The position numbers were made by a program, and so were the translations under genes. Positions 1 to 64,000 of a DNA stretch of 64,000 bases are shown here, piece by piece (position 1 is the first letter of the stretch; each line of letters starts with the position of its first letter). Where the stretch lies: the NCBI GenBank assembly GCA_017535125.1, contig JAFXUS010000032.1:53417-117416 (forward strand), read 5' to 3'. The notes under the pieces were generated by a model. It searched no databases, had not been told where the DNA came from, and saw only the letters and a list, made by a program, of their open reading frames with translations. Origin of the DNA: Bacteroidales bacterium. GTDB taxonomy: Bacteria > Bacteroidota > Bacteroidia > Bacteroidales > UBA932.

Positions 1-463
1 CCTGCTTGGCCATGATGCGCTCGATGCGACGCTCCTTGGAGGCGGTAATGAAGATGTCCACCTTGTTGGGGCGATCCTTCAGCACGAAGAAGGCAGAGCG
101 GCCGGCGATGACGCAGGAACCCTCGTCGGCAAAGGCGTTGAGGATTTCCTTTTCGGCGTCGAAGAGGTCCTGCAAGGTCACGGCTTCCTTGTATTCACGG
201 GAGAAGGTATATCCACCTACCTTGAAGGAGGATTTGTTGGAGGGTGAAACCTGATCGAACAAATCCGTGAACCAGTTCTTCTTCTTTTTCTTCAGATGCT
301 CGATGCTTTCTCTGTTCAGGTTGAATTTCTCTTCCAGCTCCTTGAGGAGCCGCTTGTCGCTGTAGTTTACACCGAGTTTCTCCGCCAGCTTCCGGCCCAC
401 GGTGCCGCCACCGGAGCCGACTTCACGGCTGATCGTAATGACAAAAGGATCGTTGAGTTTCAT
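1..463 (-). CDS. Cytidylate kinase-like family protein (3' end beyond window)
   Basis: The minus-strand frame opens with ATG at 463 and stays open to the window edge, giving about 154 residues. The start reads MKLNDPFVITISREVGSGGG, a P-loop of the Cytidylate_kin2 type (ISREyGSGG.iG). Further on, SCVIAGRSAFFVLKDRPNK matches the second conserved block of that family, followed by FITASKERRIERI. By family it is a nucleoside-monophosphate-kinase fold protein of the cytosol. The true substrate of this branch is uncertain, and it should not be equated with Cmk. It lies 61 bp downstream of the MATE gene on the same strand. The C-terminus is missing only because the window ends. Confidence 0.85.
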   Translation of the reverse strand, partial: MKLNDPFVITISREVGSGGGTVGRKLAEKLGVNYSDKRLLKELEEKFNLNRESIEHLKKKKKNWFTDLFDQVSPSNKSSFKVGGYTFSREYKEAVTLQDLFDAEKEILNAFADEGSCVIAGRSAFFVLKDRPNKVDIFITASKERRIERIMAKQ

Positions 464-524
464 ATTGCTCCAATTTTTGGTAAAAATAAAAAACAAACAT
501 TAAACAAGCAAGGGACATCCGCAT

Positions 525-1805
525 TCATATTGTCTTGTCGAGCCATTTTCTCCGGTGGATGTACACGGCGCACTGGACCCAGATGCAGAGCGAATAGATG
601 GCGTCGGCCGTCCAGCACACGGCGATGCTTGAGTGAAGGATGCCGATGATGACGGTGCAGTACACGGCATAGATGCACAGGGCCACGACGTCGAAGCGGA
701 GGCAGACGCGCGTGTCTCCCGTGCCCGCGACCGACTGCAGATACACGTTCCACGGCAGGGTGACGACGGTAGCGGCGCACATCACCCACAGGGTGGGAAC
801 GGAGGCGCCGACCAGGCTGGGGATATCGGTGAACAGGCCGATGATCAGGTGCGGGAACAGGGCGAAAAGAATCAGCAACGGCAGCATGGTGACGGCGCAG
901 AGCATGACCACGCGCCGGATCACCTGCGTCACGCCCTCGGGATGGCCTTCGCCGATGATGTTGCTCACCAGCGTCGCCGCCGTGGAGGCGAAGGCCGCCG
1001 AGAAGACGAACGGCACCTCGGAGATGCTGCGCACGATGTTGGCGATGGCCAGCTGCTCCTCGCCCAGGTGCTCGATGAAGAGGAAGAACAGCAGCCACAC
1101 GGAGACGTTCAGCACATACTCCACCATGACCCACGAGGCCGTGGCGAAAATATGCCTGAGCTCCTTCCAGACTGGTTTGATAATCTTCTGCAGGCCGTAT
1201 TTCGGGTCGGCTGTGAAGGCGGCCCAGACGACGAAGAAGAGGAAGGAAATGCCTTCCGCGATGGTCGATGCCAGGGCGGCGCCCTTGATGCCCATCGCCG
1301 GCGCCCCCAGGTGGCCGAAGATGAGCACCCAGTCCAGGAAGATGTTGCTGCTGACCAGCACGATGGAGTTCCAGGTCAGGCTCTTCGTCTCCCGCGTCCC
1401 CACGTAGAAGGCGCGGAACAGCGCCGTCATGAAGGCGAAGAGCAGCCCCGGAATACGCCAGTTCACATAGACGACGGACGCCTTGAAGATGTTCTCCGAC
1501 CGCAGGATCCCCCGGAGCAGGGGCGGGGACAGGAGATACGAAAGGACCATGGTCAGGACGGCCAGGGCCGCCAGGAACCACACGCCCTGCCAGAACACGC
1601 GCCCGATGGCGCCGAAGCCCGTTCCCTTCTCGTATGCCTCTCCGTTGCGCCGCCCGATGATGATCTGGACCCCGATGGAGAAGCCGAATCCGAGCATGTA
1701 CAGGATGGTGAAATACACGCCGGCAATGGCCGAGGCGCCCAGTTCCACCTCGCCCACCCGGCCCAGGAAGGCCGTGTCGGTCATCCCCAGCAGCTCCTCC
1801 ATCAC
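525..1805 (-). CDS. MATE family efflux transporter
   Basis: This is an inner-membrane multidrug/toxin exporter of the MATE family, about 12 TM segments, coupled to Na+ or H+. The start region MEELLGMTDTAFLGRVGEVE is typical of Bacteroidales MATE proteins. The GTG at 1805 is the first usable start, but family resemblance continues upstream in frame: YSFKTIWRITLPILVALV precedes it, which is the usual first helix. No ATG, GTG or TTG exists upstream before the frame runs into the preceding gene. An ACG at 1887-1889, one base after the stop of the upstream gene, would give a natural N-terminus (xENKSYRLPQRYSFK). The real start is therefore probably 1889 with a non-canonical codon or a base error. 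It is closely coupled to the barrel gene upstream. Confidence 0.88.
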   Translation of the reverse strand: MMEELLGMTDTAFLGRVGEVELGASAIAGVYFTILYMLGFGFSIGVQIIIGRRNGEAYEKGTGFGAIGRVFWQGVWFLAALAVLTMVLSYLLSPPLLRGILRSENIFKASVVYVNWRIPGLLFAFMTALFRAFYVGTRETKSLTWNSIVLVSSNIFLDWVLIFGHLGAPAMGIKGAALASTIAEGISFLFFVVWAAFTADPKYGLQKIIKPVWKELRHIFATASWVMVEYVLNVSVWLLFFLFIEHLGEEQLAIANIVRSISEVPFVFSAAFASTAATLVSNIIGEGHPEGVTQVIRRVVMLCAVTMLPLLILFALFPHLIIGLFTDIPSLVGASVPTLWVMCAATVVTLPWNVYLQSVAGTGDTRVCLRFDVVALCIYAVYCTVIIGILHSSIAVCWTADAIYSLCIWVQCAVYIHRRKWLDKTI

Positions 1806-1890
1806 CAGGGCTACCAGGATGGGGAGGGTTATCCTCCAAATGGTTTTGAAGGAATACCGCTGCGGGAGTCTGTATGACTTGTTTTCCGTA

Positions 1891-2451
1891 TTAGAAGATA
1901 TAACCGATCGCGAGCGTCAGCATGTTGCTCTTTTCCGTGACACCGGCTTCCTTGCTGCAATTCAGCAGCCCGAATTTGTAGCCGAGCTTCACACGGAATA
2001 CTTCACTGATGTCACACCAGATACCGCCTCCGAGGGCCACGCCAAACCGCTTGTCCTCCTTGGCGTAATAGTCGTAATTCGTGGAAATGTCCTTGCAGAA
2101 GAGCCCGTAATAGAGCGTCGGGCCGGCAAAGAGCGAAAGCCGGGCACTTCTTCTGTCAGAGAGGCAGAGATTGAAGTCGATGGGGGCGAAAAGACCGAGC
2201 TCCCTGTACTTGACTCCGTAATTGTTGGTAAAGAAAAAGTCGATGCCCAAACCCGGGGCGACGGAGAGGGAGCCGACGATCGGGATGTTGTAATCCACCG
2301 CGGCCGCGACGCCGTTGTAGTACTGTGTCGCGCGCACGCCTCCCATCTCGGTCCTCAGCGAGTTCATTTGATAACCCACCTGCACGCTGAACTGCGCATG
2401 AGCTATCGCTGAAATCATCAGCGCAATGGCCAGTAAAAATACTTTTCTCAT
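1891..2451 (-). CDS. Outer-membrane beta-barrel protein (PorT-like family)
   Basis: This 186-residue protein has a clear signal peptide (MRKVFLLAIALMISAIAHAQ, cleavage after AHA). The rest alternates hydrophobic and polar residues as in small 8-10 stranded barrels: YQMNSLRTEMG, YYNGVAAAVDYNIP, LSVAPGLGIDFFF, RLSLFAGPTLYYGLF, and a C-terminal strand LTLAIGYIF that ends in Phe as outer-membrane proteins do. It matches the general outer_membrane_beta-barrel (OMP_b-brl_2/PorT) class. No specific function can be assigned. It lies 13 bp after the M28 peptidase gene and almost abuts the MATE gene, so it is probably cotranscribed. Confidence 0.8.
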   Translation of the reverse strand: MRKVFLLAIALMISAIAHAQFSVQVGYQMNSLRTEMGGVRATQYYNGVAAAVDYNIPIVGSLSVAPGLGIDFFFTNNYGVKYRELGLFAPIDFNLCLSDRRSARLSLFAGPTLYYGLFCKDISTNYDYYAKEDKRFGVALGGGIWCDISEVFRVKLGYKFGLLNCSKEAGVTEKSNMLTLAIGYIF

Positions 2452-2464
2452 AATTGTCGTATTA

Positions 2465-4012
2465 TTAATTGGTTAGTAACGAAAGTGCAACACTGAAAAC
2501 CAGGTTTATATTGGCCAGGGTTCCGCTCAGGTCCCAGTCTTCCCGGTATTCGTCGCAAGGTTTGTGGTACCAGCTGGCCATCGGGTATTTGTCGGGCTTG
2601 GATGGATCGGCCGGTTCGAGGCCGTTCTCCATCACCACGGCGGGAACGCCTTTTTTCACAAAGTTGTAATGGTCCGACCGGTAGAACCAGCCGTCCGAAT
2701 TGTCATCGTCAAAGAAGATATAGCGTCCCTGGGCGGCCGCGGCGGCCACATAATAGGGATCCAGGACACTCTGGCCCCCGCCCAGGATGACGACGTCGCG
2801 CGTGAGCGGAGCGGGGCCAATGCTCTCATAATTCAGGCACGCGAGCGTTTTCTCCATCGGGACCACCGGGTGCTCGCAATAATAGGCCGACCCGAACAGG
2901 CCGCTCTCTTCCGAGGAAGGAAACAGGAATAGGACGCTGCGGCGGGGCCGGATCTTTAAATCCCGGAATTTCCGGGCCGTGAGCAGGGCGCCCGCCACGC
3001 CGGAGGCATTGTCGGCCGCGCCGTTGTAGATGCTGTCTTTCTTTTCATCAGGCGCGCCGATGCCCAGATGGTCCCAGTGGGCGCTTACGACCACCAAGCC
3101 GCCGTCTTCCTCGGCTCCGCGAAGGATACCTCCCACATTGCGGGTCTCCCGGATATCGTACGAGACCGCCATCTTCACATCTCCCGTCACCTTCAGCGGG
3201 AAGCTCCGGAAGCCGGGCTTCTTGGCATCGGCCAGGGCCTTTTCCATATCCATTCCGGCGGCCGAGAAGATCTTGCGGGCACCTTCCTCATGCAGCCAGC
3301 CCTTCACGCCCAGCTCGCCGGCATTCCCCGTCTCGGGGTCGTACAGGGCCAGGTTGTCCTCCAGATGGCCGTTCACGCACACGTGCCAGCCGTAGCTGGC
3401 CGCCTCGGTGTTGTGCAGCACCAGGCAGCCGGCGGCACCCTGGCGCATGGCTTCCTCGAACTTGTACAGCCAGCGGCCGTAGTAGGTCATGTTGCGGCCC
3501 TGAAAGAGAGAGGGGTCGTAGTAGCCGGGATCGTTCACCATGGCGATCACGATCTTTCCCTTTACGTCGATACCCGCATAATCGTCCCAGCCGAATTCCG
3601 GCGCGTGGATGCCAAAGCCGCAAAAGACGAACTCGGCCTTGGGAATTTCCACCTTGTCTGCGGCCCGGGAGGTCCAGACGATCAGGTCCTCCGGATATCG
3701 GAGCTGCGCCTTTTTCTTTCCCTTCACGGTGATCCGGTTGCCCTCCGGCCGGGCCGTGACGGAAAGCATCTGGAACGGCTGGAACCAACTGCCGTCAAAG
3801 GCGGGCTCCAGGCCCAGGGATTCCAGCTCCCCGGCCAGATAGTTCACCGTAAGGTCCTCGTACGGGGTCATCGGCTTTCGTCCTCCCATCCGGTCCGACG
3901 CGAGGGCCTGAACCCAGGCACGGAGCGAGGCCTCGTTATCCCGGGCGGGCACCTGCGCCATGGCGGCCAGGGACCCGGCAAGAAGGGAAAGGACCAGGAA
4001 TATCTTTTTCAT
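2465..4012 (-). CDS. Secreted M28 family zinc metallopeptidase with PA domain
   Basis: This 515-residue exported peptidase has the signal peptide MKKIFLVLSLLAGSLAAMAQ. The middle (about residues 100-270) looks like a protease-associated insert (FCGFGIHAPEFGWDDYAGID and a GKIVIAMVNDPGYYD segment). The C-terminal half is M28: HWDHLG supplies His and Asp, GAADNASGVAGAL the bridging Asp, SSEESGLFGS the catalytic Glu pair, and YRSDHYNF the last His. The third acidic ligand appears as Glu (NYESIG) where the family commonly has Asp. It should act on peptides in the periplasm or outside the cell. It lies 12 bp after the phosphatase gene. Confidence 0.9.
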   Translation of the reverse strand: MKKIFLVLSLLAGSLAAMAQVPARDNEASLRAWVQALASDRMGGRKPMTPYEDLTVNYLAGELESLGLEPAFDGSWFQPFQMLSVTARPEGNRITVKGKKKAQLRYPEDLIVWTSRAADKVEIPKAEFVFCGFGIHAPEFGWDDYAGIDVKGKIVIAMVNDPGYYDPSLFQGRNMTYYGRWLYKFEEAMRQGAAGCLVLHNTEAASYGWHVCVNGHLEDNLALYDPETGNAGELGVKGWLHEEGARKIFSAAGMDMEKALADAKKPGFRSFPLKVTGDVKMAVSYDIRETRNVGGILRGAEEDGGLVVVSAHWDHLGIGAPDEKKDSIYNGAADNASGVAGALLTARKFRDLKIRPRRSVLFLFPSSEESGLFGSAYYCEHPVVPMEKTLACLNYESIGPAPLTRDVVILGGGQSVLDPYYVAAAAAQGRYIFFDDDNSDGWFYRSDHYNFVKKGVPAVVMENGLEPADPSKPDKYPMASWYHKPCDEYREDWDLSGTLANINLVFSVALSLLTN

Positions 4013-4024
4013 GACAGGTCTCGT

Positions 4025-4903
4025 TTATTTCAGCAGTTTGTTCCGCAACGCGGTCTGCTCTTCGGCGGTGAAGCCGAGGGCCTTTTCCAGGTACGCAGCC
4101 AGGGAGCCGTACCTTGCGTCGATGAGGTCCAGGGTGCTCTCGAAGTTCTCCACGCTCACGCCCACCATGGCGCGGATGAAGGCGAGTTCGCCCTCGCCGC
4201 CACCCAGCTGGGTGATGCGCTCCGACAGCGCTTTCACCGCGGGTGCATAAGACACGTTGGACAGGGAGAAATCCTCCACGATGGTCTTGCGGTCGGCGCC
4301 CAGGGCGGCCAGCACGAAGGCGGTGGCCCAGCCGGCCCGGTCTTTCCCCTGGGAGCAGTGCCAGAGGACACCGCCCTTGGCATTCAGCACGCCTTTCAGG
4401 AACTGCCCGTAGAGGCGCTGGGAGAGCGTATCCATCACGATGGCAGGATAGAGTTTATCCGCCAGTTCCTGCGCCTTGGGTACAAAGGCGTATTCGGCGA
4501 GGGTTTCCAGGATATTGGCCGACTGAATCTTCGTGGTGTCGGTTCTTCCGGAAGTGAAAACATCGACGAACGCCTGGGGGAGGGTGGACAGACGGGTGAT
4601 GGTGACCCCGTCCACGGCACGGTCGGGATCAGACTCGACCTCGGCGTCGAAACGGAAGTCATAGACGTCGCTCAGGCCGAAGCGGTCCTTCAGCATGGCG
4701 ACATCCTGGTCGCTGGCAAGGGACAGATTCCCGCTGCGGACAAGTTTCCCCCATTGGATGCTGCGCCCGTCCTGCATCACCAGGCCGCCCAGCTCGCGGG
4801 CGTTCTCTATTCTTTCAAAAGGAATAGTTCTGTCTTTGGGCGTATGTTGGCAGGAAGAGAGCATAGCAACAAACAAAAATAATAATTTACAATCAATTCT
4901 CAT
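4025..4903 (-). CDS. Lipoprotein tyrosine-protein phosphatase (Y_phosphatase3 type)
   Basis: The protein has the dual-specificity/tyrosine phosphatase fold of the PF13350 type. NARELGG near the N-terminus and the P-loop HCSQGKDRAG (C-x5-R) are present, with the helix TAFVLAALGADRKTIVEDF following. The ATG at 4903 gives MRIDCKLLFLFVAMLSSCQ, a short signal peptide with an LSSC lipobox. An upstream TTG at 4915 only adds four residues and is less likely. It is about 292 aa, anchored in the cell envelope. Substrates may be phosphotyrosine proteins or phosphoinositides. It lies between the phosphotransferase trio and the M28 peptidase with short spacers. Confidence 0.87.
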   Translation of the reverse strand: MRIDCKLLFLFVAMLSSCQHTPKDRTIPFERIENARELGGLVMQDGRSIQWGKLVRSGNLSLASDQDVAMLKDRFGLSDVYDFRFDAEVESDPDRAVDGVTITRLSTLPQAFVDVFTSGRTDTTKIQSANILETLAEYAFVPKAQELADKLYPAIVMDTLSQRLYGQFLKGVLNAKGGVLWHCSQGKDRAGWATAFVLAALGADRKTIVEDFSLSNVSYAPAVKALSERITQLGGGEGELAFIRAMVGVSVENFESTLDLIDARYGSLAAYLEKALGFTAEEQTALRNKLLK

Positions 4904-4927
4904 GTCAGATTCCAAAATAACGGTGTA

Positions 4928-5770
4928 TCAAAATAACTGAACGATCTTCTGCAGGGCTTCTGGCGGGAGGGAGGTGTGGTACGCCATGTCAAAGACGTAC
5001 GGGACCTTGGCGGCATAGAAGGGGAAGAGTCGTTTGGTATATGCTTCCAACGCACCCGGATCCGTTGTCCCCAGGTAAGCGGGGAGGAAGATATTCCAGT
5101 GCTTGTTGAAGGTTTCCGGCGTGATATGGAAAAGGTTCACCGAACGGTCGGCTTTCATGTTGTGGGCCATCGTCCAAAGAATGGAGATGTCCCATTCGGG
5201 AACGCCGTGACTGAACTCGCCCACGTCGATCCAGAGCGTGCGGTCTCCGTCTGTGATGATGTTGCCGATCTGGAGGTCACCGTGCAGGCAGGTATCCGCT
5301 TCCGGCACCTTCTCCAGGAACGCCAGGGCGCGCTGCTTATATTCTTCCGGGACACGGTCCTTCTCCTGATAGAACCGGGTAAGGACTTCCTTGTAAGAGT
5401 GGAGGCGGGCGGGATCGGCCTTATGGGCGTGCAGCTCCCGGGCGGCGCGCGCGAAGGTCAGGGAGATCTCCTCCAGCCGTTCGGGCTCTTCGGAGAGGAT
5501 GCGGGCAAAGGAGCGCTTGTTCTTGATGAGCTCGTATTCGGCGCCGAAGCGCTCCCCGTCGGTGACCAGTCTGTAGGGCTCCGGCGTGGGGATGCCCATC
5601 TCGAAGACGGTGCGGGCAGTGAGGAATTCCCCCGCCGCTCTGTCAGCCTCAAATCCGGGATTGTAGAGTTTGGCCAGCGTCTGGCCGTCTTTGCGCGTGT
5701 AGGCCTGGGCCGTGCCGCCCTCGCCTGTCTGGATATAATCTTCCAGTTTTATGGTTTCGTAGGTGCCCAT
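4928..5770 (-). CDS. Aminoglycoside phosphotransferase-like kinase, paralogue 1
   Basis: This 280-residue APH/choline-kinase-fold protein resembles the TIGR02172 family. An N-lobe (MGTYETIKLEDYIQTGEGGTA) carries a Gly-rich loop. The C-lobe has the catalytic loop CLHGDLQIGNII and then the metal-binding Asp in LWIDVGEFSHG. There is no signal peptide, so it is cytosolic. It is the last of three adjacent paralogues and is closest to the third (6687-7568), sharing GDRTLWIDVG, FGAEYELI and NKRSFARI. The phosphate acceptor cannot be predicted from sequence. It could be an antibiotic, a sugar or a small alcohol. Confidence 0.85.
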   Translation of the reverse strand: MGTYETIKLEDYIQTGEGGTAQAYTRKDGQTLAKLYNPGFEADRAAGEFLTARTVFEMGIPTPEPYRLVTDGERFGAEYELIKNKRSFARILSEEPERLEEISLTFARAARELHAHKADPARLHSYKEVLTRFYQEKDRVPEEYKQRALAFLEKVPEADTCLHGDLQIGNIITDGDRTLWIDVGEFSHGVPEWDISILWTMAHNMKADRSVNLFHITPETFNKHWNIFLPAYLGTTDPGALEAYTKRLFPFYAAKVPYVFDMAYHTSLPPEALQKIVQLF

Positions 5771-5775
5771 AGTAT

Positions 5776-6639
5776 TTAATAATACAATTTTACCAGTTTT
5801 CTGGCCTGGAAATAGAAGAAGAGTTTCTCCACAAATGTCGGTTTTTGGAAGACCGTCCGGAGGATTACATCAACGGCGGCGAATTTGCCGGCCAGGGCGT
5901 CAAATTCGCTGTGGTCTTCCTTCCCGGTGTACTCCATGGCAAAGGCGTCCCAGAACTTCTGGAACTGCTCCAGGCTCATATGGAAGATATCCTGCACCCG
6001 TTTCATCGGGGCATACAGATGGCATATCAGGAACAGGTGGCCGATGTCGAACATCGGGTCTCCGCAGGCAAAACGGTCCAGATCTATCCAATAGAAGTTC
6101 TCTCCGGCCAGGATGAGATTGCCCGTCTGGAAATCTCCGTGGGAGCAGCCCGTACTTTCAGGGATGCTTTCAATAAAGGTGCGGATGGACTTTTTATTCT
6201 TCTTGCTCACATAAGTAGCCATCTCAATGGCCACAAGCGCCTGCTGCTTCCTCCTGTGGAAGAAATCCGTATTGCAGGGTGTTGCCCAAAGTTGCTTTCC
6301 CTTCTGGCACAGGAGACGGGCCATTTCTTCCGTTCGCTCCGGATTCTCCTGGCAGATGCGCGAGAGTGATTTCTTGCCTTTGATGAGCTGGGAGATGGTG
6401 CCATAGGCGTCTCCTACGCGTACGATATGATACATCTCGGGAACGGAAATCCCTAGACAGGCAACGGCCTTGGAGATGTCATATTCGTGCTGGACTGCCT
6501 CCAATGTGCTCAGGCGAGCGTTGTTAACCTTGAGAATCTCGGCCGGTGCCGCGGGATTGACATACGTTTTCCCGTTGCCGCCTTCGCCTACCTGCTGCCA
6601 GTCGGCAAGATTTATTTGTGGATACTGATTCTGATTCAT
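5776..6639 (-). CDS. Aminoglycoside phosphotransferase-like kinase, paralogue 2
   Basis: Second copy of the phosphotransferase trio, 287 aa from the ATG at 6639 (MNQNQYPQINLADWQQVGEGG). A GTG at 6675 would add 12 residues and is less likely. The catalytic loop is CSHGDFQTGNLI and the metal site is WIDLDRFACGDPMFDIGH. It is the most divergent of the three: it keeps catalytic residues but has different surroundings (ISQLIKGKKSLSRI), so it may have another acceptor. Only 5 bp separate its stop from the start of paralogue 1, which indicates cotranscription. Confidence 0.85.
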   Translation of the reverse strand: MNQNQYPQINLADWQQVGEGGNGKTYVNPAAPAEILKVNNARLSTLEAVQHEYDISKAVACLGISVPEMYHIVRVGDAYGTISQLIKGKKSLSRICQENPERTEEMARLLCQKGKQLWATPCNTDFFHRRKQQALVAIEMATYVSKKNKKSIRTFIESIPESTGCSHGDFQTGNLILAGENFYWIDLDRFACGDPMFDIGHLFLICHLYAPMKRVQDIFHMSLEQFQKFWDAFAMEYTGKEDHSEFDALAGKFAAVDVILRTVFQKPTFVEKLFFYFQARKLVKLYY

Positions 6640-6686
6640 AGCTTTATGCTTTTGAATTTCGCGTTGTTCGGCCACATTTCTACTTC

Positions 6687-7568
6687 TTACATTCCCAAAT
6701 TGCGGCGTATCAGGGAGAGAGTCATCTCCGAAGGAGCGCCGGAGCCATTGTGTATTTTACTGATGATAAAGAGCATTTTCACGGCGAAATACGGGAAAAG
6801 CGCCTGCTGTTTCTTCTTGAGCTCTTCCTGGTCTTCTATGCCGAAATAGGCCTTGGCAAAAACAGCCCAATGCTGCCGGAGCACCTCCATGGGAAGGTGG
6901 AAAATGCTAATGGCCCGCTGCTCGCTCATATAATTGGACGAGAAGAACATCATGCCAAGGTCCCATTCGGGGACGCCGTAAGCGAAATCGCCCACGTCTA
7001 TCCAGAGGGTGCGGTCCCCGTCGGTGATGATGTTGCCGATATGGAGGTCTCCGTGCAGGCAGGTGGGAGTATCCGGAACAGCTTCCAGAAATTGCAGCGC
7101 CTTTTCGCGCACATCCGCGGGAACGTCTGTGTAACGGACAATCTGATTCCTGATAAGGTCTTTCATGGAGGGCAGGCGGGTGGTGTCGGCCGGGGTCTGG
7201 TGGATTTCCCGGGCCAGCTGTGCAAAGCGCAGGGACAGCGGCTCCAGTTGCTCTGGCTCCTGCGATATGATGCGGGCAAAAGAGCGCTTGTTAGGGATAA
7301 GCTCATATTCGGCGCCAAAGCGTTCCCCGTCCGTCACCAGCCGGAGGGGCTTCGGAGTGAGGATCCCCATCTCATACACGATTTTGTTCACCATAAACTC
7401 TCGCTCGGCCGTTTCGGCGCCCATGCCCTTCATGAATAGTTTAGCAAGGGCCTTTCCGTCTTTATGATTGTACGTGAGGGCCATTCCGCCCTCTCCGCTC
7501 TGGATATAATCATCCAGGTTGATGAGTTCGTATTCCTGCTTGCTTGTCGTGTTCATAGTGGTTATCAT
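6687..7568 (-). CDS. Aminoglycoside phosphotransferase-like kinase, paralogue 3
   Basis: This is the first in transcription order of the three phosphotransferase-like paralogues, 293 aa. It shows NLDDYIQSGEGGMALTYNHK at the N-lobe, HGDLHIGNIITDGDRT as catalytic loop and WIDVGDFAYGVPEWD as metal site. Two in-frame ATGs (7568, and 7556 giving MNTTSKQEYE) are possible starts. A 20 bp stretch just upstream (about 7571-7590) resembles, at about 17 of 20 positions, the direct-repeat unit upstream of the MscS gene, but only one unit is seen here. It is cytosolic with unknown substrate. Confidence 0.85.
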   Translation of the reverse strand: MITTMNTTSKQEYELINLDDYIQSGEGGMALTYNHKDGKALAKLFMKGMGAETAEREFMVNKIVYEMGILTPKPLRLVTDGERFGAEYELIPNKRSFARIISQEPEQLEPLSLRFAQLAREIHQTPADTTRLPSMKDLIRNQIVRYTDVPADVREKALQFLEAVPDTPTCLHGDLHIGNIITDGDRTLWIDVGDFAYGVPEWDLGMMFFSSNYMSEQRAISIFHLPMEVLRQHWAVFAKAYFGIEDQEELKKKQQALFPYFAVKMLFIISKIHNGSGAPSEMTLSLIRRNLGM

Positions 7569-7617
7569 ATTTTTTGTAAATTCTGAAAGTGACGGGACGA
7601 ACTTTCTTCAAATCTTC

Positions 7618-8124
7618 TTAGAAGGTAGCCATTACATTTTCATGTGGTCGCCGATAAAGAGATTGAGCGCAGTCTTGAGCTTCTTTCCCTGAAGGAAGGG
7701 TAGATTCAAATGGTTGGCCGAAGGCCAGGTGCAAATGACTTTTGCTGCCCGCATCCAGTTTTCCGTTCCCCTTAATGGTGAGCGTCTTGTCCTCGGGAAT
7801 AAAGATGCCGGGAAATCCGCTGGCGAAGCCCCTCACGATATTGGAAGCCTCCAGGACAAGGGTGGCATCTCCCAGCGCGGTAATGCCGGCCCAGGAGTAT
7901 TCGTCTTCGTTCACACCGTAGATAACGGCATTTTTCAGCGTTACGGTGGCACCGTCGGCAATGGTGATCTTGTAGTTGCCGTTTATTATGCCCGAGAGCA
8001 CATCTCCATTTTTGGCCTCATAGTCGGCCGAAAGCGTGGCAAGGTCCATGGTCCTGACATCGGCCATCTTGTTACAAGACAGCGCCATGAGCACAGCGCT
8101 CAGTATAATCAGGATTCTTTTCAT
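7618..8124 (-). CDS. Lipoprotein with carbohydrate-binding-like repeat, probably truncated
   Basis: The ATG at 8124 opens MKRILIILSAVLMALSCNK, a lipoprotein signal with an ALSC lipobox. The segment ITIADGATVTLKNAVIYGVN through WAGITALGDATLVLEASN to PGIFIPEDKTLTIKGNGKL resembles the start of a beta-helical carbohydrate-binding-domain module common in Bacteroidales surface proteins (PF14262-like). In such proteins a long glycine-rich stretch follows. Here the resemblance stops near 7740 and a dissimilar tail of about 40 residues runs to the stop, so the gene looks truncated or recombined. It follows the fusion hydrolase by 34 bp. Function unknown. Confidence 0.6.
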   Translation of the reverse strand: MKRILIILSAVLMALSCNKMADVRTMDLATLSADYEAKNGDVLSGIINGNYKITIADGATVTLKNAVIYGVNEDEYSWAGITALGDATLVLEASNIVRGFASGFPGIFIPEDKTLTIKGNGKLDAGSKSHLHLAFGQPFESTLPSGKEAQDCAQSLYRRPHENVMATF

Positions 8125-8158
8125 ACTACAAGACTTATGGGTTTCGTGTGTCCAGAAT

Positions 8159-11100
8159 CTATCTCGCAGCGACGATATCCAAAAGGTAGTGAGGGGTAAA
8201 GTACTTGTCCATGAACTGGTAGTAGCCGAGCAAGGGGAGCACGGCCTTGTACTGGTCGGCCAGTAGGCCTTGTTCGATATGCATGTCACCCGGCCCGGCG
8301 ATAACCAGGACGTTCTGGTTGTCGGCCGAGTACGCCTTCCATTCGACCTTGTCAGTGGACGGGTTGCCGCAGCGTGCAAAATTGGTCCACATCTGCTGAA
8401 CGGTCGTAAAGATCTCATCGGAGATGTTCGTGCCGTTGAAGGCGCTGCGTGTCCCGAAGCCGCGCATGTTGAACACGAACATAAGTTCCACGGAATGCGC
8501 TGCTCCCACATCCGGGTTGCTTCCCGGGTACGACCAGTAGTAGCAGAACGTCTTGTTGAACGCGCTCTGTGCGTCGAGTTGTTGGAGCATGGGGACCCTG
8601 AACATGAGTTCATTCATGAACTCCGTCTCGACAAGTCCCGGCTCCCGGGTCCTGCAGACCCGCTGGAACTCCTCGTAATACTTCTTGTCCTCTTCCTTCA
8701 GGCATTGGGCTGCGTCGCCCACGGCGCGAGCAGCGAATAACTTCTGCTCCTCCAGGTTCAGTTCCGCGCCTTCGCCCATGAACAGCCTGGCCTCATCGGC
8801 CGTGCTGCCCGCCAAGATGGAGATGTGCTTTGCATAGCCTTTCTTGTACAACTCGATGGGCGCCTCAGGGAGCACTTCGGTCCCGTAGTAGGGGCAGGAC
8901 GTGAACTGGCCCACCGCCTGTACATACGCCTCCTGTAGTTTCTCCTCGCTCAGCGCCATAATCTCGTCCATATTCTTGCAGCCGGTGTATTCAAGCAGCG
9001 CCTTGGTCTTGCCCTGTGCGGATTCGCAGCCGACCGGGAAGGCCAGGGTGGTGGAGCCGCTCTGTGCGATGACCTTCTGGAAATACCGGTTTGCCTCCTT
9101 CATGACCGGCAGGATGGAGACCGAGCCGCCGCCGGCGCTTTGTCCGAAGATGGTCACGTTGTCGGGGTCGCCGCCGAAAGCGGCGATGTTCTCGTGCACC
9201 CACCGGAGCGCCATAGCCTGGTCCAGCAGGCCGTTGCAGGGCGCCGTCTTGAAGTTCTCCCCGCCGGGTACCGACGAGAAGTCCATGAAGCCGTACATGT
9301 TCAGGCGGTAGTTGATGTTCACCATGATGATGTCGCTCTGCGCCTGGACCAGGTTGGCTCCGCTGTAGGAGGCCTCAGAGCCTGAGCCGACGACGTACGC
9401 CCCGCCGTGGATCCAGACCATGACCGGCTTCTTCGCGGTCTTGTCGTCGGTGTTGACCCAGATGTTCAGGTAGAGGCAGTCCTCGGATTCCAGTTGCTGA
9501 ACGCTGTCCGGGTAGCCGAGCGAGCCGAAAGCTCCCTTTCCGTAGTATTTGGCTTCAAAGACCCGGTCGCTCGCGTCCACGTACTCCGGCGCCTTGAAGC
9601 GGCGCTTGCCCACGGGCGCCTTCGCGTAAGGGATTCCCAGCCACGACGCGACCCCGTGTTCCTCCGTGCCCACGAAGGTGCCGTTCACGCACTTCACGGC
9701 ATGGGCCTTGTCGTAGTCTCCCGTGATTTCGCTGTTCAGGTACTCGTAATGCTCGAATCTGACTAAATCCTTGAATTCTCTTTTCTTGTCACTTATTCTT
9801 TTGCCACAGAAATATACCTCGTCCGGTTTGTTATAACTGAAACCCTCGTGCTCTACCGTGAGCAAGTCGTTGTCGAAGACCAGGAAGTCGGCATCCTTGC
9901 CGACCGTAATGGAACCCTTGGTGGCCTCGATGCCCAGTTGCCTGGCGCCGTTGATGGTATAGCCCAGGAGCATTTCTTCAATGCCCATCCTTTCGTCTTC
10001 AGGAGGAAATACCAAAGCAACTCTGGCGTATTCAGGGACCCTGGTCTTTTCTGTAGACTGGCGTGTCATGCCGATCTCCATACCGAGGTAGGGGCTCCAT
10101 GTCATAAAGTCTTCGAAGGTTATGTTATCACTTGACCAGGTCACCAGGGCACCGGAGTCCCAGATCGTTTTACAACGGAACTGCTTTCTGGAACGCTCCT
10201 CGCCCAGCCATACAGCACTGACTGCGGGGTCATCGGAATGCCACCACGGCGTGAAATTCGCGATGACGCCCAACTTCGCAAAACGATCCAGATCTGCATC
10301 GTCTTGAATCTCCAGATGGGCACAGGTAACCTTCACGTGGAAGTTGTCTCCCAACTCCTTTTCTGCCATTTCCACGCCGTCCAGCACCGTACGGGACGCA
10401 CGCTCCCCTACGGTGTGGAGATGCAGGTCCAGGTTGGCTTCATTGAGTTCCTTCAAAAGGGCTGCAATTCCCTCCGCGGAGAAGGCGGTAGAAGACCCTG
10501 TAGTATGGATATCTGCATAGGGCGTGACCATGGCCGCGGTGTGGATCTTCTGGGTGCCGTCCATGAAAATCTTCATGGTGTGGACCTTCACGTGCTCAGT
10601 ATTATACTCACGCTGGAAGCGCTTCAGCTCCTTCAGACCCTCCTCTGCATCCCGCTCTGCGTTGACCACAAGGCTGCCGTCAACATAAATGGGCAGTTTT
10701 CCCTGCTTGTCCAGTTCGCACAAGCGTTTGTAAACCTTCTCATGGAACTTCATATCCCCCGGAAGCCCGGCATCAAATACTGTGGATACTCCGTATTCGA
10801 CGGAGAAATCAATCCAACGTTGAAGCGCCGCATCAACCTGCTCGTCGGTCAACTCCATCGAGCTGTCCAGAATGATGGGGATTTCCGCCGCGCCTTCATA
10901 CATGTTCCCGGTCACATGTCCGTTCTTACGTACATAGTAGGCAAGTCCCGGGATGGGATCCGGCGTATCGTCCGTAATGCCGTGCCTCTGGAGAATCTTC
11001 GAGTTCACCCAGATGCTGTGTCCTTCCCCTTCCTGAATCTGAAGTTCGGCATTCGGACAGATGGCGTCCAGATCTTCTTTTACGAAATCCTCTCCTTCTT

Positions 11101-11524
11101 TCAGGAACTTTTTCTCCAGAAGGAATCTGTAACGCTTTTCGCCGGGATTCTCTTTAATATACTTCGCCATCATGCGCAGCGCGTCCTTTTTTCCATTGGG
11201 CTCAAGGCGCTCTCCCATAGGCGCGTACTCAAAACCCACCGGAATGGTTAAATGGACGTGGCTGTCGATGATGCCGGGCATGATGAATTTGCCACCAAGA
11301 TCCGTGACCTCTCCCTTGTACTTTGAGAGGCCGGCCTCATCTCCCACATAGACGAATTTGCCATCCTTCACCACCAGCGCGGTGGCCTGCGGATTGCTCT
11401 GGTCCGATGTGAACACCTTTGCATTCTTGATGATCAGGTCGGCCTTGTCAGCACAGGAACTAAAGGCAACGACCAAACCCAGAATAAGGGCGATAGGGAA
11501 TACCCACTGTTTGATATCTCTCAT
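8159..11524 (-). CDS. Lipoprotein fusion: YtcJ-type amidohydrolase + type B carboxylesterase
   Basis: One 1121-residue frame encodes two complete enzymes. Residues 1-24 form a lipoprotein signal (AFSSC, Cys24). About residues 28-590 are an amidohydrolase of the Amidohydro_3/YtcJ type: GIIDSHVHL supplies the metal-binding HxH, HLHTVGERASRTVLDG and TCAHLE give further His, and WSSDN the Asp. About residues 608-1121 are a carboxylesterase: nucleophile elbow FGQSAGGGS (Ser796), an Asp/Glu after the AGSTADEARLF block, and His in GAAHSVELMF. The join lies directly after the normal amidohydrolase C-terminus, with a linker of about 20 residues. Close unfused relatives sit nearby (18155-19810 and 14918-16468). 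Inferred role: cutting ester and amide/carbamate bonds of the same exported substrate. No break or frameshift was found across the join. Confidence 0.9.
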   Translation of the reverse strand: MRDIKQWVFPIALILGLVVAFSSCADKADLIIKNAKVFTSDQSNPQATALVVKDGKFVYVGDEAGLSKYKGEVTDLGGKFIMPGIIDSHVHLTIPVGFEYAPMGERLEPNGKKDALRMMAKYIKENPGEKRYRFLLEKKFLKEGEDFVKEDLDAICPNAELQIQEGEGHSIWVNSKILQRHGITDDTPDPIPGLAYYVRKNGHVTGNMYEGAAEIPIILDSSMELTDEQVDAALQRWIDFSVEYGVSTVFDAGLPGDMKFHEKVYKRLCELDKQGKLPIYVDGSLVVNAERDAEEGLKELKRFQREYNTEHVKVHTMKIFMDGTQKIHTAAMVTPYADIHTTGSSTAFSAEGIAALLKELNEANLDLHLHTVGERASRTVLDGVEMAEKELGDNFHVKVTCAHLEIQDDADLDRFAKLGVIANFTPWWHSDDPAVSAVWLGEERSRKQFRCKTIWDSGALVTWSSDNITFEDFMTWSPYLGMEIGMTRQSTEKTRVPEYARVALVFPPEDERMGIEEMLLGYTINGARQLGIEATKGSITVGKDADFLVFDNDLLTVEHEGFSYNKPDEVYFCGKRISDKKREFKDLVRFEHYEYLNSEITGDYDKAHAVKCVNGTFVGTEEHGVASWLGIPYAKAPVGKRRFKAPEYVDASDRVFEAKYYGKGAFGSLGYPDSVQQLESEDCLYLNIWVNTDDKTAKKPVMVWIHGGAYVVGSGSEASYSGANLVQAQSDIIMVNINYRLNMYGFMDFSSVPGGENFKTAPCNGLLDQAMALRWVHENIAAFGGDPDNVTIFGQSAGGGSVSILPVMKEANRYFQKVIAQSGSTTLAFPVGCESAQGKTKALLEYTGCKNMDEIMALSEEKLQEAYVQAVGQFTSCPYYGTEVLPEAPIELYKKGYAKHISILAGSTADEARLFMGEGAELNLEEQKLFAARAVGDAAQCLKEEDKKYYEEFQRVCRTREPGLVETEFMNELMFRVPMLQQLDAQSAFNKTFCYYWSYPGSNPDVGAAHSVELMFVFNMRGFGTRSAFNGTNISDEIFTTVQQMWTNFARCGNPSTDKVEWKAYSADNQNVLVIAGPGDMHIEQGLLADQYKAVLPLLGYYQFMDKYFTPHYLLDIVAAR

Positions 11525-11551
11525 GGTTTTGTATTATTTGTATGTTTACTA

Positions 11552-11908
11552 TTAAGGCTTATAAACATAAGGACTTTCGCTCACGGGGCCGACATTGCCG
11601 CCGACGGTCACCTTGCCGATACTGACATAATCCACGCCGCCGCCGATGCCGCCCACCATTCGCGCATTGCCCACGCTGATGATTCCTTCGAGATGAAGAT
11701 AACTACCGTTTACTTCGTCATTCCAATGGTCACGGGCGTATGCCAGTTGGGCTTTGTTTTGAATCCTGATAGTAGTCTTGTCTTTTAAAGGTGGCTCCTC
11801 TCGCGTCAGGCCGTTCCAGGAGCCATAATTCTGTGCCTTGGCTCCCTGCGCGAAGCCGCAGAGCAGCAGCGCAACAAAAAGGAGTTTCAATTTCATTGCG
11901 CGTCTCAT
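11552..11908 (-). CDS. Small secreted protein of unknown function
   Basis: A 118-residue frame with a signal peptide (KLKLLFVALLLCGFAQGAKAQ). A second ATG at 11896 gives MKLKLLFVA and is an equally good start. The mature part is about 93 residues: NYGSWNGLTREEPPLKDKTT, then IRIQNKAQLAYARDHWND, which looks like the opening of adhesin-like or GLUG-type secreted modules, and a Gly/Val-rich end. I do not recognise a family. It starts 4 bp after the stop of the 107-residue gene and is followed 27 bp later by the fusion hydrolase, so it belongs to the same transcript. Confidence 0.6.
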   Translation of the reverse strand: MRRAMKLKLLFVALLLCGFAQGAKAQNYGSWNGLTREEPPLKDKTTIRIQNKAQLAYARDHWNDEVNGSYLHLEGIISVGNARMVGGIGGGVDYVSIGKVTVGGNVGPVSESPYVYKP

Positions 11909-11912
11909 AATA

Positions 11913-12236
11913 TTACTGCAGTTCTTCTTTTATATAATACGCCCTCACCTTGCTCTCGGTTATCAGGACGGATTCCTGATGGAAAAAGGCGCAGAGATCT
12001 CTTGCGATGCTGTCCACAACACCTATATCGGGGTCAAGCAAACAAAGGACAAGGGTCTTTTCCTGCGTATAATCACCATTTTCGTGGAAATAGCCACCTT
12101 CCGAAACAATAAACGAGAAAGGGACATGGTAACTCTGACATACGTTCTTCATGATATCAACGTACACCTTCGTCGGATGCTCCTGCTGCTTGGTAACAGC
12201 ATCGTTCAAGCCCACGCTAATTGTTATCTCTGTCAT
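11913..12236 (-). CDS. Small cytosolic protein, possibly DUF3574-like
   Basis: This 107-residue protein has no signal peptide: MTEITISVGLNDAVTKQQEH followed by KVYVDIMKNVCQSYHVPFSF. The pattern of two alpha/beta units, a variable loop (EGGYFHENGDYTQEKT) and the end FFHQESVLITESKVRAYYI recalls DUF3574-type proteins, where a QESVL segment also occurs near the end. This is a weak resemblance made by eye. It sits between the PheC-like gene (26 bp) and the small secreted protein (4 bp). Function unknown. Confidence 0.55.
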   Translation of the reverse strand: MTEITISVGLNDAVTKQQEHPTKVYVDIMKNVCQSYHVPFSFIVSEGGYFHENGDYTQEKTLVLCLLDPDIGVVDSIARDLCAFFHQESVLITESKVRAYYIKEELQ

Positions 12237-12262
12237 GTTTTTCCTTGTTGTTATGTTTTAGT

Positions 12263-13084
12263 TTAATACGCGTAGATTAGTCCATGCTTTTCATGGAGCT
12301 GGCGGAGGCGGCCGTCGGCCTTCATCTGACGGATGGTGGCGTTCACGACGTCCATCAGGTCCTCCTGCCCTTTCCGCATCAACACGCCTATCTGTCCGCG
12401 TGTAAAGGGCTTGTCCAGCAGCGGGGCGGCGAGGCGCGTATCGTTCTGCACGTACCACGGGGCCTCGGTGATCTCGGTGATCATGATGTCGGCGTTCCCC
12501 TCGGCCACCTGGTTGGGGATTTCTTCATTCTTGTCGAAGACGATGAGCGTACAATTGGGAAGGTTGGCCCGGGCGAACTTCTCATTGAGACCACCGGGGT
12601 TCACCATCACGCGCACTTCGGGATGATTGAGGTCTTCCTGACAAGTATACTTTCCCGTATCCTCTTTCCGGCAGAGGATGGTCTTTCCGTTGCCCAGATA
12701 ACCTTCGGACATGTCCATCGTCTCAAGCCGGGTGTCCGTTATGGTGATGCCGCCGATGGCGAAGTCGAACAGCGCCGGATCCAGGACATCGGCCGTCAAG
12801 GTAGGCCAGGAAGTGGGAACGTACGTGACAGAGACGTTCATCTTCTTTGCAATCTCTCCTGCGATATCCAGATCAAATCCCCAGTATGTCCCCGTTTCCG
12901 GCTCCTTGTAGCTGAGCGGCCGATAGTCTCCCGTGGTGCCCACGAGCACGGTTCCCCGCTGTTGAATCCTGGCCACAGTGGGCGAATCCGGCTCAGCTGC
13001 CGTTCTGCAGGAGACGCCGCAGCCCAGGACAACCAGGGCCAGCGAGGCAAGCGTAGCAATTGACAAGAATATCCGTTTATTCAT
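12263..13084 (-). CDS. Periplasmic SBP-fold lipoprotein resembling cyclohexadienyl dehydratase (PheC)
   Basis: This 273-residue protein has a lipoprotein signal (MNKRIFLSIATLASLALVVLGC, Cys22). The body is an SBP_bac_3 fold. Blocks shared with the PheC branch, from memory, are TTGDYRPLSYK, FDLDIAGEIAKK, VPTSWPTL, IGGITITDTRLE, and the very characteristic VNPGGLNEKFARANL. The Glu in MITEITEAPWY lines up with the Glu of the DAIEAR stretch of PheC, which I believe is the catalytic one. There are no ABC permease or ATPase genes anywhere near, which favours an enzyme or sensor over a transport receptor. PheC converts prephenate/arogenate to phenylpyruvate/Phe in the periplasm. An amino-acid-binding role remains possible. 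Neighbours are the lipoprotein GpmI (64 bp) and the 107-aa gene. Confidence 0.7.
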   Translation of the reverse strand: MNKRIFLSIATLASLALVVLGCGVSCRTAAEPDSPTVARIQQRGTVLVGTTGDYRPLSYKEPETGTYWGFDLDIAGEIAKKMNVSVTYVPTSWPTLTADVLDPALFDFAIGGITITDTRLETMDMSEGYLGNGKTILCRKEDTGKYTCQEDLNHPEVRVMVNPGGLNEKFARANLPNCTLIVFDKNEEIPNQVAEGNADIMITEITEAPWYVQNDTRLAAPLLDKPFTRGQIGVLMRKGQEDLMDVVNATIRQMKADGRLRQLHEKHGLIYAY

Positions 13085-13148
13085 AATGCTTGAATCGTGC
13101 TTATTCCTGTTTCACCCAGGTTGATTTGCTTTGCTTCCATTACGATCA

Positions 13149-14780
13149 TTATTTCTTGCTCAGCAACGACCGGCCCGTCATTTCCTCGGGTTGTGCCAGG
13201 CCCATGATGTGGAGGATGGTTGGGGCTACGTCGGCCAGAACGCCGTCCTGCACCGTTGCGTTCCCGTTCTCCGTAACATATATGAAAGGAACCGGGTTCG
13301 TGGAATGGGCCGTATTGGGCGTCCCATCGGCATTGAGGGCGTGGTCGGCATTCCCGTGATCGGCCGTAATAATGGTTTCATAGCCCATAGCCCTGGCGGT
13401 TTCCACCACTTCATTCAGGCAGTTATCAATCACCTTCACGGCCGTCTCAATCGCGGGGTATACGCCCGAGTGGCCCACCATATCGGCATTGGCGAAATTC
13501 ACCACAATCCAATCATATTTGTTTGTCTTGAGCGCCTCTACCAGTTTGTCCTTCACCTCGTAGGCAGACATTTCGGGCTTGAGATCATAGGTAGCCACCG
13601 CGGGAGAAGTCACAAGGATACGTTCCTCCCCTTCAAACGGTTCTTCACGGCCTCCATTGATGAAGGAGGTCACGTGGGCGTATTTCTCGGTCTCGGCGAT
13701 ATGCAGCTGCTTCAAGCCCTTGCTGGATATATATTCCCCCAGGGTGTTATTCAAGTTGTCCTTAGGGAAAATGACATGAACCCCCGTGAAGGTATCATCA
13801 TACGGCGTCATGCAGTAGTACTGCAGGTTGGGGATGGTCGTCATGCCCTGCTCCGGCATGTCCTGCTGCGTGAGGGCGATGGTCAGCTCCTTGGCGCGGT
13901 CGCTGCGGAAGTTGAAGAAGATGACCACGTCGCCTTCCTTGATGCGGCCGTCGATGTTGCCGTTGACCAGCGGCTCCATGAACTCGTCGGTGTTCTTGTG
14001 CTCCTCGGTGTGGCTGTCGTAGCACGACTGTACACCCGCCACCATGTCGTCCACCTCGCGGCCCTTGCCATTTACGATGAGGTCGTAGGCCAGTTTGATT
14101 CGGTCCCAATGCTTGTCACGGTCCATAGCATAATATCGGCCGATGACGGTGGCCACCACGCCGGTGCCAGCTGTCTGCATATGCTGCTGCAGATCGATGA
14201 TGAAGCCCTTGCCGGCCATAGGGTCCATATCACGGCCGTCCATGAAGCAATGGACGTAGCAGTTAAAGATGTTGTACTCTTTGGCTATGTCCAGGAGCTT
14301 CAGCAGATGGTCCAGCGAAGAGTGAACGCCGCCGGTGGACGTGAGGCCCATCAGGTGAAGGCTCTTGCCGCTGGACTTGGCATAGCTGAAGGCCGCCTTA
14401 ATCTCCGGGTTCTCAAGGATGGAGTTGTCGGCACAGGCGCGGTTGATCTTCACCAGGTCCTGATAAACCACACGCCCGGCGCCAATGTTCAGGTGACCCG
14501 TCTCCGAGTTACCCATCTGCCCGTCGGGAAGGCCCACGTATTCACCCGAAGCCTGTAACTGGGAGTTGGGATAGTTAGCCATCAAATTGTCTATGTAAGG
14601 GGTTGGTGACTGCGCAATCACGTCGTCCTTGCCCTTGTCGCCGATGCCCCAACCATCCAGAATGATCAAAAGCGCTTTCTTGCCGACATCGTCGGGCCTA
14701 TCGCCTTTTGTGCACGCCGGAAACACCGCCACGACGCATACGAGGGCGGCGGCACACAGGCAACGAAAAGACTTTTTCAT
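13149..14780 (-). CDS. gpmI: Cofactor-independent phosphoglycerate mutase with lipoprotein signal
   Basis: The 543-residue product starts at ATG 14780 with [20 protein letters not shown] and a PAC lipobox (Cys23). The catalytic region then begins directly: [17 protein letters not shown]. All the usual iPGM landmarks are present: [16 protein letters not shown] with the phosphorylated Ser, [60 protein letters not shown] and [10 protein letters not shown]. All Asp/His metal ligands and the Ser therefore seem intact. iPGM normally interconverts 2- and 3-phosphoglycerate in the cytosol, so an envelope-anchored copy is unexpected. No second gpmI is in the window. Either it acts on an exported phosphorylated compound or the signal is misread, but the hydrophobic run plus Cys is hard to explain otherwise. 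Confidence 0.9.
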
Positions 14781-14798
14781 AATCAATCTGGATTATTC

Positions 14799-14917
14799 CT
14801 AAAGCATGTACACCCAGTCGCCGCTCACCATCGTTCGCAGCACCTGAGTATCGGCAATGTGCTCGGGATCGCAGGACATGATGTCATGTTTTTCTTCTTG
14901 GTCTTTTAAGTTTCGCG
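14799..14917 (-). pseudogene. C-terminal remnant of an amidohydrolase gene
   Basis: The gap between the esterase and GpmI genes holds an open frame ending in TAG at 14799-14801. It reads EKHDIMSCDPEHIADTQVLR and then TMVSGDWVYML. This is the typical end of a YtcJ-type amidohydrolase (DI-x4-P-E-x-I-x-D-T-x-V-L-x-T-x-V-x-G-x-x-V-Y). It differs from the C-termini of the three amidohydrolases in this window, so it derives from a fourth gene whose main body is gone. The frame remains open upstream into the esterase 3' end. The first ATG in frame is at 14879. Confidence 0.65.
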
Positions 14918-16468
14918 TTAACAGACTCTCTTGGAAGACCCGTTTCCAAGGCGCCGTGCCCAGGACATCATCAGGTCTTCCCGTCTTCCGAAAATATCCT
15001 TCTGCATGCCGATGGCATCATCGAAGACCATCGTCTGGCGGTCGTCCCCGGAAAACTTCTTCCACGCGTATTTGCCGGTGGAAGGGTTGCCCGTCCGGGC
15101 GAAATTGGTCCACATCTCCTTGACGACATGGCGGAACTCGCAGTCTTCGGTGGAAACGGTCTCTCCGCTTCCCATCGGGTCCGCTGAGGGATTGTCGAAC
15201 AGGTACGGAATCTCGGCCGCGTGTATCGCTCCCAGCTCTGGGGTCGTGACCGGCTTTCTGACGAAGTACATATAGGTGTTACCGCCGGCGGCAGCGTGCC
15301 GGATGGCCATATCGGTGTTACCGGCGCGGAAGTTGATGTCATTGCAGTATTGCTCCAGCTTCTTCAGTTCGCTTTCACCAGCCATCGTAGCCATAAACTC
15401 ATCGTACATGGCCTTCTCCTGGTCGTTCAGTAGCGCACGGTCCCGCTTCGCAATCCACCTAAGCGTATCCGCAAAGCCTTCTTCGCCTCCCTCGGACGGA
15501 ACGAAGTACCGGATTTCGTCCTGGTTGGACCCCAGCATCAGATCAATCTTCGCCCTTTTCTCATCTCCCCACATCCTGTACAGGTCCGCCCTGTCCTCGG
15601 GCAGCGTGACGCCGTCCAGGAGCGGGAAGTTGGCAAATCCAAGAAGGCAATTCTTGTCAATCATGCCTGCTTTCAGGGTGGCTTCGAGGAGCTGCCCGGT
15701 GGTGAGGGTCATCAGCTCGTCCATGGTCTGGCAGCCCGTTGCGGTGAGGAAGTTCTGCGTGACGTGGATGCCGTGCTCCATGGTGTCGGTGTAGGCGATA
15801 TTGGCGCTCTGCGCGATGATTCTGCGGAAGAGCCCCTCGCTTCCTTTAATGAGCGGGAGGAACGTGACGCTTGCCGAGCCTGCCGACTCGCCGAAGATGG
15901 TCACGTTGTCCGGGTCGCCGCCGAAGCCGGCGATGTTTTTCTGTATCCACCTGAGGGCCTCCAGCTGGTCCAGCAGGCCCAGGTTGCCGGCCTCCTTGAA
16001 ATTCTCTCCGCCGGGAACCCGCTCAAAGTTCATGAAGCCCAGGAAGCCGAGCCGGTAGTCGATGGACACAAACAGGATGTCTGGGCACTGTTTGGCGATG
16101 TTGGTAAGGTTATAGAGGGGCGACGCCTGGGATTCGGAGCAAAACCCGCCGCCGTGAATCCACACCATCACCGGCTTCTTGCCGCCGGGGCAGCTGGTAT
16201 TGCAATATATGTTCAGTACCAGGCAGTCTTCGCCGAACTCCGCCGTTCCCATGGAGTCGTTCATAGGCCCGATGGGAACGTGGCCGGGCCTTGTTGCGTC
16301 GTAAACGCCGTCATCGTCTGCGGCAGGCAGGGCCTTCTGCCAACGGAGTTTCCCCAGCGGCTGCGTTGCGTAGGGGATGCCCTTCCAGATAATTAACTCA
16401 TCCGTCTCCTTACCGACGAAAGTACCGTTATTGCACTTGACGGCCAGTTTTGTATTGTCTTGTTTCAT
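14918..16468 (-). CDS. Type B carboxylesterase (cytosolic)
   Basis: A 516-residue alpha/beta-hydrolase of the carboxylesterase/cholinesterase family, without signal peptide (MKQDNTKLAVKCNNGTFVGK). It has the oxyanion block KPVMVWIHGGGF, the elbow FGESAGSASV (Ser195) and the His in GAIHAAEIPYLF. It is clearly related to the esterase half of the fusion lipoprotein (shared VKCxNGTFVG, GIPYA, AFGGDPDNVTIFG, NFARTGNPST) but is probably cytosolic. It is 32 bp downstream of the amidohydrolase gene 16501-18138 and is followed by the amidohydrolase remnant. It should hydrolyse carboxylic esters; the natural substrate is unknown. Confidence 0.9.
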   Translation of the reverse strand: MKQDNTKLAVKCNNGTFVGKETDELIIWKGIPYATQPLGKLRWQKALPAADDDGVYDATRPGHVPIGPMNDSMGTAEFGEDCLVLNIYCNTSCPGGKKPVMVWIHGGGFCSESQASPLYNLTNIAKQCPDILFVSIDYRLGFLGFMNFERVPGGENFKEAGNLGLLDQLEALRWIQKNIAGFGGDPDNVTIFGESAGSASVTFLPLIKGSEGLFRRIIAQSANIAYTDTMEHGIHVTQNFLTATGCQTMDELMTLTTGQLLEATLKAGMIDKNCLLGFANFPLLDGVTLPEDRADLYRMWGDEKRAKIDLMLGSNQDEIRYFVPSEGGEEGFADTLRWIAKRDRALLNDQEKAMYDEFMATMAGESELKKLEQYCNDINFRAGNTDMAIRHAAAGGNTYMYFVRKPVTTPELGAIHAAEIPYLFDNPSADPMGSGETVSTEDCEFRHVVKEMWTNFARTGNPSTGKYAWKKFSGDDRQTMVFDDAIGMQKDIFGRREDLMMSWARRLGNGSSKRVC

Positions 16469-16500
16469 GAATTAAACTCTCCGTTAAAATGTTTTAGGAA

Positions 16501-18138
16501 TTATGCCCTGAATGCCTCTTCTCCGTCCACGATGGTAGCGATGATGTTGGCCGCAGCCACCTTGTCCAGGCTGTCATGGAGGAAATCGCAGTCAAACACC
16601 GTCATGTTGGCTATCTTTCCGAATTCGATGGAGCCCACACGGTGCTCCTGATGCCAGGCCCGGGCAATATTGATAGTCATGGCCTGCAGCGCCTGCTCGC
16701 GGGTGATGGCTTCGGAGGGGTTCAGCGGCATGGCGCCCAGGCCCGGGAACAGATCCTCGGGAATATTGCGCGCCTCGGCCATATAGAAACTCAATTTGAC
16801 GTTCATCATCGGCGACACCGGATAGTCCGAATGGAAGACCACGTTGGCTCCCGCGTCGAAGAACGACTTGATGGGATAGGCTTTGTTCGCCAGCGCTTCA
16901 CCGACATAAGAGGACTCCATCGCGAAGGCTGCCGGGATCTTGGTCACCCACAGCGGCGCCACGGCAGGGACGGAGCCGGTTTCCGCCATGCGGTGAATAT
17001 CCTCTTCCGTAACGAAGTGCAGGTGAGCCAGCACGTTGTTCTGCTTCTTGTCTCCGGTAATCTTTATCGCGTCCTCGATGCAGCCCAGCATAAAGTGCGT
17101 CGCGCCACCGCCTTCGGAGTGACAATGGACGGCCAGCCCTTCCCTGTCGGCCTCCACGATGAGCTGCACCATTTTGTCATGGTCGTTGAAACGTTCCACG
17201 CCATGATAGCCCGGCTGATCGGCGTAATCCTGGTTCTGCCAGCCGGTATGCGCCTCCGTGACACCGTCCAGAAAGCATTTGATGCCCACAATGTGCAAAT
17301 AGTCGCTGTCATATTTGGCGCGCAGCTCGGTCGCGCGGGCCACTTCCGCCCTGGGATCTTCCACATTGTCGGGAGACAGGGCGTAAGCATACGTGCGCAG
17401 CTTCAGTTTGCCCTCCTCCTCCAGTTCGTGGAATGCCTGGGCGCATTCCGGGTAGAACAGTTCCAGACCCGCATCGGCCACACCGGTAAAACCGCTGCTC
17501 AGGGCGAAATCCTGCCAGGCGAGCAGGTACTTCTTCGCATCCTCCATACTCTTGGGAAGATTATTGATTACCTGCAGGACCGGGGTTTCGCAGATATAAC
17601 CGTCCGGCTCGCCATTCCCGTCCACGTGAACCTGTGCATAGCCCACTTTCCTGGCATATTCCGCATCGATGCCGGCCCATTCCAGCGCCTTGGAATTAAG
17701 CAGCATGGAATGACCGCCGCCGGTTTGCATGATAAGGATCTTATCGGAACAGATTTCGTCCAGATACGCTTTGCTCACGTATTCCTCCGTTTCATTCCAC
17801 CCGGCAGCCACATAAAAGGAGCGATTTGGATTCTTGGCAATGAAGTCCTTGATGATCTCGCGGTATTTGGCATAATCGGCCAGCCCTACTTGTGCCAGGT
17901 TTGCCTGTCCCACAAGGCGGTCACCGGCAAAATACGGGTGGCAGTGGGACTCCAGGAAACCGGGATAGATAAAGTTTTCACCGTAATCCAGCACCTGGGC
18001 ATCTGCGCCGGCAAGCTTCCTTGCTTCCTCAGCGCTGCCTATATAGGCAAATACGCCGTCCTTTACATATGCAGCCTTGGCAAGGGGGCGCTTTTTATCC
18101 ACCGTGATGATGTTGCCAAGAATAAGTGACTTTTTCAT
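16501..18138 (-). CDS. Amidohydrolase, YtcJ type (cytosolic)
   Basis: This 545-residue Amidohydro_3 protein opens MKKSLILGNIITVDKKRPLA with no signal peptide. Metal-binding motifs are FLESHCHPYF (HxH), HCHSEGGGATHFML, LAHLHFVTEEDI and HSDYPVSP (Asp). It is a different subgroup from the 18155-19810 protein (HCH versus HVH, different C-terminus VFDCDFLHD). The family hydrolyses amide, formamide or carbamate bonds; the precise substrate is unknown. It sits 16 bp after one amidohydrolase gene and 32 bp before the esterase gene, so enzymes that are fused elsewhere in this array are here separate neighbours. Confidence 0.9.
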   Translation of the reverse strand: MKKSLILGNIITVDKKRPLAKAAYVKDGVFAYIGSAEEARKLAGADAQVLDYGENFIYPGFLESHCHPYFAGDRLVGQANLAQVGLADYAKYREIIKDFIAKNPNRSFYVAAGWNETEEYVSKAYLDEICSDKILIMQTGGGHSMLLNSKALEWAGIDAEYARKVGYAQVHVDGNGEPDGYICETPVLQVINNLPKSMEDAKKYLLAWQDFALSSGFTGVADAGLELFYPECAQAFHELEEEGKLKLRTYAYALSPDNVEDPRAEVARATELRAKYDSDYLHIVGIKCFLDGVTEAHTGWQNQDYADQPGYHGVERFNDHDKMVQLIVEADREGLAVHCHSEGGGATHFMLGCIEDAIKITGDKKQNNVLAHLHFVTEEDIHRMAETGSVPAVAPLWVTKIPAAFAMESSYVGEALANKAYPIKSFFDAGANVVFHSDYPVSPMMNVKLSFYMAEARNIPEDLFPGLGAMPLNPSEAITREQALQAMTINIARAWHQEHRVGSIEFGKIANMTVFDCDFLHDSLDKVAAANIIATIVDGEEAFRA

Positions 18139-18154
18139 AATGATCCAGGATTTT

Positions 18155-19810
18155 TTAATTCACCTTCTTTCCGTTGATAAACACATCCGTCGGCAGGTTG
18201 TGGCTGAAGCCTTCGTGCTCTGCCGTCAGGAGGTCCTTGTCGAACACCAGGAAGTCAGCGTCCTTGCCCGCTTCGATGGAGCCCTTCTTCGCCTCGATGC
18301 CCAGCTGCTTGGCGCCGTTGATGGTGTAGCCGATGAGCATTTCCTCTGCGCTCATCCTTTCCTCTGCCGGCGGATTGAGCAAGGGGGAAATGCAGTACGC
18401 AGGGACGTTGGTCTTCTCCGAAATGGTGCGCGTCATACCGATTTCCATACCCAGGTAGGGGCTCCAGGTGGTGAAGTCACCGTAGGCCACGTTGTCGCTG
18501 GACCAGGCCACCAGGGCGCCGGTGTTCCAGACCGTCTTGCAGCGGTACATGTGCGTGGCACGCTTCTCTCCCAGCATGGGGGTCAGGATGCCCGGGCCGC
18601 CGCCGTTATGCCACCAGGGAGTATAATTCGCGAATACTCCCAGCTTGGCAAAGCGCGTGAGGTCTTCGTCGGCCTGCACCTCCAGGTGGGCGCAGGTGAC
18701 CTTGACATGGTACTTGTCTCCCAGTTCCTTCCGGGCCAGCTCCACGCCGTCCAGGATCACGCGGGACGCTGCAGCGCCGACGGTGTGGACGTGAAGGTCA
18801 AGGCCGGCCTCGTTGAGGGCCTTGAGGATTTCGGCCACCTGAGCGGGCTTGAAGGCGGTCGTGCCCGTGGCGCCGGTGTCCACATAAGGTTCTACCTGGG
18901 CCGCGGTTTCAATCTTGAGGGTACCGTCCATGAATATCTTCAAGGTGTGCACCTTCAGGTGCTCCGAGTTGAACTTACGATTGAAGCGCTTCACTTCCCC
19001 GATGGCTTCGTGCATCTTGCTGGGGCGGGTGAGCACGTAGCAGCCGTCGATGTAGGTGGCAAGCTTGCCTTCCTTGTCCATCTTGCACAGGATGTCATAC
19101 ATCCGCTCGTGGACGGGGTTGTGCTCCGGGAAACCGGCGTCAAAGACCGCACTCACGCCCACCTTTTTGGAATACTCGATCCAGCGCTCCAAAGACGCCC
19201 GGATCTGCTCTTCCGTCAGGTCATTTACCCCGTCGAAGAGAATGGGCCAGCTGGCGGTTTCGAAGGAATTGCCGGTCACGTGGCCGTCCTTGCGGACGTA
19301 GTAGGCGAGTCCCGGAACAGGATCCGGCGTATCGTCGGTGATGCCCATCCTCTCCAGGACCTTGGAGTTCACCCAGTTGCTGTGGCATTCGCCTTCCAGG
19401 AGGATGAGTTCCTTGTCCGGGCACACGGCGTCCAGGTCTTCCTTGGTGATTTCCTCCCCGTTGAGGTAGTGGCGCTCCAGCAGGAAACGGTAGCATTTCT
19501 GGTCGGGATGCTCCTTGACGTAGCCCGCCATAAAGTCCATGGCGCCTTTCTTGCCGTCGGGCTCGAAGCGGACGCCCAGGTCGGCGTAGTCAAATGCGAC
19601 CGGAATGGTCACGTGCACGTGGCTGTCGATGATGCCGGGCATGATGAACTTGCCGCCCAGGTCGGTGACGGGGCCTTCAAAGTCCTTCAGGCCGGCCTCG
19701 TTGCCGACGTAGACGAATTTGCCGTCCTTCACCGCCAGCGCGGTCGCCTGCGGGTTTTTCTGGTTAGACGTAAAGATTTTAGCGTTTTTAATGATGTGGT
19801 CAGCTTTCAT
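18155..19810 (-). CDS. Amidohydrolase, YtcJ type, unfused paralogue of the lipoprotein fusion
   Basis: This 551-residue protein starts MKADHIIKNAKIFTSNQKNP, with no signal peptide. Its whole length parallels the first half of the lipoprotein at 8159-11524, with shared strings such as GGKFIMPGIIDSHVH, GITDDTPDP, GLAYYVRK and SPYLGMEIGMTR. Metal residues are DSHVHV, HVHTVGAAASR, CAHLEVQ and WSSDN. It therefore looks like a cytosolic version of the exported domain, arising by duplication. It ends normally at FINGKKVN, which marks where the fusion protein goes on into its linker. It follows the small membrane-protein gene by 15 bp. Confidence 0.9.
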   Translation of the reverse strand: MKADHIIKNAKIFTSNQKNPQATALAVKDGKFVYVGNEAGLKDFEGPVTDLGGKFIMPGIIDSHVHVTIPVAFDYADLGVRFEPDGKKGAMDFMAGYVKEHPDQKCYRFLLERHYLNGEEITKEDLDAVCPDKELILLEGECHSNWVNSKVLERMGITDDTPDPVPGLAYYVRKDGHVTGNSFETASWPILFDGVNDLTEEQIRASLERWIEYSKKVGVSAVFDAGFPEHNPVHERMYDILCKMDKEGKLATYIDGCYVLTRPSKMHEAIGEVKRFNRKFNSEHLKVHTLKIFMDGTLKIETAAQVEPYVDTGATGTTAFKPAQVAEILKALNEAGLDLHVHTVGAAASRVILDGVELARKELGDKYHVKVTCAHLEVQADEDLTRFAKLGVFANYTPWWHNGGGPGILTPMLGEKRATHMYRCKTVWNTGALVAWSSDNVAYGDFTTWSPYLGMEIGMTRTISEKTNVPAYCISPLLNPPAEERMSAEEMLIGYTINGAKQLGIEAKKGSIEAGKDADFLVFDKDLLTAEHEGFSHNLPTDVFINGKKVN

Positions 19811-19825
19811 AATGGTTTGTTTTAG

Positions 19826-20389
19826 TTATTGTAATTCTTGGGTTTCTTTGACAAAACAGGCCACCAGGCCGTAGGTGATGGTGGGCCGGATCCAGATTTC
19901 CACGAGCATGTAGGCGGTGTATTCATCGGCGGTCTCCATGACGATATCGATGTTGTACAGAATCGCGATGAGCATGTCCACGATGAAAATCATCCAGAGG
20001 TTGCGCTTGGTGTAGTATTTCCAGTCCTTGCGGGCATAGAAATAGGTTAGCAAAACAAGCAGCAGCACCGAAAGGATGAGGCAGGCCTTTTGGATGGGGT
20101 AACTGGTCAGTTGCGGCGAGAAAATGATGTCCCGCAGCAGCACGGCGATGCCCACGCATACGGTACACCAGTAGTTGAACTGCATGGTGGTGATGCGGCC
20201 GCCCAGGAAGTACATCCACATCATCACGATACAGGCAATGTAGAACAGGTTGAGGACCAGTTCCGGCCAGGTATTCTGCAGGCCGAAGTGCCACACGCCG
20301 TAGAGCATGATCCCCACGGAAACCACTGCGGCCACGGCGGTGACCACGATGTTGAAAACGTCCGATTTGTTTTTGAATCTTACACTCAT
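19826..20389 (-). CDS. Hypothetical multi-span membrane protein
   Basis: This 187-residue protein has about six hydrophobic segments: VFNIVVTAVAAVVSVGIML, LVLNLFYIACIVMMWMYFLG, the region TVCVGIAVLLRDIIF, ACLILSVLLLVLLTYF, LWMIFIVDMLIAIL and a last partly polar helix. The N-terminus is short and basic. I do not recognise the family. It lies 11 bp after the MscS-type channel gene and 15 bp before an amidohydrolase, so it is cotranscribed with both. A role as a channel partner or small permease is possible but not shown by any motif. Confidence 0.65.
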   Translation of the reverse strand: MSVRFKNKSDVFNIVVTAVAAVVSVGIMLYGVWHFGLQNTWPELVLNLFYIACIVMMWMYFLGGRITTMQFNYWCTVCVGIAVLLRDIIFSPQLTSYPIQKACLILSVLLLVLLTYFYARKDWKYYTKRNLWMIFIVDMLIAILYNIDIVMETADEYTAYMLVEIWIRPTITYGLVACFVKETQELQ

Positions 20390-20400
20390 GGTTATTGGTT

Positions 20401-23067
20401 TTATTTGTTGTCGTCAATCATATGCACGTCGTGCTGCGGGAACGGGATGGTGATTCCGTTCTCGGCCAGGATCTTATAGATGAGCTCGCGGCATCTGTAC
20501 CGGAATTCAATCTGCTCCGGCACAAGCACGCACTGTTTCACCGCCACGTCCACGGAGCTGTCTCCAAAATTGTCGAAGCGGATTCTGATGCCGTAATTGG
20601 GCTCAATGACATCCCGGCCGAAGGCGTCTTTTGTCTTGAGCGCCTCCAGGCCCTTTTCCAGCGCATCCCGCAACTTCTCGAAGTCGGTTCCGTATGCGAC
20701 GCCCACCCTGATCACAGTCACCTCGTAAGCATTGTTGCGGGTAAGGTTGGTGAAGTTCTTGCCGAACAGGGAAGCATTCAGGAAGGCCACCTGGGTTTCG
20801 TCTATGGTTTCCACCAGGGTGGTCTGGTAGTTGATGTCGACCACCTTGCCCCGGACGCCGTCGCATTCGATCCAGTCTCCCACCCGCAGGCGGCCGCCCA
20901 TGAGCTGGATACCATAGATGAAGTTGTTGAGGATGTCCTTGAGCGCCAGACCGATACCGGCCGACAGACCGCCGGCGACGAGCCCCAGCGAGTCGGTGGG
21001 GATGTTCAGCGTGACGATGACGAGATCGGCAAACACGAACCAGACGAACACGCTGATGAGGCTGTTGCCCAGGGCCAGGTTGATCTCGTTGCCCCGCACC
21101 GTTTTCCGGTTGTTCTTCCGCATGAAACGACGGTACTTGAACGTCTGCCACAGGGCGTGGATCGCTTTGTTCGCGTAGCGGAACACGGCGAACATCCCGC
21201 CCAGGAACAGGAGGCTGTAGATGGACACCCGGAACCCGCCCTGCGTGAAGAAGGGCTCCTCGAACAGGGTGCGGTACAGGTCGTTGAACTCGAAAATGTT
21301 CAGCGCCCAGCTGACACAGGTGGGAATGGATCCGATCACAAGCAGCGGAATCGCTACCTCCCGGATCAGATCGTAGAACCAGGTGGCGCCGAACATCAGG
21401 TTGTCCTTGTTCGCTCCCGCCACGTAGGTGATCCTGGCTTTCTGGGACGAGATCCGCTTGTCCAGACGCTTCTTCTTGTACAGTTGCGTCAGATCCCAGA
21501 CGGAGGCGATGGCCAGGATGAGCGCCAGCTGGAAATACCACCACGCCAGGACGATGAGCGCCAGGAAAATATAGCCCAGGAAACTGATGATCAGGGCACT
21601 GGCCGTGACGCCGAAGGATGTCCACGCAATCGCTACGTCGGTCTTGTCCGTCTTTCCGCTGTGCCTCAGGTTGACCAGCAGCTGCCACAGTGCCATCGCC
21701 AGGAGCAGCGGCGGGAGGATGACGTTCAGGAAGGCATTGGGCATGAACAGCACCCGACAGCTGATCACGACCAGGGCCGTGAAAATGGTGGGCATGTAGA
21801 TCCGGACGCTGTATTGGAGCTTTGCGGGTTCCAGGCGGATGAGGAGGGCCGTGTTGATGGCCAGGAGCAGCCACGCGAAGGTGTGCGCGATGCTGATGCT
21901 CTTGCGCACGATATCATCCTCCGAGCTCTCATTGCTGAGAATAATGAACAGGATGCAGGCCAGCAGGAGAGCCAGGAAGAGCTTCTGCTCCTTGGCCACC
22001 CGCTTCCCCAGCGGTTTCACAAAGCGATAGAGCGGCAGCAGCAGGAGGTAGGACAGGCCCCATAGGATGAAGAACGCCAGAAAATAGATGAACAGCCAGT
22101 AAATCCTTGCCGAATTGGTCAGCTGATTGTCTTTTGCAATCTCTTCATTCTTGTCGATCTGCTCCTTTTCGGCCAGCTTCTTCATGAAAGAGGAGAAGTT
22201 GTATTTCTCGGCCATCGCTCCCCAGGCCTCTTTCCAGTACTCGCCGGGGTGGGTCAGGATGGTTTTCCACGGAGTCTGTCCTTCCTTGAACACCTTGTCC
22301 TGAAGCAGTGCGGAGTAATCCCGGGCATAGTTGTACGATTCCGTCATCCTCAGCTGCGCCTCCCGGTAATGGGTGCTGTCGGCCATCACCAGCTCACGCG
22401 TCTCCGCATACAGCTTCAGCAGTTCGGAGGCGTACAGGAGACAGGAGTCGCGGTCGGCCTGGCCGGTTTCGCTCAGGATGAACGCCGAGGGATGCTCCGC
22501 GGCAGCGACGGCAATGGCCAGGAGGGCGTCCAACTGCTCATTCAGTTCCTGCTGCAGGAGGCTCTCGTTCGCCAGCAGGTGTGCGTCCAGCGTGTCGTTG
22601 TGATACGCCAGGCTGTCCGGTACCACGTTCACGTCCCGGAGCTCCGGCGGGAGGCGGCGGAGGGACTCGATCAGGCGTGCATACCGGTCGATCTCCACGT
22701 CGAGGCTGGACACGATGCGGTCGTACGGCGTGCGGCTGGCGTTGAAGTCGTCGTATTCCTGCGTCACCTTCTCCAGCGCATAACTGATGTCGAACGTGTA
22801 GTCCTGCTTCTGGGAATAAAGCATCAGGGACAGGTCATTGCACTTCTTGACAATGTTCACCATTTTCTGATGCTGCACTTCATATTTGCTTCCCATCTGT
22901 TCGCGCGTATCACCGATCAGCAGATAGTCGTGATACAGTTCCCGGCGCAGATTGGAAAGCGTCGCATCCAGGTCCATTCCCGTAAAGACGGCCATGGCCG
23001 GCACTGCCATAACGACCAGCGCCGCAAGGATGTAGATACACTTGCGTTTTTTCGTCTTGGTTATCAT
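20401..23067 (-). CDS. Large MscS family mechanosensitive channel
   Basis: This 888-residue inner-membrane protein has an N-terminal signal-like helix (KKRKCIYILAALVVMAVPAM). About residues 25-290 are probably periplasmic and coiled-coil rich. Several TM helices follow, then the MscS pore and beta domain: GGLSAGIGLALKDILNNFIY, GGRLRVGDWIECDGVRGKV and the cytosolic FTNLTRNNAYEVTVIRVGV. It belongs to the large MscK/YbiO-like group. It normally opens on membrane tension and releases solutes. It is the first gene after the direct-repeat region, so it is the leading gene of the downstream array. Its presence with hydrolases could reflect protection against solute build-up (inference). Confidence 0.9.
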   Translation of the reverse strand: MITKTKKRKCIYILAALVVMAVPAMAVFTGMDLDATLSNLRRELYHDYLLIGDTREQMGSKYEVQHQKMVNIVKKCNDLSLMLYSQKQDYTFDISYALEKVTQEYDDFNASRTPYDRIVSSLDVEIDRYARLIESLRRLPPELRDVNVVPDSLAYHNDTLDAHLLANESLLQQELNEQLDALLAIAVAAAEHPSAFILSETGQADRDSCLLYASELLKLYAETRELVMADSTHYREAQLRMTESYNYARDYSALLQDKVFKEGQTPWKTILTHPGEYWKEAWGAMAEKYNFSSFMKKLAEKEQIDKNEEIAKDNQLTNSARIYWLFIYFLAFFILWGLSYLLLLPLYRFVKPLGKRVAKEQKLFLALLLACILFIILSNESSEDDIVRKSISIAHTFAWLLLAINTALLIRLEPAKLQYSVRIYMPTIFTALVVISCRVLFMPNAFLNVILPPLLLAMALWQLLVNLRHSGKTDKTDVAIAWTSFGVTASALIISFLGYIFLALIVLAWWYFQLALILAIASVWDLTQLYKKKRLDKRISSQKARITYVAGANKDNLMFGATWFYDLIREVAIPLLVIGSIPTCVSWALNIFEFNDLYRTLFEEPFFTQGGFRVSIYSLLFLGGMFAVFRYANKAIHALWQTFKYRRFMRKNNRKTVRGNEINLALGNSLISVFVWFVFADLVIVTLNIPTDSLGLVAGGLSAGIGLALKDILNNFIYGIQLMGGRLRVGDWIECDGVRGKVVDINYQTTLVETIDETQVAFLNASLFGKNFTNLTRNNAYEVTVIRVGVAYGTDFEKLRDALEKGLEALKTKDAFGRDVIEPNYGIRIRFDNFGDSSVDVAVKQCVLVPEQIEFRYRCRELIYKILAENGITIPFPQHDVHMIDDNK

Positions 23068-23142
23068 TTTAGTATTCTTAAAAGTGTGGTTTGAATACTC
23101 TGATTACATAGTTAGCTATATTTCCCCGAAAGCACAATGCGG

Positions 23143-23200
23143 CAAAGGTTCCGGCTTGCAGGTTTTGCAAATTCCGAAACCTTTTTGCAAATTCTGAAAC
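23143..23200 (-). promoter_or_regulatory. Promoter with two 20-bp direct repeats upstream of the MscS-led array
   Basis: On the minus strand two adjacent 20-bp units, GTTTCAGAATTTGCAAAAAG and GTTTCGGAATTTGCAAAACC (18 of 20 identical), occupy about 23161-23200. Downstream, AACCTTTG (23143-23150) is one mismatch from the Bacteroidota -7 box TAnnTTTG. Direct repeats two helical turns apart just upstream of a promoter are typical of AraC-family sites, and an AraC-type regulator gene ends 18 bp away. This makes it a probable operator for that regulator. Confidence 0.6.
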
Positions 23201-23217
23201 TGTGCGGGCAGGGAAAA

Positions 23218-24297
23218 CTACGCCTGGGTGCCGCGCATCCAGGCCGTTACCGTGGTCCCCATGTTCTGCTTGAAGGTGGCGCTGAAGGTGCTGTAGCTGT
23301 GGAATCCGCTCTCGAAGGCGAGCTGCTGGGCGGTGAAGGTGCGCTGGTCGGCCACGGCCTCATGGTACAGGCGGACGAAATGACGGATGCGCAGGCCGTT
23401 GATGTAGGCGTTGTACGTGATGCCCTGCTGGGCGAAGTGCTGGCTCAGGTAGTAGCGGTTTGTGCCGATGACCTGGGCGAGATGGGCCAGGGTGAGGTCG
23501 TGCTGCAGGTAGAGCTGCCTGTCCTCGCAATGCTTTTTCAGGAGAGAGCCGATGTTGGCGCGGACGGACGCCTTCTGCTCATCGACGGCCGGTTCCGCCG
23601 GCGTGGCGGGCTCGCTCAGCTGCTGCAGCGTTTCCACGCGCCACAGGAGCAGTGCTGCGATGATGATACAGTCTATTTGAAGAAGATACACCAGGACGCC
23701 GCTCCCTTCGCTTGTGCTGCTGTACATGACGAAATACAACAGGAACAAGGCCAGTATCAGAAAGCTCTGCATAACTTCCTTATGCTCCAGATCGGCGTAG
23801 TTGTCCCTGAGCCAGCGCCCGTAACGCCGGACGGCAAAGAACATGAACAACATCAGCAGCGCATATAGGGCATAGATATAAATGCTCGCCGGAACGAAAA
23901 GCGCATCGTCTCCCCGGATGGCACTCAGGGTCGATAATATAAAGGCGGGGATCAGCAAAACCAACACGGGCCAGACAGTCCGATGCCGGTCCTGCAGCAT
24001 GGACAGCAGGACGCCTGTCATCGAGGGGATCAGCATCAGCAGATCCAGGAGGCAGACGATGGTATAGACGGTAAGCGAAGGATGGTTGGCGTAGTACAAC
24101 CAGAACGTGTGGCTCGACGCACAAGCGAGCAGGAAGGCTGCCGCCCACCGGCGCAGACGGACTGGAGACGTCACCTCCGGTGCGATGGCATTGCTGCGCC
24201 GCAGCAGCAAATAAAGCGCCGCCACGACGTCCAGCATAATCACGCCACCATAAAGGAGGACAAATAAGGCGTCATGAAGTATCTCCAGCTCTTCCAT
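23218..24297 (-). CDS. Membrane-anchored AraC family regulator (7TM-HTH type)
   Basis: 359 residues. About residues 1-220 hold seven hydrophobic helices (for example VLLYGGVIMLDVVAALYLLL, VWPVLVLLIPAFILSTL, SFLILALFLLYFVMY). About residues 250-359 are an AraC HTH_18 domain: LTLAHLAQVIGTNRYYLSQH, TYNAYINGLRIRHFVRLY, then LAFESGFHSYSTFSATFKQN. This arrangement is common in Bacteroidales and suggests a membrane-embedded sensor acting directly on DNA. It is 2 bp after the DUF3108 gene, so they share a promoter. It ends 18 bp before the direct repeats upstream of the MscS gene, which are its likely target. Confidence 0.88.
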   Translation of the reverse strand: MEELEILHDALFVLLYGGVIMLDVVAALYLLLRRSNAIAPEVTSPVRLRRWAAAFLLACASSHTFWLYYANHPSLTVYTIVCLLDLLMLIPSMTGVLLSMLQDRHRTVWPVLVLLIPAFILSTLSAIRGDDALFVPASIYIYALYALLMLFMFFAVRRYGRWLRDNYADLEHKEVMQSFLILALFLLYFVMYSSTSEGSGVLVYLLQIDCIIIAALLLWRVETLQQLSEPATPAEPAVDEQKASVRANIGSLLKKHCEDRQLYLQHDLTLAHLAQVIGTNRYYLSQHFAQQGITYNAYINGLRIRHFVRLYHEAVADQRTFTAQQLAFESGFHSYSTFSATFKQNMGTTVTAWMRGTQA

Positions 24298-24299
24298 GC

Positions 24300-25040
24300 T
24301 TATTTCTTGACCCGGATGGACATGTGGCCCGGGTTGACGGGCGCCTCGAGGCCCAAAACCTTGCGGCTGGAGTCATGCGAACGCCAGAAGACCAGCTCGT
24401 TGCCGCTGCCGTTCTCCATGACGCCGCGGCCGGTCAGGCGGAGCAGGAAGCGTTCCGCCGTCACACCCGGGAAAGTCTCCGTGTCCAGGCCCTGGTAGGT
24501 CAGGACGGCCGAAGAGGCATTATTGCCGAGCAGGACGCGGATGGTCTCGGGCTTGTCGGACGCCTCGTGGAAGCGGGCGAAGGCCAGCAGCGAGAGCAGT
24601 TCGAACGTCTTGCCGTCATAGGCGTACGTGGTCTCCACGGTCTCCTTGGGACTCTGCCACACGTTCGTGATGCGCTTGGCGTCCTTGTCGTAGATATATT
24701 CAAACTTGCAGTCCTTACCTCCTTTCCGAAAAGGATTGATGGCATAGAGCGGCTGGCGCTCGGAGCGGGAGATGTAGCCGTCCACCGTAATGTCGGCGCC
24801 GATGAAGAGGCGGAAGATGGCGGACGTCTTGACAAACGCGTGGGAATGATAGGCGTCCTGCCCCTGATAGGTGTCGGGATTGATGGACACGGTGGCCGTG
24901 GCCACCTTGGCATCGATGGCGCCCCAGGTGTAGCGTATTTCGAAGGTGGCGGTGCCCAGGGCCTCCGCAGGAAGTTTCTGCGCCAGGCACGGCGAGGCGG
25001 AGAAAAGGAGGGTCGCAAGGGCGAACAGAGTTCTCTTCAT
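24300..25040 (-). CDS. DUF3108 domain-containing periplasmic protein
   Basis: 246 residues from the ATG at 25040, which gives the signal peptide MKRTLFALATLLFSASPCLA. Longer reading upstream lacks a signal and crosses the promoter. The mature part fits DUF3108: FEIRYTWGAIDAKVATATVS near the start, YHSHAFVKTSAIFRLF, INPFRKGGKDCKFEY, and VLTYQGLDTETFPGVTAERF. The fold is a beta-rich, lipocalin/LolA-like barrel of unknown function. It heads a two-gene operon with the 7TM-AraC regulator, so it may be part of the sensing arm (inference). Confidence 0.85.
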   Translation of the reverse strand: MKRTLFALATLLFSASPCLAQKLPAEALGTATFEIRYTWGAIDAKVATATVSINPDTYQGQDAYHSHAFVKTSAIFRLFIGADITVDGYISRSERQPLYAINPFRKGGKDCKFEYIYDKDAKRITNVWQSPKETVETTYAYDGKTFELLSLLAFARFHEASDKPETIRVLLGNNASSAVLTYQGLDTETFPGVTAERFLLRLTGRGVMENGSGNELVFWRSHDSSRKVLGLEAPVNPGHMSIRVKK

Positions 25041-25055
25041 AACAAAGGTTTTCCG

Positions 25056-25063
25056 CAAAGGTA
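25056..25063 (-). promoter_or_regulatory. -7 box for the DUF3108-AraC operon
   Basis: The minus strand reads TACCTTTG, a perfect match to the Bacteroidota -7 element TAnnTTTG, 15 bp upstream of the start codon. A TTTG about 20 bp further upstream (ATTATTTGCATGG) can serve as the -33 box. Confidence 0.7.
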
Positions 25064-25089
25064 CAAAAACCATGCAAATAATCGAAAAA

Positions 25090-25152
25090 CGCAAATTGCG
25101 TGTAGTATTTCGCAAAACCCGCACCAACTATGCGCCCCTTTTCTTATATTTG
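25090..25152 (+). promoter_or_regulatory. Regulon operator A and promoter (nagB operon)
   Basis: CGCAAATTG at 25090 and CGCAAA at 25111 form a direct repeat with 21 bp spacing. The -7 box TATATTTG is at 25145-25152, exactly 34 bp after the second repeat start. There is no evident -33 box, which fits activator dependence. The same arrangement recurs upstream of the ROK and SusC genes. The transcript should start shortly before the ATG at 25179. Confidence 0.75.
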
Positions 25153-25178
25153 CATCGGACGCTGTCAGATAACCAATT

Positions 25179-27104
25179 ATGAGCAAACAGTTTACCTTAC
25201 CTTACGAAGGCGGCCTGATCGAGAAGGACCTCCCCGCCGGCATTCTCCATAACTATGAAAAAATCTGGACCGAGGTCTATCCGGAGCCCGTTCCGGCCTC
25301 CTCTGCGGTGGCGGATCTCATCGTCGCGGCCATCAACGGCTGCGCGGGGCGCCTGTTCCGTCTGGGCCTGACGACCGGCGCCACGCCGGCACCGCTCTAC
25401 GAGGAGCTGCTGCGCCGCTACCAGGCCGGGCAGGTCTCGTTCCGCAACGTGGAAGTCGTCTCCATCGACGAATACTACCCGTCCTCCTCGGACGCCATGC
25501 AGAGCCGCAACCACCGGCTGCACGACGCGCTGCTGGACAAGGTGGACATCCTCCCGGAAAACATCCACATCCCGGAAGGCACGGTGCCCCAGTCGGAAGT
25601 GTCCGACTACTGCTCGAAATTCGACAAGCTCGCCCGCGAGCTGGACCTGCTCGTGATCGGTATCGGCGAAGAGGGGCAGGTGGGCTTCAACGAAGCCGGC
25701 AGCAATGAGAAGACGCGCACACGTACCGTGCGCCTGTCCTACAGCTCCCGCAAGCGCCAGGCGCGCAATTTCGGCAACGACCTCTCTTCCACGCCGCAGA
25801 GCGCCATCACCATGGGCATCGGCACGATGCTCACGGCGAAGCGCATTGTCCTGATGGCCTGGGGCGAGGACAAGGCGAACGCCGTCAAGGCCATCGTCGA
25901 GGGCGACGTGACCACGGCCTGCCCGGCCTCGCTGCTGCAGCGCCACGACCATATCAATTTCTACGTGGACGCGACGGCGGGCAGCTTGCTGACCCGCGTG
26001 GTCGCTCCCTGGCTGGTGGGCCCCTGCGACTGGACGCCCAAGCTGGTCCGCAAGGCGGTCGTGTGGCTCTGCGAGACCGTCGGCAAGCCGATCCTCAAAC
26101 TGACGGACAAGGACTACCTGGAAAACTCCCTCGGCGAGCTGCTGGAGCAGTCCGGTCCCTTCGACCAGATCAACATCCGGGTCTTCAACGACCTGCAGCA
26201 TACCATTACCGGCTGGCCGGGCGGCAAGCCGAACGCGGACGACAGCACGCGCCCCGTGCCCGCCGCGCCGTATCCCAAGACGATACTGATCTTCTCGCCG
26301 CACCCGGACGACGACGTCATCTCGATGGGCGGCACCTTCATCCGCCTGGTCTCGCAGGGGCACGACGTGCATGTGGCCTACGAGACGTCCGGCGATGTGG
26401 CAGTCCACGACGACGTGGTGCTGCAGCACTTCGACGCCGCGTACCAGCTGGGGCTGGCCGACCGCTTCGCGGAAGTGAAGGCGCTCGTGGACAGCAAGGT
26501 GCCGGGCGAGCCGGAGTCGCGCAAGCTGCTGGACCTCAAGGCGGCCATCCGCCGCAGCGAGGCGCGTGCGGCAGTGCGTTCCTTCGGCCTGGACGACAGC
26601 ACCAACGCGCATTTCCTGAACCTCCCGTTCTACGAGTCCGGCGGCATCAAGAAAATGCCGCGCACGCAGGCCGACGTGGACATCATCAAGGACCTGATCA
26701 AGCGCCTGAAGCCGCACATGATCTTCATGGCGGGCGACCTGGCCGACCCGCACGGCACGCACCGCGTGTGCACCGAGGCGGCGCTGGAGGCCGTGGAGCA
26801 GCTGCGCGCCGAGGGCAACGAATGGCTCTCCGGGACGCACATCTGGCTCTACCGCGGCGCCTGGATGGAGTGGGAGCTGGGCCGCGTGGACATGGCCGTG
26901 CCGCTCAGCCCGGACGAAGTGGTGATGAAACGCCACGCCATCTTCCGCCACCTCTCGCAGAAGGACATCGTCCCGTTCCCGGGCGAGGATCCGCGCGAAT
27001 TCTGGCAGCGCGCCGAAGAGCGTACGCAGAACACCGCCCGGCAGTACGACCGCCTGGGCATGGCCGAGTACCAGGCCATCGAAGTATTCCTGAAACTCTG
27101 TTAA
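25179..27104 (+). CDS. NagB-like domain fused to LmbE/PIG-L deacetylase
   Basis: This 641-residue cytosolic protein is similar in layout to the B. thetaiotaomicron putative glucosamine-6-phosphate deaminase-like protein of about 660 aa. Residues 1-270 have the NagB fold: LTTGATPAPLYEEL, SIDEYY, FNEAGS. Two catalytic positions differ from NagB: the family stretch GNDGHIAFNE here reads GEEGQVGFNE, so the Asp is Glu165 and the ring-opening His is Gln167. About residues 365-600 are a PIG-L/LmbE de-N-acetylase with the zinc motif SPHPDDD (His375, Asp377-379) and HGTH (His525, His528). The deacetylase half seems intact while the deaminase half may be inactive or regulatory. It is cotranscribed with a canonical nagB 4 bp downstream. 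Confidence 0.9.
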   Translation: MSKQFTLPYEGGLIEKDLPAGILHNYEKIWTEVYPEPVPASSAVADLIVAAINGCAGRLFRLGLTTGATPAPLYEELLRRYQAGQVSFRNVEVVSIDEYYPSSSDAMQSRNHRLHDALLDKVDILPENIHIPEGTVPQSEVSDYCSKFDKLARELDLLVIGIGEEGQVGFNEAGSNEKTRTRTVRLSYSSRKRQARNFGNDLSSTPQSAITMGIGTMLTAKRIVLMAWGEDKANAVKAIVEGDVTTACPASLLQRHDHINFYVDATAGSLLTRVVAPWLVGPCDWTPKLVRKAVVWLCETVGKPILKLTDKDYLENSLGELLEQSGPFDQINIRVFNDLQHTITGWPGGKPNADDSTRPVPAAPYPKTILIFSPHPDDDVISMGGTFIRLVSQGHDVHVAYETSGDVAVHDDVVLQHFDAAYQLGLADRFAEVKALVDSKVPGEPESRKLLDLKAAIRRSEARAAVRSFGLDDSTNAHFLNLPFYESGGIKKMPRTQADVDIIKDLIKRLKPHMIFMAGDLADPHGTHRVCTEAALEAVEQLRAEGNEWLSGTHIWLYRGAWMEWELGRVDMAVPLSPDEVVMKRHAIFRHLSQKDIVPFPGEDPREFWQRAEERTQNTARQYDRLGMAEYQAIEVFLKLC

Positions 27105-27108
27105 TAAT

Positions 27109-27906
27109 ATGAAACTAATCATCCGCAACAACGCCGCAAAAGGCTCCCTGTGGGCCGCGCGCCGCATCGCCGACGCCATCAACGCCAAGGCGGCCCGCAC
27201 CTCCGAGCCCTTCGTGCTCGGTCTCTGCACCGGTTCCACCCCCATCGGAACCTACAACGAACTCATCCGCATGGTCCGTGACGGCGAGGTCAGCTTCAAG
27301 AACGTGATCTCGTTCAACATGGACGAGTACGTAGGCCTGCCGGTCGAGCACCCCGAGAGCTATCACTCCTTCATGCACCGCCAGCTCTTCGACCACATCG
27401 ACGAGCCCGCGGAGAACATCCACATCCTGAACGGCAACGCGCCCGACCTCGACGCCGAGTGCGCCGCGTATGAGGAGGCCATCGCCGCCGCAGGCGGATT
27501 CGACCTCTTCCTCGGCGGCGTGGGTGAAGACGGCCACATCGCCTTCAACGAGCCCTTCTCCCCGCTGTGCTCCCGCACGCGGGTGATGACGCTGACCCAG
27601 GACACGCGCGAAGTCAACGCCCGCTTCTTCGGCGGCGACCCGGAGGCCGTGCCCGCCCAGGCGCTCACCGTCGGCGTAGCCACGGTGCTGTCCGCCCGCG
27701 AGGTGGTCATCCTGGCCTTCGGCCCCCGCAAGGCCCGCGCCCTGCGCGACGCCGTCGAGGGTCCGATGTCGCATTACTGCACGCTCAGTGGCATGCAAAA
27801 CCACGCCGACGGCATCATCGTCTGTGACGAATCCGCCGTCGGTGAGCTGAAAGTCTCGAGCTACCGCTACTTCAAAGCGGTGGAAGCTGCGGAGAACAAA
27901 CTATAG
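27109..27906 (+). CDS. nagB: Glucosamine-6-phosphate deaminase
   Basis: 265 residues, the usual length of NagB. It converts glucosamine-6-phosphate to fructose-6-phosphate and ammonia in the cytosol. Motifs are complete: LGLCTGSTPIGTYNEL (phosphate loop), FNMDEYVGL (Asp), GVGEDGHIAFNEP (catalytic Asp, His and Glu) and SRTRVMTLTQDT. It lies 4 bp after the fused NagB-like/LmbE gene and is driven by the same operator and promoter. Its last codons overlap, tail to tail, with the stop of the phosphatase gene on the other strand through the shared palindrome CTATAG. Confidence 0.95.
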   Translation: MKLIIRNNAAKGSLWAARRIADAINAKAARTSEPFVLGLCTGSTPIGTYNELIRMVRDGEVSFKNVISFNMDEYVGLPVEHPESYHSFMHRQLFDHIDEPAENIHILNGNAPDLDAECAAYEEAIAAAGGFDLFLGGVGEDGHIAFNEPFSPLCSRTRVMTLTQDTREVNARFFGGDPEAVPAQALTVGVATVLSAREVVILAFGPRKARALRDAVEGPMSHYCTLSGMQNHADGIIVCDESAVGELKVSSYRYFKAVEAAENKL

Positions 27907-29820
27907 GTTCGAGAAACTGATCTTGTAGAGCTTGGACGTGGTGTCGTCGCCCACCCAGATGCACTGGTGGTCGCGGTCCACGTACAAGCTTTCTCCGTTA
28001 TCGATGAAGGGCACCGGGTAGGAGGCGATCACCTTGCCTTCCAGGGTGCAGAGGTTGATCGTGCGGAGCTCGCTGTCCGGGATCCAGAGCGCGTTGCGCA
28101 CCGGATCGTAGCAGAGGTCGGAAATGTCGTCAATCCCTTCCGTGATCTCCGTGCGGCCGATGATGCCCTCGGTCGGCGAGAAGCGGATCAGCAGGCGCGG
28201 CTTCGCCTGGTTGCCGAGCATCAGGGTGCCGTCGCCCATCCAGGTGATGGCCTCGAGGCCGCTGTTGGTGCGGTACCCCACTTCCTTGATCACGCCGAGC
28301 AGTTCGGATTCGTTGTATTCCGGGGCGCGCAGCCGCCGGACTTCCTGCTTGCGCTCCACGATGTAATAGACGTCCCCGGTGGCCGGGTCCATCGTGACGC
28401 CCTCGCAGTCGAGGTGCCCCTCCACATGGAACGGCGTCGTCTCGCCCGTCCAGCTGACGGCATAGACGCCATTCTCGTCGGAAGCGGCCAGGAAGCCGTT
28501 TCCGTCGGGCGCCAGGCAGAGGCCGGACACCTCCGGGACCTGCGTGTCGATGGTGGTGTATTCACCCATCACCGGCAGGCTGGCCTGCTGCTTGAACGCG
28601 TCCCAGTCGTAGTAGGGCCAGTTGTCGGTCTCCAGCGGCAGGGTGGCTTCCTTGCCGTTGAGGAGCACCTTGAAGAGCACCTTCGGCGAACGCTTGCTGC
28701 GGTAGAAGACGAAATGCAGGTTGGCGCCCATGGGCACCTGGTGCAGCTGGCACCAGACCGGGATCTCGTCCGGGTCGGTGACGTCCTTGCCGAAGCCGTT
28801 CACGTCGAGGGTCATCAGCAGCGGCAGGAAGGTGTAGTCGTGGCCGAAGCGCAGGTCGGCGCCCTGGCGGCCCGAAGCGATGCGCGCGTCCGCCTTGGCG
28901 ATGATGTCGTCCACGATGGGCTGGTAGCCCAGGTGGGTGGGCCAGGCGTTGGCGTAGAACTGGAAGTCATCGATCTTCCAGAGGGCGATGCGCTCCTCGG
29001 GCGTGAAGATGTCCGTGAAGTCCAGGTCCGTGTCCAGGCTGTCCATGCCGGCGGCGAAGAAGTAGAGGTAGGACACGAGGTCCCAGCCTTCCTTCTCGGG
29101 AACGGCGGCCGCGGGGTTCTTGAAGAGCCGCGCGAGGATGGCGCGCCAGTCCACCGTGCGCTCGATGTACTGCTCCCAGGTCTCGCTGAAGCTGAGCGGC
29201 GTGCGGAGATAGTTGTCGTTCCGGAACGGATTGTTTCGGTCGAGCGGCAGGATGGCCGGCAGGAAGCTGACGCCGAAGTTCTCGAAGATGTCCAGCTTCG
29301 GATCCTGCGCCTTCAGGCCCAGGCAGAAAGAGGACATCGTCATGATGCAGCGGGTCGAGGTGGAGGTCCAGGAGCGGACCTCGGCGTCGTTCTTGAACAC
29401 CTGCGGGAAATTGGCGTACATCCGCGCGGCGAGCTCCTGCTGTTGCTGCCAGCCCTTGCGGGAAAGGTCGCCCACGCGATAGCGCACGGACGGATACAGG
29501 CTGTCGAAGCGCTGCTTGAACGACGCGCCGAGCGGCGTGAGGTTGTCCGCCCCGGCGGCGGCCCCGAATACGTCGTTCAGGCGCTCGTACATGTCGCTCT
29601 GCCAGGCGTAGCGGGCGCCGTGGCGGCCGTAGTGGCTGATGTAGAACGGCTTGTAGCCCTTCGGGGCGGGCGAGAGCGCGACCGGGCCGGTCGGGCAGAG
29701 GTAATCGGTGCCGGAAAGATATTCCGGATGCTGCCGGAGCTGGTCGATGACGTCCGGCTGCTGGGCCGTGGCGCAAAGGGAGGCTGCAAGGATGGCCAAC
29801 ACGAAAAGAGTTTTTCTCAT
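27901..29820 (-). CDS. Secreted histidine acid phosphatase fused to a phytase-like/SdiA-regulated propeller
   Basis: 639 residues from the ATG at 29820, beginning with the signal peptide MRKTLFVLAILAASLCATAQ. About residues 40-430 are a branch-2 histidine phosphatase with RHGARY (His67 nucleophile) and the distal FGHDYTFLPL (HD proton donor). About residues 435-639 repeat short beta-propeller blades (SGLCLAPDGNGFLAASDENG, DCEGVTMDPATGDVYYIVER, GLEAITWMGDGTLMLGNQ), matching the esterase-like-of-phytase or SdiA-regulated type. It should remove phosphate from phosphorylated sugars or inositol phosphates in the periplasm. Its start overlaps the stop of the regulator by 4 bp (ATGA). It is the last gene of the GH20 operon. 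Confidence 0.87.
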   Translation of the reverse strand: MRKTLFVLAILAASLCATAQQPDVIDQLRQHPEYLSGTDYLCPTGPVALSPAPKGYKPFYISHYGRHGARYAWQSDMYERLNDVFGAAAGADNLTPLGASFKQRFDSLYPSVRYRVGDLSRKGWQQQQELAARMYANFPQVFKNDAEVRSWTSTSTRCIMTMSSFCLGLKAQDPKLDIFENFGVSFLPAILPLDRNNPFRNDNYLRTPLSFSETWEQYIERTVDWRAILARLFKNPAAAVPEKEGWDLVSYLYFFAAGMDSLDTDLDFTDIFTPEERIALWKIDDFQFYANAWPTHLGYQPIVDDIIAKADARIASGRQGADLRFGHDYTFLPLLMTLDVNGFGKDVTDPDEIPVWCQLHQVPMGANLHFVFYRSKRSPKVLFKVLLNGKEATLPLETDNWPYYDWDAFKQQASLPVMGEYTTIDTQVPEVSGLCLAPDGNGFLAASDENGVYAVSWTGETTPFHVEGHLDCEGVTMDPATGDVYYIVERKQEVRRLRAPEYNESELLGVIKEVGYRTNSGLEAITWMGDGTLMLGNQAKPRLLIRFSPTEGIIGRTEITEGIDDISDLCYDPVRNALWIPDSELRTINLCTLEGKVIASYPVPFIDNGESLYVDRDHQCIWVGDDTTSKLYKISFSNL

Positions 29821-30989
29821 AAAGCGGTTTTTTTCTGTTGGTGCTGCTCCCGCCATTCATTGGGCGAGCAGCCGTAGATTTGTTTGAAGCGGCGCGAGAT
29901 GCTCTTGGTGTCGTTCTCCCCGAGGGAGAGGGCGATGCCCACCACCTGGTCGTCCGTGTCCAGGAGCAGCTCGGCGAAGCGCTTGATCTTGAGGTCTGAG
30001 ATATATTGATATAAGGTCTGTCCGGTCACGGTCTTGAAGCGGCGCTCCAGCAGGCGGCGGGACAGGGCGACTTCCGCGATCACGTCCTTGACGGAAATCT
30101 TCTTCTGGTAGTTGCGGTGGATGAACTGCACGGCCTTCTGGATCTGGGCGTCGTCGGTCGCGAAGGCGGCCGTGGAGATGCGCCCGACGATCTTGACGGG
30201 TTTCAGGACGATGTCGCGGGGCGGCAGGTCGGGGTTGGCGACCCGCTCCTCGATGAGCTCGGCCGTCCGGTAGCCGCCTTCTTCGATGTCCACGAAAATG
30301 CTGGACAGGGTGGTGCTCCCGAGACTGCAGAGCAGCTCGTCGTTGTCCACGCCGATCACGGACACCTCGTCCGGAATCCGCACTCCGGCCGCGTGGCAGG
30401 CCTCGATGAGGTTGTTGCCCTGGTTGTCGTCGCAGGCCATGATGCCGATGGGCTTGGGGATCATGCGCAGCCACTCGCGGAGCCGGTCGCGCTCGTAGTA
30501 CCACAGGTGGTCGATGTCCTGCAGGTTGTAGGCATAGAACGTGCTCCCGAACCCGGCCGCCTCCACCTCGCGGCGGAAGCCCTCGCAGCGCTCGTCGGAC
30601 CAGCAGACCTGGTTGAAGCCGAAGAAGCCGAAGTTGCGGAAGCCGTGGTCGATGTAGAAGCGGGCGGCCATGCGGCCGGTCCCGAGGTAGTCGGCGGTGA
30701 TGTTGGGAATGGTCTTGAACCGCTTCTTGAAGTCCTGGGCCACGACGACGATGCCGTTCTTGCCGAACAGGCTGACGTCGTCCGTCTTCTCGAACTGCCC
30801 GATCACCGCGTCCGCGCCCCAGTCCCGGGCCCACTTCACGACGCCGGGGATGCCGATCTCGGCCTTGAAGGACGGCGGCATGCGGCAGATGGCCCACTGC
30901 TCCTTGCGCCGCGAGTAGCGGACGATGCCCTGGAGCAGTTTATTGGGGAAGGACTCCGTGAAGTCCGTGATGAACAACAGGCGCAGCAT
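29817..30989 (-). CDS. XylR-like transcriptional regulator (periplasmic-binding-fold + AraC HTH)
   Basis: 390 residues. About residues 1-275 have a LacI/PBP-like sugar-binding fold (LLFITDFTESFPNKLLQGIV, DAVIGQF, GIMACDDNQGNNLIEACHAA, VSVIGVDND). About residues 285-385 are an AraC HTH: ISVKDVIAEVALSRRLLERR, LYQYISDLKIKRFAELLLDT, and SISRRFKQIYGCSPNEWR. This layout is that of E. coli XylR, a cytosolic sugar-binding activator that binds direct repeats. It lies inside the amino-sugar locus, between GH20 and the phosphatase, and is the best candidate to bind the three CGCAAA direct repeats. The ligand is probably an amino sugar or oligosaccharide (inference). Confidence 0.9.
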   Translation of the reverse strand: MLRLLFITDFTESFPNKLLQGIVRYSRRKEQWAICRMPPSFKAEIGIPGVVKWARDWGADAVIGQFEKTDDVSLFGKNGIVVVAQDFKKRFKTIPNITADYLGTGRMAARFYIDHGFRNFGFFGFNQVCWSDERCEGFRREVEAAGFGSTFYAYNLQDIDHLWYYERDRLREWLRMIPKPIGIMACDDNQGNNLIEACHAAGVRIPDEVSVIGVDNDELLCSLGSTTLSSIFVDIEEGGYRTAELIEERVANPDLPPRDIVLKPVKIVGRISTAAFATDDAQIQKAVQFIHRNYQKKISVKDVIAEVALSRRLLERRFKTVTGQTLYQYISDLKIKRFAELLLDTDDQVVGIALSLGENDTKSISRRFKQIYGCSPNEWREQHQQKKTAL

Positions 30990-30993
30990 GGGC

Positions 30994-33063
30994 TCAATGA
31001 CGGTGATAGCTGATCCCGAGGCTGTCGTAGTACGGATACTCGTGATCCGTGATGATGCTGAAGAAGCGGTCGAAGTCCTCCAGGAAGGCCGGAGCGTCCG
31101 GGGCGGTGGTGCCGGCCCAGGCGGGCGTGGCGTTCCAGCCGCGCTCGAAGAGGCCCAGCGCCTTCGGGAAGAAGTAGTAGGTCACGTGGTCGAAGCACCG
31201 GAGCGTCTCCGCCCAGAGGTGGCCTTCGATGCCGATGATGTTGGCCTTGGCCTCGGGCGCGAGCGCCGGCTTGCCTTCGCCGGAGTGCGTCAGGTCCACG
31301 GGCTTGCCGTAGTCGTCCCAGCGGACGGAACGGTACATGTCGTACGGCTGCACGGAGAAGCTGCGGCGCTCGTCCACGAAGCCGCCCCAGGAGTGCCCGC
31401 GCTCGGTCTTGCCGTAATTGTAGGCGAAGTCCATGTAGCAGTTGGGCGCGCTGGAGATGACGACGGGGATGCCCTCGTTGGCGAATTCGTACGGGAGCAC
31501 GTCGCGGCCGTGCGAGACGGTCCAGAGGTTGGTGAGCGCGAGCTGCTTCTTCAGGCGCTCGAGCGTGGCGGGCTCGAGGTTCTGGCAGACGTCCTGCCAG
31601 CCGCCGAGTTTGATGCCGCGGGCTTCCGCGATGTCGAGCACCCGGTTCAGGAAGTAATCCTTGAGCCAGCCGATATCGGTCTTTCCGTTGGCTTCCATGA
31701 GGGCGCGGCAGGCCGGGGATCCGGTCCAGGCGCCGTCAGGCACCTCGTCGCCGCCGACGTGGATGGCGTCGAGGGGCGCGCCCGCTTCCGCGTAGAGTGC
31801 GGCCAGGCCGTCGAAGACGGTCTCGAAGAAGGTATAGGTCGAGGGCAGCGCGACGTTCATCACGTTGTCCGTGTAGTCCTGGACGGATTCATATTCGGAG
31901 ACGTCCTCCGGCTCGGAGAGCAGGCAGCTGCGGTCGCCGGTGCGCTGGGCGCGCACCTCCATGGACTTGACCGCCGCGCGGGAATGGCCCGGCGTATCGA
32001 ATTCCGGGATCACGTGGATATGGCGCGCGGTGGCGTAGCGCAGGATTTCGACGAAGTCGGCGTGGGAATAGTAGCCGTTGCCGGGGGAGTCGTCGCCCGG
32101 TCGGGCCGCGACGCAGTAGGTCGGCTGCAGGCCGTCCGGCTCCGTGATGCTGCCGTCCTCCTGCAGGACCGGGAGGCAGCGGAAGGCGCCGTAGGAGGTG
32201 AGCTCCGGCAGCGCGTCGATCTCGATGCGCCAGCCCTCGTCATCGCCGAAGTGCAGGTGCAGCAGGTTGCCCTTGTAGTCCGCGATCATGTCGATCAGGC
32301 GCAGCAGGTCATCCTTCTTCGTAAAATTCCGGCTCACGTCCAGCATCAGGCCGCGCCAGGGCAGGTCCGGCCAGTCCGTGATCTCGGCTGCCGGGATGGG
32401 GGCGCCCTGCGCGTTGCGCCGGATCCGGTTGAGGGTGACGGAAGCGTAGTAGGCGGCGTCTTCGTCGGCCGCCTCGATGCGGACGTCGCCGTCCTTGAGG
32501 GTGATGCGGTACCAGCCCGGCGCCTGGCCGTCCACGTAGCTGACGGTCGGTTCCGCGGCGGGCAGCGTTTCGCCGTCCAGCGGCTTCACTTCCTTCAGGC
32601 GGGGAATGATGTCATAGACGCCCGTGGCGACGTGGTTATAGCTGAAGACCGGGACGGGCTCGGCGGGCAGGAAACGGTATTCCGCCTTCACGGCGACGGG
32701 CTTTCCACCCTTGCGCTGCAGGAAGAATCCTTCCGGCGCGCGGCACTGGTTGACCAGCGGCCGGGCCTCGTAGCGAAGGATCATGGCGCCGTCGTGCTCG
32801 CCGGGCACCACGCGGTACAGCGTGCCGCTGATGTGGTCGATGCTGCCCGGCGCACCTTCCTCCATGGTGACGGGGGTGCGGAACTGGCTGAACCAGACGG
32901 TCCAGTCGGTGCCGGCGGGCGGGTTCTGGATTTCCATCGTATGGAGGGCTTTGCCGTTTTCGGGGTTGGTCTCGCCTTCCGTCCAGATGATGTGACAAGG
33001 TTGGGTGCACGCTACGCAAATTGCGCATGCGGCAGAGAGAAGAAGAAAAAGTTTAGTGCTCAC
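30994..33063 (-). CDS. GH20 beta-N-acetylhexosaminidase lipoprotein
   Basis: 689 residues with a lipoprotein signal (MSTKLFLLLSAACAICVAC). About residues 110-230 form the GH20b-like domain. The barrel follows with WRGLMLDVSRNF, LLHLHFGDDEGWRIEI, IPEFDTPGHSRAA and the catalytic pair in HVGGDEVPDG (Asp439-Glu440). Later come WQDVCQNL and GIEGHLWAETL. It releases terminal GlcNAc or GalNAc by substrate-assisted catalysis at the cell surface or in the periplasm. It is the first gene of the operon GH20-regulator-phosphatase. A weak -7 box (CATATTTG) lies on the minus strand at 33088-33095, and regulon operator B lies about 30-60 bp further upstream. Confidence 0.93.
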   Translation of the reverse strand: MSTKLFLLLSAACAICVACTQPCHIIWTEGETNPENGKALHTMEIQNPPAGTDWTVWFSQFRTPVTMEEGAPGSIDHISGTLYRVVPGEHDGAMILRYEARPLVNQCRAPEGFFLQRKGGKPVAVKAEYRFLPAEPVPVFSYNHVATGVYDIIPRLKEVKPLDGETLPAAEPTVSYVDGQAPGWYRITLKDGDVRIEAADEDAAYYASVTLNRIRRNAQGAPIPAAEITDWPDLPWRGLMLDVSRNFTKKDDLLRLIDMIADYKGNLLHLHFGDDEGWRIEIDALPELTSYGAFRCLPVLQEDGSITEPDGLQPTYCVAARPGDDSPGNGYYSHADFVEILRYATARHIHVIPEFDTPGHSRAAVKSMEVRAQRTGDRSCLLSEPEDVSEYESVQDYTDNVMNVALPSTYTFFETVFDGLAALYAEAGAPLDAIHVGGDEVPDGAWTGSPACRALMEANGKTDIGWLKDYFLNRVLDIAEARGIKLGGWQDVCQNLEPATLERLKKQLALTNLWTVSHGRDVLPYEFANEGIPVVISSAPNCYMDFAYNYGKTERGHSWGGFVDERRSFSVQPYDMYRSVRWDDYGKPVDLTHSGEGKPALAPEAKANIIGIEGHLWAETLRCFDHVTYYFFPKALGLFERGWNATPAWAGTTAPDAPAFLEDFDRFFSIITDHEYPYYDSLGISYHRH

Positions 33064-33126
33064 AATCAGCGGATTTTAAAGTCGATACAAATATGAAAAA
33101 AAATGTGGACCCGAAAAATATAATGA

Positions 33127-33189
33127 CGCAAATTGTGTATCTAAATACGCAAATTTGTTTTTGTGCTTTCGATTGAATCCATATTTTTG
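33127..33189 (+). promoter_or_regulatory. Regulon operator B and promoter (ROK-GH2-phosphatase operon)
   Basis: CGCAAATTG at 33127 and CGCAAA at 33148 form a direct repeat with 21 bp spacing. TTTG at 33160-33163 is a plausible -33 box, and the -7 box TATTTTTG is at 33182-33189. The second repeat starts exactly 34 bp before the -7 box, as at sites A and C. The site lies between divergent operons, so it could also influence the GH20 promoter. Confidence 0.78.
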
Positions 33190-33207
33190 CAAAAAAATCA
33201 CACAAAA

Positions 33208-34035
33208 ATGACACTTGGAATTGATGTCGGAGGGACCAATCTGGTCCTGGGTCTGGTTCAGGACGGGAAAATCGTGAAACGGGTTTCCGCTCCCTGGTTC
33301 CCCAAAGAAGCAAGTCTGCAGGAGACGCTGGATACGCTTTCTGAGCGTATCGAGGGAATAATTACGCCGGATACGGAAAAGATCGGAATCGGTGTCCCTT
33401 CCGTGGTGGACGTGAAACGCGGCATCGTGTACGACACCGTCAACATTCCGTCTTGGACGGAAGTCCCCCTCAAGGAAATCCTGGAGAAACGCTTCAACCT
33501 GCCCGTCGCCGTCAACAACGACGCGAACTGCTACGCGATGGGCGTGTACGAAGGCTATCCGGCCGACGCGAAGCCGGAGGTGCTCGTCGTGATCACGCTC
33601 GGCACGGGCGTGGGCATGGGCATCGTGGACCGCGGCCGTCTCTTCGTCGGCGCCAACTGCGGCGCGGGCGAGCTGGGCAGCCTGCCGTACCGCGGCGCCA
33701 CGCTCGAGGCGTTCTGCAGCAAGCAGTTCTTCGCCGGCACCGGCTGGGACAGCCTCACTGCCTCCCAGGCCGCGCGCAACGGCGATCCGCGCGCGCAGAT
33801 CCTCTTCACAGACCTGGGCAAGCGCCTGGGCGACCTGCTCTGCACGGTCATGTTCGCCTATGATCCCAGCCACATCGCCTTCGGCGGTGGCGTAGCCTAT
33901 AATTACCCGCTCTTCCGGCAGTCCATGGAGGCGCGCCTGAAGCGGGATTTTCCGTATCGTAAAAGCCTGGAAAGGCTGACCATCGACGTTTGCACCGGCG
34001 ACGACATCCCGGTGATCGGCGCATCCCTTATCTAG
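33208..34035 (+). CDS. ROK family sugar kinase
   Basis: 275 residues from the ATG at 33208, which gives MTLGIDVGGTNLVLGLVQDG, the ASKHA phosphate-1 motif. A longer upstream reading crosses the promoter and is rejected. AVNNDANCYAMG holds the catalytic Asp, and VVITLGTGVGMGIV the second phosphate motif. GCGxxGCxE-type zinc residues are not obvious: the segment reads CGAGELGSLPYRG with later FCSKQF. ROK proteins of this size are kinases for glucose, GlcNAc, mannose or GlcN. In this operon glucosamine or N-acetylglucosamine is the likely substrate (inference). The GH2 gene starts 2 bp after its stop. Confidence 0.9.
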   Translation: MTLGIDVGGTNLVLGLVQDGKIVKRVSAPWFPKEASLQETLDTLSERIEGIITPDTEKIGIGVPSVVDVKRGIVYDTVNIPSWTEVPLKEILEKRFNLPVAVNNDANCYAMGVYEGYPADAKPEVLVVITLGTGVGMGIVDRGRLFVGANCGAGELGSLPYRGATLEAFCSKQFFAGTGWDSLTASQAARNGDPRAQILFTDLGKRLGDLLCTVMFAYDPSHIAFGGGVAYNYPLFRQSMEARLKRDFPYRKSLERLTIDVCTGDDIPVIGASLI

Positions 34036-34037
34036 CC

Positions 34038-36551
34038 ATGCGTATGAAAAAGTTTATCTACCTCTTCATCATGATGACGCTCTGCGCCTGCGGGCAGCAG
34101 GCCCCCATGGCCTCCGGCGACCGGCTGGTGCTGGACGGAGGCTGGAAGCTCTCCCGTGACGGCAGAGCTGAACAATATGCCGCCGAGGTTCCCTCGACCG
34201 TGGCCGGCGTGCTGGCGGAAGCCGGTTATTTCGGGGACGCCCTGTTCGAGGGCCGCAACTATGCGGACGTGGACAAGGCCCCGTTCGACGACGCCTGGAC
34301 CTACCGGACCACCTTTGCGGCGAAGCCCGCTGAGGGCCAGTTCTGCGAGCTGGTATTCGACGGCCTGAACTACTATGCCGACATCTTTTTGAACGGGACG
34401 CAGCTCGCGTCCTCCGACACGACCTTCGGCGTCTTCTGCCGCCGCGCGTATGAGGTCGGCTCGCTGCTGAAGGGCCGCAACAGCCTGGAAGTCAAGCTGC
34501 GCCGCGCCCAGTCGGGCGACCTCAACATCGGTTTCGTGGACTGGAACCCCCGTCCGTTCGACGAGAGCATGGGCATCGTCCGCCCGGTGACGGTCCACAT
34601 GACGGGCGCCGTGTCCGTCGAGGACGTGTTCGTCGTGCCCCATCTTGACGTGGAGACGCTGGCGAAGGCCGACCTGGAGCTGCGTGTCAAGCTGCGCAAC
34701 CATTCCGACGAAGCCGTCGAAGGCAGCCTGGCGCTGGCGCTGGACGGCGTGGGCGAGGCTTCCGTGCCCGTCAGCCTGCCCGCCGGCGCGCTGCAGACCG
34801 TGGTGCTGACCCCCGAGCAGGTGGTCATGCTGCACCTCGAGAACCCGCGCGTGTGGTGGAGCTACGACCTCGGCACGCCGGAACTGTACAGCCTGGAGGC
34901 CTGCGTGCTGCTGGACGGCGCCGTTTCCGACCGGAAGTCGGTCGATTTCGGCGTCCGCTCGATCACCAGCCGCCTGACCCCGGAAAACTACCGCCAGTAC
35001 ACCCTGAACGGCAAGGACGTCCTCATCAAGGGCGCCGGCTGGACCGACGACCTCTTCCTGCGCGACACGCCGGAGAGCATCCGGCAGCAGGTCGAGTACG
35101 TCATGGACATGAACCTGAACTGCATCCGTTTCGAGAATATCTGGGGCAAGGACGACACCGTCTATGACCTCTGCGACCGCCTCGGCGTGCTGGCCCTCGT
35201 GGGCTTCAGCTGCCAGTGGGAGTGGGAGGACTACTGCGGCCTGCCGGAAGTGGGCCATTTCGGTTGCATCAACGGCCAGGAGGTCGAAGACCTCGCCGTC
35301 GCGTATTTCCGCGACCAGGTGGTGCGCCTGCACAACCATGCGTCGGTCATCGGCTGGCTCACGGGCAGCGACCGCATCCCGAATCCGGGCCTGGAGAAGC
35401 GCTATCTCGAGATCTTCGAGCAGGAAGACTACCGCTCCTACGTGTGCTCGGCGAAGAATATGGAGAGCCTGGCCGGCTGGTCCGGCTCCAAGATGGAGGG
35501 ACCCTATGAGTACGTCGCTCCGGACTACTGGTACCGCAATACCGACGCGGGCGGCGCCTTCGGTTTCAACACCGAGACCGGCATCGGCGCCAACCTGCCG
35601 CAGGCCGAGTCCCTGCGCCGCATGATCCCGGAGGATGCCCTCTGGCCGCTGTCCGACAGCTGGAACTACCATTGCACGGCGTCGAGTTCCGCGATGAACT
35701 CGCCGGCGATGCTCAACACCATCATCGAGAACCAGTACGGCGCCGCGAGCGGTTTCGAGGACTTCGTCCGCAAGGCGCACGCCGTGGACTACGACGGCAC
35801 CCGCGCCATGTTCGAGTCCTTCCGCGCCCGCATGCCGAAATCGACCGGTATCGTGCAGTGGATGCTGAACTCCGCCTGGCCGTCCCTCTACTGGCAGCTC
35901 TACGACTGGTACGGCGCCCCGACGGCCGGCTACTACGGCACCAAGAAGGCTTGCGAGCCCGTGCAGCTCATCTTCGACTACGCCGACCGCAAGGTTTACG
36001 CGGTCAGCGAGCGGCCGGAAGCCTGCACCCTCAAGGCCACGGTCCTGATTTACGACGCACAGTCCCGCCTGCTGGGCGGCGACAGCCGCGAAATCACCCT
36101 GGGCTACCGCCAGAGCCTGCCGGTCTTCGACCTGCGCCGCTACGACGGCAAGCCGCACTTCGTGGCGCTCGCCCTTGCGCAGCCCGACGGCACGCCCGTC
36201 GCGGACAACTTCTACTGCCTGCCCGCGAAGGACAGCGACTACGACTGGACCAGGACGAACTGGTATCTCACCCCGATCACCCGCCACGCCGACCTGCGCT
36301 TCGCTTTCGCACAGGAGCCCGCCGAGGTGGAGATGAGCGTGGAGGAGAAGGACGGCGAATACGCCGTGTCGCTCGCCAACAAGTCCCAGGTCATCTCCTA
36401 CATGAATATCGTGAAGGCGCTCGACGCCGACGGCCAGCTGGTGGCCCCGGCCTTCTGGAGCGACAACTTCTTCCCGCTCCTGCCGGGCCAGACGAAGACC
36501 GTCACCTGCAGGACGGATGCCAAGGACATCAATTTCAAACTCGATAAATAG
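34038..36551 (+). CDS. GH2 glycosidase of exo-beta-D-glucosaminidase type (lipoprotein)
   Basis: 837 residues. The ATG at 34038 gives MRMKKFIYLFIMMTLCACGQ, a lipoprotein signal. The domain order is GH2 jelly roll (about 30-200), Ig-like (about 205-310), barrel (about 310-610) and C-terminal Ig-like domains. The acid/base position reads LTGSDRIPNP (Asp445), not the usual N-E pair, and the nucleophile block is GFNTETGIGANLPQ (Glu513). GSD and SFNSET-type blocks, with GPYDYVPPAYWY-like sequence between them (here EGPYEYVAPDYWYR), are the marks of exo-beta-D-glucosaminidases such as CsxA. It should release GlcN from chitosan-like oligosaccharides. Beta-mannosidase activity is a less likely alternative. 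It is cotranscribed with the ROK kinase. Confidence 0.87.
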   Translation: MRMKKFIYLFIMMTLCACGQQAPMASGDRLVLDGGWKLSRDGRAEQYAAEVPSTVAGVLAEAGYFGDALFEGRNYADVDKAPFDDAWTYRTTFAAKPAEGQFCELVFDGLNYYADIFLNGTQLASSDTTFGVFCRRAYEVGSLLKGRNSLEVKLRRAQSGDLNIGFVDWNPRPFDESMGIVRPVTVHMTGAVSVEDVFVVPHLDVETLAKADLELRVKLRNHSDEAVEGSLALALDGVGEASVPVSLPAGALQTVVLTPEQVVMLHLENPRVWWSYDLGTPELYSLEACVLLDGAVSDRKSVDFGVRSITSRLTPENYRQYTLNGKDVLIKGAGWTDDLFLRDTPESIRQQVEYVMDMNLNCIRFENIWGKDDTVYDLCDRLGVLALVGFSCQWEWEDYCGLPEVGHFGCINGQEVEDLAVAYFRDQVVRLHNHASVIGWLTGSDRIPNPGLEKRYLEIFEQEDYRSYVCSAKNMESLAGWSGSKMEGPYEYVAPDYWYRNTDAGGAFGFNTETGIGANLPQAESLRRMIPEDALWPLSDSWNYHCTASSSAMNSPAMLNTIIENQYGAASGFEDFVRKAHAVDYDGTRAMFESFRARMPKSTGIVQWMLNSAWPSLYWQLYDWYGAPTAGYYGTKKACEPVQLIFDYADRKVYAVSERPEACTLKATVLIYDAQSRLLGGDSREITLGYRQSLPVFDLRRYDGKPHFVALALAQPDGTPVADNFYCLPAKDSDYDWTRTNWYLTPITRHADLRFAFAQEPAEVEMSVEEKDGEYAVSLANKSQVISYMNIVKALDADGQLVAPAFWSDNFFPLLPGQTKTVTCRTDAKDINFKLDK

Positions 36552-36552
36552 C

Positions 36553-37719
36553 ATGAAAAAACTCATACTTATGATCCTGGCCCTGGGCTGCGCCGCCGGC
36601 GCATTCGCCCAGACGGAAGAACAGGACATTTCCCGCAATCGTTCGAAATATGCGAACGACCAGTTCCGCGAGGACGATCAGTACACGGTGACCGACCCGT
36701 ACGAGACCGTGTCCGTGAGCCAGCCGAAGAGCAGGAAGATCAAGAACATCATCTTCATGATCGGCGACGGCATGGGACTGGAACAAGTCAGCTGCGGCTG
36801 GGTGCTGAATGGAGGAAAACTTAACCTGGACAATTTCCCGTACACGGGATTCTCCCGCACCTACGCCGTCGACCGCTTGGTCACGGACTCCTGCGCCGGC
36901 GGCTCCGCCCTGGCGACGGGCGTCAAGACCAAGTACTATTATATGGGCGTGGATCCGGATGGCAATCCGGTCCCGAGCGTGCTGCACCGGGCCCAGGAAA
37001 AGGGCATGAAGACCGGCGTGGCCGTGACCTGCCGCATCAACGATGCGACGCCGCTCGATTTCGTGGGCCACTCGCTGGACCGCGATGAGGAGGAAATCAA
37101 CGCCGCCCAGTACGTGGACTGCGGCGTTGACTTCCTGACCGGCGGCGGCTTGCAGTTCTGGCAGAACCGCGAGGACGGCCGCGACCTCGTCGAGGAAATG
37201 AAGGCCAAGGGCTACACCTACGTGGACAACCGCGAGGATCTGAACAAGGTCCAGAGCGGCCGCGTGCTCGGCCTCTTCGCCCCGCTCGAGATGGAACCCT
37301 CGCTCGACCGCGGTCCCGTACTCGAGGACTGCGCCATGAAAGCCATCGAGTTGCTGGACAACAAGAAGGGCTTCTTCCTGATGATCGAAGGCTCGAGCAT
37401 CGACGACTGGGGTCACCGCCAGAAGGTCGGCTACATGGCTGAAGAGCTGTTCGACTTCGACCGCACCATCGGCAAGGTGCTCCAGTGGGCCGAGAAAGAC
37501 GGTCACACCCTGGTCATTGTGACGGCCGACCACGCCACCGGCGGCCTGACCCTGATCGACGGAAATCTACAGGAGCGCAGCGTAAAAGTGCACTTCTCCA
37601 CCAAGGGCCACAACGGCATCCTCGTTCCGGTGTACGCTTACGGTCCGCACGCTGAGGAGTTTGAGGGCGTGCACGAGAACAATGAAATCGGCGAAATCAT
37701 CCGCCGGCTGATGAAATAA
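36553..37719 (+). CDS. Alkaline phosphatase, periplasmic
   Basis: 388 residues from the ATG at 36553, with signal peptide MKKLILMILALGCAAGAFAQ. It is a PhoA-type phosphomonoesterase: IIFMIGDGMGLEQV (zinc/magnesium Asp), LVTDSCAGGSALATG with Ser113 as nucleophile, EGSSIDDWGH (Glu, Asp, His), TADHATGG (Asp, His) and a late His in TKGHNGILVPVYAYG. The nucleophile loop has Cys-Ala-Gly-Gly after Ser in place of the common Ala-Ala-Ser-Ala. It is 1 bp after the GH2 stop, so in the same operon. With the histidine phosphatase on the other arm it suggests the glycan carries phosphate (inference). Confidence 0.92.
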   Translation: MKKLILMILALGCAAGAFAQTEEQDISRNRSKYANDQFREDDQYTVTDPYETVSVSQPKSRKIKNIIFMIGDGMGLEQVSCGWVLNGGKLNLDNFPYTGFSRTYAVDRLVTDSCAGGSALATGVKTKYYYMGVDPDGNPVPSVLHRAQEKGMKTGVAVTCRINDATPLDFVGHSLDRDEEEINAAQYVDCGVDFLTGGGLQFWQNREDGRDLVEEMKAKGYTYVDNREDLNKVQSGRVLGLFAPLEMEPSLDRGPVLEDCAMKAIELLDNKKGFFLMIEGSSIDDWGHRQKVGYMAEELFDFDRTIGKVLQWAEKDGHTLVIVTADHATGGLTLIDGNLQERSVKVHFSTKGHNGILVPVYAYGPHAEEFEGVHENNEIGEIIRRLMK

Positions 37720-37726
37720 GGCCGTG

Positions 37727-37789
37727 CGCAAATTGTGCATAGGAATACGCAAAAATTACTCCACCGAGGAATCGAATTGAATATTTTTG
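37727..37789 (+). promoter_or_regulatory. Regulon operator C and promoter (susCD operon)
   Basis: CGCAAATTG at 37727 and CGCAAA at 37748 form a direct repeat with 21 bp spacing. The -7 box TATTTTTG is at 37782-37789, 34 bp after the second repeat start, exactly as at sites A and B. There is no clear -33 box. A leader of about 45 nt precedes the SusC start at 37841. Confidence 0.78.
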
Positions 37790-37840
37790 CACCAGAAACC
37801 ACTTAAACGGACTTAAACCACTTTTTATTCCAATAACCTT

Positions 37841-40800
37841 ATGAAAGACAAAAAACTCTTCCTGTTCCTCCTGGCCGGGTTCGTCGCGTTGAGCGTCAAC
37901 GCCCAGAACCTGACGGTCAAGGGAACGATCACCGACGGTGCCAGCGGAGAACCTGTTCCGTTCGCCTCCGTCGTTGTCAAGGGCACGGGCGCCTGGACCG
38001 CATCCGACGCTGAAGGCCGCTATTCGGTTGAGTCTCCCGCCAACGGAATTCTTTCCGTCGAGAGCCTCGGTTACCTCTCCGTTGAGGTGCCCGTGGACGG
38101 CAAGAGCAACCTGAACATTACCCTGTATCCTGATCTGGACCAGCTCTCCGAGGCAGTCGTCATCGGTTACGGTGTCCAGCAGAAGAAACTCCTCACCGGA
38201 TCCACGGTCCAGGTGAAGGGTGGTGACCTGACTAAACTCAGTACGACTTCCGTTCTGGGTGCTCTCCAGAGCCAGAGCCCGGGTGTGACCATCACGCAGG
38301 CTTCCGGCCAGCCCGGCGAGGGCTACAAGGTGAACATCCGCGGTATGGGTACCATCGGCGATTCCGATCCGCTCTACGTCATCGACGGTGTGGCGGGCGG
38401 CAGCCTCAGCGCCCTCAACCCGGCTGACATCGAGTCCATCGACGTTCTGAAGGATGCCGCTTCGGCCGCCATCTACGGTGCGCGTGCCGCCAACGGCGTC
38501 GTCCTCGTGACCACGAAGCAGGGCAAGGAAGGCCGCGCCGTCGTGTCCTATGACGGCTACTACGGCTGGCAGTTCATCGCCAAGATGCCGAACCTCTGCA
38601 ACGCGCAGGAGTACATCGCCGCCCAGGACCTGATGAACAAGAACGAAGGTGTCGCTGCGACCAACTGGGCCGCCGTCCTTCCTGCCAAGCTCTATCAGGC
38701 TATCCAGAACGGCACCTGGAAGGGTACCAACTGGATGGAGGAAGCGTACAACAAGGGCGCCATGACCACCAACCACGCCATCAACGTGACCGGCGGCACG
38801 GCCGACCACAAGTACGCCATCGGTCTGTCCTACACCGCGCAGGACGGTATCATCGGTTACAACAAGATCGATCCGGTCAATGCCAAGTTCCAGCGCTACA
38901 CCTTCCGCGTCAACACCGACAACGTGGTGATCAAGAACGACAAGCTCGACATCCTGCGCATCGGCCAGACGCTGAACTTCAACCACAGCACCAACAGCGG
39001 TATTGCTGACGACGTGGACATCTACTGGAACTCCGTGCACAACATCCTCCGCACGATGCCTATCCTTCCGGCTTACACCACGGATGAGAACGGCAACATC
39101 GCCTTCTACGATCAGGAGGCCCGCCAGGCAGAAGGCTGGACCTATGATATCTCCACCAGCTCCGCCAACCCGCTCGCATACGACTACTACACGTCCCGCG
39201 GTCTGCAGCAGAGCTCCAGCTACACCCTGCAGGCGAGCATCTTCGCCGAACTCCAGCCGATCAAGAACCTCAAGTTCAAGACCCAGTTCGGTTACCTGAT
39301 GTCCGCCGGTTCCTCCCGCTCCTACAACATGATCTATGCGATCAACGGCAAGGTTTACAATGATTTCGACAACGTGAGCCAGAGCATGAGCACGAACCAG
39401 CGTATCACCTGGGAAAATACGGTGTCCTACTCCTTCTCCATCGCTGACAAGCACAACTTCGACCTCGTGGCCGGTCAGTCCATCGAGAAGTGGGGCATGG
39501 GCGAGCAGATCAGCGGCAAGGGAACGAACTCCATCTTCCCGAACGACTTTGAGCGCGCCTACCTCTCCAACACCAAGCCGACGCAGCTGAGCGAGATTTC
39601 CGTGTCCGGCAAGCCCCGGAGCAAGGGCGCCCTGGCCTCCTTCTTCGGCCGTGTCAACTACAACTATGACAGCAAGTACATGTTCTCCGCCACGGTCCGT
39701 GCGGATGGTTCTTCCAACTTCGCCCGCGGTCACCGCTGGGGTATCTTCCCCTCCGTGTCCGCCGGTTGGGTGATCTCTTCCGAGCCGTGGATGGCGAATT
39801 CCAAGAACTGGCTGAGCTTCCTGAAACTGCGCGCCAGCTGGGGCCAGAACGGTAACGCCAGCATCTCCAACTTCCAGTACCTCTCCACCATCGTGCTGGA
39901 TACGGGCGCTTCCTATGCCTTCGATTCCGAGGATGCCTTCGCGACCGGCGCCGTCGGCGACGTGCTCGCCAACCCGGACGTGAGCTGGGAGACCTCCCAG
40001 CAGCTCGACTTCGGTATCGACGCCCGCTTCTTCAACTCCCGTCTCGGCGTTTCCTTCGACGCTTACATCAAGGACACCCGCGACTGGCTGGTCGATGCTC
40101 CGATCGCTTCCGTGTACGGCCTCAATGCGCCGTTCATCAATGGCGGCGACATCCGCAACTCCGGTATCGAACTCTCCATCGACTGGAGCAAGAACACCGG
40201 TGACTTCACCTACGGCATCAACGTGAACGGAGCTTTCAACAAGAACCTCGTCACCCGTATCGCCAACGCCGAGGGCATCATCCATGGTGCTGACGACATC
40301 CTCTCCGAGGGTACGACCGAAATGTACCGCGCCCAGGTCGGCTATCCGATCGGCTACTTCTATGGCTACAAGACCGCCGGTGTCTTCCAGAACCAGGCCC
40401 AGGTCGACGCCACGCAGGCGAAGCTCGAGGGTGCCAAGCCCGGCGACCTGATCTTCGTCGACACCAACAACGACGGCGTGATCTCCGGTGAGGACCGCAC
40501 CATGATCGGTGACCCGAATCCCCACTTCACCGCCGGCCTGAACTTCTGGATGGCCTGGAAGGGCTTCGACTTCAACCTCTCCGGTTACGGCGCCTTCGGG
40601 CAGCAGGTAGCCAAGTCCTACCGCTCCTTCGCCGACAGCCCGCGTGACAACTTCACCACGGACGTCTTCAATACCTGGACGGGCGAGGGTACTTCCAACC
40701 GCCTCCCGATGCTGACCAACGGCAGCAACCCGAACTGGCAGAACATCTCCGACATCTATATCGAGAACGGCGATTACTTCAAGATCTCCAACCTCACCGT

Positions 40801-41011
40801 CGGCTACGATTTCCGCCGCCTGATCAACATGAAGCACATCAGCAAGGCCCGCCTGTATTTCTCCGCCCAGAACCTGCTGACCATCACCGGTTACTCCGGC
40901 ATGGATCCTGAAATGGGCAAGGGAACCGACGACGAATGGGCTTCCGGAATCGACGTGGGCTTCTATCCTTCCTCCAGGATTTTCCTCATCGGTGTTAACA
41001 TTCAATTCTAG
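37841..41011 (+). CDS. SusC/RagA family TonB-linked outer-membrane transporter
   Basis: 1056 residues. The signal peptide is MKDKKLFLFLLAGFVALSVN followed by AQ. About residues 25-100 are a CarboxypepD_reg-like domain (VKGTITDGASGEPVPFASVV). The plug follows, with the SusC signature VLKDAASAAIYGARAANGVV, then a 22-strand barrel ending in Phe (FLIGVNIQF). It imports oligosaccharides across the outer membrane with TonB energy, capped by the SusD protein encoded 6 bp downstream. The regulated promoter and the neighbours point to amino-sugar glycans. The gene is complete. Confidence 0.97.
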   Translation: MKDKKLFLFLLAGFVALSVNAQNLTVKGTITDGASGEPVPFASVVVKGTGAWTASDAEGRYSVESPANGILSVESLGYLSVEVPVDGKSNLNITLYPDLDQLSEAVVIGYGVQQKKLLTGSTVQVKGGDLTKLSTTSVLGALQSQSPGVTITQASGQPGEGYKVNIRGMGTIGDSDPLYVIDGVAGGSLSALNPADIESIDVLKDAASAAIYGARAANGVVLVTTKQGKEGRAVVSYDGYYGWQFIAKMPNLCNAQEYIAAQDLMNKNEGVAATNWAAVLPAKLYQAIQNGTWKGTNWMEEAYNKGAMTTNHAINVTGGTADHKYAIGLSYTAQDGIIGYNKIDPVNAKFQRYTFRVNTDNVVIKNDKLDILRIGQTLNFNHSTNSGIADDVDIYWNSVHNILRTMPILPAYTTDENGNIAFYDQEARQAEGWTYDISTSSANPLAYDYYTSRGLQQSSSYTLQASIFAELQPIKNLKFKTQFGYLMSAGSSRSYNMIYAINGKVYNDFDNVSQSMSTNQRITWENTVSYSFSIADKHNFDLVAGQSIEKWGMGEQISGKGTNSIFPNDFERAYLSNTKPTQLSEISVSGKPRSKGALASFFGRVNYNYDSKYMFSATVRADGSSNFARGHRWGIFPSVSAGWVISSEPWMANSKNWLSFLKLRASWGQNGNASISNFQYLSTIVLDTGASYAFDSEDAFATGAVGDVLANPDVSWETSQQLDFGIDARFFNSRLGVSFDAYIKDTRDWLVDAPIASVYGLNAPFINGGDIRNSGIELSIDWSKNTGDFTYGINVNGAFNKNLVTRIANAEGIIHGADDILSEGTTEMYRAQVGYPIGYFYGYKTAGVFQNQAQVDATQAKLEGAKPGDLIFVDTNNDGVISGEDRTMIGDPNPHFTAGLNFWMAWKGFDFNLSGYGAFGQQVAKSYRSFADSPRDNFTTDVFNTWTGEGTSNRLPMLTNGSNPNWQNISDIYIENGDYFKISNLTVGYDFRRLINMKHISKARLYFSAQNLLTITGYSGMDPEMGKGTDDEWASGIDVGFYPSSRIFLIGVNIQF

Positions 41012-41017
41012 CGTACT

Positions 41018-42817
41018 ATGAAAAAGAATATCATACGACTCTTTACCGTTGCCGCCGCTTTGCTTGCCTTCACGGCCTGCGAGAACTTCCTGGACACGGT
41101 CAGCTACACCGAGCGCAACACGAGTAACTTCCCGGCCTCCGAAGAGGATGCCCTGCAGCTCGTGACCGGTATCTACTCTACGCTTAACCTGGACCTGCGC
41201 GACTACGCCGGCACCAGCTATATCATGCAGGCGAACCTCTGCTCCGACGACCAGTACGGCGGCGGTGGCCAGGATGACGCCGAAGCCCAGGCCTGGGATC
41301 ACCTGATGTACAACGACATCGACGCTCAGGGCGATGTCTGGACGAACTGCTACAACGGTATCGGCCGCGCCAACATGGCTATCTCCGCACTCGACAAAGT
41401 GGCGGACGAGGACCTGCGCAACCAGCTCCTCGGCGAGGCCTACATCCTCCGTTCCTGGTTCTATTTCGAACTGACCCAGATGTTCGAGATCGTGCCGCTG
41501 GTGACTACGGTGCCGGAGAGCGTCGGTGACGCTGCCGAGTACCCGGCCCTGGCGTCCGTCGAGGAGATCTACGGCTTCATCGCCGCCGGTCTCAAGAAGG
41601 CCTGCGACATCATGCCGTCCACCCCGTACGGTCAGGTCCTGACCGGCCGCGGCCACGTGAACCGCTGGGTCGCCGAAGGCCTCCTGGCCCGCGTGTACCT
41701 CTTCTACACCGGTTTCTACAGCGACAAGGAAGGCAAGGCCATCACCACGCTGCCGCTGATGAACCTGGAAACCAACGAACTCTCCACCGAGACGGTGGGC
41801 AAGGACTATGTCGTCAGCAAACTTGAGGACTGCATCCAGAACTCCGGCTACCAGCTCCTGCCCGACTTCCGTATGAACTGGACCTACAGCAACCTCGTCA
41901 CCCAGAACGACTATCCGTTCGTTCAGGACATGAAGGAAGCCGGCCTGTCCTGGGCTCCGGATGCGCACAACGCCGAGCAGATGTTCCACATCAACGCCGC
42001 CAAGTCCAGCCACAAGTACAACTACCTCAACATGTACTGCGGTCTGCGTACCTTCGACAGCGGCAACTACAAGCCGGTGTTCCCGATGAACAAGGGTTAC
42101 GGTTTCGGTACCGTCAACCCGGATCTGTGGAACACCTGGGATGCGGACGACATCCGCCGCATGGGCTCCATCTGGAGCGTTGCGGACGAGGCTGCGGACG
42201 CGCTTGCCAACGGCGGATACCAGATTGGCGCCGAGAATCAGATGGAAGAGTCCCTGCTCTGGCAGAAGAAGCTGCAGGCCATCGCCTGCTACATCAACGG
42301 CAAGTGGATCTTCGAGTTCACCTCCTCTTCCCTCTACTACGGTGCTGACAAGGATCTGGGCCGCAAGAAATGCACGACGGACTTCACCCTCCTGCGTTTT
42401 GCCGACGTGCTCCTGATGCATGCCGAGCTGACCAACGGCAAGGTCATCTACAATGGCATGGACGGTATGAACGCCGTGCGCGTGCGCGCCAAGCTGCCTC
42501 AGATTGCCTACAGCGAGGACGCCCTCCGCATCGAGCGCCGCCACGAGCTGGCCTTCGAGGCCATCCGCTGGGGTGACATGCGCCGCTATGGCAAGGCATA
42601 CTGCATCAAGGCGCTGGAGAGCCAGCTGAACCAGGACATCTACAACCTCGGTGTCCCGACCAAGATGAAGGACCAGGGTGCTGGCTACAAGGCCCGTTAC
42701 GAGGCCACCTGGGGCTTCCGTCCGTATCCGCAGACGGAAATCAGCCTCTCCAATGGCGTGCTGAAGCAGAAGGACGGCTGGGATGCCGCTTCCGGTCTGT
42801 TCACAAGCTGGAAATAA
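41018..42817 (+). CDS. SusD/RagB family glycan-binding lipoprotein
   Basis: 599 residues with a lipoprotein signal (MKKNIIRLFTVAAALLAFTA then Cys). The mature start, ENFLDTVSYTERNTSNF, and the repeated TPR-like helices are typical, as is the late block RRHELAFEAIRWGDMRRYGK shared by SusD proteins. It sits on the cell surface, forms a lid on the SusC barrel and captures glycans. It is the second and last gene of the operon, followed by a strong terminator. Confidence 0.96.
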   Translation: MKKNIIRLFTVAAALLAFTACENFLDTVSYTERNTSNFPASEEDALQLVTGIYSTLNLDLRDYAGTSYIMQANLCSDDQYGGGGQDDAEAQAWDHLMYNDIDAQGDVWTNCYNGIGRANMAISALDKVADEDLRNQLLGEAYILRSWFYFELTQMFEIVPLVTTVPESVGDAAEYPALASVEEIYGFIAAGLKKACDIMPSTPYGQVLTGRGHVNRWVAEGLLARVYLFYTGFYSDKEGKAITTLPLMNLETNELSTETVGKDYVVSKLEDCIQNSGYQLLPDFRMNWTYSNLVTQNDYPFVQDMKEAGLSWAPDAHNAEQMFHINAAKSSHKYNYLNMYCGLRTFDSGNYKPVFPMNKGYGFGTVNPDLWNTWDADDIRRMGSIWSVADEAADALANGGYQIGAENQMEESLLWQKKLQAIACYINGKWIFEFTSSSLYYGADKDLGRKKCTTDFTLLRFADVLLMHAELTNGKVIYNGMDGMNAVRVRAKLPQIAYSEDALRIERRHELAFEAIRWGDMRRYGKAYCIKALESQLNQDIYNLGVPTKMKDQGAGYKARYEATWGFRPYPQTEISLSNGVLKQKDGWDAASGLFTSWK

Positions 42818-42856
42818 ACAGAATTAATTGGTTTATAGATTATTTGGTTGGAGATT

Positions 42857-42889
42857 GGAGCCTGTCGTGAGACAGGCTCCTTTCGTTTC
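42857..42889 (+). terminator. Rho-independent terminator after susCD
   Basis: A perfect 10-bp stem GGAGCCTGTC / GACAGGCTCC with a GTGA loop (42857-42880) is followed by the T-rich run TTTCGTTT. It closes the SusCD operon. Confidence 0.85.
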
Positions 42890-42961
42890 CCGAAAGGAGC
42901 CCGGGCTTCGCCAATGCAGGGGGGCGTTCCCCCCTGACCCCCTGCGTCGCTTTGCTCCGAA
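42889..42961. repeat. GC-rich palindromic element between susD and sufB
   Basis: Beyond the terminator, a GC-rich block contrasts with the AT-rich flanks. It holds a hairpin CAGGGGGG-CGTT-CCCCCCTG (about 42916-42935) followed by ACCCCCTGCG and a CGCTTTGCTCCG end. It has no coding potential that I can see. It looks like a dispersed REP-like or BIME-like element, but only one copy occurs in the window. Confidence 0.45.
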
Positions 42962-43010
42962 CAGTAAATAAAAAACTAACTGTTCGTTTCGTGGATTTGC
43001 AGAGTTTCTG

Positions 43011-43018
43011 TATCTTTG
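43011..43018 (+). promoter_or_regulatory. -7 box for the suf operon
   Basis: TATCTTTG is a perfect TAnnTTTG match, 10 bp before the sufB start codon, so the 5' leader is only a few bases. A spaced -33 TTTG is not obvious. Confidence 0.65.
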
Positions 43019-43028
43019 TCGTTTCAAG

Positions 43029-44473
<1,445 letters not shown>

Positions 44474-44477
<4 letters not shown>

Positions 44478-45079
44478 CCTGGATCGAAATCATATCGGCC
44501 GTGCTTGGCCTGACCTGCGTGTTCCTTGCGGGCCGCAACTCGAAAGTCAACTTCTGGGTTGGCTACGTTTATAACATTTTCCTGTTCATTCTCTTCTGGC
44601 GGCAGCATCTCTACAGCGCGATGCTGCTCCAGCCCGTGGCGTTCGCGATCAACGCGTTCGGCCACTGGCGCTGGACGCATCCCCGGGAGGACGAGCGGAG
44701 CGCGTCCGACGAGAGCCGGCTCAAGGTGGGGCACCTGACCCGGGAGCAGTGGCCGGGCCTCATCCTGCTGGTCTGCGTGTTCGGCGCCGTCTGGGCCATG
44801 TGCCTGGACTGGCTGCCCGTCAAGTGGCCGGACGTCTTCCAGGTGGATCCTTCCCCCTGGCTGGATTCCTACCTGCTGATGCTCACGCTGCTGGCGCAGT
44901 ACCTCAGCGCCCAGAAATGCTGGGAGTGCTGGATCGTCTGGCTGGTGGTCAACGCTGCCAACATCGTCCTCTACATCACGTCCGGACTCTATCTGATGCC
45001 GATCGTCAGCGGCCTGTACCTGGCCAACGGCATCTGGTCCCTCATCTCCTGGAAAAAACTCTTCAACAAGCATGAATAA
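44474..45079 (+). CDS. pnuC: PnuC-type nicotinamide riboside/thiamine transporter
   Basis: 201 residues with about seven TM helices, matching the PnuC family: [53 protein letters not shown], and [18 protein letters not shown]. PnuC proteins allow facilitated uptake of nicotinamide riboside, and close relatives (PnuT) take thiamine. The sequence does not settle which. The gene is inserted between sufB and sufC, overlapping sufB by 4 bp and sufC by 8 bp, so it is translated as part of the suf transcript. No upstream riboswitch could be identified. Confidence 0.87.
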
Positions 45080-45827
45080 CGACATCTTACTGGAAATCAA
45101 TAACCTGCACGCCAGCGTCGGGGACAAGGAAATCCTCAAGGGAGTGGACCTGACCCTGCGCCGCGGCGAGGTGCATGCGGTCATGGGGCCCAACGGCGCC
45201 GGGAAGAGTACGCTGGGCGCCGTCCTGGCGGGCCGTCCGGACCTCACGGTCACGGAAGGCAGCGTCCGCTATGATGGCCGCGACCTGCTCGCCCTCAGCC
45301 CGGAGGAGCGCTCCTGGGCGGGGCTCTTCCTGAGCTTCCAGTACCCGGTGGAGATCCCCGGCGTGAGCATCACCAATTTCATGAAGGCCGCCATCGCCGC
45401 GCGCCGCAAGGCGCAGGGGCTGCCGGAGCTGACGCCCGGCGAATTCCTGAAGCTCCTCAAGGAGAAGATGGCGTTCGTGCAGATGAAGAACGAATTCGCC
45501 AAGCGGGAAGTCAACGTGGGCTTCTCCGGCGGCGAGAAGAAACGCAACGAAATATTCCAGATGGCCATGCTCGAGCCCACCCTCAGCATCCTCGACGAGA
45601 CCGATTCCGGCCTCGACGTGGACGCGCTGCGCATCGTGGCGGAAGGCGTGAACCGGCTCCGCACCCCGGAGACGGCAGCCATCGTGATCACCCATTACCA
45701 GCGCCTGCTGGAATACATCGTCCCGGACGTCGTCCACGTGCTGAAGGACGGCCGCATCGTCGAAACGGGCGGCCGCGAGCTGGTGGACCGCATCGAACGG
45801 GAAGGCTACGAGAGCATCCATGAATAA
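45072..45827 (+). CDS. sufC: Fe-S assembly ATPase SufC
   Basis: 251 residues, an ABC-type ATPase without membrane domain. It has Walker A GPNGAGKST, Q-loop SFQYPVEIPGVS, the SufC-type signature FSGGEKKRNEIFQM and the Walker B ILDETDSGLDVDAL. It energises the SufBCD scaffold. It overlaps the preceding pnuC gene by 8 bp and the following sufD gene by 8 bp. Confidence 0.96.
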   Translation: MNNDILLEINNLHASVGDKEILKGVDLTLRRGEVHAVMGPNGAGKSTLGAVLAGRPDLTVTEGSVRYDGRDLLALSPEERSWAGLFLSFQYPVEIPGVSITNFMKAAIAARRKAQGLPELTPGEFLKLLKEKMAFVQMKNEFAKREVNVGFSGGEKKRNEIFQMAMLEPTLSILDETDSGLDVDALRIVAEGVNRLRTPETAAIVITHYQRLLEYIVPDVVHVLKDGRIVETGGRELVDRIEREGYESIHE

Positions 45828-46416
45828 CGAAGTGTACGTCATCGGCCGCGACAGCGCGCCCCAGTATCTCCGGCTGGAAGCCGGGGAGGAGCGCATGCTG
45901 ACCCTCGTCGTGCCGCCGGGCACGGGCGGGCGGCTGGTGATGGAGGTGGACCTCGTGGGTCCCGGCGCTTCGCTGGACCTCGCCGGCCTGTATCTCTGCC
46001 CGGACGACGAACGGCTGGACCTGCGCCTGCTGGTCCGCCACACGTCCGGCGGCTGCATTTCCCGCCAGCTCTTCAAGGGGCTCGTGGGCGGGACGGCGCG
46101 CGCCTCCTTCGACGGCCTGGTCTATGTGGCGCAGGACGCCCAGAAGACGCAGGCCTACCAGGAAAACCACACGATCCTGCTCTCCGACACGGCCAGGGTG
46201 GAGTCCCGGCCGCAGCTGGAGATCTACGCCGACGACGTGCAGTGCTCGCACGGCGCCACCACCGGCTACCTCAATCCCGAAGAACTGTATTACCTGCGTT
46301 CACGCGGCATCCCCGAGGCGGAGGCCCGGCGGCTCCAGATGGTCGCCTTCCTCGCCCCGGTGCTCCGGCGCCTGCCCGAATCCCTTATAGAAGAAATCCA
46401 TGCTTGTTTATCCTAA
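45820..46416 (+). CDS. sufD: Short SufD-like scaffold protein
   Basis: 198 residues, less than half of the usual SufD length of about 420-450. Only the C-terminal beta-helix part is present: RQLFKGLVGGTARASFDGLV, ENHTILLSDTARVESRPQLE, DVQCSHGATTGYL (the conserved His region) and SRGIPEAEARRLQMVAFLA. The N-terminal helical region is missing, but no degenerate sequence lies upstream because the gene overlaps sufC. It therefore looks like a compact functional version, partnering the full-length SufB. It overlaps ispE by 17 bp. Confidence 0.85.
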   Translation: MNNEVYVIGRDSAPQYLRLEAGEERMLTLVVPPGTGGRLVMEVDLVGPGASLDLAGLYLCPDDERLDLRLLVRHTSGGCISRQLFKGLVGGTARASFDGLVYVAQDAQKTQAYQENHTILLSDTARVESRPQLEIYADDVQCSHGATTGYLNPEELYYLRSRGIPEAEARRLQMVAFLAPVLRRLPESLIEEIHACLS

Positions 46417-47155
46417 CGTCAAGATCAATCTCGGCCTGAGTGTGCTGCGCAAGCGCCCCGACGGCTACCACGATATCGAAACGCTCTTCGTTCCGTATTT
46501 CGGCATGACGGACGTGCTCGAGATCGTGCCCTCGGACAAACTTCGTTTCGTGCCTTCGGACAACGTGACCTGGGAGGACGACCTGACCCTGCGCGCCTAT
46601 TCGCTGCTCAAGGCGAATTTCGACATCCCTCCGGTGGAGATCCGCCTGACGAAGCGCTCCGCCGTGGGCGCCGGCCTCGGCGGCGGCTCCGCGGACGCTG
46701 CCTTCACGCTGATGGCGCTGACCGACATGTTCAAGCTGGGGCTCGAGGACTGGCAGCTCGCGGACTACGCCGCCTGCCTGGGCTCGGACTGCTCCTTCTT
46801 CATCTACAACCGCCCGATGTTCGGCGAGGAGCGCGGCGACGTGCTGACGGACTACGACATCGACCTGTCGGGCTATGAGATCCGCGTGGAGGTGCCCGAG
46901 GGAGTGCACGTAAGCACGAGCGAGGCCTATTCGCGCGTCATTCCGCGTGAGCGGCTGGCCCTGCCGCCCCTGCGCGAGGCGCTGCGTTACCCGGTGGAGA
47001 TGTGGCGGGACGTGCTGTTCAACGATTTCGAGTCGTCCGTGTTCCCGCTCTATCCGGCGGTGGAGGCGCTGAAGAAGCGCTTCTACGACGAGGGCGCCGT
47101 CTATGCCTCGATGTCCGGTTCCGGCTCCGCCGTGTTCGGGCTCTTCAAGAAATAA
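46400..47155 (+). CDS. ispE: 4-diphosphocytidyl-2-C-methyl-D-erythritol kinase
   Basis: 251 residues, slightly short for IspE. The GHMP-kinase landmarks are present: PNVKINLGLSVLRKRPDGYH at the start, the ATP loop SAVGAGLGGGSADAAF and the C-terminal SMSGSGSAVFGLF. It phosphorylates CDP-methylerythritol in the MEP isoprenoid pathway, whose late enzymes IspG and IspH need Fe-S clusters, which may explain the place next to suf. It overlaps sufD by 17 bp, and the symporter ATG directly follows its stop. Confidence 0.93.
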   Translation: MLVYPNVKINLGLSVLRKRPDGYHDIETLFVPYFGMTDVLEIVPSDKLRFVPSDNVTWEDDLTLRAYSLLKANFDIPPVEIRLTKRSAVGAGLGGGSADAAFTLMALTDMFKLGLEDWQLADYAACLGSDCSFFIYNRPMFGEERGDVLTDYDIDLSGYEIRVEVPEGVHVSTSEAYSRVIPRERLALPPLREALRYPVEMWRDVLFNDFESSVFPLYPAVEALKKRFYDEGAVYASMSGSGSAVFGLFKK

Positions 47156-48655
47156 ATGTCCGCTTCGCTCCTGCTGCTCATCATCGTCGCCTACCTGGCG
47201 GCCGTCATCGGCGCTGGCTGGTGGATCTCGCGCCGGGCGCAGGGGAGCGCCGACTTCTTCCGCGGCGGGCGCAAATCGCCCTGGTGGGCCGTGGCCGTGG
47301 CCATGGTCAGCACCTCGATCTCCGGCATCACCTTCGTGTCCGTGCCGGGTATGGTGGCCGCCTCGCAGTGGTCCTACCTGCAGATGGCGGTGGGTTTCGT
47401 GGCGGGCTACGCCGTGATCGCGTACATGCTGCTGCCGCTCTACTACCGGCTGAATCTCAATAGCCTCTACATCTATCTGGATGATCGTTTCGGCCGCTGG
47501 AGCCACCGCACCGGCGCCGGTTTCTTCCTGCTCTCCAAGATCCTGCTCTGCGGGGTGCGGATGTACCTCACCGCCATCGTGCTGCAGCTGATCGTCTTCG
47601 CGCCGCTGGGCATTCCGCTCTGGGCGAACGTGGCCGCGACGATGCTCTGCGTGTGGCTCTACACCTTCCGCGGCGGGGTGCGCTCGCTGGTCTGGACCGA
47701 CATGGTGCAGACGCTCGCGCTGATCACCGTGGTGGTGCTCTGCCTCGTGCAGATCGGCCGCGTGATGGGGCTGGACCTCGGCGGGATGTGCGGCAGCATC
47801 CGCGACAGCGGCATGGCGCGCATCTGGTTCTTCGACGACTGGAAGGACACGCGCCTGTTCTGGAAGCAGTTCGTCGCCGGCATGCTCACGACCGTCGCGA
47901 TGACGGGCATGGACCAGGACATGATGCAGAAAAACCTGTCCTGCAGGAGCCTGCGCGAGAGCCAGCGCAACATGATGAGCTACGGCGCGGCCTTCATTCC
48001 GGTCAACCTGCTCTTCCTCGCCCTCGGCGTGCTGCTGTATCAGTTCGCCGCGGCGCGCGGCATCAGCGTCGCGAAGCCGGACGACCTCTTCCCGACCATC
48101 GCCTGCGGCGCGGACGGCAGTGGTGCGGCCTACATGCCGCCCGTCGTCAGCCTGCTCTTCGTCCTCGGCCTCACGGCCTCGGCCCTCAGCAGCTCCGGCT
48201 CCGCCCTCACCGCCCTCACGACCACCTTCACGGTGGACTTTCTTCACGCCGACACGCGCATGGACGAAGCCGGGCTGCTGCGCACCCGTCGCCGGGTGCA
48301 CGCAGGCGCCGCCGTCGTGCTGGGCCTCGCGATCCTCGGCTTCGAGGCCATCCGCGACGGGAGCGTGATCAACGCCATCTACACCGTTGCGGGCTACACC
48401 TACGGCCCGCTCCTGGGCCTGTTCTTCTTCGGCATCCTCACCCGGCGGCGCGTCCACGACGGCTGGGTGCCCTTCATCTGCATTCTGTCTCCGGTCTTCT
48501 GCTACGTGCTCTCCACGCACAGCGCCGCCTGGTTCGGCGGCTATCAGATCGGATTCGAGCTGCTGCTCTACAATGCGCTCTTCACCTGGCTTGGCCTCTG
48601 GCTTACCAGTCTCGGCCGGGGTGCGATTTTTGCAGATTCCCGGCTAAAACACTGA
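47156..48655 (+). CDS. Sodium:solute symporter (SSS family)
   Basis: 499 residues with about 13 TM helices. SSS signatures include FFRGGRKSPWWAVAVAMVST, SISGITFVSVPG, GVRSLVWTDMVQTLALI and GMDQDMMQKNLSC. The last helices (GYTYGPLLGLFFFGILTRR) fit sodium-coupled transporters for sugars, inositol or sialic acids. The substrate is not predictable. The start codon abuts the ispE stop, so it is translationally coupled. Confidence 0.9.
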   Translation: MSASLLLLIIVAYLAAVIGAGWWISRRAQGSADFFRGGRKSPWWAVAVAMVSTSISGITFVSVPGMVAASQWSYLQMAVGFVAGYAVIAYMLLPLYYRLNLNSLYIYLDDRFGRWSHRTGAGFFLLSKILLCGVRMYLTAIVLQLIVFAPLGIPLWANVAATMLCVWLYTFRGGVRSLVWTDMVQTLALITVVVLCLVQIGRVMGLDLGGMCGSIRDSGMARIWFFDDWKDTRLFWKQFVAGMLTTVAMTGMDQDMMQKNLSCRSLRESQRNMMSYGAAFIPVNLLFLALGVLLYQFAAARGISVAKPDDLFPTIACGADGSGAAYMPPVVSLLFVLGLTASALSSSGSALTALTTTFTVDFLHADTRMDEAGLLRTRRRVHAGAAVVLGLAILGFEAIRDGSVINAIYTVAGYTYGPLLGLFFFGILTRRRVHDGWVPFICILSPVFCYVLSTHSAAWFGGYQIGFELLLYNALFTWLGLWLTSLGRGAIFADSRLKH

Positions 48656-48660
48656 GACGC

Positions 48661-49620
48661 ATGAAGAAACTTGGCTTGATTACCGTCCTGCTGGCGGCCC
48701 TGACGGGGGTGCCGGCGAAGGCCCAGTCCATTTGTTTCTGGACGAACGACGCCGACGCCGTGCCGGTCCGCATCTATGTGGACCAGGAATACCTCGGCGA
48801 CGTGACGGTCGCCTTCGACAAGCAGCCGGTCCTGGACACCGAGGGCTGCCTGAGCATAGACACTACGCCCGAGCGCCACAGCCTCACGGCCGTGGATAAG
48901 TACGGGCGCATCTACAAGGGCTGGTCGGGTACGATCCGCGCCCGCGAGAATGAAATCTATTATATGAAGCTCCGCGCCGGGGACTTCCGCGTCGAGGACC
49001 GTGACGACTACGGCTACGTCTTCCTGAACTGGACCCCGCTGTTCGACCTCGTCGATATCTCGGTCCGCCATCGTGTCCTCGGCGACCTGGTCGAGAATCT
49101 GGACCCGCTGACGGACAACGGCCTCATGATCGGCATGGGCGTCGCGGCCGCGGGTGCCACGGCGGCCCTGGGCGTGGCCGCCGCGAAAAACTGGAACGTG
49201 GACGACGAGCGCTTCCCGTACGTGGCCCTCGGGCTGGACACGGAGTATTTCACGATTCTGGAAGAATGGCGCAACGTGGCCCGTTTCAAGGCCCGTTTCG
49301 GCAAGCTCGGCGGCGTGTCCCTGATGGCTGACGCCGGCGTCGCCATCTTCCCCTATGCGCGCCGGAGCAACACCAATTTCACCTGGAGCGTCGGCGCCGG
49401 GGTGGACTACGGCGGATTCAGTTTCTCGGTCCGCTACAAGGCGCCGATCGGCGAATCCGCCGACACCTTCCTGGTCGGACGACTCGAATACGACTGGTGG
49501 ATCTCGCGCGGCTTCGCCCTTGCGTTCCATGGCGGATTCGGCGTGGGCGGCTACGGCGCGAAGGGGCTCTTCGAGAAATATGATTTCCCGTTCGGCTTCG
49601 GCCTCTTGTTCAGGCTGTAG
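48661..49620 (+). CDS. Secreted hypothetical protein with barrel-like C-terminus
   Basis: 319 residues starting at ATG 48661, with signal peptide MKKLGLITVLLAALTGVPAKA. A long open frame continues upstream through the symporter gene, but the signal peptide fixes the start here. About residues 25-130 form a beta-rich domain (AVPVRIYVDQEYLGDVTVAF, IYKGWSGTIRARENEIYYMK). A Gly/Ala-rich hydrophobic segment follows (NGLMIGMGVAAAGATAALG). The last 120 residues alternate as in an outer-membrane barrel and end FGFGLLFRL. I do not know the family. Confidence 0.7.
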   Translation: MKKLGLITVLLAALTGVPAKAQSICFWTNDADAVPVRIYVDQEYLGDVTVAFDKQPVLDTEGCLSIDTTPERHSLTAVDKYGRIYKGWSGTIRARENEIYYMKLRAGDFRVEDRDDYGYVFLNWTPLFDLVDISVRHRVLGDLVENLDPLTDNGLMIGMGVAAAGATAALGVAAAKNWNVDDERFPYVALGLDTEYFTILEEWRNVARFKARFGKLGGVSLMADAGVAIFPYARRSNTNFTWSVGAGVDYGGFSFSVRYKAPIGESADTFLVGRLEYDWWISRGFALAFHGGFGVGGYGAKGLFEKYDFPFGFGLLFRL

Positions 49621-49640
49621 CCTTTTGCGCAAATAATTCT

Positions 49641-49648
49641 TACCTTTG
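49641..49648 (+). promoter_or_regulatory. -7 box for the flippase gene
   Basis: TACCTTTG matches TAnnTTTG, 24 bp before the ATG at 49673. It separates the surface-glycan genes from the suf transcript. Confidence 0.65.
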
Positions 49649-49672
49649 CGCTAAGGACCAGCATTTCCCGGC

Positions 49673-52027
49673 ATGGAGACAAATCGGCAGCCCGGACAGA
49701 TATCGGAAAATAGCAGGAGGTTGGCACGCAACACCCTCCTGCTTTATTTCCGTATGTTCCTGCTCCTGCTCATCGGCCTGTTCACCTCGCGCGTGGTGCT
49801 CAGGACGCTGGGCGTGGACGACTACGGCGTCTATAACGTCGTGGGGGGCGTGGTGACGGTGTTCACCTTCCTCACGAACTCCATTTCCGCGGCGATCAGC
49901 CGCTACCTGGCGGTCGGGCTGGGCAAGGGCGACCCCGCGCAGCTGCGCCGCATTTTCTCCACCGGCGTGGTGATCCAGCTGGGCCTGTCGCTGCTGCTGG
50001 TGCTGCTCGTGGAGACGGCCGGCCTGTGGTGGCTGAACCATAAGCTGGTGATCCCGGAAGGCCGCCTGGAAGCCGCCCGCTGGGTGTTGCAATGCTCGCT
50101 GGGCGTGCTGGTGGTGCAGCTGCTCGCCGTGCCGTACAACGCCGCCATCATCGCGCACGAGCGTATGTCGGCCTTCGCCGTCATCAGCCTCGGCGAGGCG
50201 CTGCTCAAGCTGGGTGTCGCGCTGCTGTTGTTCTTCTCGCCTTTCGACAAACTGGTCAGCTACGCGGTCCTGATGCTCGCCGTGGCCGTACTGGTGCGCT
50301 CCGCATACGGCCTCTACTGCCGCCGCTTCTTCGCGGAGACGCGGGGCCGCCTGGTGTACGACGGCGCGCTGACGCGCGAAATGACCGTTTTCGCCGGCTG
50401 GAGCTTCTTCGGATCCAGCGGATACGTGCTCAACACGCAAGGCGCCGGGCAGGTGGTGAACCTTTTCTTCGGCGTGGCGGTCAATGCCGCCCGGGGCGTG
50501 GCCCTGCAGGTGGAGAACACCGTCAAGCAGTTCGTGACCAATTTCCTGACCGCCCTCAATCCGCAGATCACCAAGTCCTGGGCCGCGGGGGACCGCGAAT
50601 ACTGTTTCGAGCTGGTCCGCAAGGGCGCCAAATACACCTGGCTGGTGATCCTGGCCTGCTTCATTCCCGTATTCGGCGAAGCGGAGCTGCTGCTCGACGT
50701 CTGGCTGGGCCCGGACAAGGTGCCGCCCCACGCCGCCGCCTTCGTGCGCCTGGCGCTCGCCGGGCTGCTGGTCGATATGGCGGGCAATTCGCTGCTCACG
50801 CTGGTGCTGGCACGCGGCCGCGTGAAACAGTATTATCTGGTCACGGGCCTGACCTCCTACCTGGGCCTGCCGCTCGTCTGGCTGGCCTTCAAGTTGGGCG
50901 CCGGCCCCGCCTGGGCCTACGTCGTCTTCATCGCCGTCTATCTGGCCGTGTTCGTGGAGCGCCTCGTGCTGGTGCACCGCCTGACGGATTTCCCGCTGCG
51001 GCCGTATCTGCGCCTGGTGGCGCTGCTGGTCATGACGACCTGCTTCTCGCTGATCCCCGCCATCCTCGTCCGGGCATTCTCCCTCGCCGCCGGCTGGCGC
51101 CTGCTGGTCGGGTCGCTGCTGGGCTGGGCGACCATGGCCCACTATACCTGGTACTATCTGCTCACCGCAGGGGAGCGCGCCTTCGTGGTCCGCAAGGTCG
51201 GACGCTTCCTGCCTGACCGCCTGCTCCTGAAGGCGAAATACCGCGCCGTGTTCGACCGGCCGCTGTCCGTCCTGGGGCCGGTGTATTTCACGGAGAAGCT
51301 CCAGTGGCAGAAACTGCGCGACCGCAATCCGCTCTACCACACGCTGGTGGACAAGGCGGCGGTGAAACCTTACGTGGCGGAGCGCATCGGCGCGGAGCAC
51401 GTGGTGCCGACGCTGGGGGTGTGGGACGAGGTGTCGCAGATCGACTGGGACGCCCTCCCGCAGCAGTTCGTGCTGAAATGCACGCATGACAGTGGCAGCG
51501 CCGTGATCTGCACCGACAGGGCGTCCTTCGACCGGGAGGCCGCCTGCGCGAAACTGGCCGCCGCCCAGCGCTGCGAACACTGGCGGCGTGACCGCGAATG
51601 GGCCTACAAGGGCGTCCGGCCGCGCATCATCGCCGAGGCCTACCTGGGCGCGGACCTCGCCGACTACAAGATTTTCTGTTTCGGCGGCAAGCCGGAATTC
51701 CTCTTCGTCGCGACCGGCCGCAACGTCTCCGGTCAGGAGACCTGTTTCGACTTCTTCGACCTGTCGTGGCGCCATCTGGACGTCCGCAACGGGCATCCCA
51801 ACGCCGCGGTGCCGCCTGCGAAGCCGGCGCATTTCGACGAGATGCTCCGGCTGGCGGAGGCGCTGGCGGGGGATTTCCCGCAGGTACGCATCGACTTCTA
51901 CGAGACGCCGGACGGGCGCGTGCTCTTCGGCGAATACACCTTCTACCACTGGGGCGGCTTCGTCCCGTTCGACCCCGACGAGGCGGACCTCCGGCTGGGA
52001 GAATATTTCAAGATAACGCATTCATGA
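49673..52027 (+). CDS. Polysaccharide flippase fused to TupA-like ATP-grasp domain
   Basis: 784 residues. About residues 1-510 are a Wzx/MurJ-like flippase: LLYFRMFLLLLIGLFTSRVV, LGVDDYGVYNVVGGVVTVFT and 12-14 TM helices. About residues 525-784 match the TupA-like ATP-grasp type: VYFTEKLQWQKLRDRNPLYH, QFVLKCTHDSGSAVIC, PRIIAEAYLG, DYKIFCFGGKPEFLFVATGR, IDFYETPDGRVLFGEYTFYH. TupA-like proteins are thought to ligate amino acids or similar groups to teichuronic or capsular polysaccharide. The fusion couples lipid-linked oligosaccharide export to a cytosolic ligase. The gene overlaps the next by 4 bp (ATGA). Confidence 0.9.
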   Translation: METNRQPGQISENSRRLARNTLLLYFRMFLLLLIGLFTSRVVLRTLGVDDYGVYNVVGGVVTVFTFLTNSISAAISRYLAVGLGKGDPAQLRRIFSTGVVIQLGLSLLLVLLVETAGLWWLNHKLVIPEGRLEAARWVLQCSLGVLVVQLLAVPYNAAIIAHERMSAFAVISLGEALLKLGVALLLFFSPFDKLVSYAVLMLAVAVLVRSAYGLYCRRFFAETRGRLVYDGALTREMTVFAGWSFFGSSGYVLNTQGAGQVVNLFFGVAVNAARGVALQVENTVKQFVTNFLTALNPQITKSWAAGDREYCFELVRKGAKYTWLVILACFIPVFGEAELLLDVWLGPDKVPPHAAAFVRLALAGLLVDMAGNSLLTLVLARGRVKQYYLVTGLTSYLGLPLVWLAFKLGAGPAWAYVVFIAVYLAVFVERLVLVHRLTDFPLRPYLRLVALLVMTTCFSLIPAILVRAFSLAAGWRLLVGSLLGWATMAHYTWYYLLTAGERAFVVRKVGRFLPDRLLLKAKYRAVFDRPLSVLGPVYFTEKLQWQKLRDRNPLYHTLVDKAAVKPYVAERIGAEHVVPTLGVWDEVSQIDWDALPQQFVLKCTHDSGSAVICTDRASFDREAACAKLAAAQRCEHWRRDREWAYKGVRPRIIAEAYLGADLADYKIFCFGGKPEFLFVATGRNVSGQETCFDFFDLSWRHLDVRNGHPNAAVPPAKPAHFDEMLRLAEALAGDFPQVRIDFYETPDGRVLFGEYTFYHWGGFVPFDPDEADLRLGEYFKITHS

Positions 52028-52710
52028 ACGCGGAAAAAATAGCCATCTATACCTGCATCATCGGCGCCTACGACGACCTTCAGCAGCCCCGCGTGCTGGA
52101 GGAGGGATTCGATTTCATCTGCTTCGTCGGGTACGGGGAGAAACATCCCGACCGCGACGGCGTGTGGGAGATCCGCGAGCTGCCGCTTTCCGCGACCTCC
52201 GGCGTGGCGACCCTGGACGCCCGCTGGGCGAAAATGCACCCGCACGAGCTGCTGCCGGATTACGCCTGCAGCGTGTGGATCGACGGGAATATCGCCCTGC
52301 TGGACGGATCGCTCTACCATGCGGCGCGCGTCAAGGCCGCTGCGGGCGTGCAGTTCAGCGGCGTGCCGCATCCCACCCGCGACTGCACCTACCAGGAGGC
52401 GCGCAAGTGCCTGGACATGGATTACCTGACCGTCTTCGACTGGCTGAAGGTGCTGTGCTTCCTGCGTCTGCAGGGCCTTCCGCGCCATGCCGGCCTGATG
52501 GAGAGCAACGTCGTGTTCCGGCGGCACCTTGATCCCGCCGTCGTCGCTTTCGACGAGCAATGGTGGGGGCGCGTCCGGGACTTGAGCAAGCGCGACCAGC
52601 TCTCGCTGATGCCGACCCTGCGGAAAAGCGGCCTGTCCTGGGACGACCAACTGCTGGGCGGCATGAATACCCGCAATCATCCCGGATTCGAGTATCTGTT
52701 GCATAATTAA
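52024..52710 (+). CDS. DUF616 (TOD1/MUCI70-like) glycosyltransferase-like protein
   Basis: 228 residues from the ATG at 52024, MNAEKIAIYTCIIGAYDDLQ. Features of DUF616 proteins are the N-terminal YTCIIGAYD, then LDARWAKMHPHELLPDYACS, the metal/sugar-nucleotide site SVWIDGNIALLD, HPTRDCTYQEARKCLDMD, MESNVVFRRH and a late KRDQLSLMPTL. The family includes plant MUCI70/TOD1 and bacterial glycan genes and is predicted to be a cytosolic glycosyltransferase. It is translationally coupled to the flippase fusion. Confidence 0.85.
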   Translation: MNAEKIAIYTCIIGAYDDLQQPRVLEEGFDFICFVGYGEKHPDRDGVWEIRELPLSATSGVATLDARWAKMHPHELLPDYACSVWIDGNIALLDGSLYHAARVKAAAGVQFSGVPHPTRDCTYQEARKCLDMDYLTVFDWLKVLCFLRLQGLPRHAGLMESNVVFRRHLDPAVVAFDEQWWGRVRDLSKRDQLSLMPTLRKSGLSWDDQLLGGMNTRNHPGFEYLLHN

Positions 52711-52729
52711 TTATTTTGCTCTATCTTTG
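52699..52729 (+). promoter_or_regulatory. Promoter for rpsP-rimM
   Basis: TTG at 52699-52701 (-33) and TATCTTTG at 52722-52729 (-7), 20 bp apart. A leader of about 55 nt precedes the rpsP start. Confidence 0.75.
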
Positions 52730-52787
52730 CCGTCCATTCCTCGGGTAGGAATGTATTTAGGTTTAATTAATTAACAACAGATTCACA

Positions 52788-53396
52788 ATGGCTGTTAAAA
52801 TTCGTTTACAGCGCCACGGTAAGAAGAATTTCGCATTCTTCCACATTGTAGTGGCGGATTCGCGCTCCCCGCGCGATGGTCGTTTCATCGAGCAGATCGG
52901 CTCTTACAACCCCAACACCAACCCTGCGACGATCGTTCTCAACTCCGAGCGCGCTCTCGCTTGGCTGAAGGTGGGTGCCGAACCGACCCTCACGGCCCGT
53001 CGCATCCTCTCCTATGAGGGTGTGCTCCTGCGCCACCACCTCGACGGCGGTGTCGCCAAGGGTGCCCTGACCCAGGAGGCCGCTGACAAGAAGTGGAACG
53101 ACTGGAAGGCTCAGCGTGACGCCAAGGTCGAGGCCAAGGTTTCCGGCATCAAGAATGCCGCCATCGAGGCCAAGAAGGCTGCCAAGGCTGAGGAAGTCAA
53201 GGTCAATGAGGCTCGCGCCGAGGCTCTCGCCAAGAAGGCCGCGGAGGCTGCCGCCGCCGCAAAGGCTGAGGCTGAAGAGGCTGCTGCCGAGGCCGCCGAG
53301 GAGGCTGCTGAGGCCGTCGCCGAAGAGGCCGCTGCCGAGGAGGCTCCCGCCGAGGCTCCTGCGGAGGAAGCTGCAGAGGCTCCCGCCGAGGCATAA
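52788..53396 (+). CDS. rpsP: 30S ribosomal protein S16 with Ala/Glu-rich tail
   Basis: 202 residues. About 1-85 form the S16 core ([51 protein letters not shown]). Around residues 85-120 a helical link follows, and from about 125 to the end a low-complexity Ala/Glu/Lys tail ([19 protein letters not shown]). Extended S16 proteins are typical of Bacteroidota. The stop TAA shares an A with the rimM ATG (TAATG), so the two are translationally coupled. Confidence 0.97.
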
Positions 53397-53908
53397 TGCT
53401 CCAGATCGCCAAGATTCTTAAATCCAACGGCACCGATGGCGGCCTCCTGATCGGAGTGCGCGACATCGAGGTCGGGCAGATCGACCTTCAGGAACCGGTG
53501 TTCATCGAATTCGATGGACTGCCGGTTCCCTTTTTTATTCAGGACCTCCAGCAGCGGGGCACTTCCAAGGCCATCATCCACCTGAATGACATCACTTCCC
53601 TGGCGGACGCCGAGGAAGTCGTCGGCCGCGGCCTGTTCATCGAAGGCGAATGGGAAGAGGAGGAGGAAATGGATTTCACCGGCTGGACCCTGCTCAACCG
53701 TGGCGTGCAGGTCGGCACCGTTACAGGCATGGAGCCCATCCCCGGCAATCTCTGTGTATATGTCCGTAAAAGTAGTCATTCCGGGCATCAAAGTAGTCAT
53801 TCCGGGCTTGACCCGGAACCTCTAATCCCCCTTCACTCCGACCTGATTCTTTCGGCGGACCCCGACACCCGCACCCTCAATCTGGATCTCCCCGACGGGC
53901 TGGTGTAA
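53396..53908 (+). CDS. rimM: 16S rRNA processing protein RimM with in-frame repeat insertion
   Basis: 170 residues. RimM helps maturation of the 30S subunit by binding S19. The N-terminal domain (LQIAKILKSNGTDGGLLIGV, QEPVFIEFDGLPVPFFI) and the PRC-barrel end (LHSDLILSADPDTRTLNLDL then PDGLV) are recognisable. In the PRC barrel, between NLCVYV and EPLIPLH, lie about 17 residues (RKSSHSGHQSSHSGLDP) that have no place in the family. They are encoded by palindromic repeat DNA at 53769-53818. The reading frame is kept on both sides. Confidence 0.9.
   Translation: MLQIAKILKSNGTDGGLLIGVRDIEVGQIDLQEPVFIEFDGLPVPFFIQDLQQRGTSKAIIHLNDITSLADAEEVVGRGLFIEGEWEEEEEMDFTGWTLLNRGVQVGTVTGMEPIPGNLCVYVRKSSHSGHQSSHSGLDPEPLIPLHSDLILSADPDTRTLNLDLPDGLV
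53769..53818 (+). repeat. Palindromic repeat inserted in-frame in rimM
   Basis: Two 21-bp direct units each begin AAAGTAGTCATTCCGGGC (53769-53789 and 53790-53810). The second flows into a hairpin TTCCGGG-CTTGA-CCCGGAA (53800-53818). The direct unit is 7 codons long. A GTCATTCCGGG...CCCGG hairpin resembles dispersed intergenic repeats in many genomes, but here it lies inside a coding region. Confidence 0.75.
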
Positions 53909-53930
53909 GAAGACGTTTTTCTTTTTTTAT

Positions 53931-53938
53931 TACCTTTG
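53931..53938 (+). promoter_or_regulatory. -7 box for the GT2 genes, giving a near-leaderless mRNA
   Basis: TACCTTTG ends at 53938 and the ATG is at 53944. Transcription from this box would begin about at the start codon, so the mRNA is probably leaderless. AT-rich DNA (GTTTTTCTTTTTTTATTACC) precedes it. Confidence 0.6.
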
Positions 53939-53943
53939 TGCTG

Positions 53944-54894
53944 ATGGAAGCGCCGCTCGTCAGCATCGTCATCGTCTGCATGAACCGGATGGACAACCTG
54001 TACCCCTGTCTGGAGGGGCTGCAGGCACATACGGGCGTGCCCTGCGAGACCTTCGTGGTGGCCTACCGCTTCAGCCCGGAGAACCTGGCCAAGGCGCAGG
54101 TCGATTTCCCGTGGGTCAGCTGGATCGTCAGCGACGAGATCCGCGGTTTCAGCGAGAACAACAACCTGGCGCTCCGGCAGGCTCGGGGGCAGTTTTGCTT
54201 CGTCGTCAACGACGACACGGAGATCCGCGAAGACGTGATCGGCGCGCTCGTGAAGGACTTCGCGCAGCTGCCGCCGGACGCGGCCATCGTGAGCCCGCGG
54301 CTGCTGAACGCCGACGGCTCCCTGCAGCTCTGCGGCCGCCCGCCCTATCCCGCGCGCTACTACGTGCTGCAGCAGTGGCACCTGCACAAGGAGCCCATCG
54401 ACGACACCGTCGGCCGGACGCCGCTCTTCGGCGAGGTCTTCCGTACCTCCAACATCACCGGCGCCGCCTTCCTGATCCGGACGGACGTCTTCCGCGAGCT
54501 GGGATGGTTCGACGAGACCTATTTCTTCACGCCCGAGGACATCGCCCTGTCCACGCTCGCGCGGAAAAAGGGCTACGGTGTCTATGTGGACCGCGCCGTC
54601 GCGATCACGCACAAATGGCGCACCACCGCCACGCGCATTTCCCCGGCTATCCGGCCGGCTGCCGTACGCGGCTCGCTGCTCTTCTTCAGCGGTGGCTCGC
54701 GCCTGAAATACGGCCTGCTGGCCCTGCCCGTCTGGCTGGCGGAGTTCAGCAAGCGCAGCAAGGCGGCGCTGAGGCTGCGCCGCGATCCGTCCGAGCAGAA
54801 CCGCATCGCCTGGGAGACCTTCCGCAACATCACGCGGAGCATCTTCACGAAGGCGACGCCCAAACAACTCTTCATCAAGTATTTCCATGGCTAG
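53944..54894 (+). CDS. Glycosyltransferase family 2 protein
   Basis: 316 residues from the ATG at 53944 (MEAPLVSIVIVCMNRMDNLY). It has the GT-A nucleotide fold start VSIVIVCMN, the acidic motif FVVNDDTEI (DxD-like), a middle block FRTSNITGAAFLIRTDVFRE and the acceptor-site FDETYFFTPEDIALSTLARK. It is a rhamnosyltransferase-like member (WbbL type) and probably adds a sugar to a lipid-linked surface glycan in the cytosol. It overlaps the next GT2 gene by 8 bp. Confidence 0.9.
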   Translation: MEAPLVSIVIVCMNRMDNLYPCLEGLQAHTGVPCETFVVAYRFSPENLAKAQVDFPWVSWIVSDEIRGFSENNNLALRQARGQFCFVVNDDTEIREDVIGALVKDFAQLPPDAAIVSPRLLNADGSLQLCGRPPYPARYYVLQQWHLHKEPIDDTVGRTPLFGEVFRTSNITGAAFLIRTDVFRELGWFDETYFFTPEDIALSTLARKKGYGVYVDRAVAITHKWRTTATRISPAIRPAAVRGSLLFFSGGSRLKYGLLALPVWLAEFSKRSKAALRLRRDPSEQNRIAWETFRNITRSIFTKATPKQLFIKYFHG

Positions 54895-55756
54895 AGTCCT
54901 TGTCGTCATCGTGACCTACAACGCCCTGAAGTGGGTGAAGAAGTGCCTGAACAGCGTCGAGAAGTCCACGCTGCCCGCCGACGTGCTGGTAATCGACAAC
55001 GGCTCCACCGACGGCACGCTGCCGCTGATCCGTACCGATTATCCCCGGACGCGCATCATCGAGACGGGGGAGAATCTCGGTTTCGGCGCGGCCAACAACC
55101 GCGGCCTGCGCATCGCGCACGACGAGTGTTACGACTTCGTCTATCTGATGAACCAGGACGCGTGGCTGCAGAAGGACACGCTGGAGAAGCTCGTGGTGGC
55201 GCACAAGCCGGAGTGGGGCATCCTCAGCCCGGAGCAGCTGAACGCCCATGGCAAGCGCGACAAGCGCTTTAGGAAGAAGTGCGGAAAATATGTCGACGCG
55301 GCCCTGAAGGGCTACCACAACGACACCCTCGTGGTTGAGGTGCCCTTCGTCATGGCGGCGCACTGGCTCGTGAGCCGCGAGGCCATCGCGACCGTCGGCG
55401 GCTTCTCGCCGGCCTTCACGCAGTACGGCGAAGACGACAACTGGATCGACCGCCTGCATTTTCACAAGATGCGCTGCGGTGTGGTGCCGGCGGCGAGCGC
55501 GGTGCACGACCGCGGCGGGCGCAAGCTGCCTCGCGAGAAGAAGATGCAGCTGAAGTGCATCGCCACCGTGGTGAAGGTCTCCGACCCCAACCGCAACTGG
55601 CGCTGGGTGCGTGTCCGCGAGGTGCTGGAGCTGGTCGGCATGGGCCTCAAGAACTTCTCCGCCATCCCGTGGAAGTTCATCCCGGAGCTGCGCAGCCGCT
55701 TCCCGGAACTGAAGGAGCTCCGCGACGCCTCGATGGAGAAGCGCGCGTTTCTCTGA
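54887..55756 (+). CDS. Glycosyltransferase family 2 protein
   Basis: 289 residues, MARVLVVIVTYNALKWVKKC. It contains the GT2 landmarks VIDNGSTDGTLPLI, ENLGFGAANNRGLRIAH, YLMNQDAW (DxD-like position), FVMAAHWLVSREAIATVGGF and YGEDDNWIDRLHFHKM, then a C-terminal helix. It is WbbL-like, similar to its upstream neighbour. It overlaps that gene by 8 bp and presumably works on the same surface glycan. Confidence 0.9.
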   Translation: MARVLVVIVTYNALKWVKKCLNSVEKSTLPADVLVIDNGSTDGTLPLIRTDYPRTRIIETGENLGFGAANNRGLRIAHDECYDFVYLMNQDAWLQKDTLEKLVVAHKPEWGILSPEQLNAHGKRDKRFRKKCGKYVDAALKGYHNDTLVVEVPFVMAAHWLVSREAIATVGGFSPAFTQYGEDDNWIDRLHFHKMRCGVVPAASAVHDRGGRKLPREKKMQLKCIATVVKVSDPNRNWRWVRVREVLELVGMGLKNFSAIPWKFIPELRSRFPELKELRDASMEKRAFL

Positions 55757-55776
55757 TTATCCCCATAAATTGGTAT

Positions 55777-55806
55777 TGCGCATGTCGCGCGGGAGTGCCA
55801 TCTTTG
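55777..55806 (+). promoter_or_regulatory. Promoter for feoAB
   Basis: TTG at 55777-55779 (-33) and CATCTTTG at 55799-55806 (-7, one mismatch to TAnnTTTG), about 20 bp apart, with the start codon at 55828. No clear Fur box was recognised. Confidence 0.55.
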
Positions 55807-55827
55807 CACCTTGGTTAACAGGTAGTG

Positions 55828-58173
55828 ATGACACTCAAAGAACTTCCTATAGGCGGCAGCGCCGTCATTCTCAAAGTCGGGGGCAAGGGCGTCCTGCGCC
55901 AGCATTTCCTGGACATGGGACTGATCCCCGGCGCTGTCGTCAAATTAGTTAAATATGCTCCGCTCGGCGATCCGATGGAGCTGCGCATCAACGGTTACGC
56001 GCTCACGCTGCGCCTCGCCGACGCGGCGCAGATCAAGATCGAGCTGACCGAAGAGCAGCCGGAACCGGTCCATGCCCTGGCGGACGACACGTCCGTGGAA
56101 TCGGTGGATCCCGCCGTGCACCCGGGCTTCGGCGAAGGGGGCAAGTACCACGACAAATCGCACGAGAACCCGCTTCCGGACGGCACGACGCTGACGTTCG
56201 CCCTGGCGGGCAACCAGAACTGCGGCAAGACGACACTCTTCAACCAGCTGACCGGATCCAACCAGCACGTGGGCAACTTTCCCGGCGTGACGGTGGACCG
56301 CAAGGACGGCGTGATCCGCGGCCACGCGGATACCTGCGTGACGGACCTGCCGGGCATCTATTCGCTGTCTCCCTATACCTCCGAGGAAATTGTCTCGCGC
56401 AACTTCATCCTGGGTGAGAAGCCGCGCGGCATCATCAACATCGTGGATGCCGGAAACATCGAGCGCAACCTCTACCTGACCATGCAGCTGATGGAACTGG
56501 ACGTCCCGATGGTGCTGGCGCTCAACATGATGGATGAGGTCCGCAACAACGGCGGCCACATCCGCGTGAACAAGATGGAGGAGATTCTCGGCCTGCCGGT
56601 CGTGCCCATCTCCGCCTCCAAGAACGAGGGCGTCGATGAGCTCGTCGAGCACGCGGTCCACGTGGCCCGCTATCAGGAGCGTCCGCTCAACCAGGACTTC
56701 TGCGACAAGAACGACCACGGCGGCGCGGTGCACCGCTGCCTGCACGGCGTGATGCAGCTGATCGAGGACCACGCCGAGCGCGCGGGCATTCCGCTGCGTT
56801 TCGCGGCGAGCCGCCTCGTGGAGGGCGACGACGCTGTCGAAAAGGCGCTGGACCTGCAGCCCAATGAGAAGGAGATGGTGGAGCACATCATCGTGCAGAT
56901 GGAGCAGGAACGCGGCCTGGACCGCAATGCGGCCATGGCCGACATGCGTTTCGCCTTCATCCGCAAGCTTACGGAGCAGACCGTCATCAAGCCGCACGAG
57001 AGCAAGGAATACCGGCGCAGCCGCCGCATCGACCGCGTCCTGACCGGACGCTGGACGGCGATTCCCATCTTCGTGTTCATCATGTCCTGCGTCATCTGGC
57101 TGTCGATCGACGTGCTGGGCGCGCCGCTGCAGGACCTGCTGGACCAGGGGATCCACTGGCTCGCGGGCGTGACCGATGCCGGCCTGGAGCGCTGGGGCGT
57201 GGCCCCGGCCATGCGTTCACTCGTCGTGGACGGCGTGTTCGGCGGCGTGGGCACGGTGATCAGCTTCGTGCCGATCATCATCATCCTGTTCTTCTTCCTG
57301 TCCATCCTGGAGGACAGCGGCTACATGGCGCGCGTGGCCTTCGTGACGGACAAACTGCTCCGCCGTATCGGCCTGAGCGGCCGTAGCATCGTGCCGCTGC
57401 TGATCGGCTTCGGCTGCAGTGTCCCGGCGGTCATGGCCACCCGCACGCTGCCATCCTCGCGCGACCGCCGCATGACCATCCTGCTGACGCCGTTCATGAG
57501 CTGCTCCGCGAAAATCCCCATCTACGCCTTCTTCACGAGTGCCTTCTTCCCGGGCCACGGCGGCCTGGTGCTGGTGATCCTGTATGTGTCCGCCATCCTG
57601 GTGGGCATCGTGGTCGCGCTGATCGGACGTCTGCTGCCGGGCAGCCAGAATGCCGCGCCGTTCGTGATGGAGCTGCCGAACTACCGTCTGCCGGGCGCGA
57701 AGAACGTGGGACACCTGCTCTGGGACAAGACCAAGGACTTCCTGCAGCGGGCGTTTACGGTCATTTTTATCGCCTCGATCGTCATCTGGATCCTGCAGAG
57801 CTTCGATTTCCGGCTTCAGCTGGTGGAGGCGGGAGACAGCATGCTGGCGGCCATCGCCGGACTGCTCGCCCCGCTGTTCCAGCCCCTCGGGCTGGGCGAC
57901 TGGCGCGTGGTGACGGCGCTCGTGACGGGCTGCCTCGCCAAGGAGAGCGTGGTCGCGACGCTGGAAGTGCTGAACGTCACCGCCACGATGACGGCCCTGA
58001 CCGCCATCCCGATGCTGGCCTTCTGCCTGCTCTACACGCCCTGCGTCGCCGCCATCGCCGCGGTCCGCCGCGAGCTCGGCGGCAAATGGGCCCTCTGGAT
58101 GATCGTATTCCAATGTGCCGTGGCTTGGGTCATCGCCTGGCTGGCCTACCTGGTTGCGGGAATCTTTATTTAG
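55828..58173 (+). CDS. feoB: Ferrous iron transporter, FeoA-FeoB fusion
   Basis: 781 residues. Residues 1-75 are a FeoA SH3-like domain (LKELPIGGSAVILKVGGKGV, RQHFLDMGLIPG). About 115-290 are the FeoB G domain: GNQNCGKTTLFN (from residue 128), GNFPGVTV, DLPGIYSLSPYTSEE, LNMMDE and ISASKNEGVDEL. The membrane part follows, with two Gate motifs (GFGCSVPAVMATRTL and LVTGCLAKESVVATLE) and the Nucleoside_recog regions. It imports Fe2+ across the inner membrane. The fusion with FeoA is common in Bacteroidota. The small Cys-rich partner follows 6 bp later. Confidence 0.96.
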   Translation: MTLKELPIGGSAVILKVGGKGVLRQHFLDMGLIPGAVVKLVKYAPLGDPMELRINGYALTLRLADAAQIKIELTEEQPEPVHALADDTSVESVDPAVHPGFGEGGKYHDKSHENPLPDGTTLTFALAGNQNCGKTTLFNQLTGSNQHVGNFPGVTVDRKDGVIRGHADTCVTDLPGIYSLSPYTSEEIVSRNFILGEKPRGIINIVDAGNIERNLYLTMQLMELDVPMVLALNMMDEVRNNGGHIRVNKMEEILGLPVVPISASKNEGVDELVEHAVHVARYQERPLNQDFCDKNDHGGAVHRCLHGVMQLIEDHAERAGIPLRFAASRLVEGDDAVEKALDLQPNEKEMVEHIIVQMEQERGLDRNAAMADMRFAFIRKLTEQTVIKPHESKEYRRSRRIDRVLTGRWTAIPIFVFIMSCVIWLSIDVLGAPLQDLLDQGIHWLAGVTDAGLERWGVAPAMRSLVVDGVFGGVGTVISFVPIIIILFFFLSILEDSGYMARVAFVTDKLLRRIGLSGRSIVPLLIGFGCSVPAVMATRTLPSSRDRRMTILLTPFMSCSAKIPIYAFFTSAFFPGHGGLVLVILYVSAILVGIVVALIGRLLPGSQNAAPFVMELPNYRLPGAKNVGHLLWDKTKDFLQRAFTVIFIASIVIWILQSFDFRLQLVEAGDSMLAAIAGLLAPLFQPLGLGDWRVVTALVTGCLAKESVVATLEVLNVTATMTALTAIPMLAFCLLYTPCVAAIAAVRRELGGKWALWMIVFQCAVAWVIAWLAYLVAGIFI

Positions 58174-58179
58174 TGTGTG

Positions 58180-58425
58180 ATGAACCTGCCGACCCTGCTC
58201 GTCCTGCTGCTGGTGGTCGCCGCCCTGGTGATCGCTATCCTCGCATGGCGCCGCGCCGGCGGGGCCGGCAGTTGCGGCTGCGACGCCGCCAAATGCTCTG
58301 GCTGCTCCAGCGCCGCGGGGTGTCCGTACTGCAAGGGAAGCGGCGCCGGCAGTTTGCATTCAAAGAAAAATGATGCTATCTTTGAATCGCAATCACCACA
58401 TAATTCGCGTCGTTATGAAGACTAA
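58180..58425 (+). CDS. FeoB-associated Cys-rich membrane protein
   Basis: 81 residues from the ATG at 58180. One TM helix (LPTLLVLLLVVAALVIAILA) is followed by AWRRAGGAGSCGCDAAKCSG and CSSAAGCPYCKG with six cysteines, as in the small FeoB-associated Cys-rich family (PF12669-like). It probably sits at the membrane beside FeoB and may bind iron. The 3' end contains the promoter of the next gene and overlaps its start by 11 bp, so its last about 20 residues may be under little constraint. Confidence 0.85.
   Translation: MNLPTLLVLLLVVAALVIAILAWRRAGGAGSCGCDAAKCSGCSSAAGCPYCKGSGAGSLHSKKNDAIFESQSPHNSRRYED
58353..58384 (+). promoter_or_regulatory. Promoter for the small lipoprotein, inside the preceding gene
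   Basis: TTTG at 58353-58356 and TATCTTTG at 58377-58384 are 20 bp apart, a canonical Bacteroidota pair. It lies in the 3' part of the Cys-rich gene and starts transcription about 25 nt before the ATG at 58415. Confidence 0.7.
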
Positions 58426-58792
58426 ATTCTTTATCTCCCTCCTGTTGCTCCTTTCGATAGGGGTTTTGACGACTTCTTGCGAGAAAAGCGATCCCAAGAA
58501 CTACAGCATTCTGGGTTCGTGGAAAATCACATCATCTCAATCTGTAGAAGAGATCTATGGGCAGTTCGGCGTCGGTGCCGTCTGGACTTTCGGGGATAAC
58601 GGAGATCTGACCATCGTCGTGGACGGAAAGAGCGCAACGCTTGCGTACTCACGCAACGGCAAGGAACTGACGATCGAGGAGCTTCTTCCTTTAACCATCT
58701 CTTCGCTCACCTCTTCGAGCATGGTGCTGCGCTACACGGAAGAGGGTGTCGAATTCCTAAAAGTGACCTTCCAAAAGATCACGCACGTTTAA
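58415..58792 (+). CDS. Small lipocalin-like lipoprotein
   Basis: 125 residues from the ATG at 58415, MKTKFFISLLLLLSIGVLTT and an SC lipobox. The mature part fits the lipocalin-like/DUF group of Bacteroidales: SILGSWKITSSQSVEEIYGQ, WTFGDNGDLTIVVDGKSATL, YSRNGKELTIEELLPLTISS. Function unknown. Its base composition is lower in GC than its neighbours. It has its own promoter and is followed by a strong terminator. Confidence 0.8.
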   Translation: MKTKFFISLLLLLSIGVLTTSCEKSDPKNYSILGSWKITSSQSVEEIYGQFGVGAVWTFGDNGDLTIVVDGKSATLAYSRNGKELTIEELLPLTISSLTSSSMVLRYTEEGVEFLKVTFQKITHV

Positions 58793-58795
58793 TCG

Positions 58796-58827
58796 AAAAA
58801 AGACATCCGAAGCCGGATGTCTTTTTT
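58796..58827. terminator. Bidirectional terminator between the lipoprotein gene and tRNA-Leu
   Basis: A perfect 14-bp stem AAAAAAGACATCCG / CGGATGTCTTTTTT with AAGC loop. A-rich on one side and T-rich on the other, it can stop transcription from either strand. It ends 3 bp before the tRNA gene's 3' end. Confidence 0.9.
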
Positions 58828-58830
58828 GTG

Positions 58831-58914
58831 TGCGGTAGGTGAGACTCGAACTCACACAGGCCAATGCCCACTACCCCCTCAAAGTAGCGTGTCTACCATT
58901 TCACCACTACCGCA
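58831..58914 (-). tRNA. tRNA-Leu (GAG)
   Basis: 84 nt on the minus strand. The acceptor stem is TGCGGTA / TACCGCA, the anticodon stem-loop CTACT-TTGAGGG-GGTAG with GAG at positions 34-36, and the T arm GTGAG-TTCGAGT-CTCAC. A long variable arm fits a class II tRNA. CCA is not encoded. Confidence 0.93.
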
Positions 58915-58971
58915 GTTCTGATTTGGGACTGCAAAATTAGGGATATTTCTCAAAAACGCAAAAATTTTGTG

Positions 58972-58979
58972 TATTTTTG
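58972..58979 (+). promoter_or_regulatory. -7 box for the hemerythrin-LuxR gene, near-leaderless
   Basis: TATTTTTG ends at 58979 and the ATGs are at 58984 and 58987. The transcript should start at or within the first codons, so it is probably leaderless. Confidence 0.55.
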
Positions 58980-58983
58980 TGTT

Positions 58984-59925
58984 ATGATGGATTCGTTCTC
59001 CAGCAACATGAAAGTCGCGGACCTCGTTGAGGCCAACTATCGCCTGCTCGGCGTGTTGGCGCGCGTGGGCATTGACGGCAGTTTCGGGGAGAAGACGGTC
59101 GCGGAGGTATGCCTCCCGTGCGGCCTGGATCCGGATACGGTCATCCTCCTTTGCGAGGTGTATTCGCATCCGAACTTCACGCCGACCGTCGATATGCTGC
59201 ACCATAGCCATGTGGGGGACATCCTCCGCTACCTGCACCAGTCGCACGACTACTACCTCAGCCGCGCGCTGGTGGAGATGGAGACTTCCGTCTCCCGCCT
59301 GCTGGAGCCGTGCACGAAAAAACAGCAGGAAGTAGTCTGGGACTTCTTCCGGGGCTACAAAGACGAGCTCAAGAACCATTTCGGTTTCGAAGAAGAGGAG
59401 GTGATTCCCTATGTCCAGGGCCTGATCATCGGTCAGCGCCGGACGGGTTTCTCCATCGCCCGTTTCGAAGAGAACCATTCCAGCATCGACGAGAAGCTTT
59501 CCGACTTCAAGAATCTGGTCATGAAGTCGCTGCCGGCGGCCTGCGACAAACTGGCCCGCATCGAGCTGCTGCTGCAGGTGTTCGCGCTGCAGGAAGACCT
59601 GAAATGCCACACCTACATCGAGGACCACATCCTGGTGCCGATGGTGCGCCTGCTGGAGAATCCCCAGCGCTACCGCGAGCGGGCGCAGGTCCGCGAGGAA
59701 GAACCGGCGGAGCGGCTGGAACTGTCCGCCCGCGAGAAGGAGATCCTGGTGAGCGTGGCGCAGGGCCTGCTGAACAAGGAAATCGCCGACAAGCACAACA
59801 TCTCCATCAACACGGTGATCACGCACCGCAAGAACATCACCCGCAAGACGGGCATCAAGACCGTGCCGGGTCTGACGGTCTATGCCATCCTGAACAACCT
59901 GATCGACATCAAAGAGATCGAATAG
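58984..59925 (+). CDS. Hemerythrin-domain LuxR-type transcriptional regulator
   Basis: 313 residues. About residues 70-225 are a hemerythrin-like four-helix bundle with candidate iron ligands in YLHQSHDYYL, LKNHFGFEEEEVIPY, FEENHSSIDEKL and CHTYIEDHILVP. About 245-305 are a LuxR HTH (LSAREKEILVSVAQGLLNKE, IADKHNISINTVITHRKNI). A di-iron site coupled to an HTH suggests sensing of NO, oxygen or iron state, as proposed for YtfE/RIC-type proteins. Its target is unknown. The gene is near feoAB but separated by a terminator and tRNA. Its stop lies 2 bp before queH. Confidence 0.85.
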   Translation: MMDSFSSNMKVADLVEANYRLLGVLARVGIDGSFGEKTVAEVCLPCGLDPDTVILLCEVYSHPNFTPTVDMLHHSHVGDILRYLHQSHDYYLSRALVEMETSVSRLLEPCTKKQQEVVWDFFRGYKDELKNHFGFEEEEVIPYVQGLIIGQRRTGFSIARFEENHSSIDEKLSDFKNLVMKSLPAACDKLARIELLLQVFALQEDLKCHTYIEDHILVPMVRLLENPQRYRERAQVREEEPAERLELSAREKEILVSVAQGLLNKEIADKHNISINTVITHRKNITRKTGIKTVPGLTVYAILNNLIDIKEIE

Positions 59926-59927
59926 CC

Positions 59928-60599
59928 ATGATGAAGGTCGAGGCGCCGGGCGGAGCCCGGGAAATCCTGCTGCACGCGTGCTGCGCGCCTTGCTCCGGAG
60001 CCATTCTTGAATGTCTCCGGGAAAGCGGGATCGCCCCGGTGGTCTTCTTCAGCAATTCCAATATCTACCCGCGCGCGGAATACGACCTGCGCCTCGTGGA
60101 GCTGCGGCGCTACGCTGAGCTGATGGGCGTCGAGCTTGTCGAGGACGCGTACGACCACGACGCCTGGCTGGCCGCGGTCCGCGGGCTCGAGCGCGAGCCT
60201 GAACGGGGTGCCCGCTGCGCAGCCTGTTTCCGTTTCCGGCTCAGCCGGGCTGCCCAATATGCCGCTTCCCGCGGCCTCCCCGTCCTCGCCACCACCCTCG
60301 CCTCCTCCCGTTGGAAGGATATTGACCAGGTTAACGAAGCTGGCGTAGAGGCGACGGCAACTGCCTCCGGAAACCTTGCCACCCTCGGCACAGTAAGAGG
60401 GGGGACCGCAAGCGGAGCGCAGCGGTGGGGTCCGACGAAGGAGGACGTTTCAGAAGGTAGCTTGCCGTCGCCGACGCTCACCTTCTGGCCACAAAACTGG
60501 CGGAAAGGCGGGCTGCAGGAGCGGAGGAACGAGGTGCTGCGGGAGCAGGGCTTCTACAATCAGAACTGGTGCGGCTGTGAATTTTCGAAAAACCCTTAA
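59928..60599 (+). CDS. queH: Epoxyqueuosine reductase QueH with in-frame repeat insertion
   Basis: 223 residues. QueH reduces epoxyqueuosine to queuosine in tRNA. The conserved cysteines are intact: LLHACCAPCSGAIL, RCAACFRFRLSRAA and NQNWCGCEFSK. Family strings TTLASSRWKDIDQVN and NWRKGGLQERRNEVL flank an unusual stretch of about 41 residues (about 141-182; ATASGNLATLGTVRGGTASG and on). It is encoded by a 123-bp inverted-repeat element at 60350-60472 and has no counterpart in QueH. The frame is kept, so the protein is probably still made. Confidence 0.9.
   Translation: MMKVEAPGGAREILLHACCAPCSGAILECLRESGIAPVVFFSNSNIYPRAEYDLRLVELRRYAELMGVELVEDAYDHDAWLAAVRGLEREPERGARCAACFRFRLSRAAQYAASRGLPVLATTLASSRWKDIDQVNEAGVEATATASGNLATLGTVRGGTASGAQRWGPTKEDVSEGSLPSPTLTFWPQNWRKGGLQERRNEVLREQGFYNQNWCGCEFSKNP
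60350..60472 (+). repeat. 123-bp palindromic element inserted in-frame in queH
   Basis: The left arm GGCGACGGCAACTGCCTCCG (from 60350) pairs with a right arm ending CTTGCCGTCGCC at 60472. The outer 11 bp are perfect and the next about 14 are mostly paired with one bulge. Inside lies a second nested pair, GGACC...GGTCC with CGC/GCG. The length is 41 codons and the frame contains no stop. Confidence 0.75.
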
Positions 60600-60610
60600 T
60601 TAATATTGAT

Positions 60611-60787
60611 ATGATTGGAACTCTCGTTTACATTGCCGGCATCGTGGCCGCGGTGTGGTGCGTGCTTGACATCTTCAAGCACAACAAACTTGAACCCCTC
60701 TACAAGATCCTCCTCGCCATCGCCGTGCTGGCGTTCAGCTGGCTGGGATTCATCGTGTACTACTTCCTGATCCGCCAGAAGATCTGA
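60611..60787 (+). CDS. Small PLDc_N-type membrane protein
   Basis: 58 residues: MIGTLVYIAGIVAAVWCVLD, IFKHNKLEPLYKILLAIAVL, AFSWLGFIVYYFLIRQKI. Two TM helices with a short polar loop resemble the PLDc_N (phospholipase D/cardiolipin synthase N-terminal) module found alone in many Bacteroidales. It is 11 bp after queH and is followed by a terminator. Function unknown. Confidence 0.75.
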   Translation: MIGTLVYIAGIVAAVWCVLDIFKHNKLEPLYKILLAIAVLAFSWLGFIVYYFLIRQKI

Positions 60788-60803
60788 TCGGCAGAAACCA
60801 TTG

Positions 60804-60842
60804 AAACAGGCCGGGACGCAACGCGTTTCGGCCTGTTTTTTC
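60804..60842 (+). terminator. Rho-independent terminator after queH/PLDc_N
   Basis: Stem AAACAGGCCG / CGGCCTGTTT with a 15-nt loop, then a T run (TTTTTT). It separates the queH transcript from the ABC exporter. Confidence 0.85.
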
Positions 60843-60905
60843 TATTATAGGTGCAACAATTTCGGGAGTTGTTCGTCTTATAGGTGATGATTTTCTCGAA
60901 AATAA

Positions 60906-60936
60906 TTTGGAAATCTAAAAATTCGCCTTACCTTTG
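60906..60936 (+). promoter_or_regulatory. Promoter for the MacB-like ABC operon
   Basis: TTTG at 60906-60909 and TACCTTTG at 60929-60936, 19 bp apart, a canonical Bacteroidota pair. The ATG is at 60964, leaving a leader of about 20 nt. Confidence 0.8.
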
Positions 60937-60963
60937 CAGTGTAATAGTTCAATAAGACACTAT

Positions 60964-61686
60964 ATGCTCATCGAACTCAAAGACGTCAACAAGACATACA
61001 ACAACGGCCAGCCGCTGCACGTGCTGAAAGGAATCAACCTCGACATCGACAAGGGAGAATTCGTCTCCATCATGGGTGCCTCCGGCTCCGGCAAGTCCAC
61101 ACTGCTCAATATCCTGGGCATCCTGGACAACTACGATACGGGCGAGTACTACATCGACGGCCGCCTGATCAAGAACCTGTCCGAGCGCCAGGCGGCAGAC
61201 TACCGCAACCGCATGATCGGCTTCATCTTCCAGTCGTTCAACCTGGTCGGTTTCAAGACCGCCGTCGAGAACGTCGAGCTGCCCCTGTTCTACCAGGGCG
61301 TCAGCCGCGCCAAGCGCCACCAGCTGGCGATGGAGTACCTCGAGCGCCTCGGCCTCGCCGACTGGGCGAAGCACTACCCGAACGAGATGTCCGGCGGCCA
61401 GAAGCAGCGTGTGGCCATCGCCCGCGCCCTCATCACCCACCCCAAGATCATCCTCGCCGACGAACCCACGGGCGCGCTCGATTCCAAGACCTCCGAAGAG
61501 GTGATGCAGCTGCTCGGGCAGCTGAACCGCGAGGAGGGCGTGACCATCATCGTGGTCACGCACGAGAGCGGCGTGGCCAACTGCACCGACAAGATCGTCC
61601 ACATCAAGGACGGCATCATCGGGCAGATCGAAGACAACCGCGAGCACCGCGCCTCGGTGTTCGGCACCAGCACCATCATGAAATGA
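60964..61686 (+). CDS. MacB-type ABC transporter ATP-binding protein
   Basis: 240 residues from the ATG at 60964 (MLIELKDVNKTYNNGQPLHV). Walker A GASGSGKST, Q-loop FIFQSFNLVGF, signature MSGGQKQRVAIARAL, Walker B IILADEPTGALD and the H-loop VVTHE are all present. It is the LolD/MacB subfamily, the ATPase for type VII ABC machinery that moves lipoproteins, peptides or drugs across the envelope. Its stop overlaps the next permease gene by 4 bp. Confidence 0.94.
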   Translation: MLIELKDVNKTYNNGQPLHVLKGINLDIDKGEFVSIMGASGSGKSTLLNILGILDNYDTGEYYIDGRLIKNLSERQAADYRNRMIGFIFQSFNLVGFKTAVENVELPLFYQGVSRAKRHQLAMEYLERLGLADWAKHYPNEMSGGQKQRVAIARALITHPKIILADEPTGALDSKTSEEVMQLLGQLNREEGVTIIVVTHESGVANCTDKIVHIKDGIIGQIEDNREHRASVFGTSTIMK

Positions 61687-63026
61687 GAGACCTGTTCACC
61701 GAAATATGGGAGAGCATCCGGCGCAACAAGCTCCGCACCGCCCTCACGGGCTTTGCGGTGTCCTGGGGCATCTTCATGCTCATCGTCCTGCTGGGCGCCG
61801 GCAACGGCCTGATGAACGCCTTCATGCGCGGCGGGGAGGGCATCCCCACCAACGTCGTTCAGGTGGGCGGTGGCTGGACGTCCAAGCCTTATGACGGCCT
61901 GAAGGAAGGCCGCCGCATCGATTATGACGAGCGAGACGTGGCCTTGACCGGAAGCGAGATTTTTGCGGACCATGTGGACCAGGTCATCTCCTCCGTAAGC
62001 ACGAGCGCCACGGTCAGCTACGGGAAGAAGCACTTTTCCGGCAGCATTGAGGGCAACTTCCCCGAGCGTCAGGAGATGGACAAGATCGAGATCCTCTACG
62101 GCCGCTTCATCAACAAGAAGGATATCCGGGAAAGCCGCAAGGTGGTGGTCTTGCCGGAAGACCGCGCAGAGACCCTGCTCGGCAACGATGTCCGTGACTC
62201 GGGATTCCGGATGCAGATGTCTTCGGCCTCGAAGACGACGAATTTCGACTCCTCGTCCGGGAAAAAGGTCAGCGTGCGGGACCTCGTCGGGAAATACATA
62301 CGCATCGGCGACTTCTCCTTCCGCGTGGTCGGCATCGCGAAGGCCAACGACGAATCCAACTCCAACACCGTTTACGCCCCGTACACGACCATCCGCACCA
62401 TTTACGGAAAAGGCCGCGTGGTGGATGACATCACCTTTACCATTCACGGGCTCAATACCCAGGAGGAAAGTGACGAGTTCGAGAAGCAGTACCGCGCCGT
62501 CGTCAACCTGAGGCACCGCGCCGCCCCGGACGACACCCGCGCCATGTGGATATGGAACCGTTTCTCGCAGAACCTGCAGATGAACAAGGGCGAGCGCCTC
62601 ATCAGCACGGCCCTGTGGGTCATCGGCCTGTTCACCCTGCTAGGCGGCATCGTGGGCGTGAGCAACATCATGCTCATTACGGTGAAGGAGCGCACGCATG
62701 AGTTCGGCATCCGCAAGGCTATCGGTGCCGGTCCCTGGAGCATCATGAAGCTGATCCTCGCCGAGAGCGTGACCATCACGGCCTTCTTCGGCTACGTCGG
62801 AATGCTGCTCGGGATGATCGCCTGCCTGATCCTGGACAAGACGGTGGGGCAGGCCTCCACATCCATCATGGACCAGGAGATCGCGATGCTCGTCAACCCG
62901 ACCGTGGGCCTGGACGTCGCCATCGAGGCCACGCTCGTGCTCATCATCGCCGGCTCCATCGCCGGCCTGTTCCCGGCCCGCAAAGCGGCCCATGTCAGAC
63001 CAATTGAAGCCCTGAGAGCAGAATGA
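61683..63026 (+). CDS. MacB-like FtsX-type ABC permease
   Basis: 447 residues. It has the MacB layout: one N-terminal TM helix (RTALTGFAVSWGIFMLIVLL), a large periplasmic domain (about 50-310) and three C-terminal helices in the FtsX domain (VIGLFTLLGGIVGVSNIMLI, TVKERTHEFGIRKAIGAGPW, and LVLIIAGSIAGLFPARKAAH). It couples ATP hydrolysis in the cytosol to motion in the periplasm. It is translationally coupled on both sides (ATGA overlaps). Confidence 0.93.
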   Translation: MRDLFTEIWESIRRNKLRTALTGFAVSWGIFMLIVLLGAGNGLMNAFMRGGEGIPTNVVQVGGGWTSKPYDGLKEGRRIDYDERDVALTGSEIFADHVDQVISSVSTSATVSYGKKHFSGSIEGNFPERQEMDKIEILYGRFINKKDIRESRKVVVLPEDRAETLLGNDVRDSGFRMQMSSASKTTNFDSSSGKKVSVRDLVGKYIRIGDFSFRVVGIAKANDESNSNTVYAPYTTIRTIYGKGRVVDDITFTIHGLNTQEESDEFEKQYRAVVNLRHRAAPDDTRAMWIWNRFSQNLQMNKGERLISTALWVIGLFTLLGGIVGVSNIMLITVKERTHEFGIRKAIGAGPWSIMKLILAESVTITAFFGYVGMLLGMIACLILDKTVGQASTSIMDQEIAMLVNPTVGLDVAIEATLVLIIAGSIAGLFPARKAAHVRPIEALRAE

Positions 63027-64000
63027 GATTCGATGTAGACAGTTTCCGGGAGATTGCGGACTCGCTCGTCCGCAACAAGAGCAGAAGCCTGCTCACCGGC
63101 TTCGGCGTGTTCTGGGGCGTGTTCATGCTGCTCTTCATGCTGGGCGGCGGCCAGGGCATCAAAGATGCCATCTATGCCAACTTCGAAGGCTTCGCCACGA
63201 ACACCGCCATCATGGTCTCATCGCAGACCAGCGAGCCCTACAAGGGCTTCAAGGAAGGCCGCTACTGGGAGATGACCTACACGGACGTCGAGCGGCTCAA
63301 GCAGATGATCCCCGAACTGGAGACCGTCACGCCCACCGTCAGCGGCTGGGGCTCCACCATCGTGCGGGGGAGCTACAGCACGTCCGGGTCGTTTAAAGGC
63401 GTGTATGCGGACTATACCAAGATCGAGGAACCGCAGATCAAATATGGCCGTCCCCTCAACGACGCCGACATCCTGCAGCAGCGCAAGGTCTGCATGATAG
63501 GCAAGCGCATCTACGAAGACCTGTTCCCCGAAGGGGGCGACCCGTGCGGGGAGTTCATCCAGGTGGGGGCCGTCTATTACCAGATCGTGGGCGTGGACTT
63601 CAGCAGCGGCAACATCAGCATCAACGGGCGGGCCTCCCAGACCGTTTCCGTACCGCTGCCGGTGGCCCAGAAGATCCTCAACCGCGGCAACAACATCGAC
63701 CTGCTCTGTGCGACTGCCCGCAGCGGCGTCCGGATGACGGAACTGGAACCGCGGATGCGGCAGATCCTGGCCCGGCAGCACCAGTTCGATCCGAAGGACA
63801 AGCAGGCGCTGTTCATCATGAATACCGAGCAGATCTTCTCCCTGATCGACAACCTGTTCAACGGCGTGAACTTCCTGATCTTGCTGGTCGGCCTCGGAAC
63901 CATCCTCGCGGGCGTGATCGGCGTGAGCAACATCATGATGGTCACGGTCAAGGAGCGCACCGTCGAGATCGGCATCCGCCGCGCCATCGGCGCCACGCCG
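63023..64000 (+). CDS. MacB-like FtsX-type ABC permease (3' end beyond window)
   Basis: 326 residues up to the window edge, MRFDVDSFREIADSLVRNKS. It is a second permease of the same type as its upstream neighbour (RSLLTGFGVFWGVFMLLFML; periplasmic domain; NFLILLVGLGTILAGVIGVS; TVKERTVEIGIRRAIGATP). The two permeases probably form a heterodimer with one ATPase, as in several Bacteroidales exporters. It begins 4 bp before the end of the previous gene. Confidence 0.92.
   Translation, partial: MRFDVDSFREIADSLVRNKSRSLLTGFGVFWGVFMLLFMLGGGQGIKDAIYANFEGFATNTAIMVSSQTSEPYKGFKEGRYWEMTYTDVERLKQMIPELETVTPTVSGWGSTIVRGSYSTSGSFKGVYADYTKIEEPQIKYGRPLNDADILQQRKVCMIGKRIYEDLFPEGGDPCGEFIQVGAVYYQIVGVDFSSGNISINGRASQTVSVPLPVAQKILNRGNNIDLLCATARSGVRMTELEPRMRQILARQHQFDPKDKQALFIMNTEQIFSLIDNLFNGVNFLILLVGLGTILAGVIGVSNIMMVTVKERTVEIGIRRAIGATP

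Follow-up and report, generated by a model that had tools for sequence, protein, structure and literature searches.

Repeats at the promoters of an amino-sugar locus

The stretch of DNA analysed here (64,000 nt, hereafter the window) contains three neighbouring operons for the use of amino sugars, probably derived from chitin, that share a direct repeat at their promoters, which raises the question of which protein would read these repeats and in which direction it would act. Exact CGCAAA-N15-CGCAAA pairs were present on the plus strand at 25090, 33127 and 37727, where an earlier note made from the sequence had placed them, and a fourth pair was found on the minus strand at 49650; 100 dinucleotide shuffles of the window gave a mean of 0.00. 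The claim that the second repeat starts exactly 34 bp before a TAnnTTTG box was true of all three plus-strand sites. Candidate operator 1 (25090..25116, +; CGCAAATTG...CGCAAA, 21-bp period) precedes the −7 box TATATTTG of the nagB-like/lmbE promoter (25145..25152, +), and operator 2 (33127..33153, +), located between the divergent ROK and GH20-regulator operons, precedes the box TATTTTTG of the ROK-GH2-phosphatase promoter (33182..33189, +). Operator 3 (37727..37753, +), before susC, faces the same box TATTTTTG at the susCD promoter (37782..37789, +). TTTG is absent from the usual −33 place at sites 1 and 3 and present at site 2 (33160-33163, N18), in agreement with the earlier count of two promoters in three without a −33 box.

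For an out-of-sample scan, we built a position matrix on 59 sites, all of them from related loci outside the window. The three top scores in the window were those of 33127 (68.5 bits), 37727 (58.6 bits) and 25090 (46.3 bits), followed by 20.3 bits on the minus strand at 33158, overlapping site 2, and then by 5.9 bits; the maxima in three mononucleotide shuffles ranged from −4.4 to 2.4 bits. The pair at 49650 has no TAnnTTTG box and was regarded as background. A lone CGCAAATTG at 33015, lying within GH20 codons, was also rejected as a site, those letters being found in one of 33 related GH20 genes (first 90 nt).

Matches to domain and family profiles bore out the gene assignments made previously for the three operons. 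Operator 1 is followed by a NagB-like/LmbE (PIG-L) fusion (25179..27104, +; NF002557) and the glucosamine-6-phosphate deaminase NagB (27109..27906, +; TIGR00502 above cut-off). Downstream of operator 2 are a ROK-family protein (33208..34035, +; PF00480), a GH2 protein with an exo-beta-glucosaminidase Ig domain (34041..36551, +; PF18368) and an alkaline-phosphatase family protein (36547..37719, +; PF00245). Judged by its sequence, the ROK protein is probably a sugar kinase with no HTH, the NCBIfam kinase models matching only below cut-off. Operator 3 is followed by a SusC-like TonB-dependent receptor (37841..41011, +; Plug, CarbopepD_reg_2) and a SusD-like lipoprotein (41018..42817, +; SusD-like_3, SusD_RagB). 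On the minus strand, a gene of the GH20 beta-hexosaminidase family (30994..33063; PF00728) lies directly upstream of the gene for an XylR-type regulator (29817..30989; PF13377 LacI-type sensor and PF12833 AraC HTH; PDB 4fe4). The gene that follows, for a histidine-phosphatase (branch 2) protein (27901..29856, −), overlaps the regulator gene by 40 bp and is probably on one transcript with it.

Conservation and specificity of the sites

Since the related loci were collected via the regulator gene, co-presence of site and regulator is weak proof by itself, and we compared spacings and positions. In the close set (49 loci, regulator at least 59% identical), exact CGCAAA pairs at 21 bp occurred 37 times in 30 loci, and no other spacing between 7 and 60 had more than three. 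In 45 cases the box lay 34 bp from a CGCAAA; other distances had at most five cases each, save for the 55 bp of the first repeat (48 cases). Across the predicted activated promoters, relatives included, the distance to the −7 box was 34-35 bp. To be counted, a gene start had to have 200 bp of DNA upstream and a protein match whose beginning fell within 30 residues. On this basis we found sites at the first genes of operons (NagB-LmbE 10/11, ROK 31/36, GH2 3/4) and none at internal GH2 (0/39), phosphatase (0/33), regulator (0/34), NagB (0/10) and SusD (0/5) genes; one of 39 internal histidine phosphatase genes had a site, without a box. The absence at orthologous loci that the earlier note had named as counter-evidence was thus not observed, the sites recurring at operon starts, although not all relatives have retained the one before SusC (6 of 39 SusC rows, five with the box, many of these rows being unrelated SusC proteins). 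Eight of the 49 close loci had no site with a box at up to two mismatches. In relatives, GH18 chitinase-like genes are among the further predicted targets.

Genome-wide counts were taken from relatives' genomes. In 12 of them (~27 Mb) the bare exact pair occurred 20 times, 16 times before regulon operons and four times elsewhere without a box, the reversed control pattern also occurring four times; the many unrelated promoters that the earlier note had named as counter-evidence were therefore not seen. With site plus box at up to two mismatches, 32 genomes gave 66 matches, and the reversed pattern gave one. All 32 perfect matches in these genomes were at regulon operons, 31 of them no more than 7 kb from the regulator gene, and the remaining one (L129) stands before a ROK-phosphatase operon relocated away from this gene, in a genome that also carries the regulator. 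Wider scans served as background only: an order-wide scan (295 genomes, up to one mismatch) gave matches in 12 genomes, including G001, with none for the reversed control, and most of them were unlike the extended site; the matches of a family-wide scan (up to two mismatches; at least 129 of 249 genomes) were also mostly unlike it and were not used as a count. As a negative control we looked for genomes with the GH2 gene and no regulator and found none (20 of 20 had the regulator), and querying plasmids with a 201-base segment around the first promoter gave no match.

These data bear on whether the repeats are chance matches, or duplicates of a single promoter that have spread, in either case without function. 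Many of the loci are close relatives and the three window sites resemble one another in letters beyond CGCAAA, as such an origin would have it. However, the shuffles and the low spacing, reversed and box-distance controls argue against it, and the sites track the operon start after rearrangement (L009, L010, L012, L037) and after the relocation in L129. Furthermore, the letters between second repeat and box vary (no position from 28 to 48 exceeds 0.5 bit in 66 sites, a set defined by box distances of 33-35 bp) while the length is kept. We consider this explanation to have almost no chance of being correct; the sites, their spacing, their conservation and their ties to the operons and to the regulator family are established at the level of sequence and comparison.

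The predicted regulator and its mode of action

The best-supported predicted binder of the three sites is the 29817-30989 protein (PF13377 at residues 110-273, PF12833 at 305-382, PF00165 at 290-330), which the earlier note had proposed and for which three lines of evidence have been added. First, the relocated ROK-phosphatase operon retains a perfect site in a genome with the regulator. Second, in a divergent set of 61 regulators (33-51% identical, one 56%), an adjacent site within 300 bp was found at 16, with altered spacings and reversed half-sites giving 0-1; the other 45, including six Dyadobacter loci, had no adjacent site of this form. One distant-regulator comparison left out L148, whose regulator is split into two pieces. 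Third, the AraC-type protein encoded at 23218-24297 had no tblastn match at 1e-15 in the flanks of 78 loci, many of these flanks being short. This third result and the first two speak against the idea that the sites are real operators of another protein, either a hybrid two-component system (HTCS) or the 23218-24297 protein. In its favor, the 23218-24297 gene, with its AraC HTH, lies ~0.9 kb from operator 1, and the repeats of HTCS sites are on average 21 bp apart (PMC3878776, in part), yet we judge it improbable.

We think it very probable that the three sites are operators through which the 29817-30989 regulator would activate the three operons, operator 2 adding joint control and autoregulation. 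Binding, activation and the ligand are what we infer here: a dimer would occupy two half-sites (about CGCAAAwTGtGTA) that are arranged head to tail with a 21-bp offset and lie on one face of the helix, and because the promoter-proximal half-site would cover the place of the would-be −33 box, the regulator most likely activates in place of that box (class II). AraC at araBAD is a case of class II activation. The targets turned on would be nagB-lmbE/nagB, ROK-GH2-phosphatase and susCD, with an amino sugar derived from chitin-like glycans as the probable ligand.

The same geometry would also suit a repressor, as the proximal half-site would overlap RNA polymerase contacts at −33, and the sensor domain is of the LacI type; the regulator would then block the promoters until an amino sugar frees them, in LacI-family fashion. 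Nevertheless, TTTG stands at the −33 place in just seven of 66 activated-side, site-bearing promoters (control gaps, 1 and 2), so that the box is not always missing but is as rare as expected if an activator is needed. E. coli XylR is an activator. Vibrio XylRA is one as well (PMC12125979, in part), and we regard repression as unlikely.

Control from operator 2 probably extends to the other side. At the divergent GH20-regulator operon a putative −7 box, CATATTTG (33088..33095, −), lies 31 bp past the other end of this operator, and 26 of 32 related loci show this same distance, seven of 39 without a site at up to three mismatches (L034 and six Dyadobacter loci) having been set aside. Since the divergent promoter lies at its own conserved distance, operator 2 probably serves two promoters including the regulator's own, which would provide joint control and autoregulation; the earlier reading had missed this relation between site 2 and the regulator's operon.

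A broader joint reading, to which we give slightly less than an even chance, is that XylR-type one-component sensors make up a widespread and little-studied family of the Bacteroidales, running chitin and amino-sugar regulons via half-sites that begin with CGCAAA, stand in tandem and lie 34 bp from the −7 box, replacing a −33 box. The first HTH would read the constant CGCAAA and the second would set the 3' part of the half-site (SISRRF-like helices with GTA/ACC, others with AGGA/AAGA), which would amount to a two-part code; many members would have a single operator driving two divergent promoters, including the regulator's own. Helix-motif covariation was rejected as proof of such a code: on the tree the helix state changes once and the motif state five times, so there is only one independent pair, and the code is retained as a hypothesis.

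A soluble glycan regulator of uncultured Bacteroidales thereby gains a predicted operator, a predicted regulon and a likely substrate. The strict 34-bp distance together with the mostly missing −33 box amounts to a testable statement on how activators act at promoters of the Bacteroidota, and the operator could be put to use as an inducible part. In a collection of open-access papers we recognised no earlier description of the motif or of this regulator group, and the glycan-regulator work found there (PMC3878776, in part) concerns HTCS and SusR systems.

Comparison with known systems

HTCS of Bacteroides resemble the system described here in their AraC-type DNA-binding domain and in the 21-bp average of their direct repeats before polysaccharide operons (PMC3878776, in part), but they carry sensor kinase and receiver domains, whereas only Peripla_BP_3 and the AraC HTH were found in the 29817-30989 protein. 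SusR-like direct repeats are 67 or 77 bp apart (same source, in part), in contrast to the 21-bp period here. NanR (BT0433) has been assigned to sialic acid and N-acetylglucosamine use, close to the amino-sugar genes of the window locus, but belongs to the ROK family and not to the LacI-AraC type (PMC3878776, in part); the 275-aa ROK protein of the window consists of the ROK domain alone, from residue 3, and does not have the N-terminal HTH of NagC/NanR-type repressors. The 'XylR' BT0791 of that paper is of the NrtR family and unrelated to the 29817-30989 protein.

A close relative is E. coli XylR (PDB 4fe4, E 9.7e-38; also 4fe7), aligned over residues 8-383 of 390 and sharing the LacI-type periplasmic-binding sensor domain and C-terminal AraC HTH. 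Its operators are direct repeats (as cited in PMC12125979, in part), as are the predicted operators here, two repeats ~21 bp apart in line with the spacing controls. Meanwhile, both recognition helices differ in the alignment, the promoter is of the Bacteroidota type with a −7 TAnnTTTG box, and no xylose genes were found among the window proteins scanned. Because the predicted targets are amino-sugar genes, the 29817-30989 protein is, by its sequence, XylR-type by build and probably not a xylose regulator. Vibrio XylRA has the same domain plan and a motif of two repeats, tested by EMSA, ahead of several operons in a single catabolic locus, an arrangement that is sequence-predicted here; it differs in its AT-rich repeats, xylose effector and gammaproteobacterial host (PMC12125979, in part).

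The conserved sites and their genes in the window

Four exact CGCAAA-N15-CGCAAA pairs occur in the window; the mean in shuffled sequences is 0.00. Three of the pairs, at 25090, 33127 and 37727 (sites 1, 2 and 3), are followed by a -7 box (TAnnTTTG) exactly 34 bp from the second repeat (TATATTTG, TATTTTTG and TATTTTTG, in order), and the positions and spacing given in the earlier note are correct, all three being exact matches. Its claim that two of the three promoters lack a -33 box also stands, as TTTG is read at the usual -33 place for site 2 and is absent there for sites 1 and 3. A matrix built from 59 relatives' sites, none from the window, picked out exactly these three sites in a whole-window scan. 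The fourth exact pair (49624-49650, reverse strand) has no -7 box at 34 bp and was taken as background.

Pfam and NCBIfam models support the NagB-like/LmbE fusion (NF002557) and NagB (TIGR00502), the GH20, ROK and GH2 proteins, the last with an exo-glucosaminidase Ig domain, the alkaline-phosphatase-family protein, and the SusC-like and SusD-like proteins. The regulator (29817-30989, reverse strand) combines a LacI-type sensor domain with an AraC HTH. The closest relative of known structure is E. coli XylR, which aligns over almost the full length. The regulator gene follows the GH20 gene after a gap of a few bases, and given this short gap the two are probably on one transcript.

The histidine-phosphatase protein (27901-29856) has a C-terminal SdiA-regulated/phytase-like part that is missing in many relatives; it is separate in the related locus L011 (16686-17348), and L003 is listed with the same observation. 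Another AraC-HTH protein (23218-24297), whose N-terminal part reads by eye as membrane-spanning, had no match in the examined flanks of 78 related loci. Two Amidohydro_3 genes lie side by side at 16501-19810 (reverse strand), and a gene for a PnuC-like nicotinamide mononucleotide transporter (PF04973; 44474-45079) sits between putative sufB (43029-44477) and sufC (45072-45827), both named by reading alone.

Spacing, placement and specificity in related genomes

A search of public genomes with an alignment of 25 regulators yielded the 78 loci, many of which, judging by record titles, come from ruminant guts; 49 of the 78, with regulators 59-96% identical (best segment), formed the close set. 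In this set, 37 exact pairs at 21 bp occurred in 30 loci, against no more than 3 for each of the other spacings between 7 and 60, and the distance from box to CGCAAA was 34 bp 45 times and 55 bp (first repeat) 48 times, with at most 5 for other distances. Allowing one mismatch gave 65 pairs in 40 loci at 21 bp, against 9 with a reversed half-site and 0-11 for the remaining spacings between 16 and 27. Sites with a box, accepted at 33-35 bp alone, numbered 66, found in 41 of the 49 loci: 59 at 34 bp and 7 at 35 bp. In these sites none of the positions between second repeat and box (28 to 48) exceeded 0.5 bit.

Sites with up to two mismatches preceded NagB-LmbE, ROK and GH2 as first genes in 10 of 11, 31 of 36 and 3 of 4 cases (reversed controls 1, 1 and 0), and were absent upstream of internal GH2 (0/39), phosphatase (0/33), regulator (0/34), NagB (0/10) and SusD (0/5) genes; one of 39 internal histidine phosphatase genes had a site, without a box (reversed 1). 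Four of six ROK genes classed as internal had one (L040-L043), lying between ROK and a same-strand regulator gene just upstream, where the reversed control scores too. For SusC, sites preceded 1 of 14 first genes (reversed 1) and 5 of 25 internal genes (reversed 2), namely in L001, L003, L004 (without box), L006, L007 and L009; many of the remaining SusC proteins are only about 30-35% identical. Where gene order has changed, the site precedes the new leading gene, GH2 or SusC (L010, L012, L037; L009); L034 is an exception without the site.

Another conserved site, whose second repeat reads CTCAAA, occurs at L039:3556, L040:3595, L041:3507, L042:3583 and L043:3595, about 6.3-6.4 kb off the regulator, and precedes a DUF6057 gene in L040. 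At L142:3541 (reverse strand), the half-sites have 14 letters in common (CGCAAAwTGAAGAC), which suggests that this is the true half-site length.

Genome-wide, the exact bare pair matched 20 times in 12 genomes, in 16 cases ahead of regulon operons and in 4 at other places, where no box follows (reversed pattern, 4). Pair plus box with up to two mismatches, scanned in the genomes of 32 of the 78 loci, gave 66 matches vs 1 reversed, with at least one in 31 of 32 genomes. Within 7 kb of the regulator gene on the same contig lay 31 of 32 perfect and 11 of 13 one-mismatch matches; the 21 two-mismatch matches include evident background. The sole perfect match away from the regulator, complete with box, lies upstream of the ROK and phosphatase genes of the L012 genome, which stand outside the regulator locus (G007 contig 43, L129:6897), and is the strongest single test.

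The divergent promoter and the link to the regulator

Among 39 loci with a divergent GH20-regulator operon, 32 have a site at up to three mismatches, and a YANNTTTG box, in most cases CATATTTG or CATCTTTG, stands 31 bp from its other end in 26 of the 32 (30-32 bp in 28), as for site 2 in the window (31 bp). When loci with the regulator gene itself in the divergent position are counted too, the box lies at 29-33 bp in 34 of 41. A -33 TTTG accompanies 12 of 34 boxes on this side; on the activated side it accompanies 7 of 66, against 1 and 2 at control gaps, so some -33 signal persists there. One site, site 2 in the window, would provide joint control of two promoters and autoregulation of the regulator, of either sign.

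The loci were chosen by the regulator gene, and co-presence of site and regulator is by itself no evidence. A set of 61 divergent regulators shares 33-51% identity with the query, apart from one at 56%. In this set, 16 have a site within 300 bp of their gene with up to two mismatches in the pair, one in the box and the box at 33-35 bp; as controls, ten other spacings, a reversed half-site, a complemented half-site and seven other box distances gave 0 or 1 each. The 16 fall far short of the full set, and none of the six Dyadobacter loci among the 61 has an adjacent site. A cruder count in 32 of the 61 loci, ignoring the box, gave 11 vs 1 reversed, about half of the 11 away from the regulator. 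The Dyadobacter regulators (L059-L062, L068, L071) are 43-44% identical, with a near-identical first helix, and lie by GH20 (mostly also ROK) homologues, but these loci lack a site of this form. In L138, two XylR-type paralogues (56% and 48%) each head their own subset of the target genes, and the locus has no site at up to one mismatch.

The first recognition helix (LSRR.LE, from residue 309) hardly varies, and neither does CGCAAA. Of 110 regulators, 67 have a site; in these, a SISRRF-like second helix (from residue 359) goes with T or C at position 11 of the motif in 41 of 44, other second helices with G in 20 of 23. The helix state changes once on the sensor-domain tree, so the pairing of helix and motif stands as a hypothesis.

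Predicted substrate and known systems

Further sites precede a GH18 gene in L030, L037 and L057 and, off-locus with two mismatches, another GH18 in the L073 genome (L133). Two genomes (L130, L131) carry a similar promoter, its site weaker (one and two mismatches), ahead of a ROK gene and an MFS transporter that resembles the GluP and NagP models but scores below the cut-offs. The GH18 targets, together with GH20, GH2 and NagB, would indicate chitin or chito-oligosaccharides as the substrate. The regulator is present in 45 of 249 family genomes and the GH2 in 20, each of which also has the regulator.

A regulon around this regulator is well supported. Class II activation is known at araBAD. In B. 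thetaiotaomicron, HTCS sites likewise have an average period of 21 bp (PMC3878776), so the period alone cannot single out the regulator; the regulator table passage of that paper has no LacI-AraC fusion. The regulator is of a known kind, and its regulon is without earlier description in the open literature searched. E. coli XylR and Vibrio XylRA have the same domain plan and likewise direct-repeat operators (PMC12125979).
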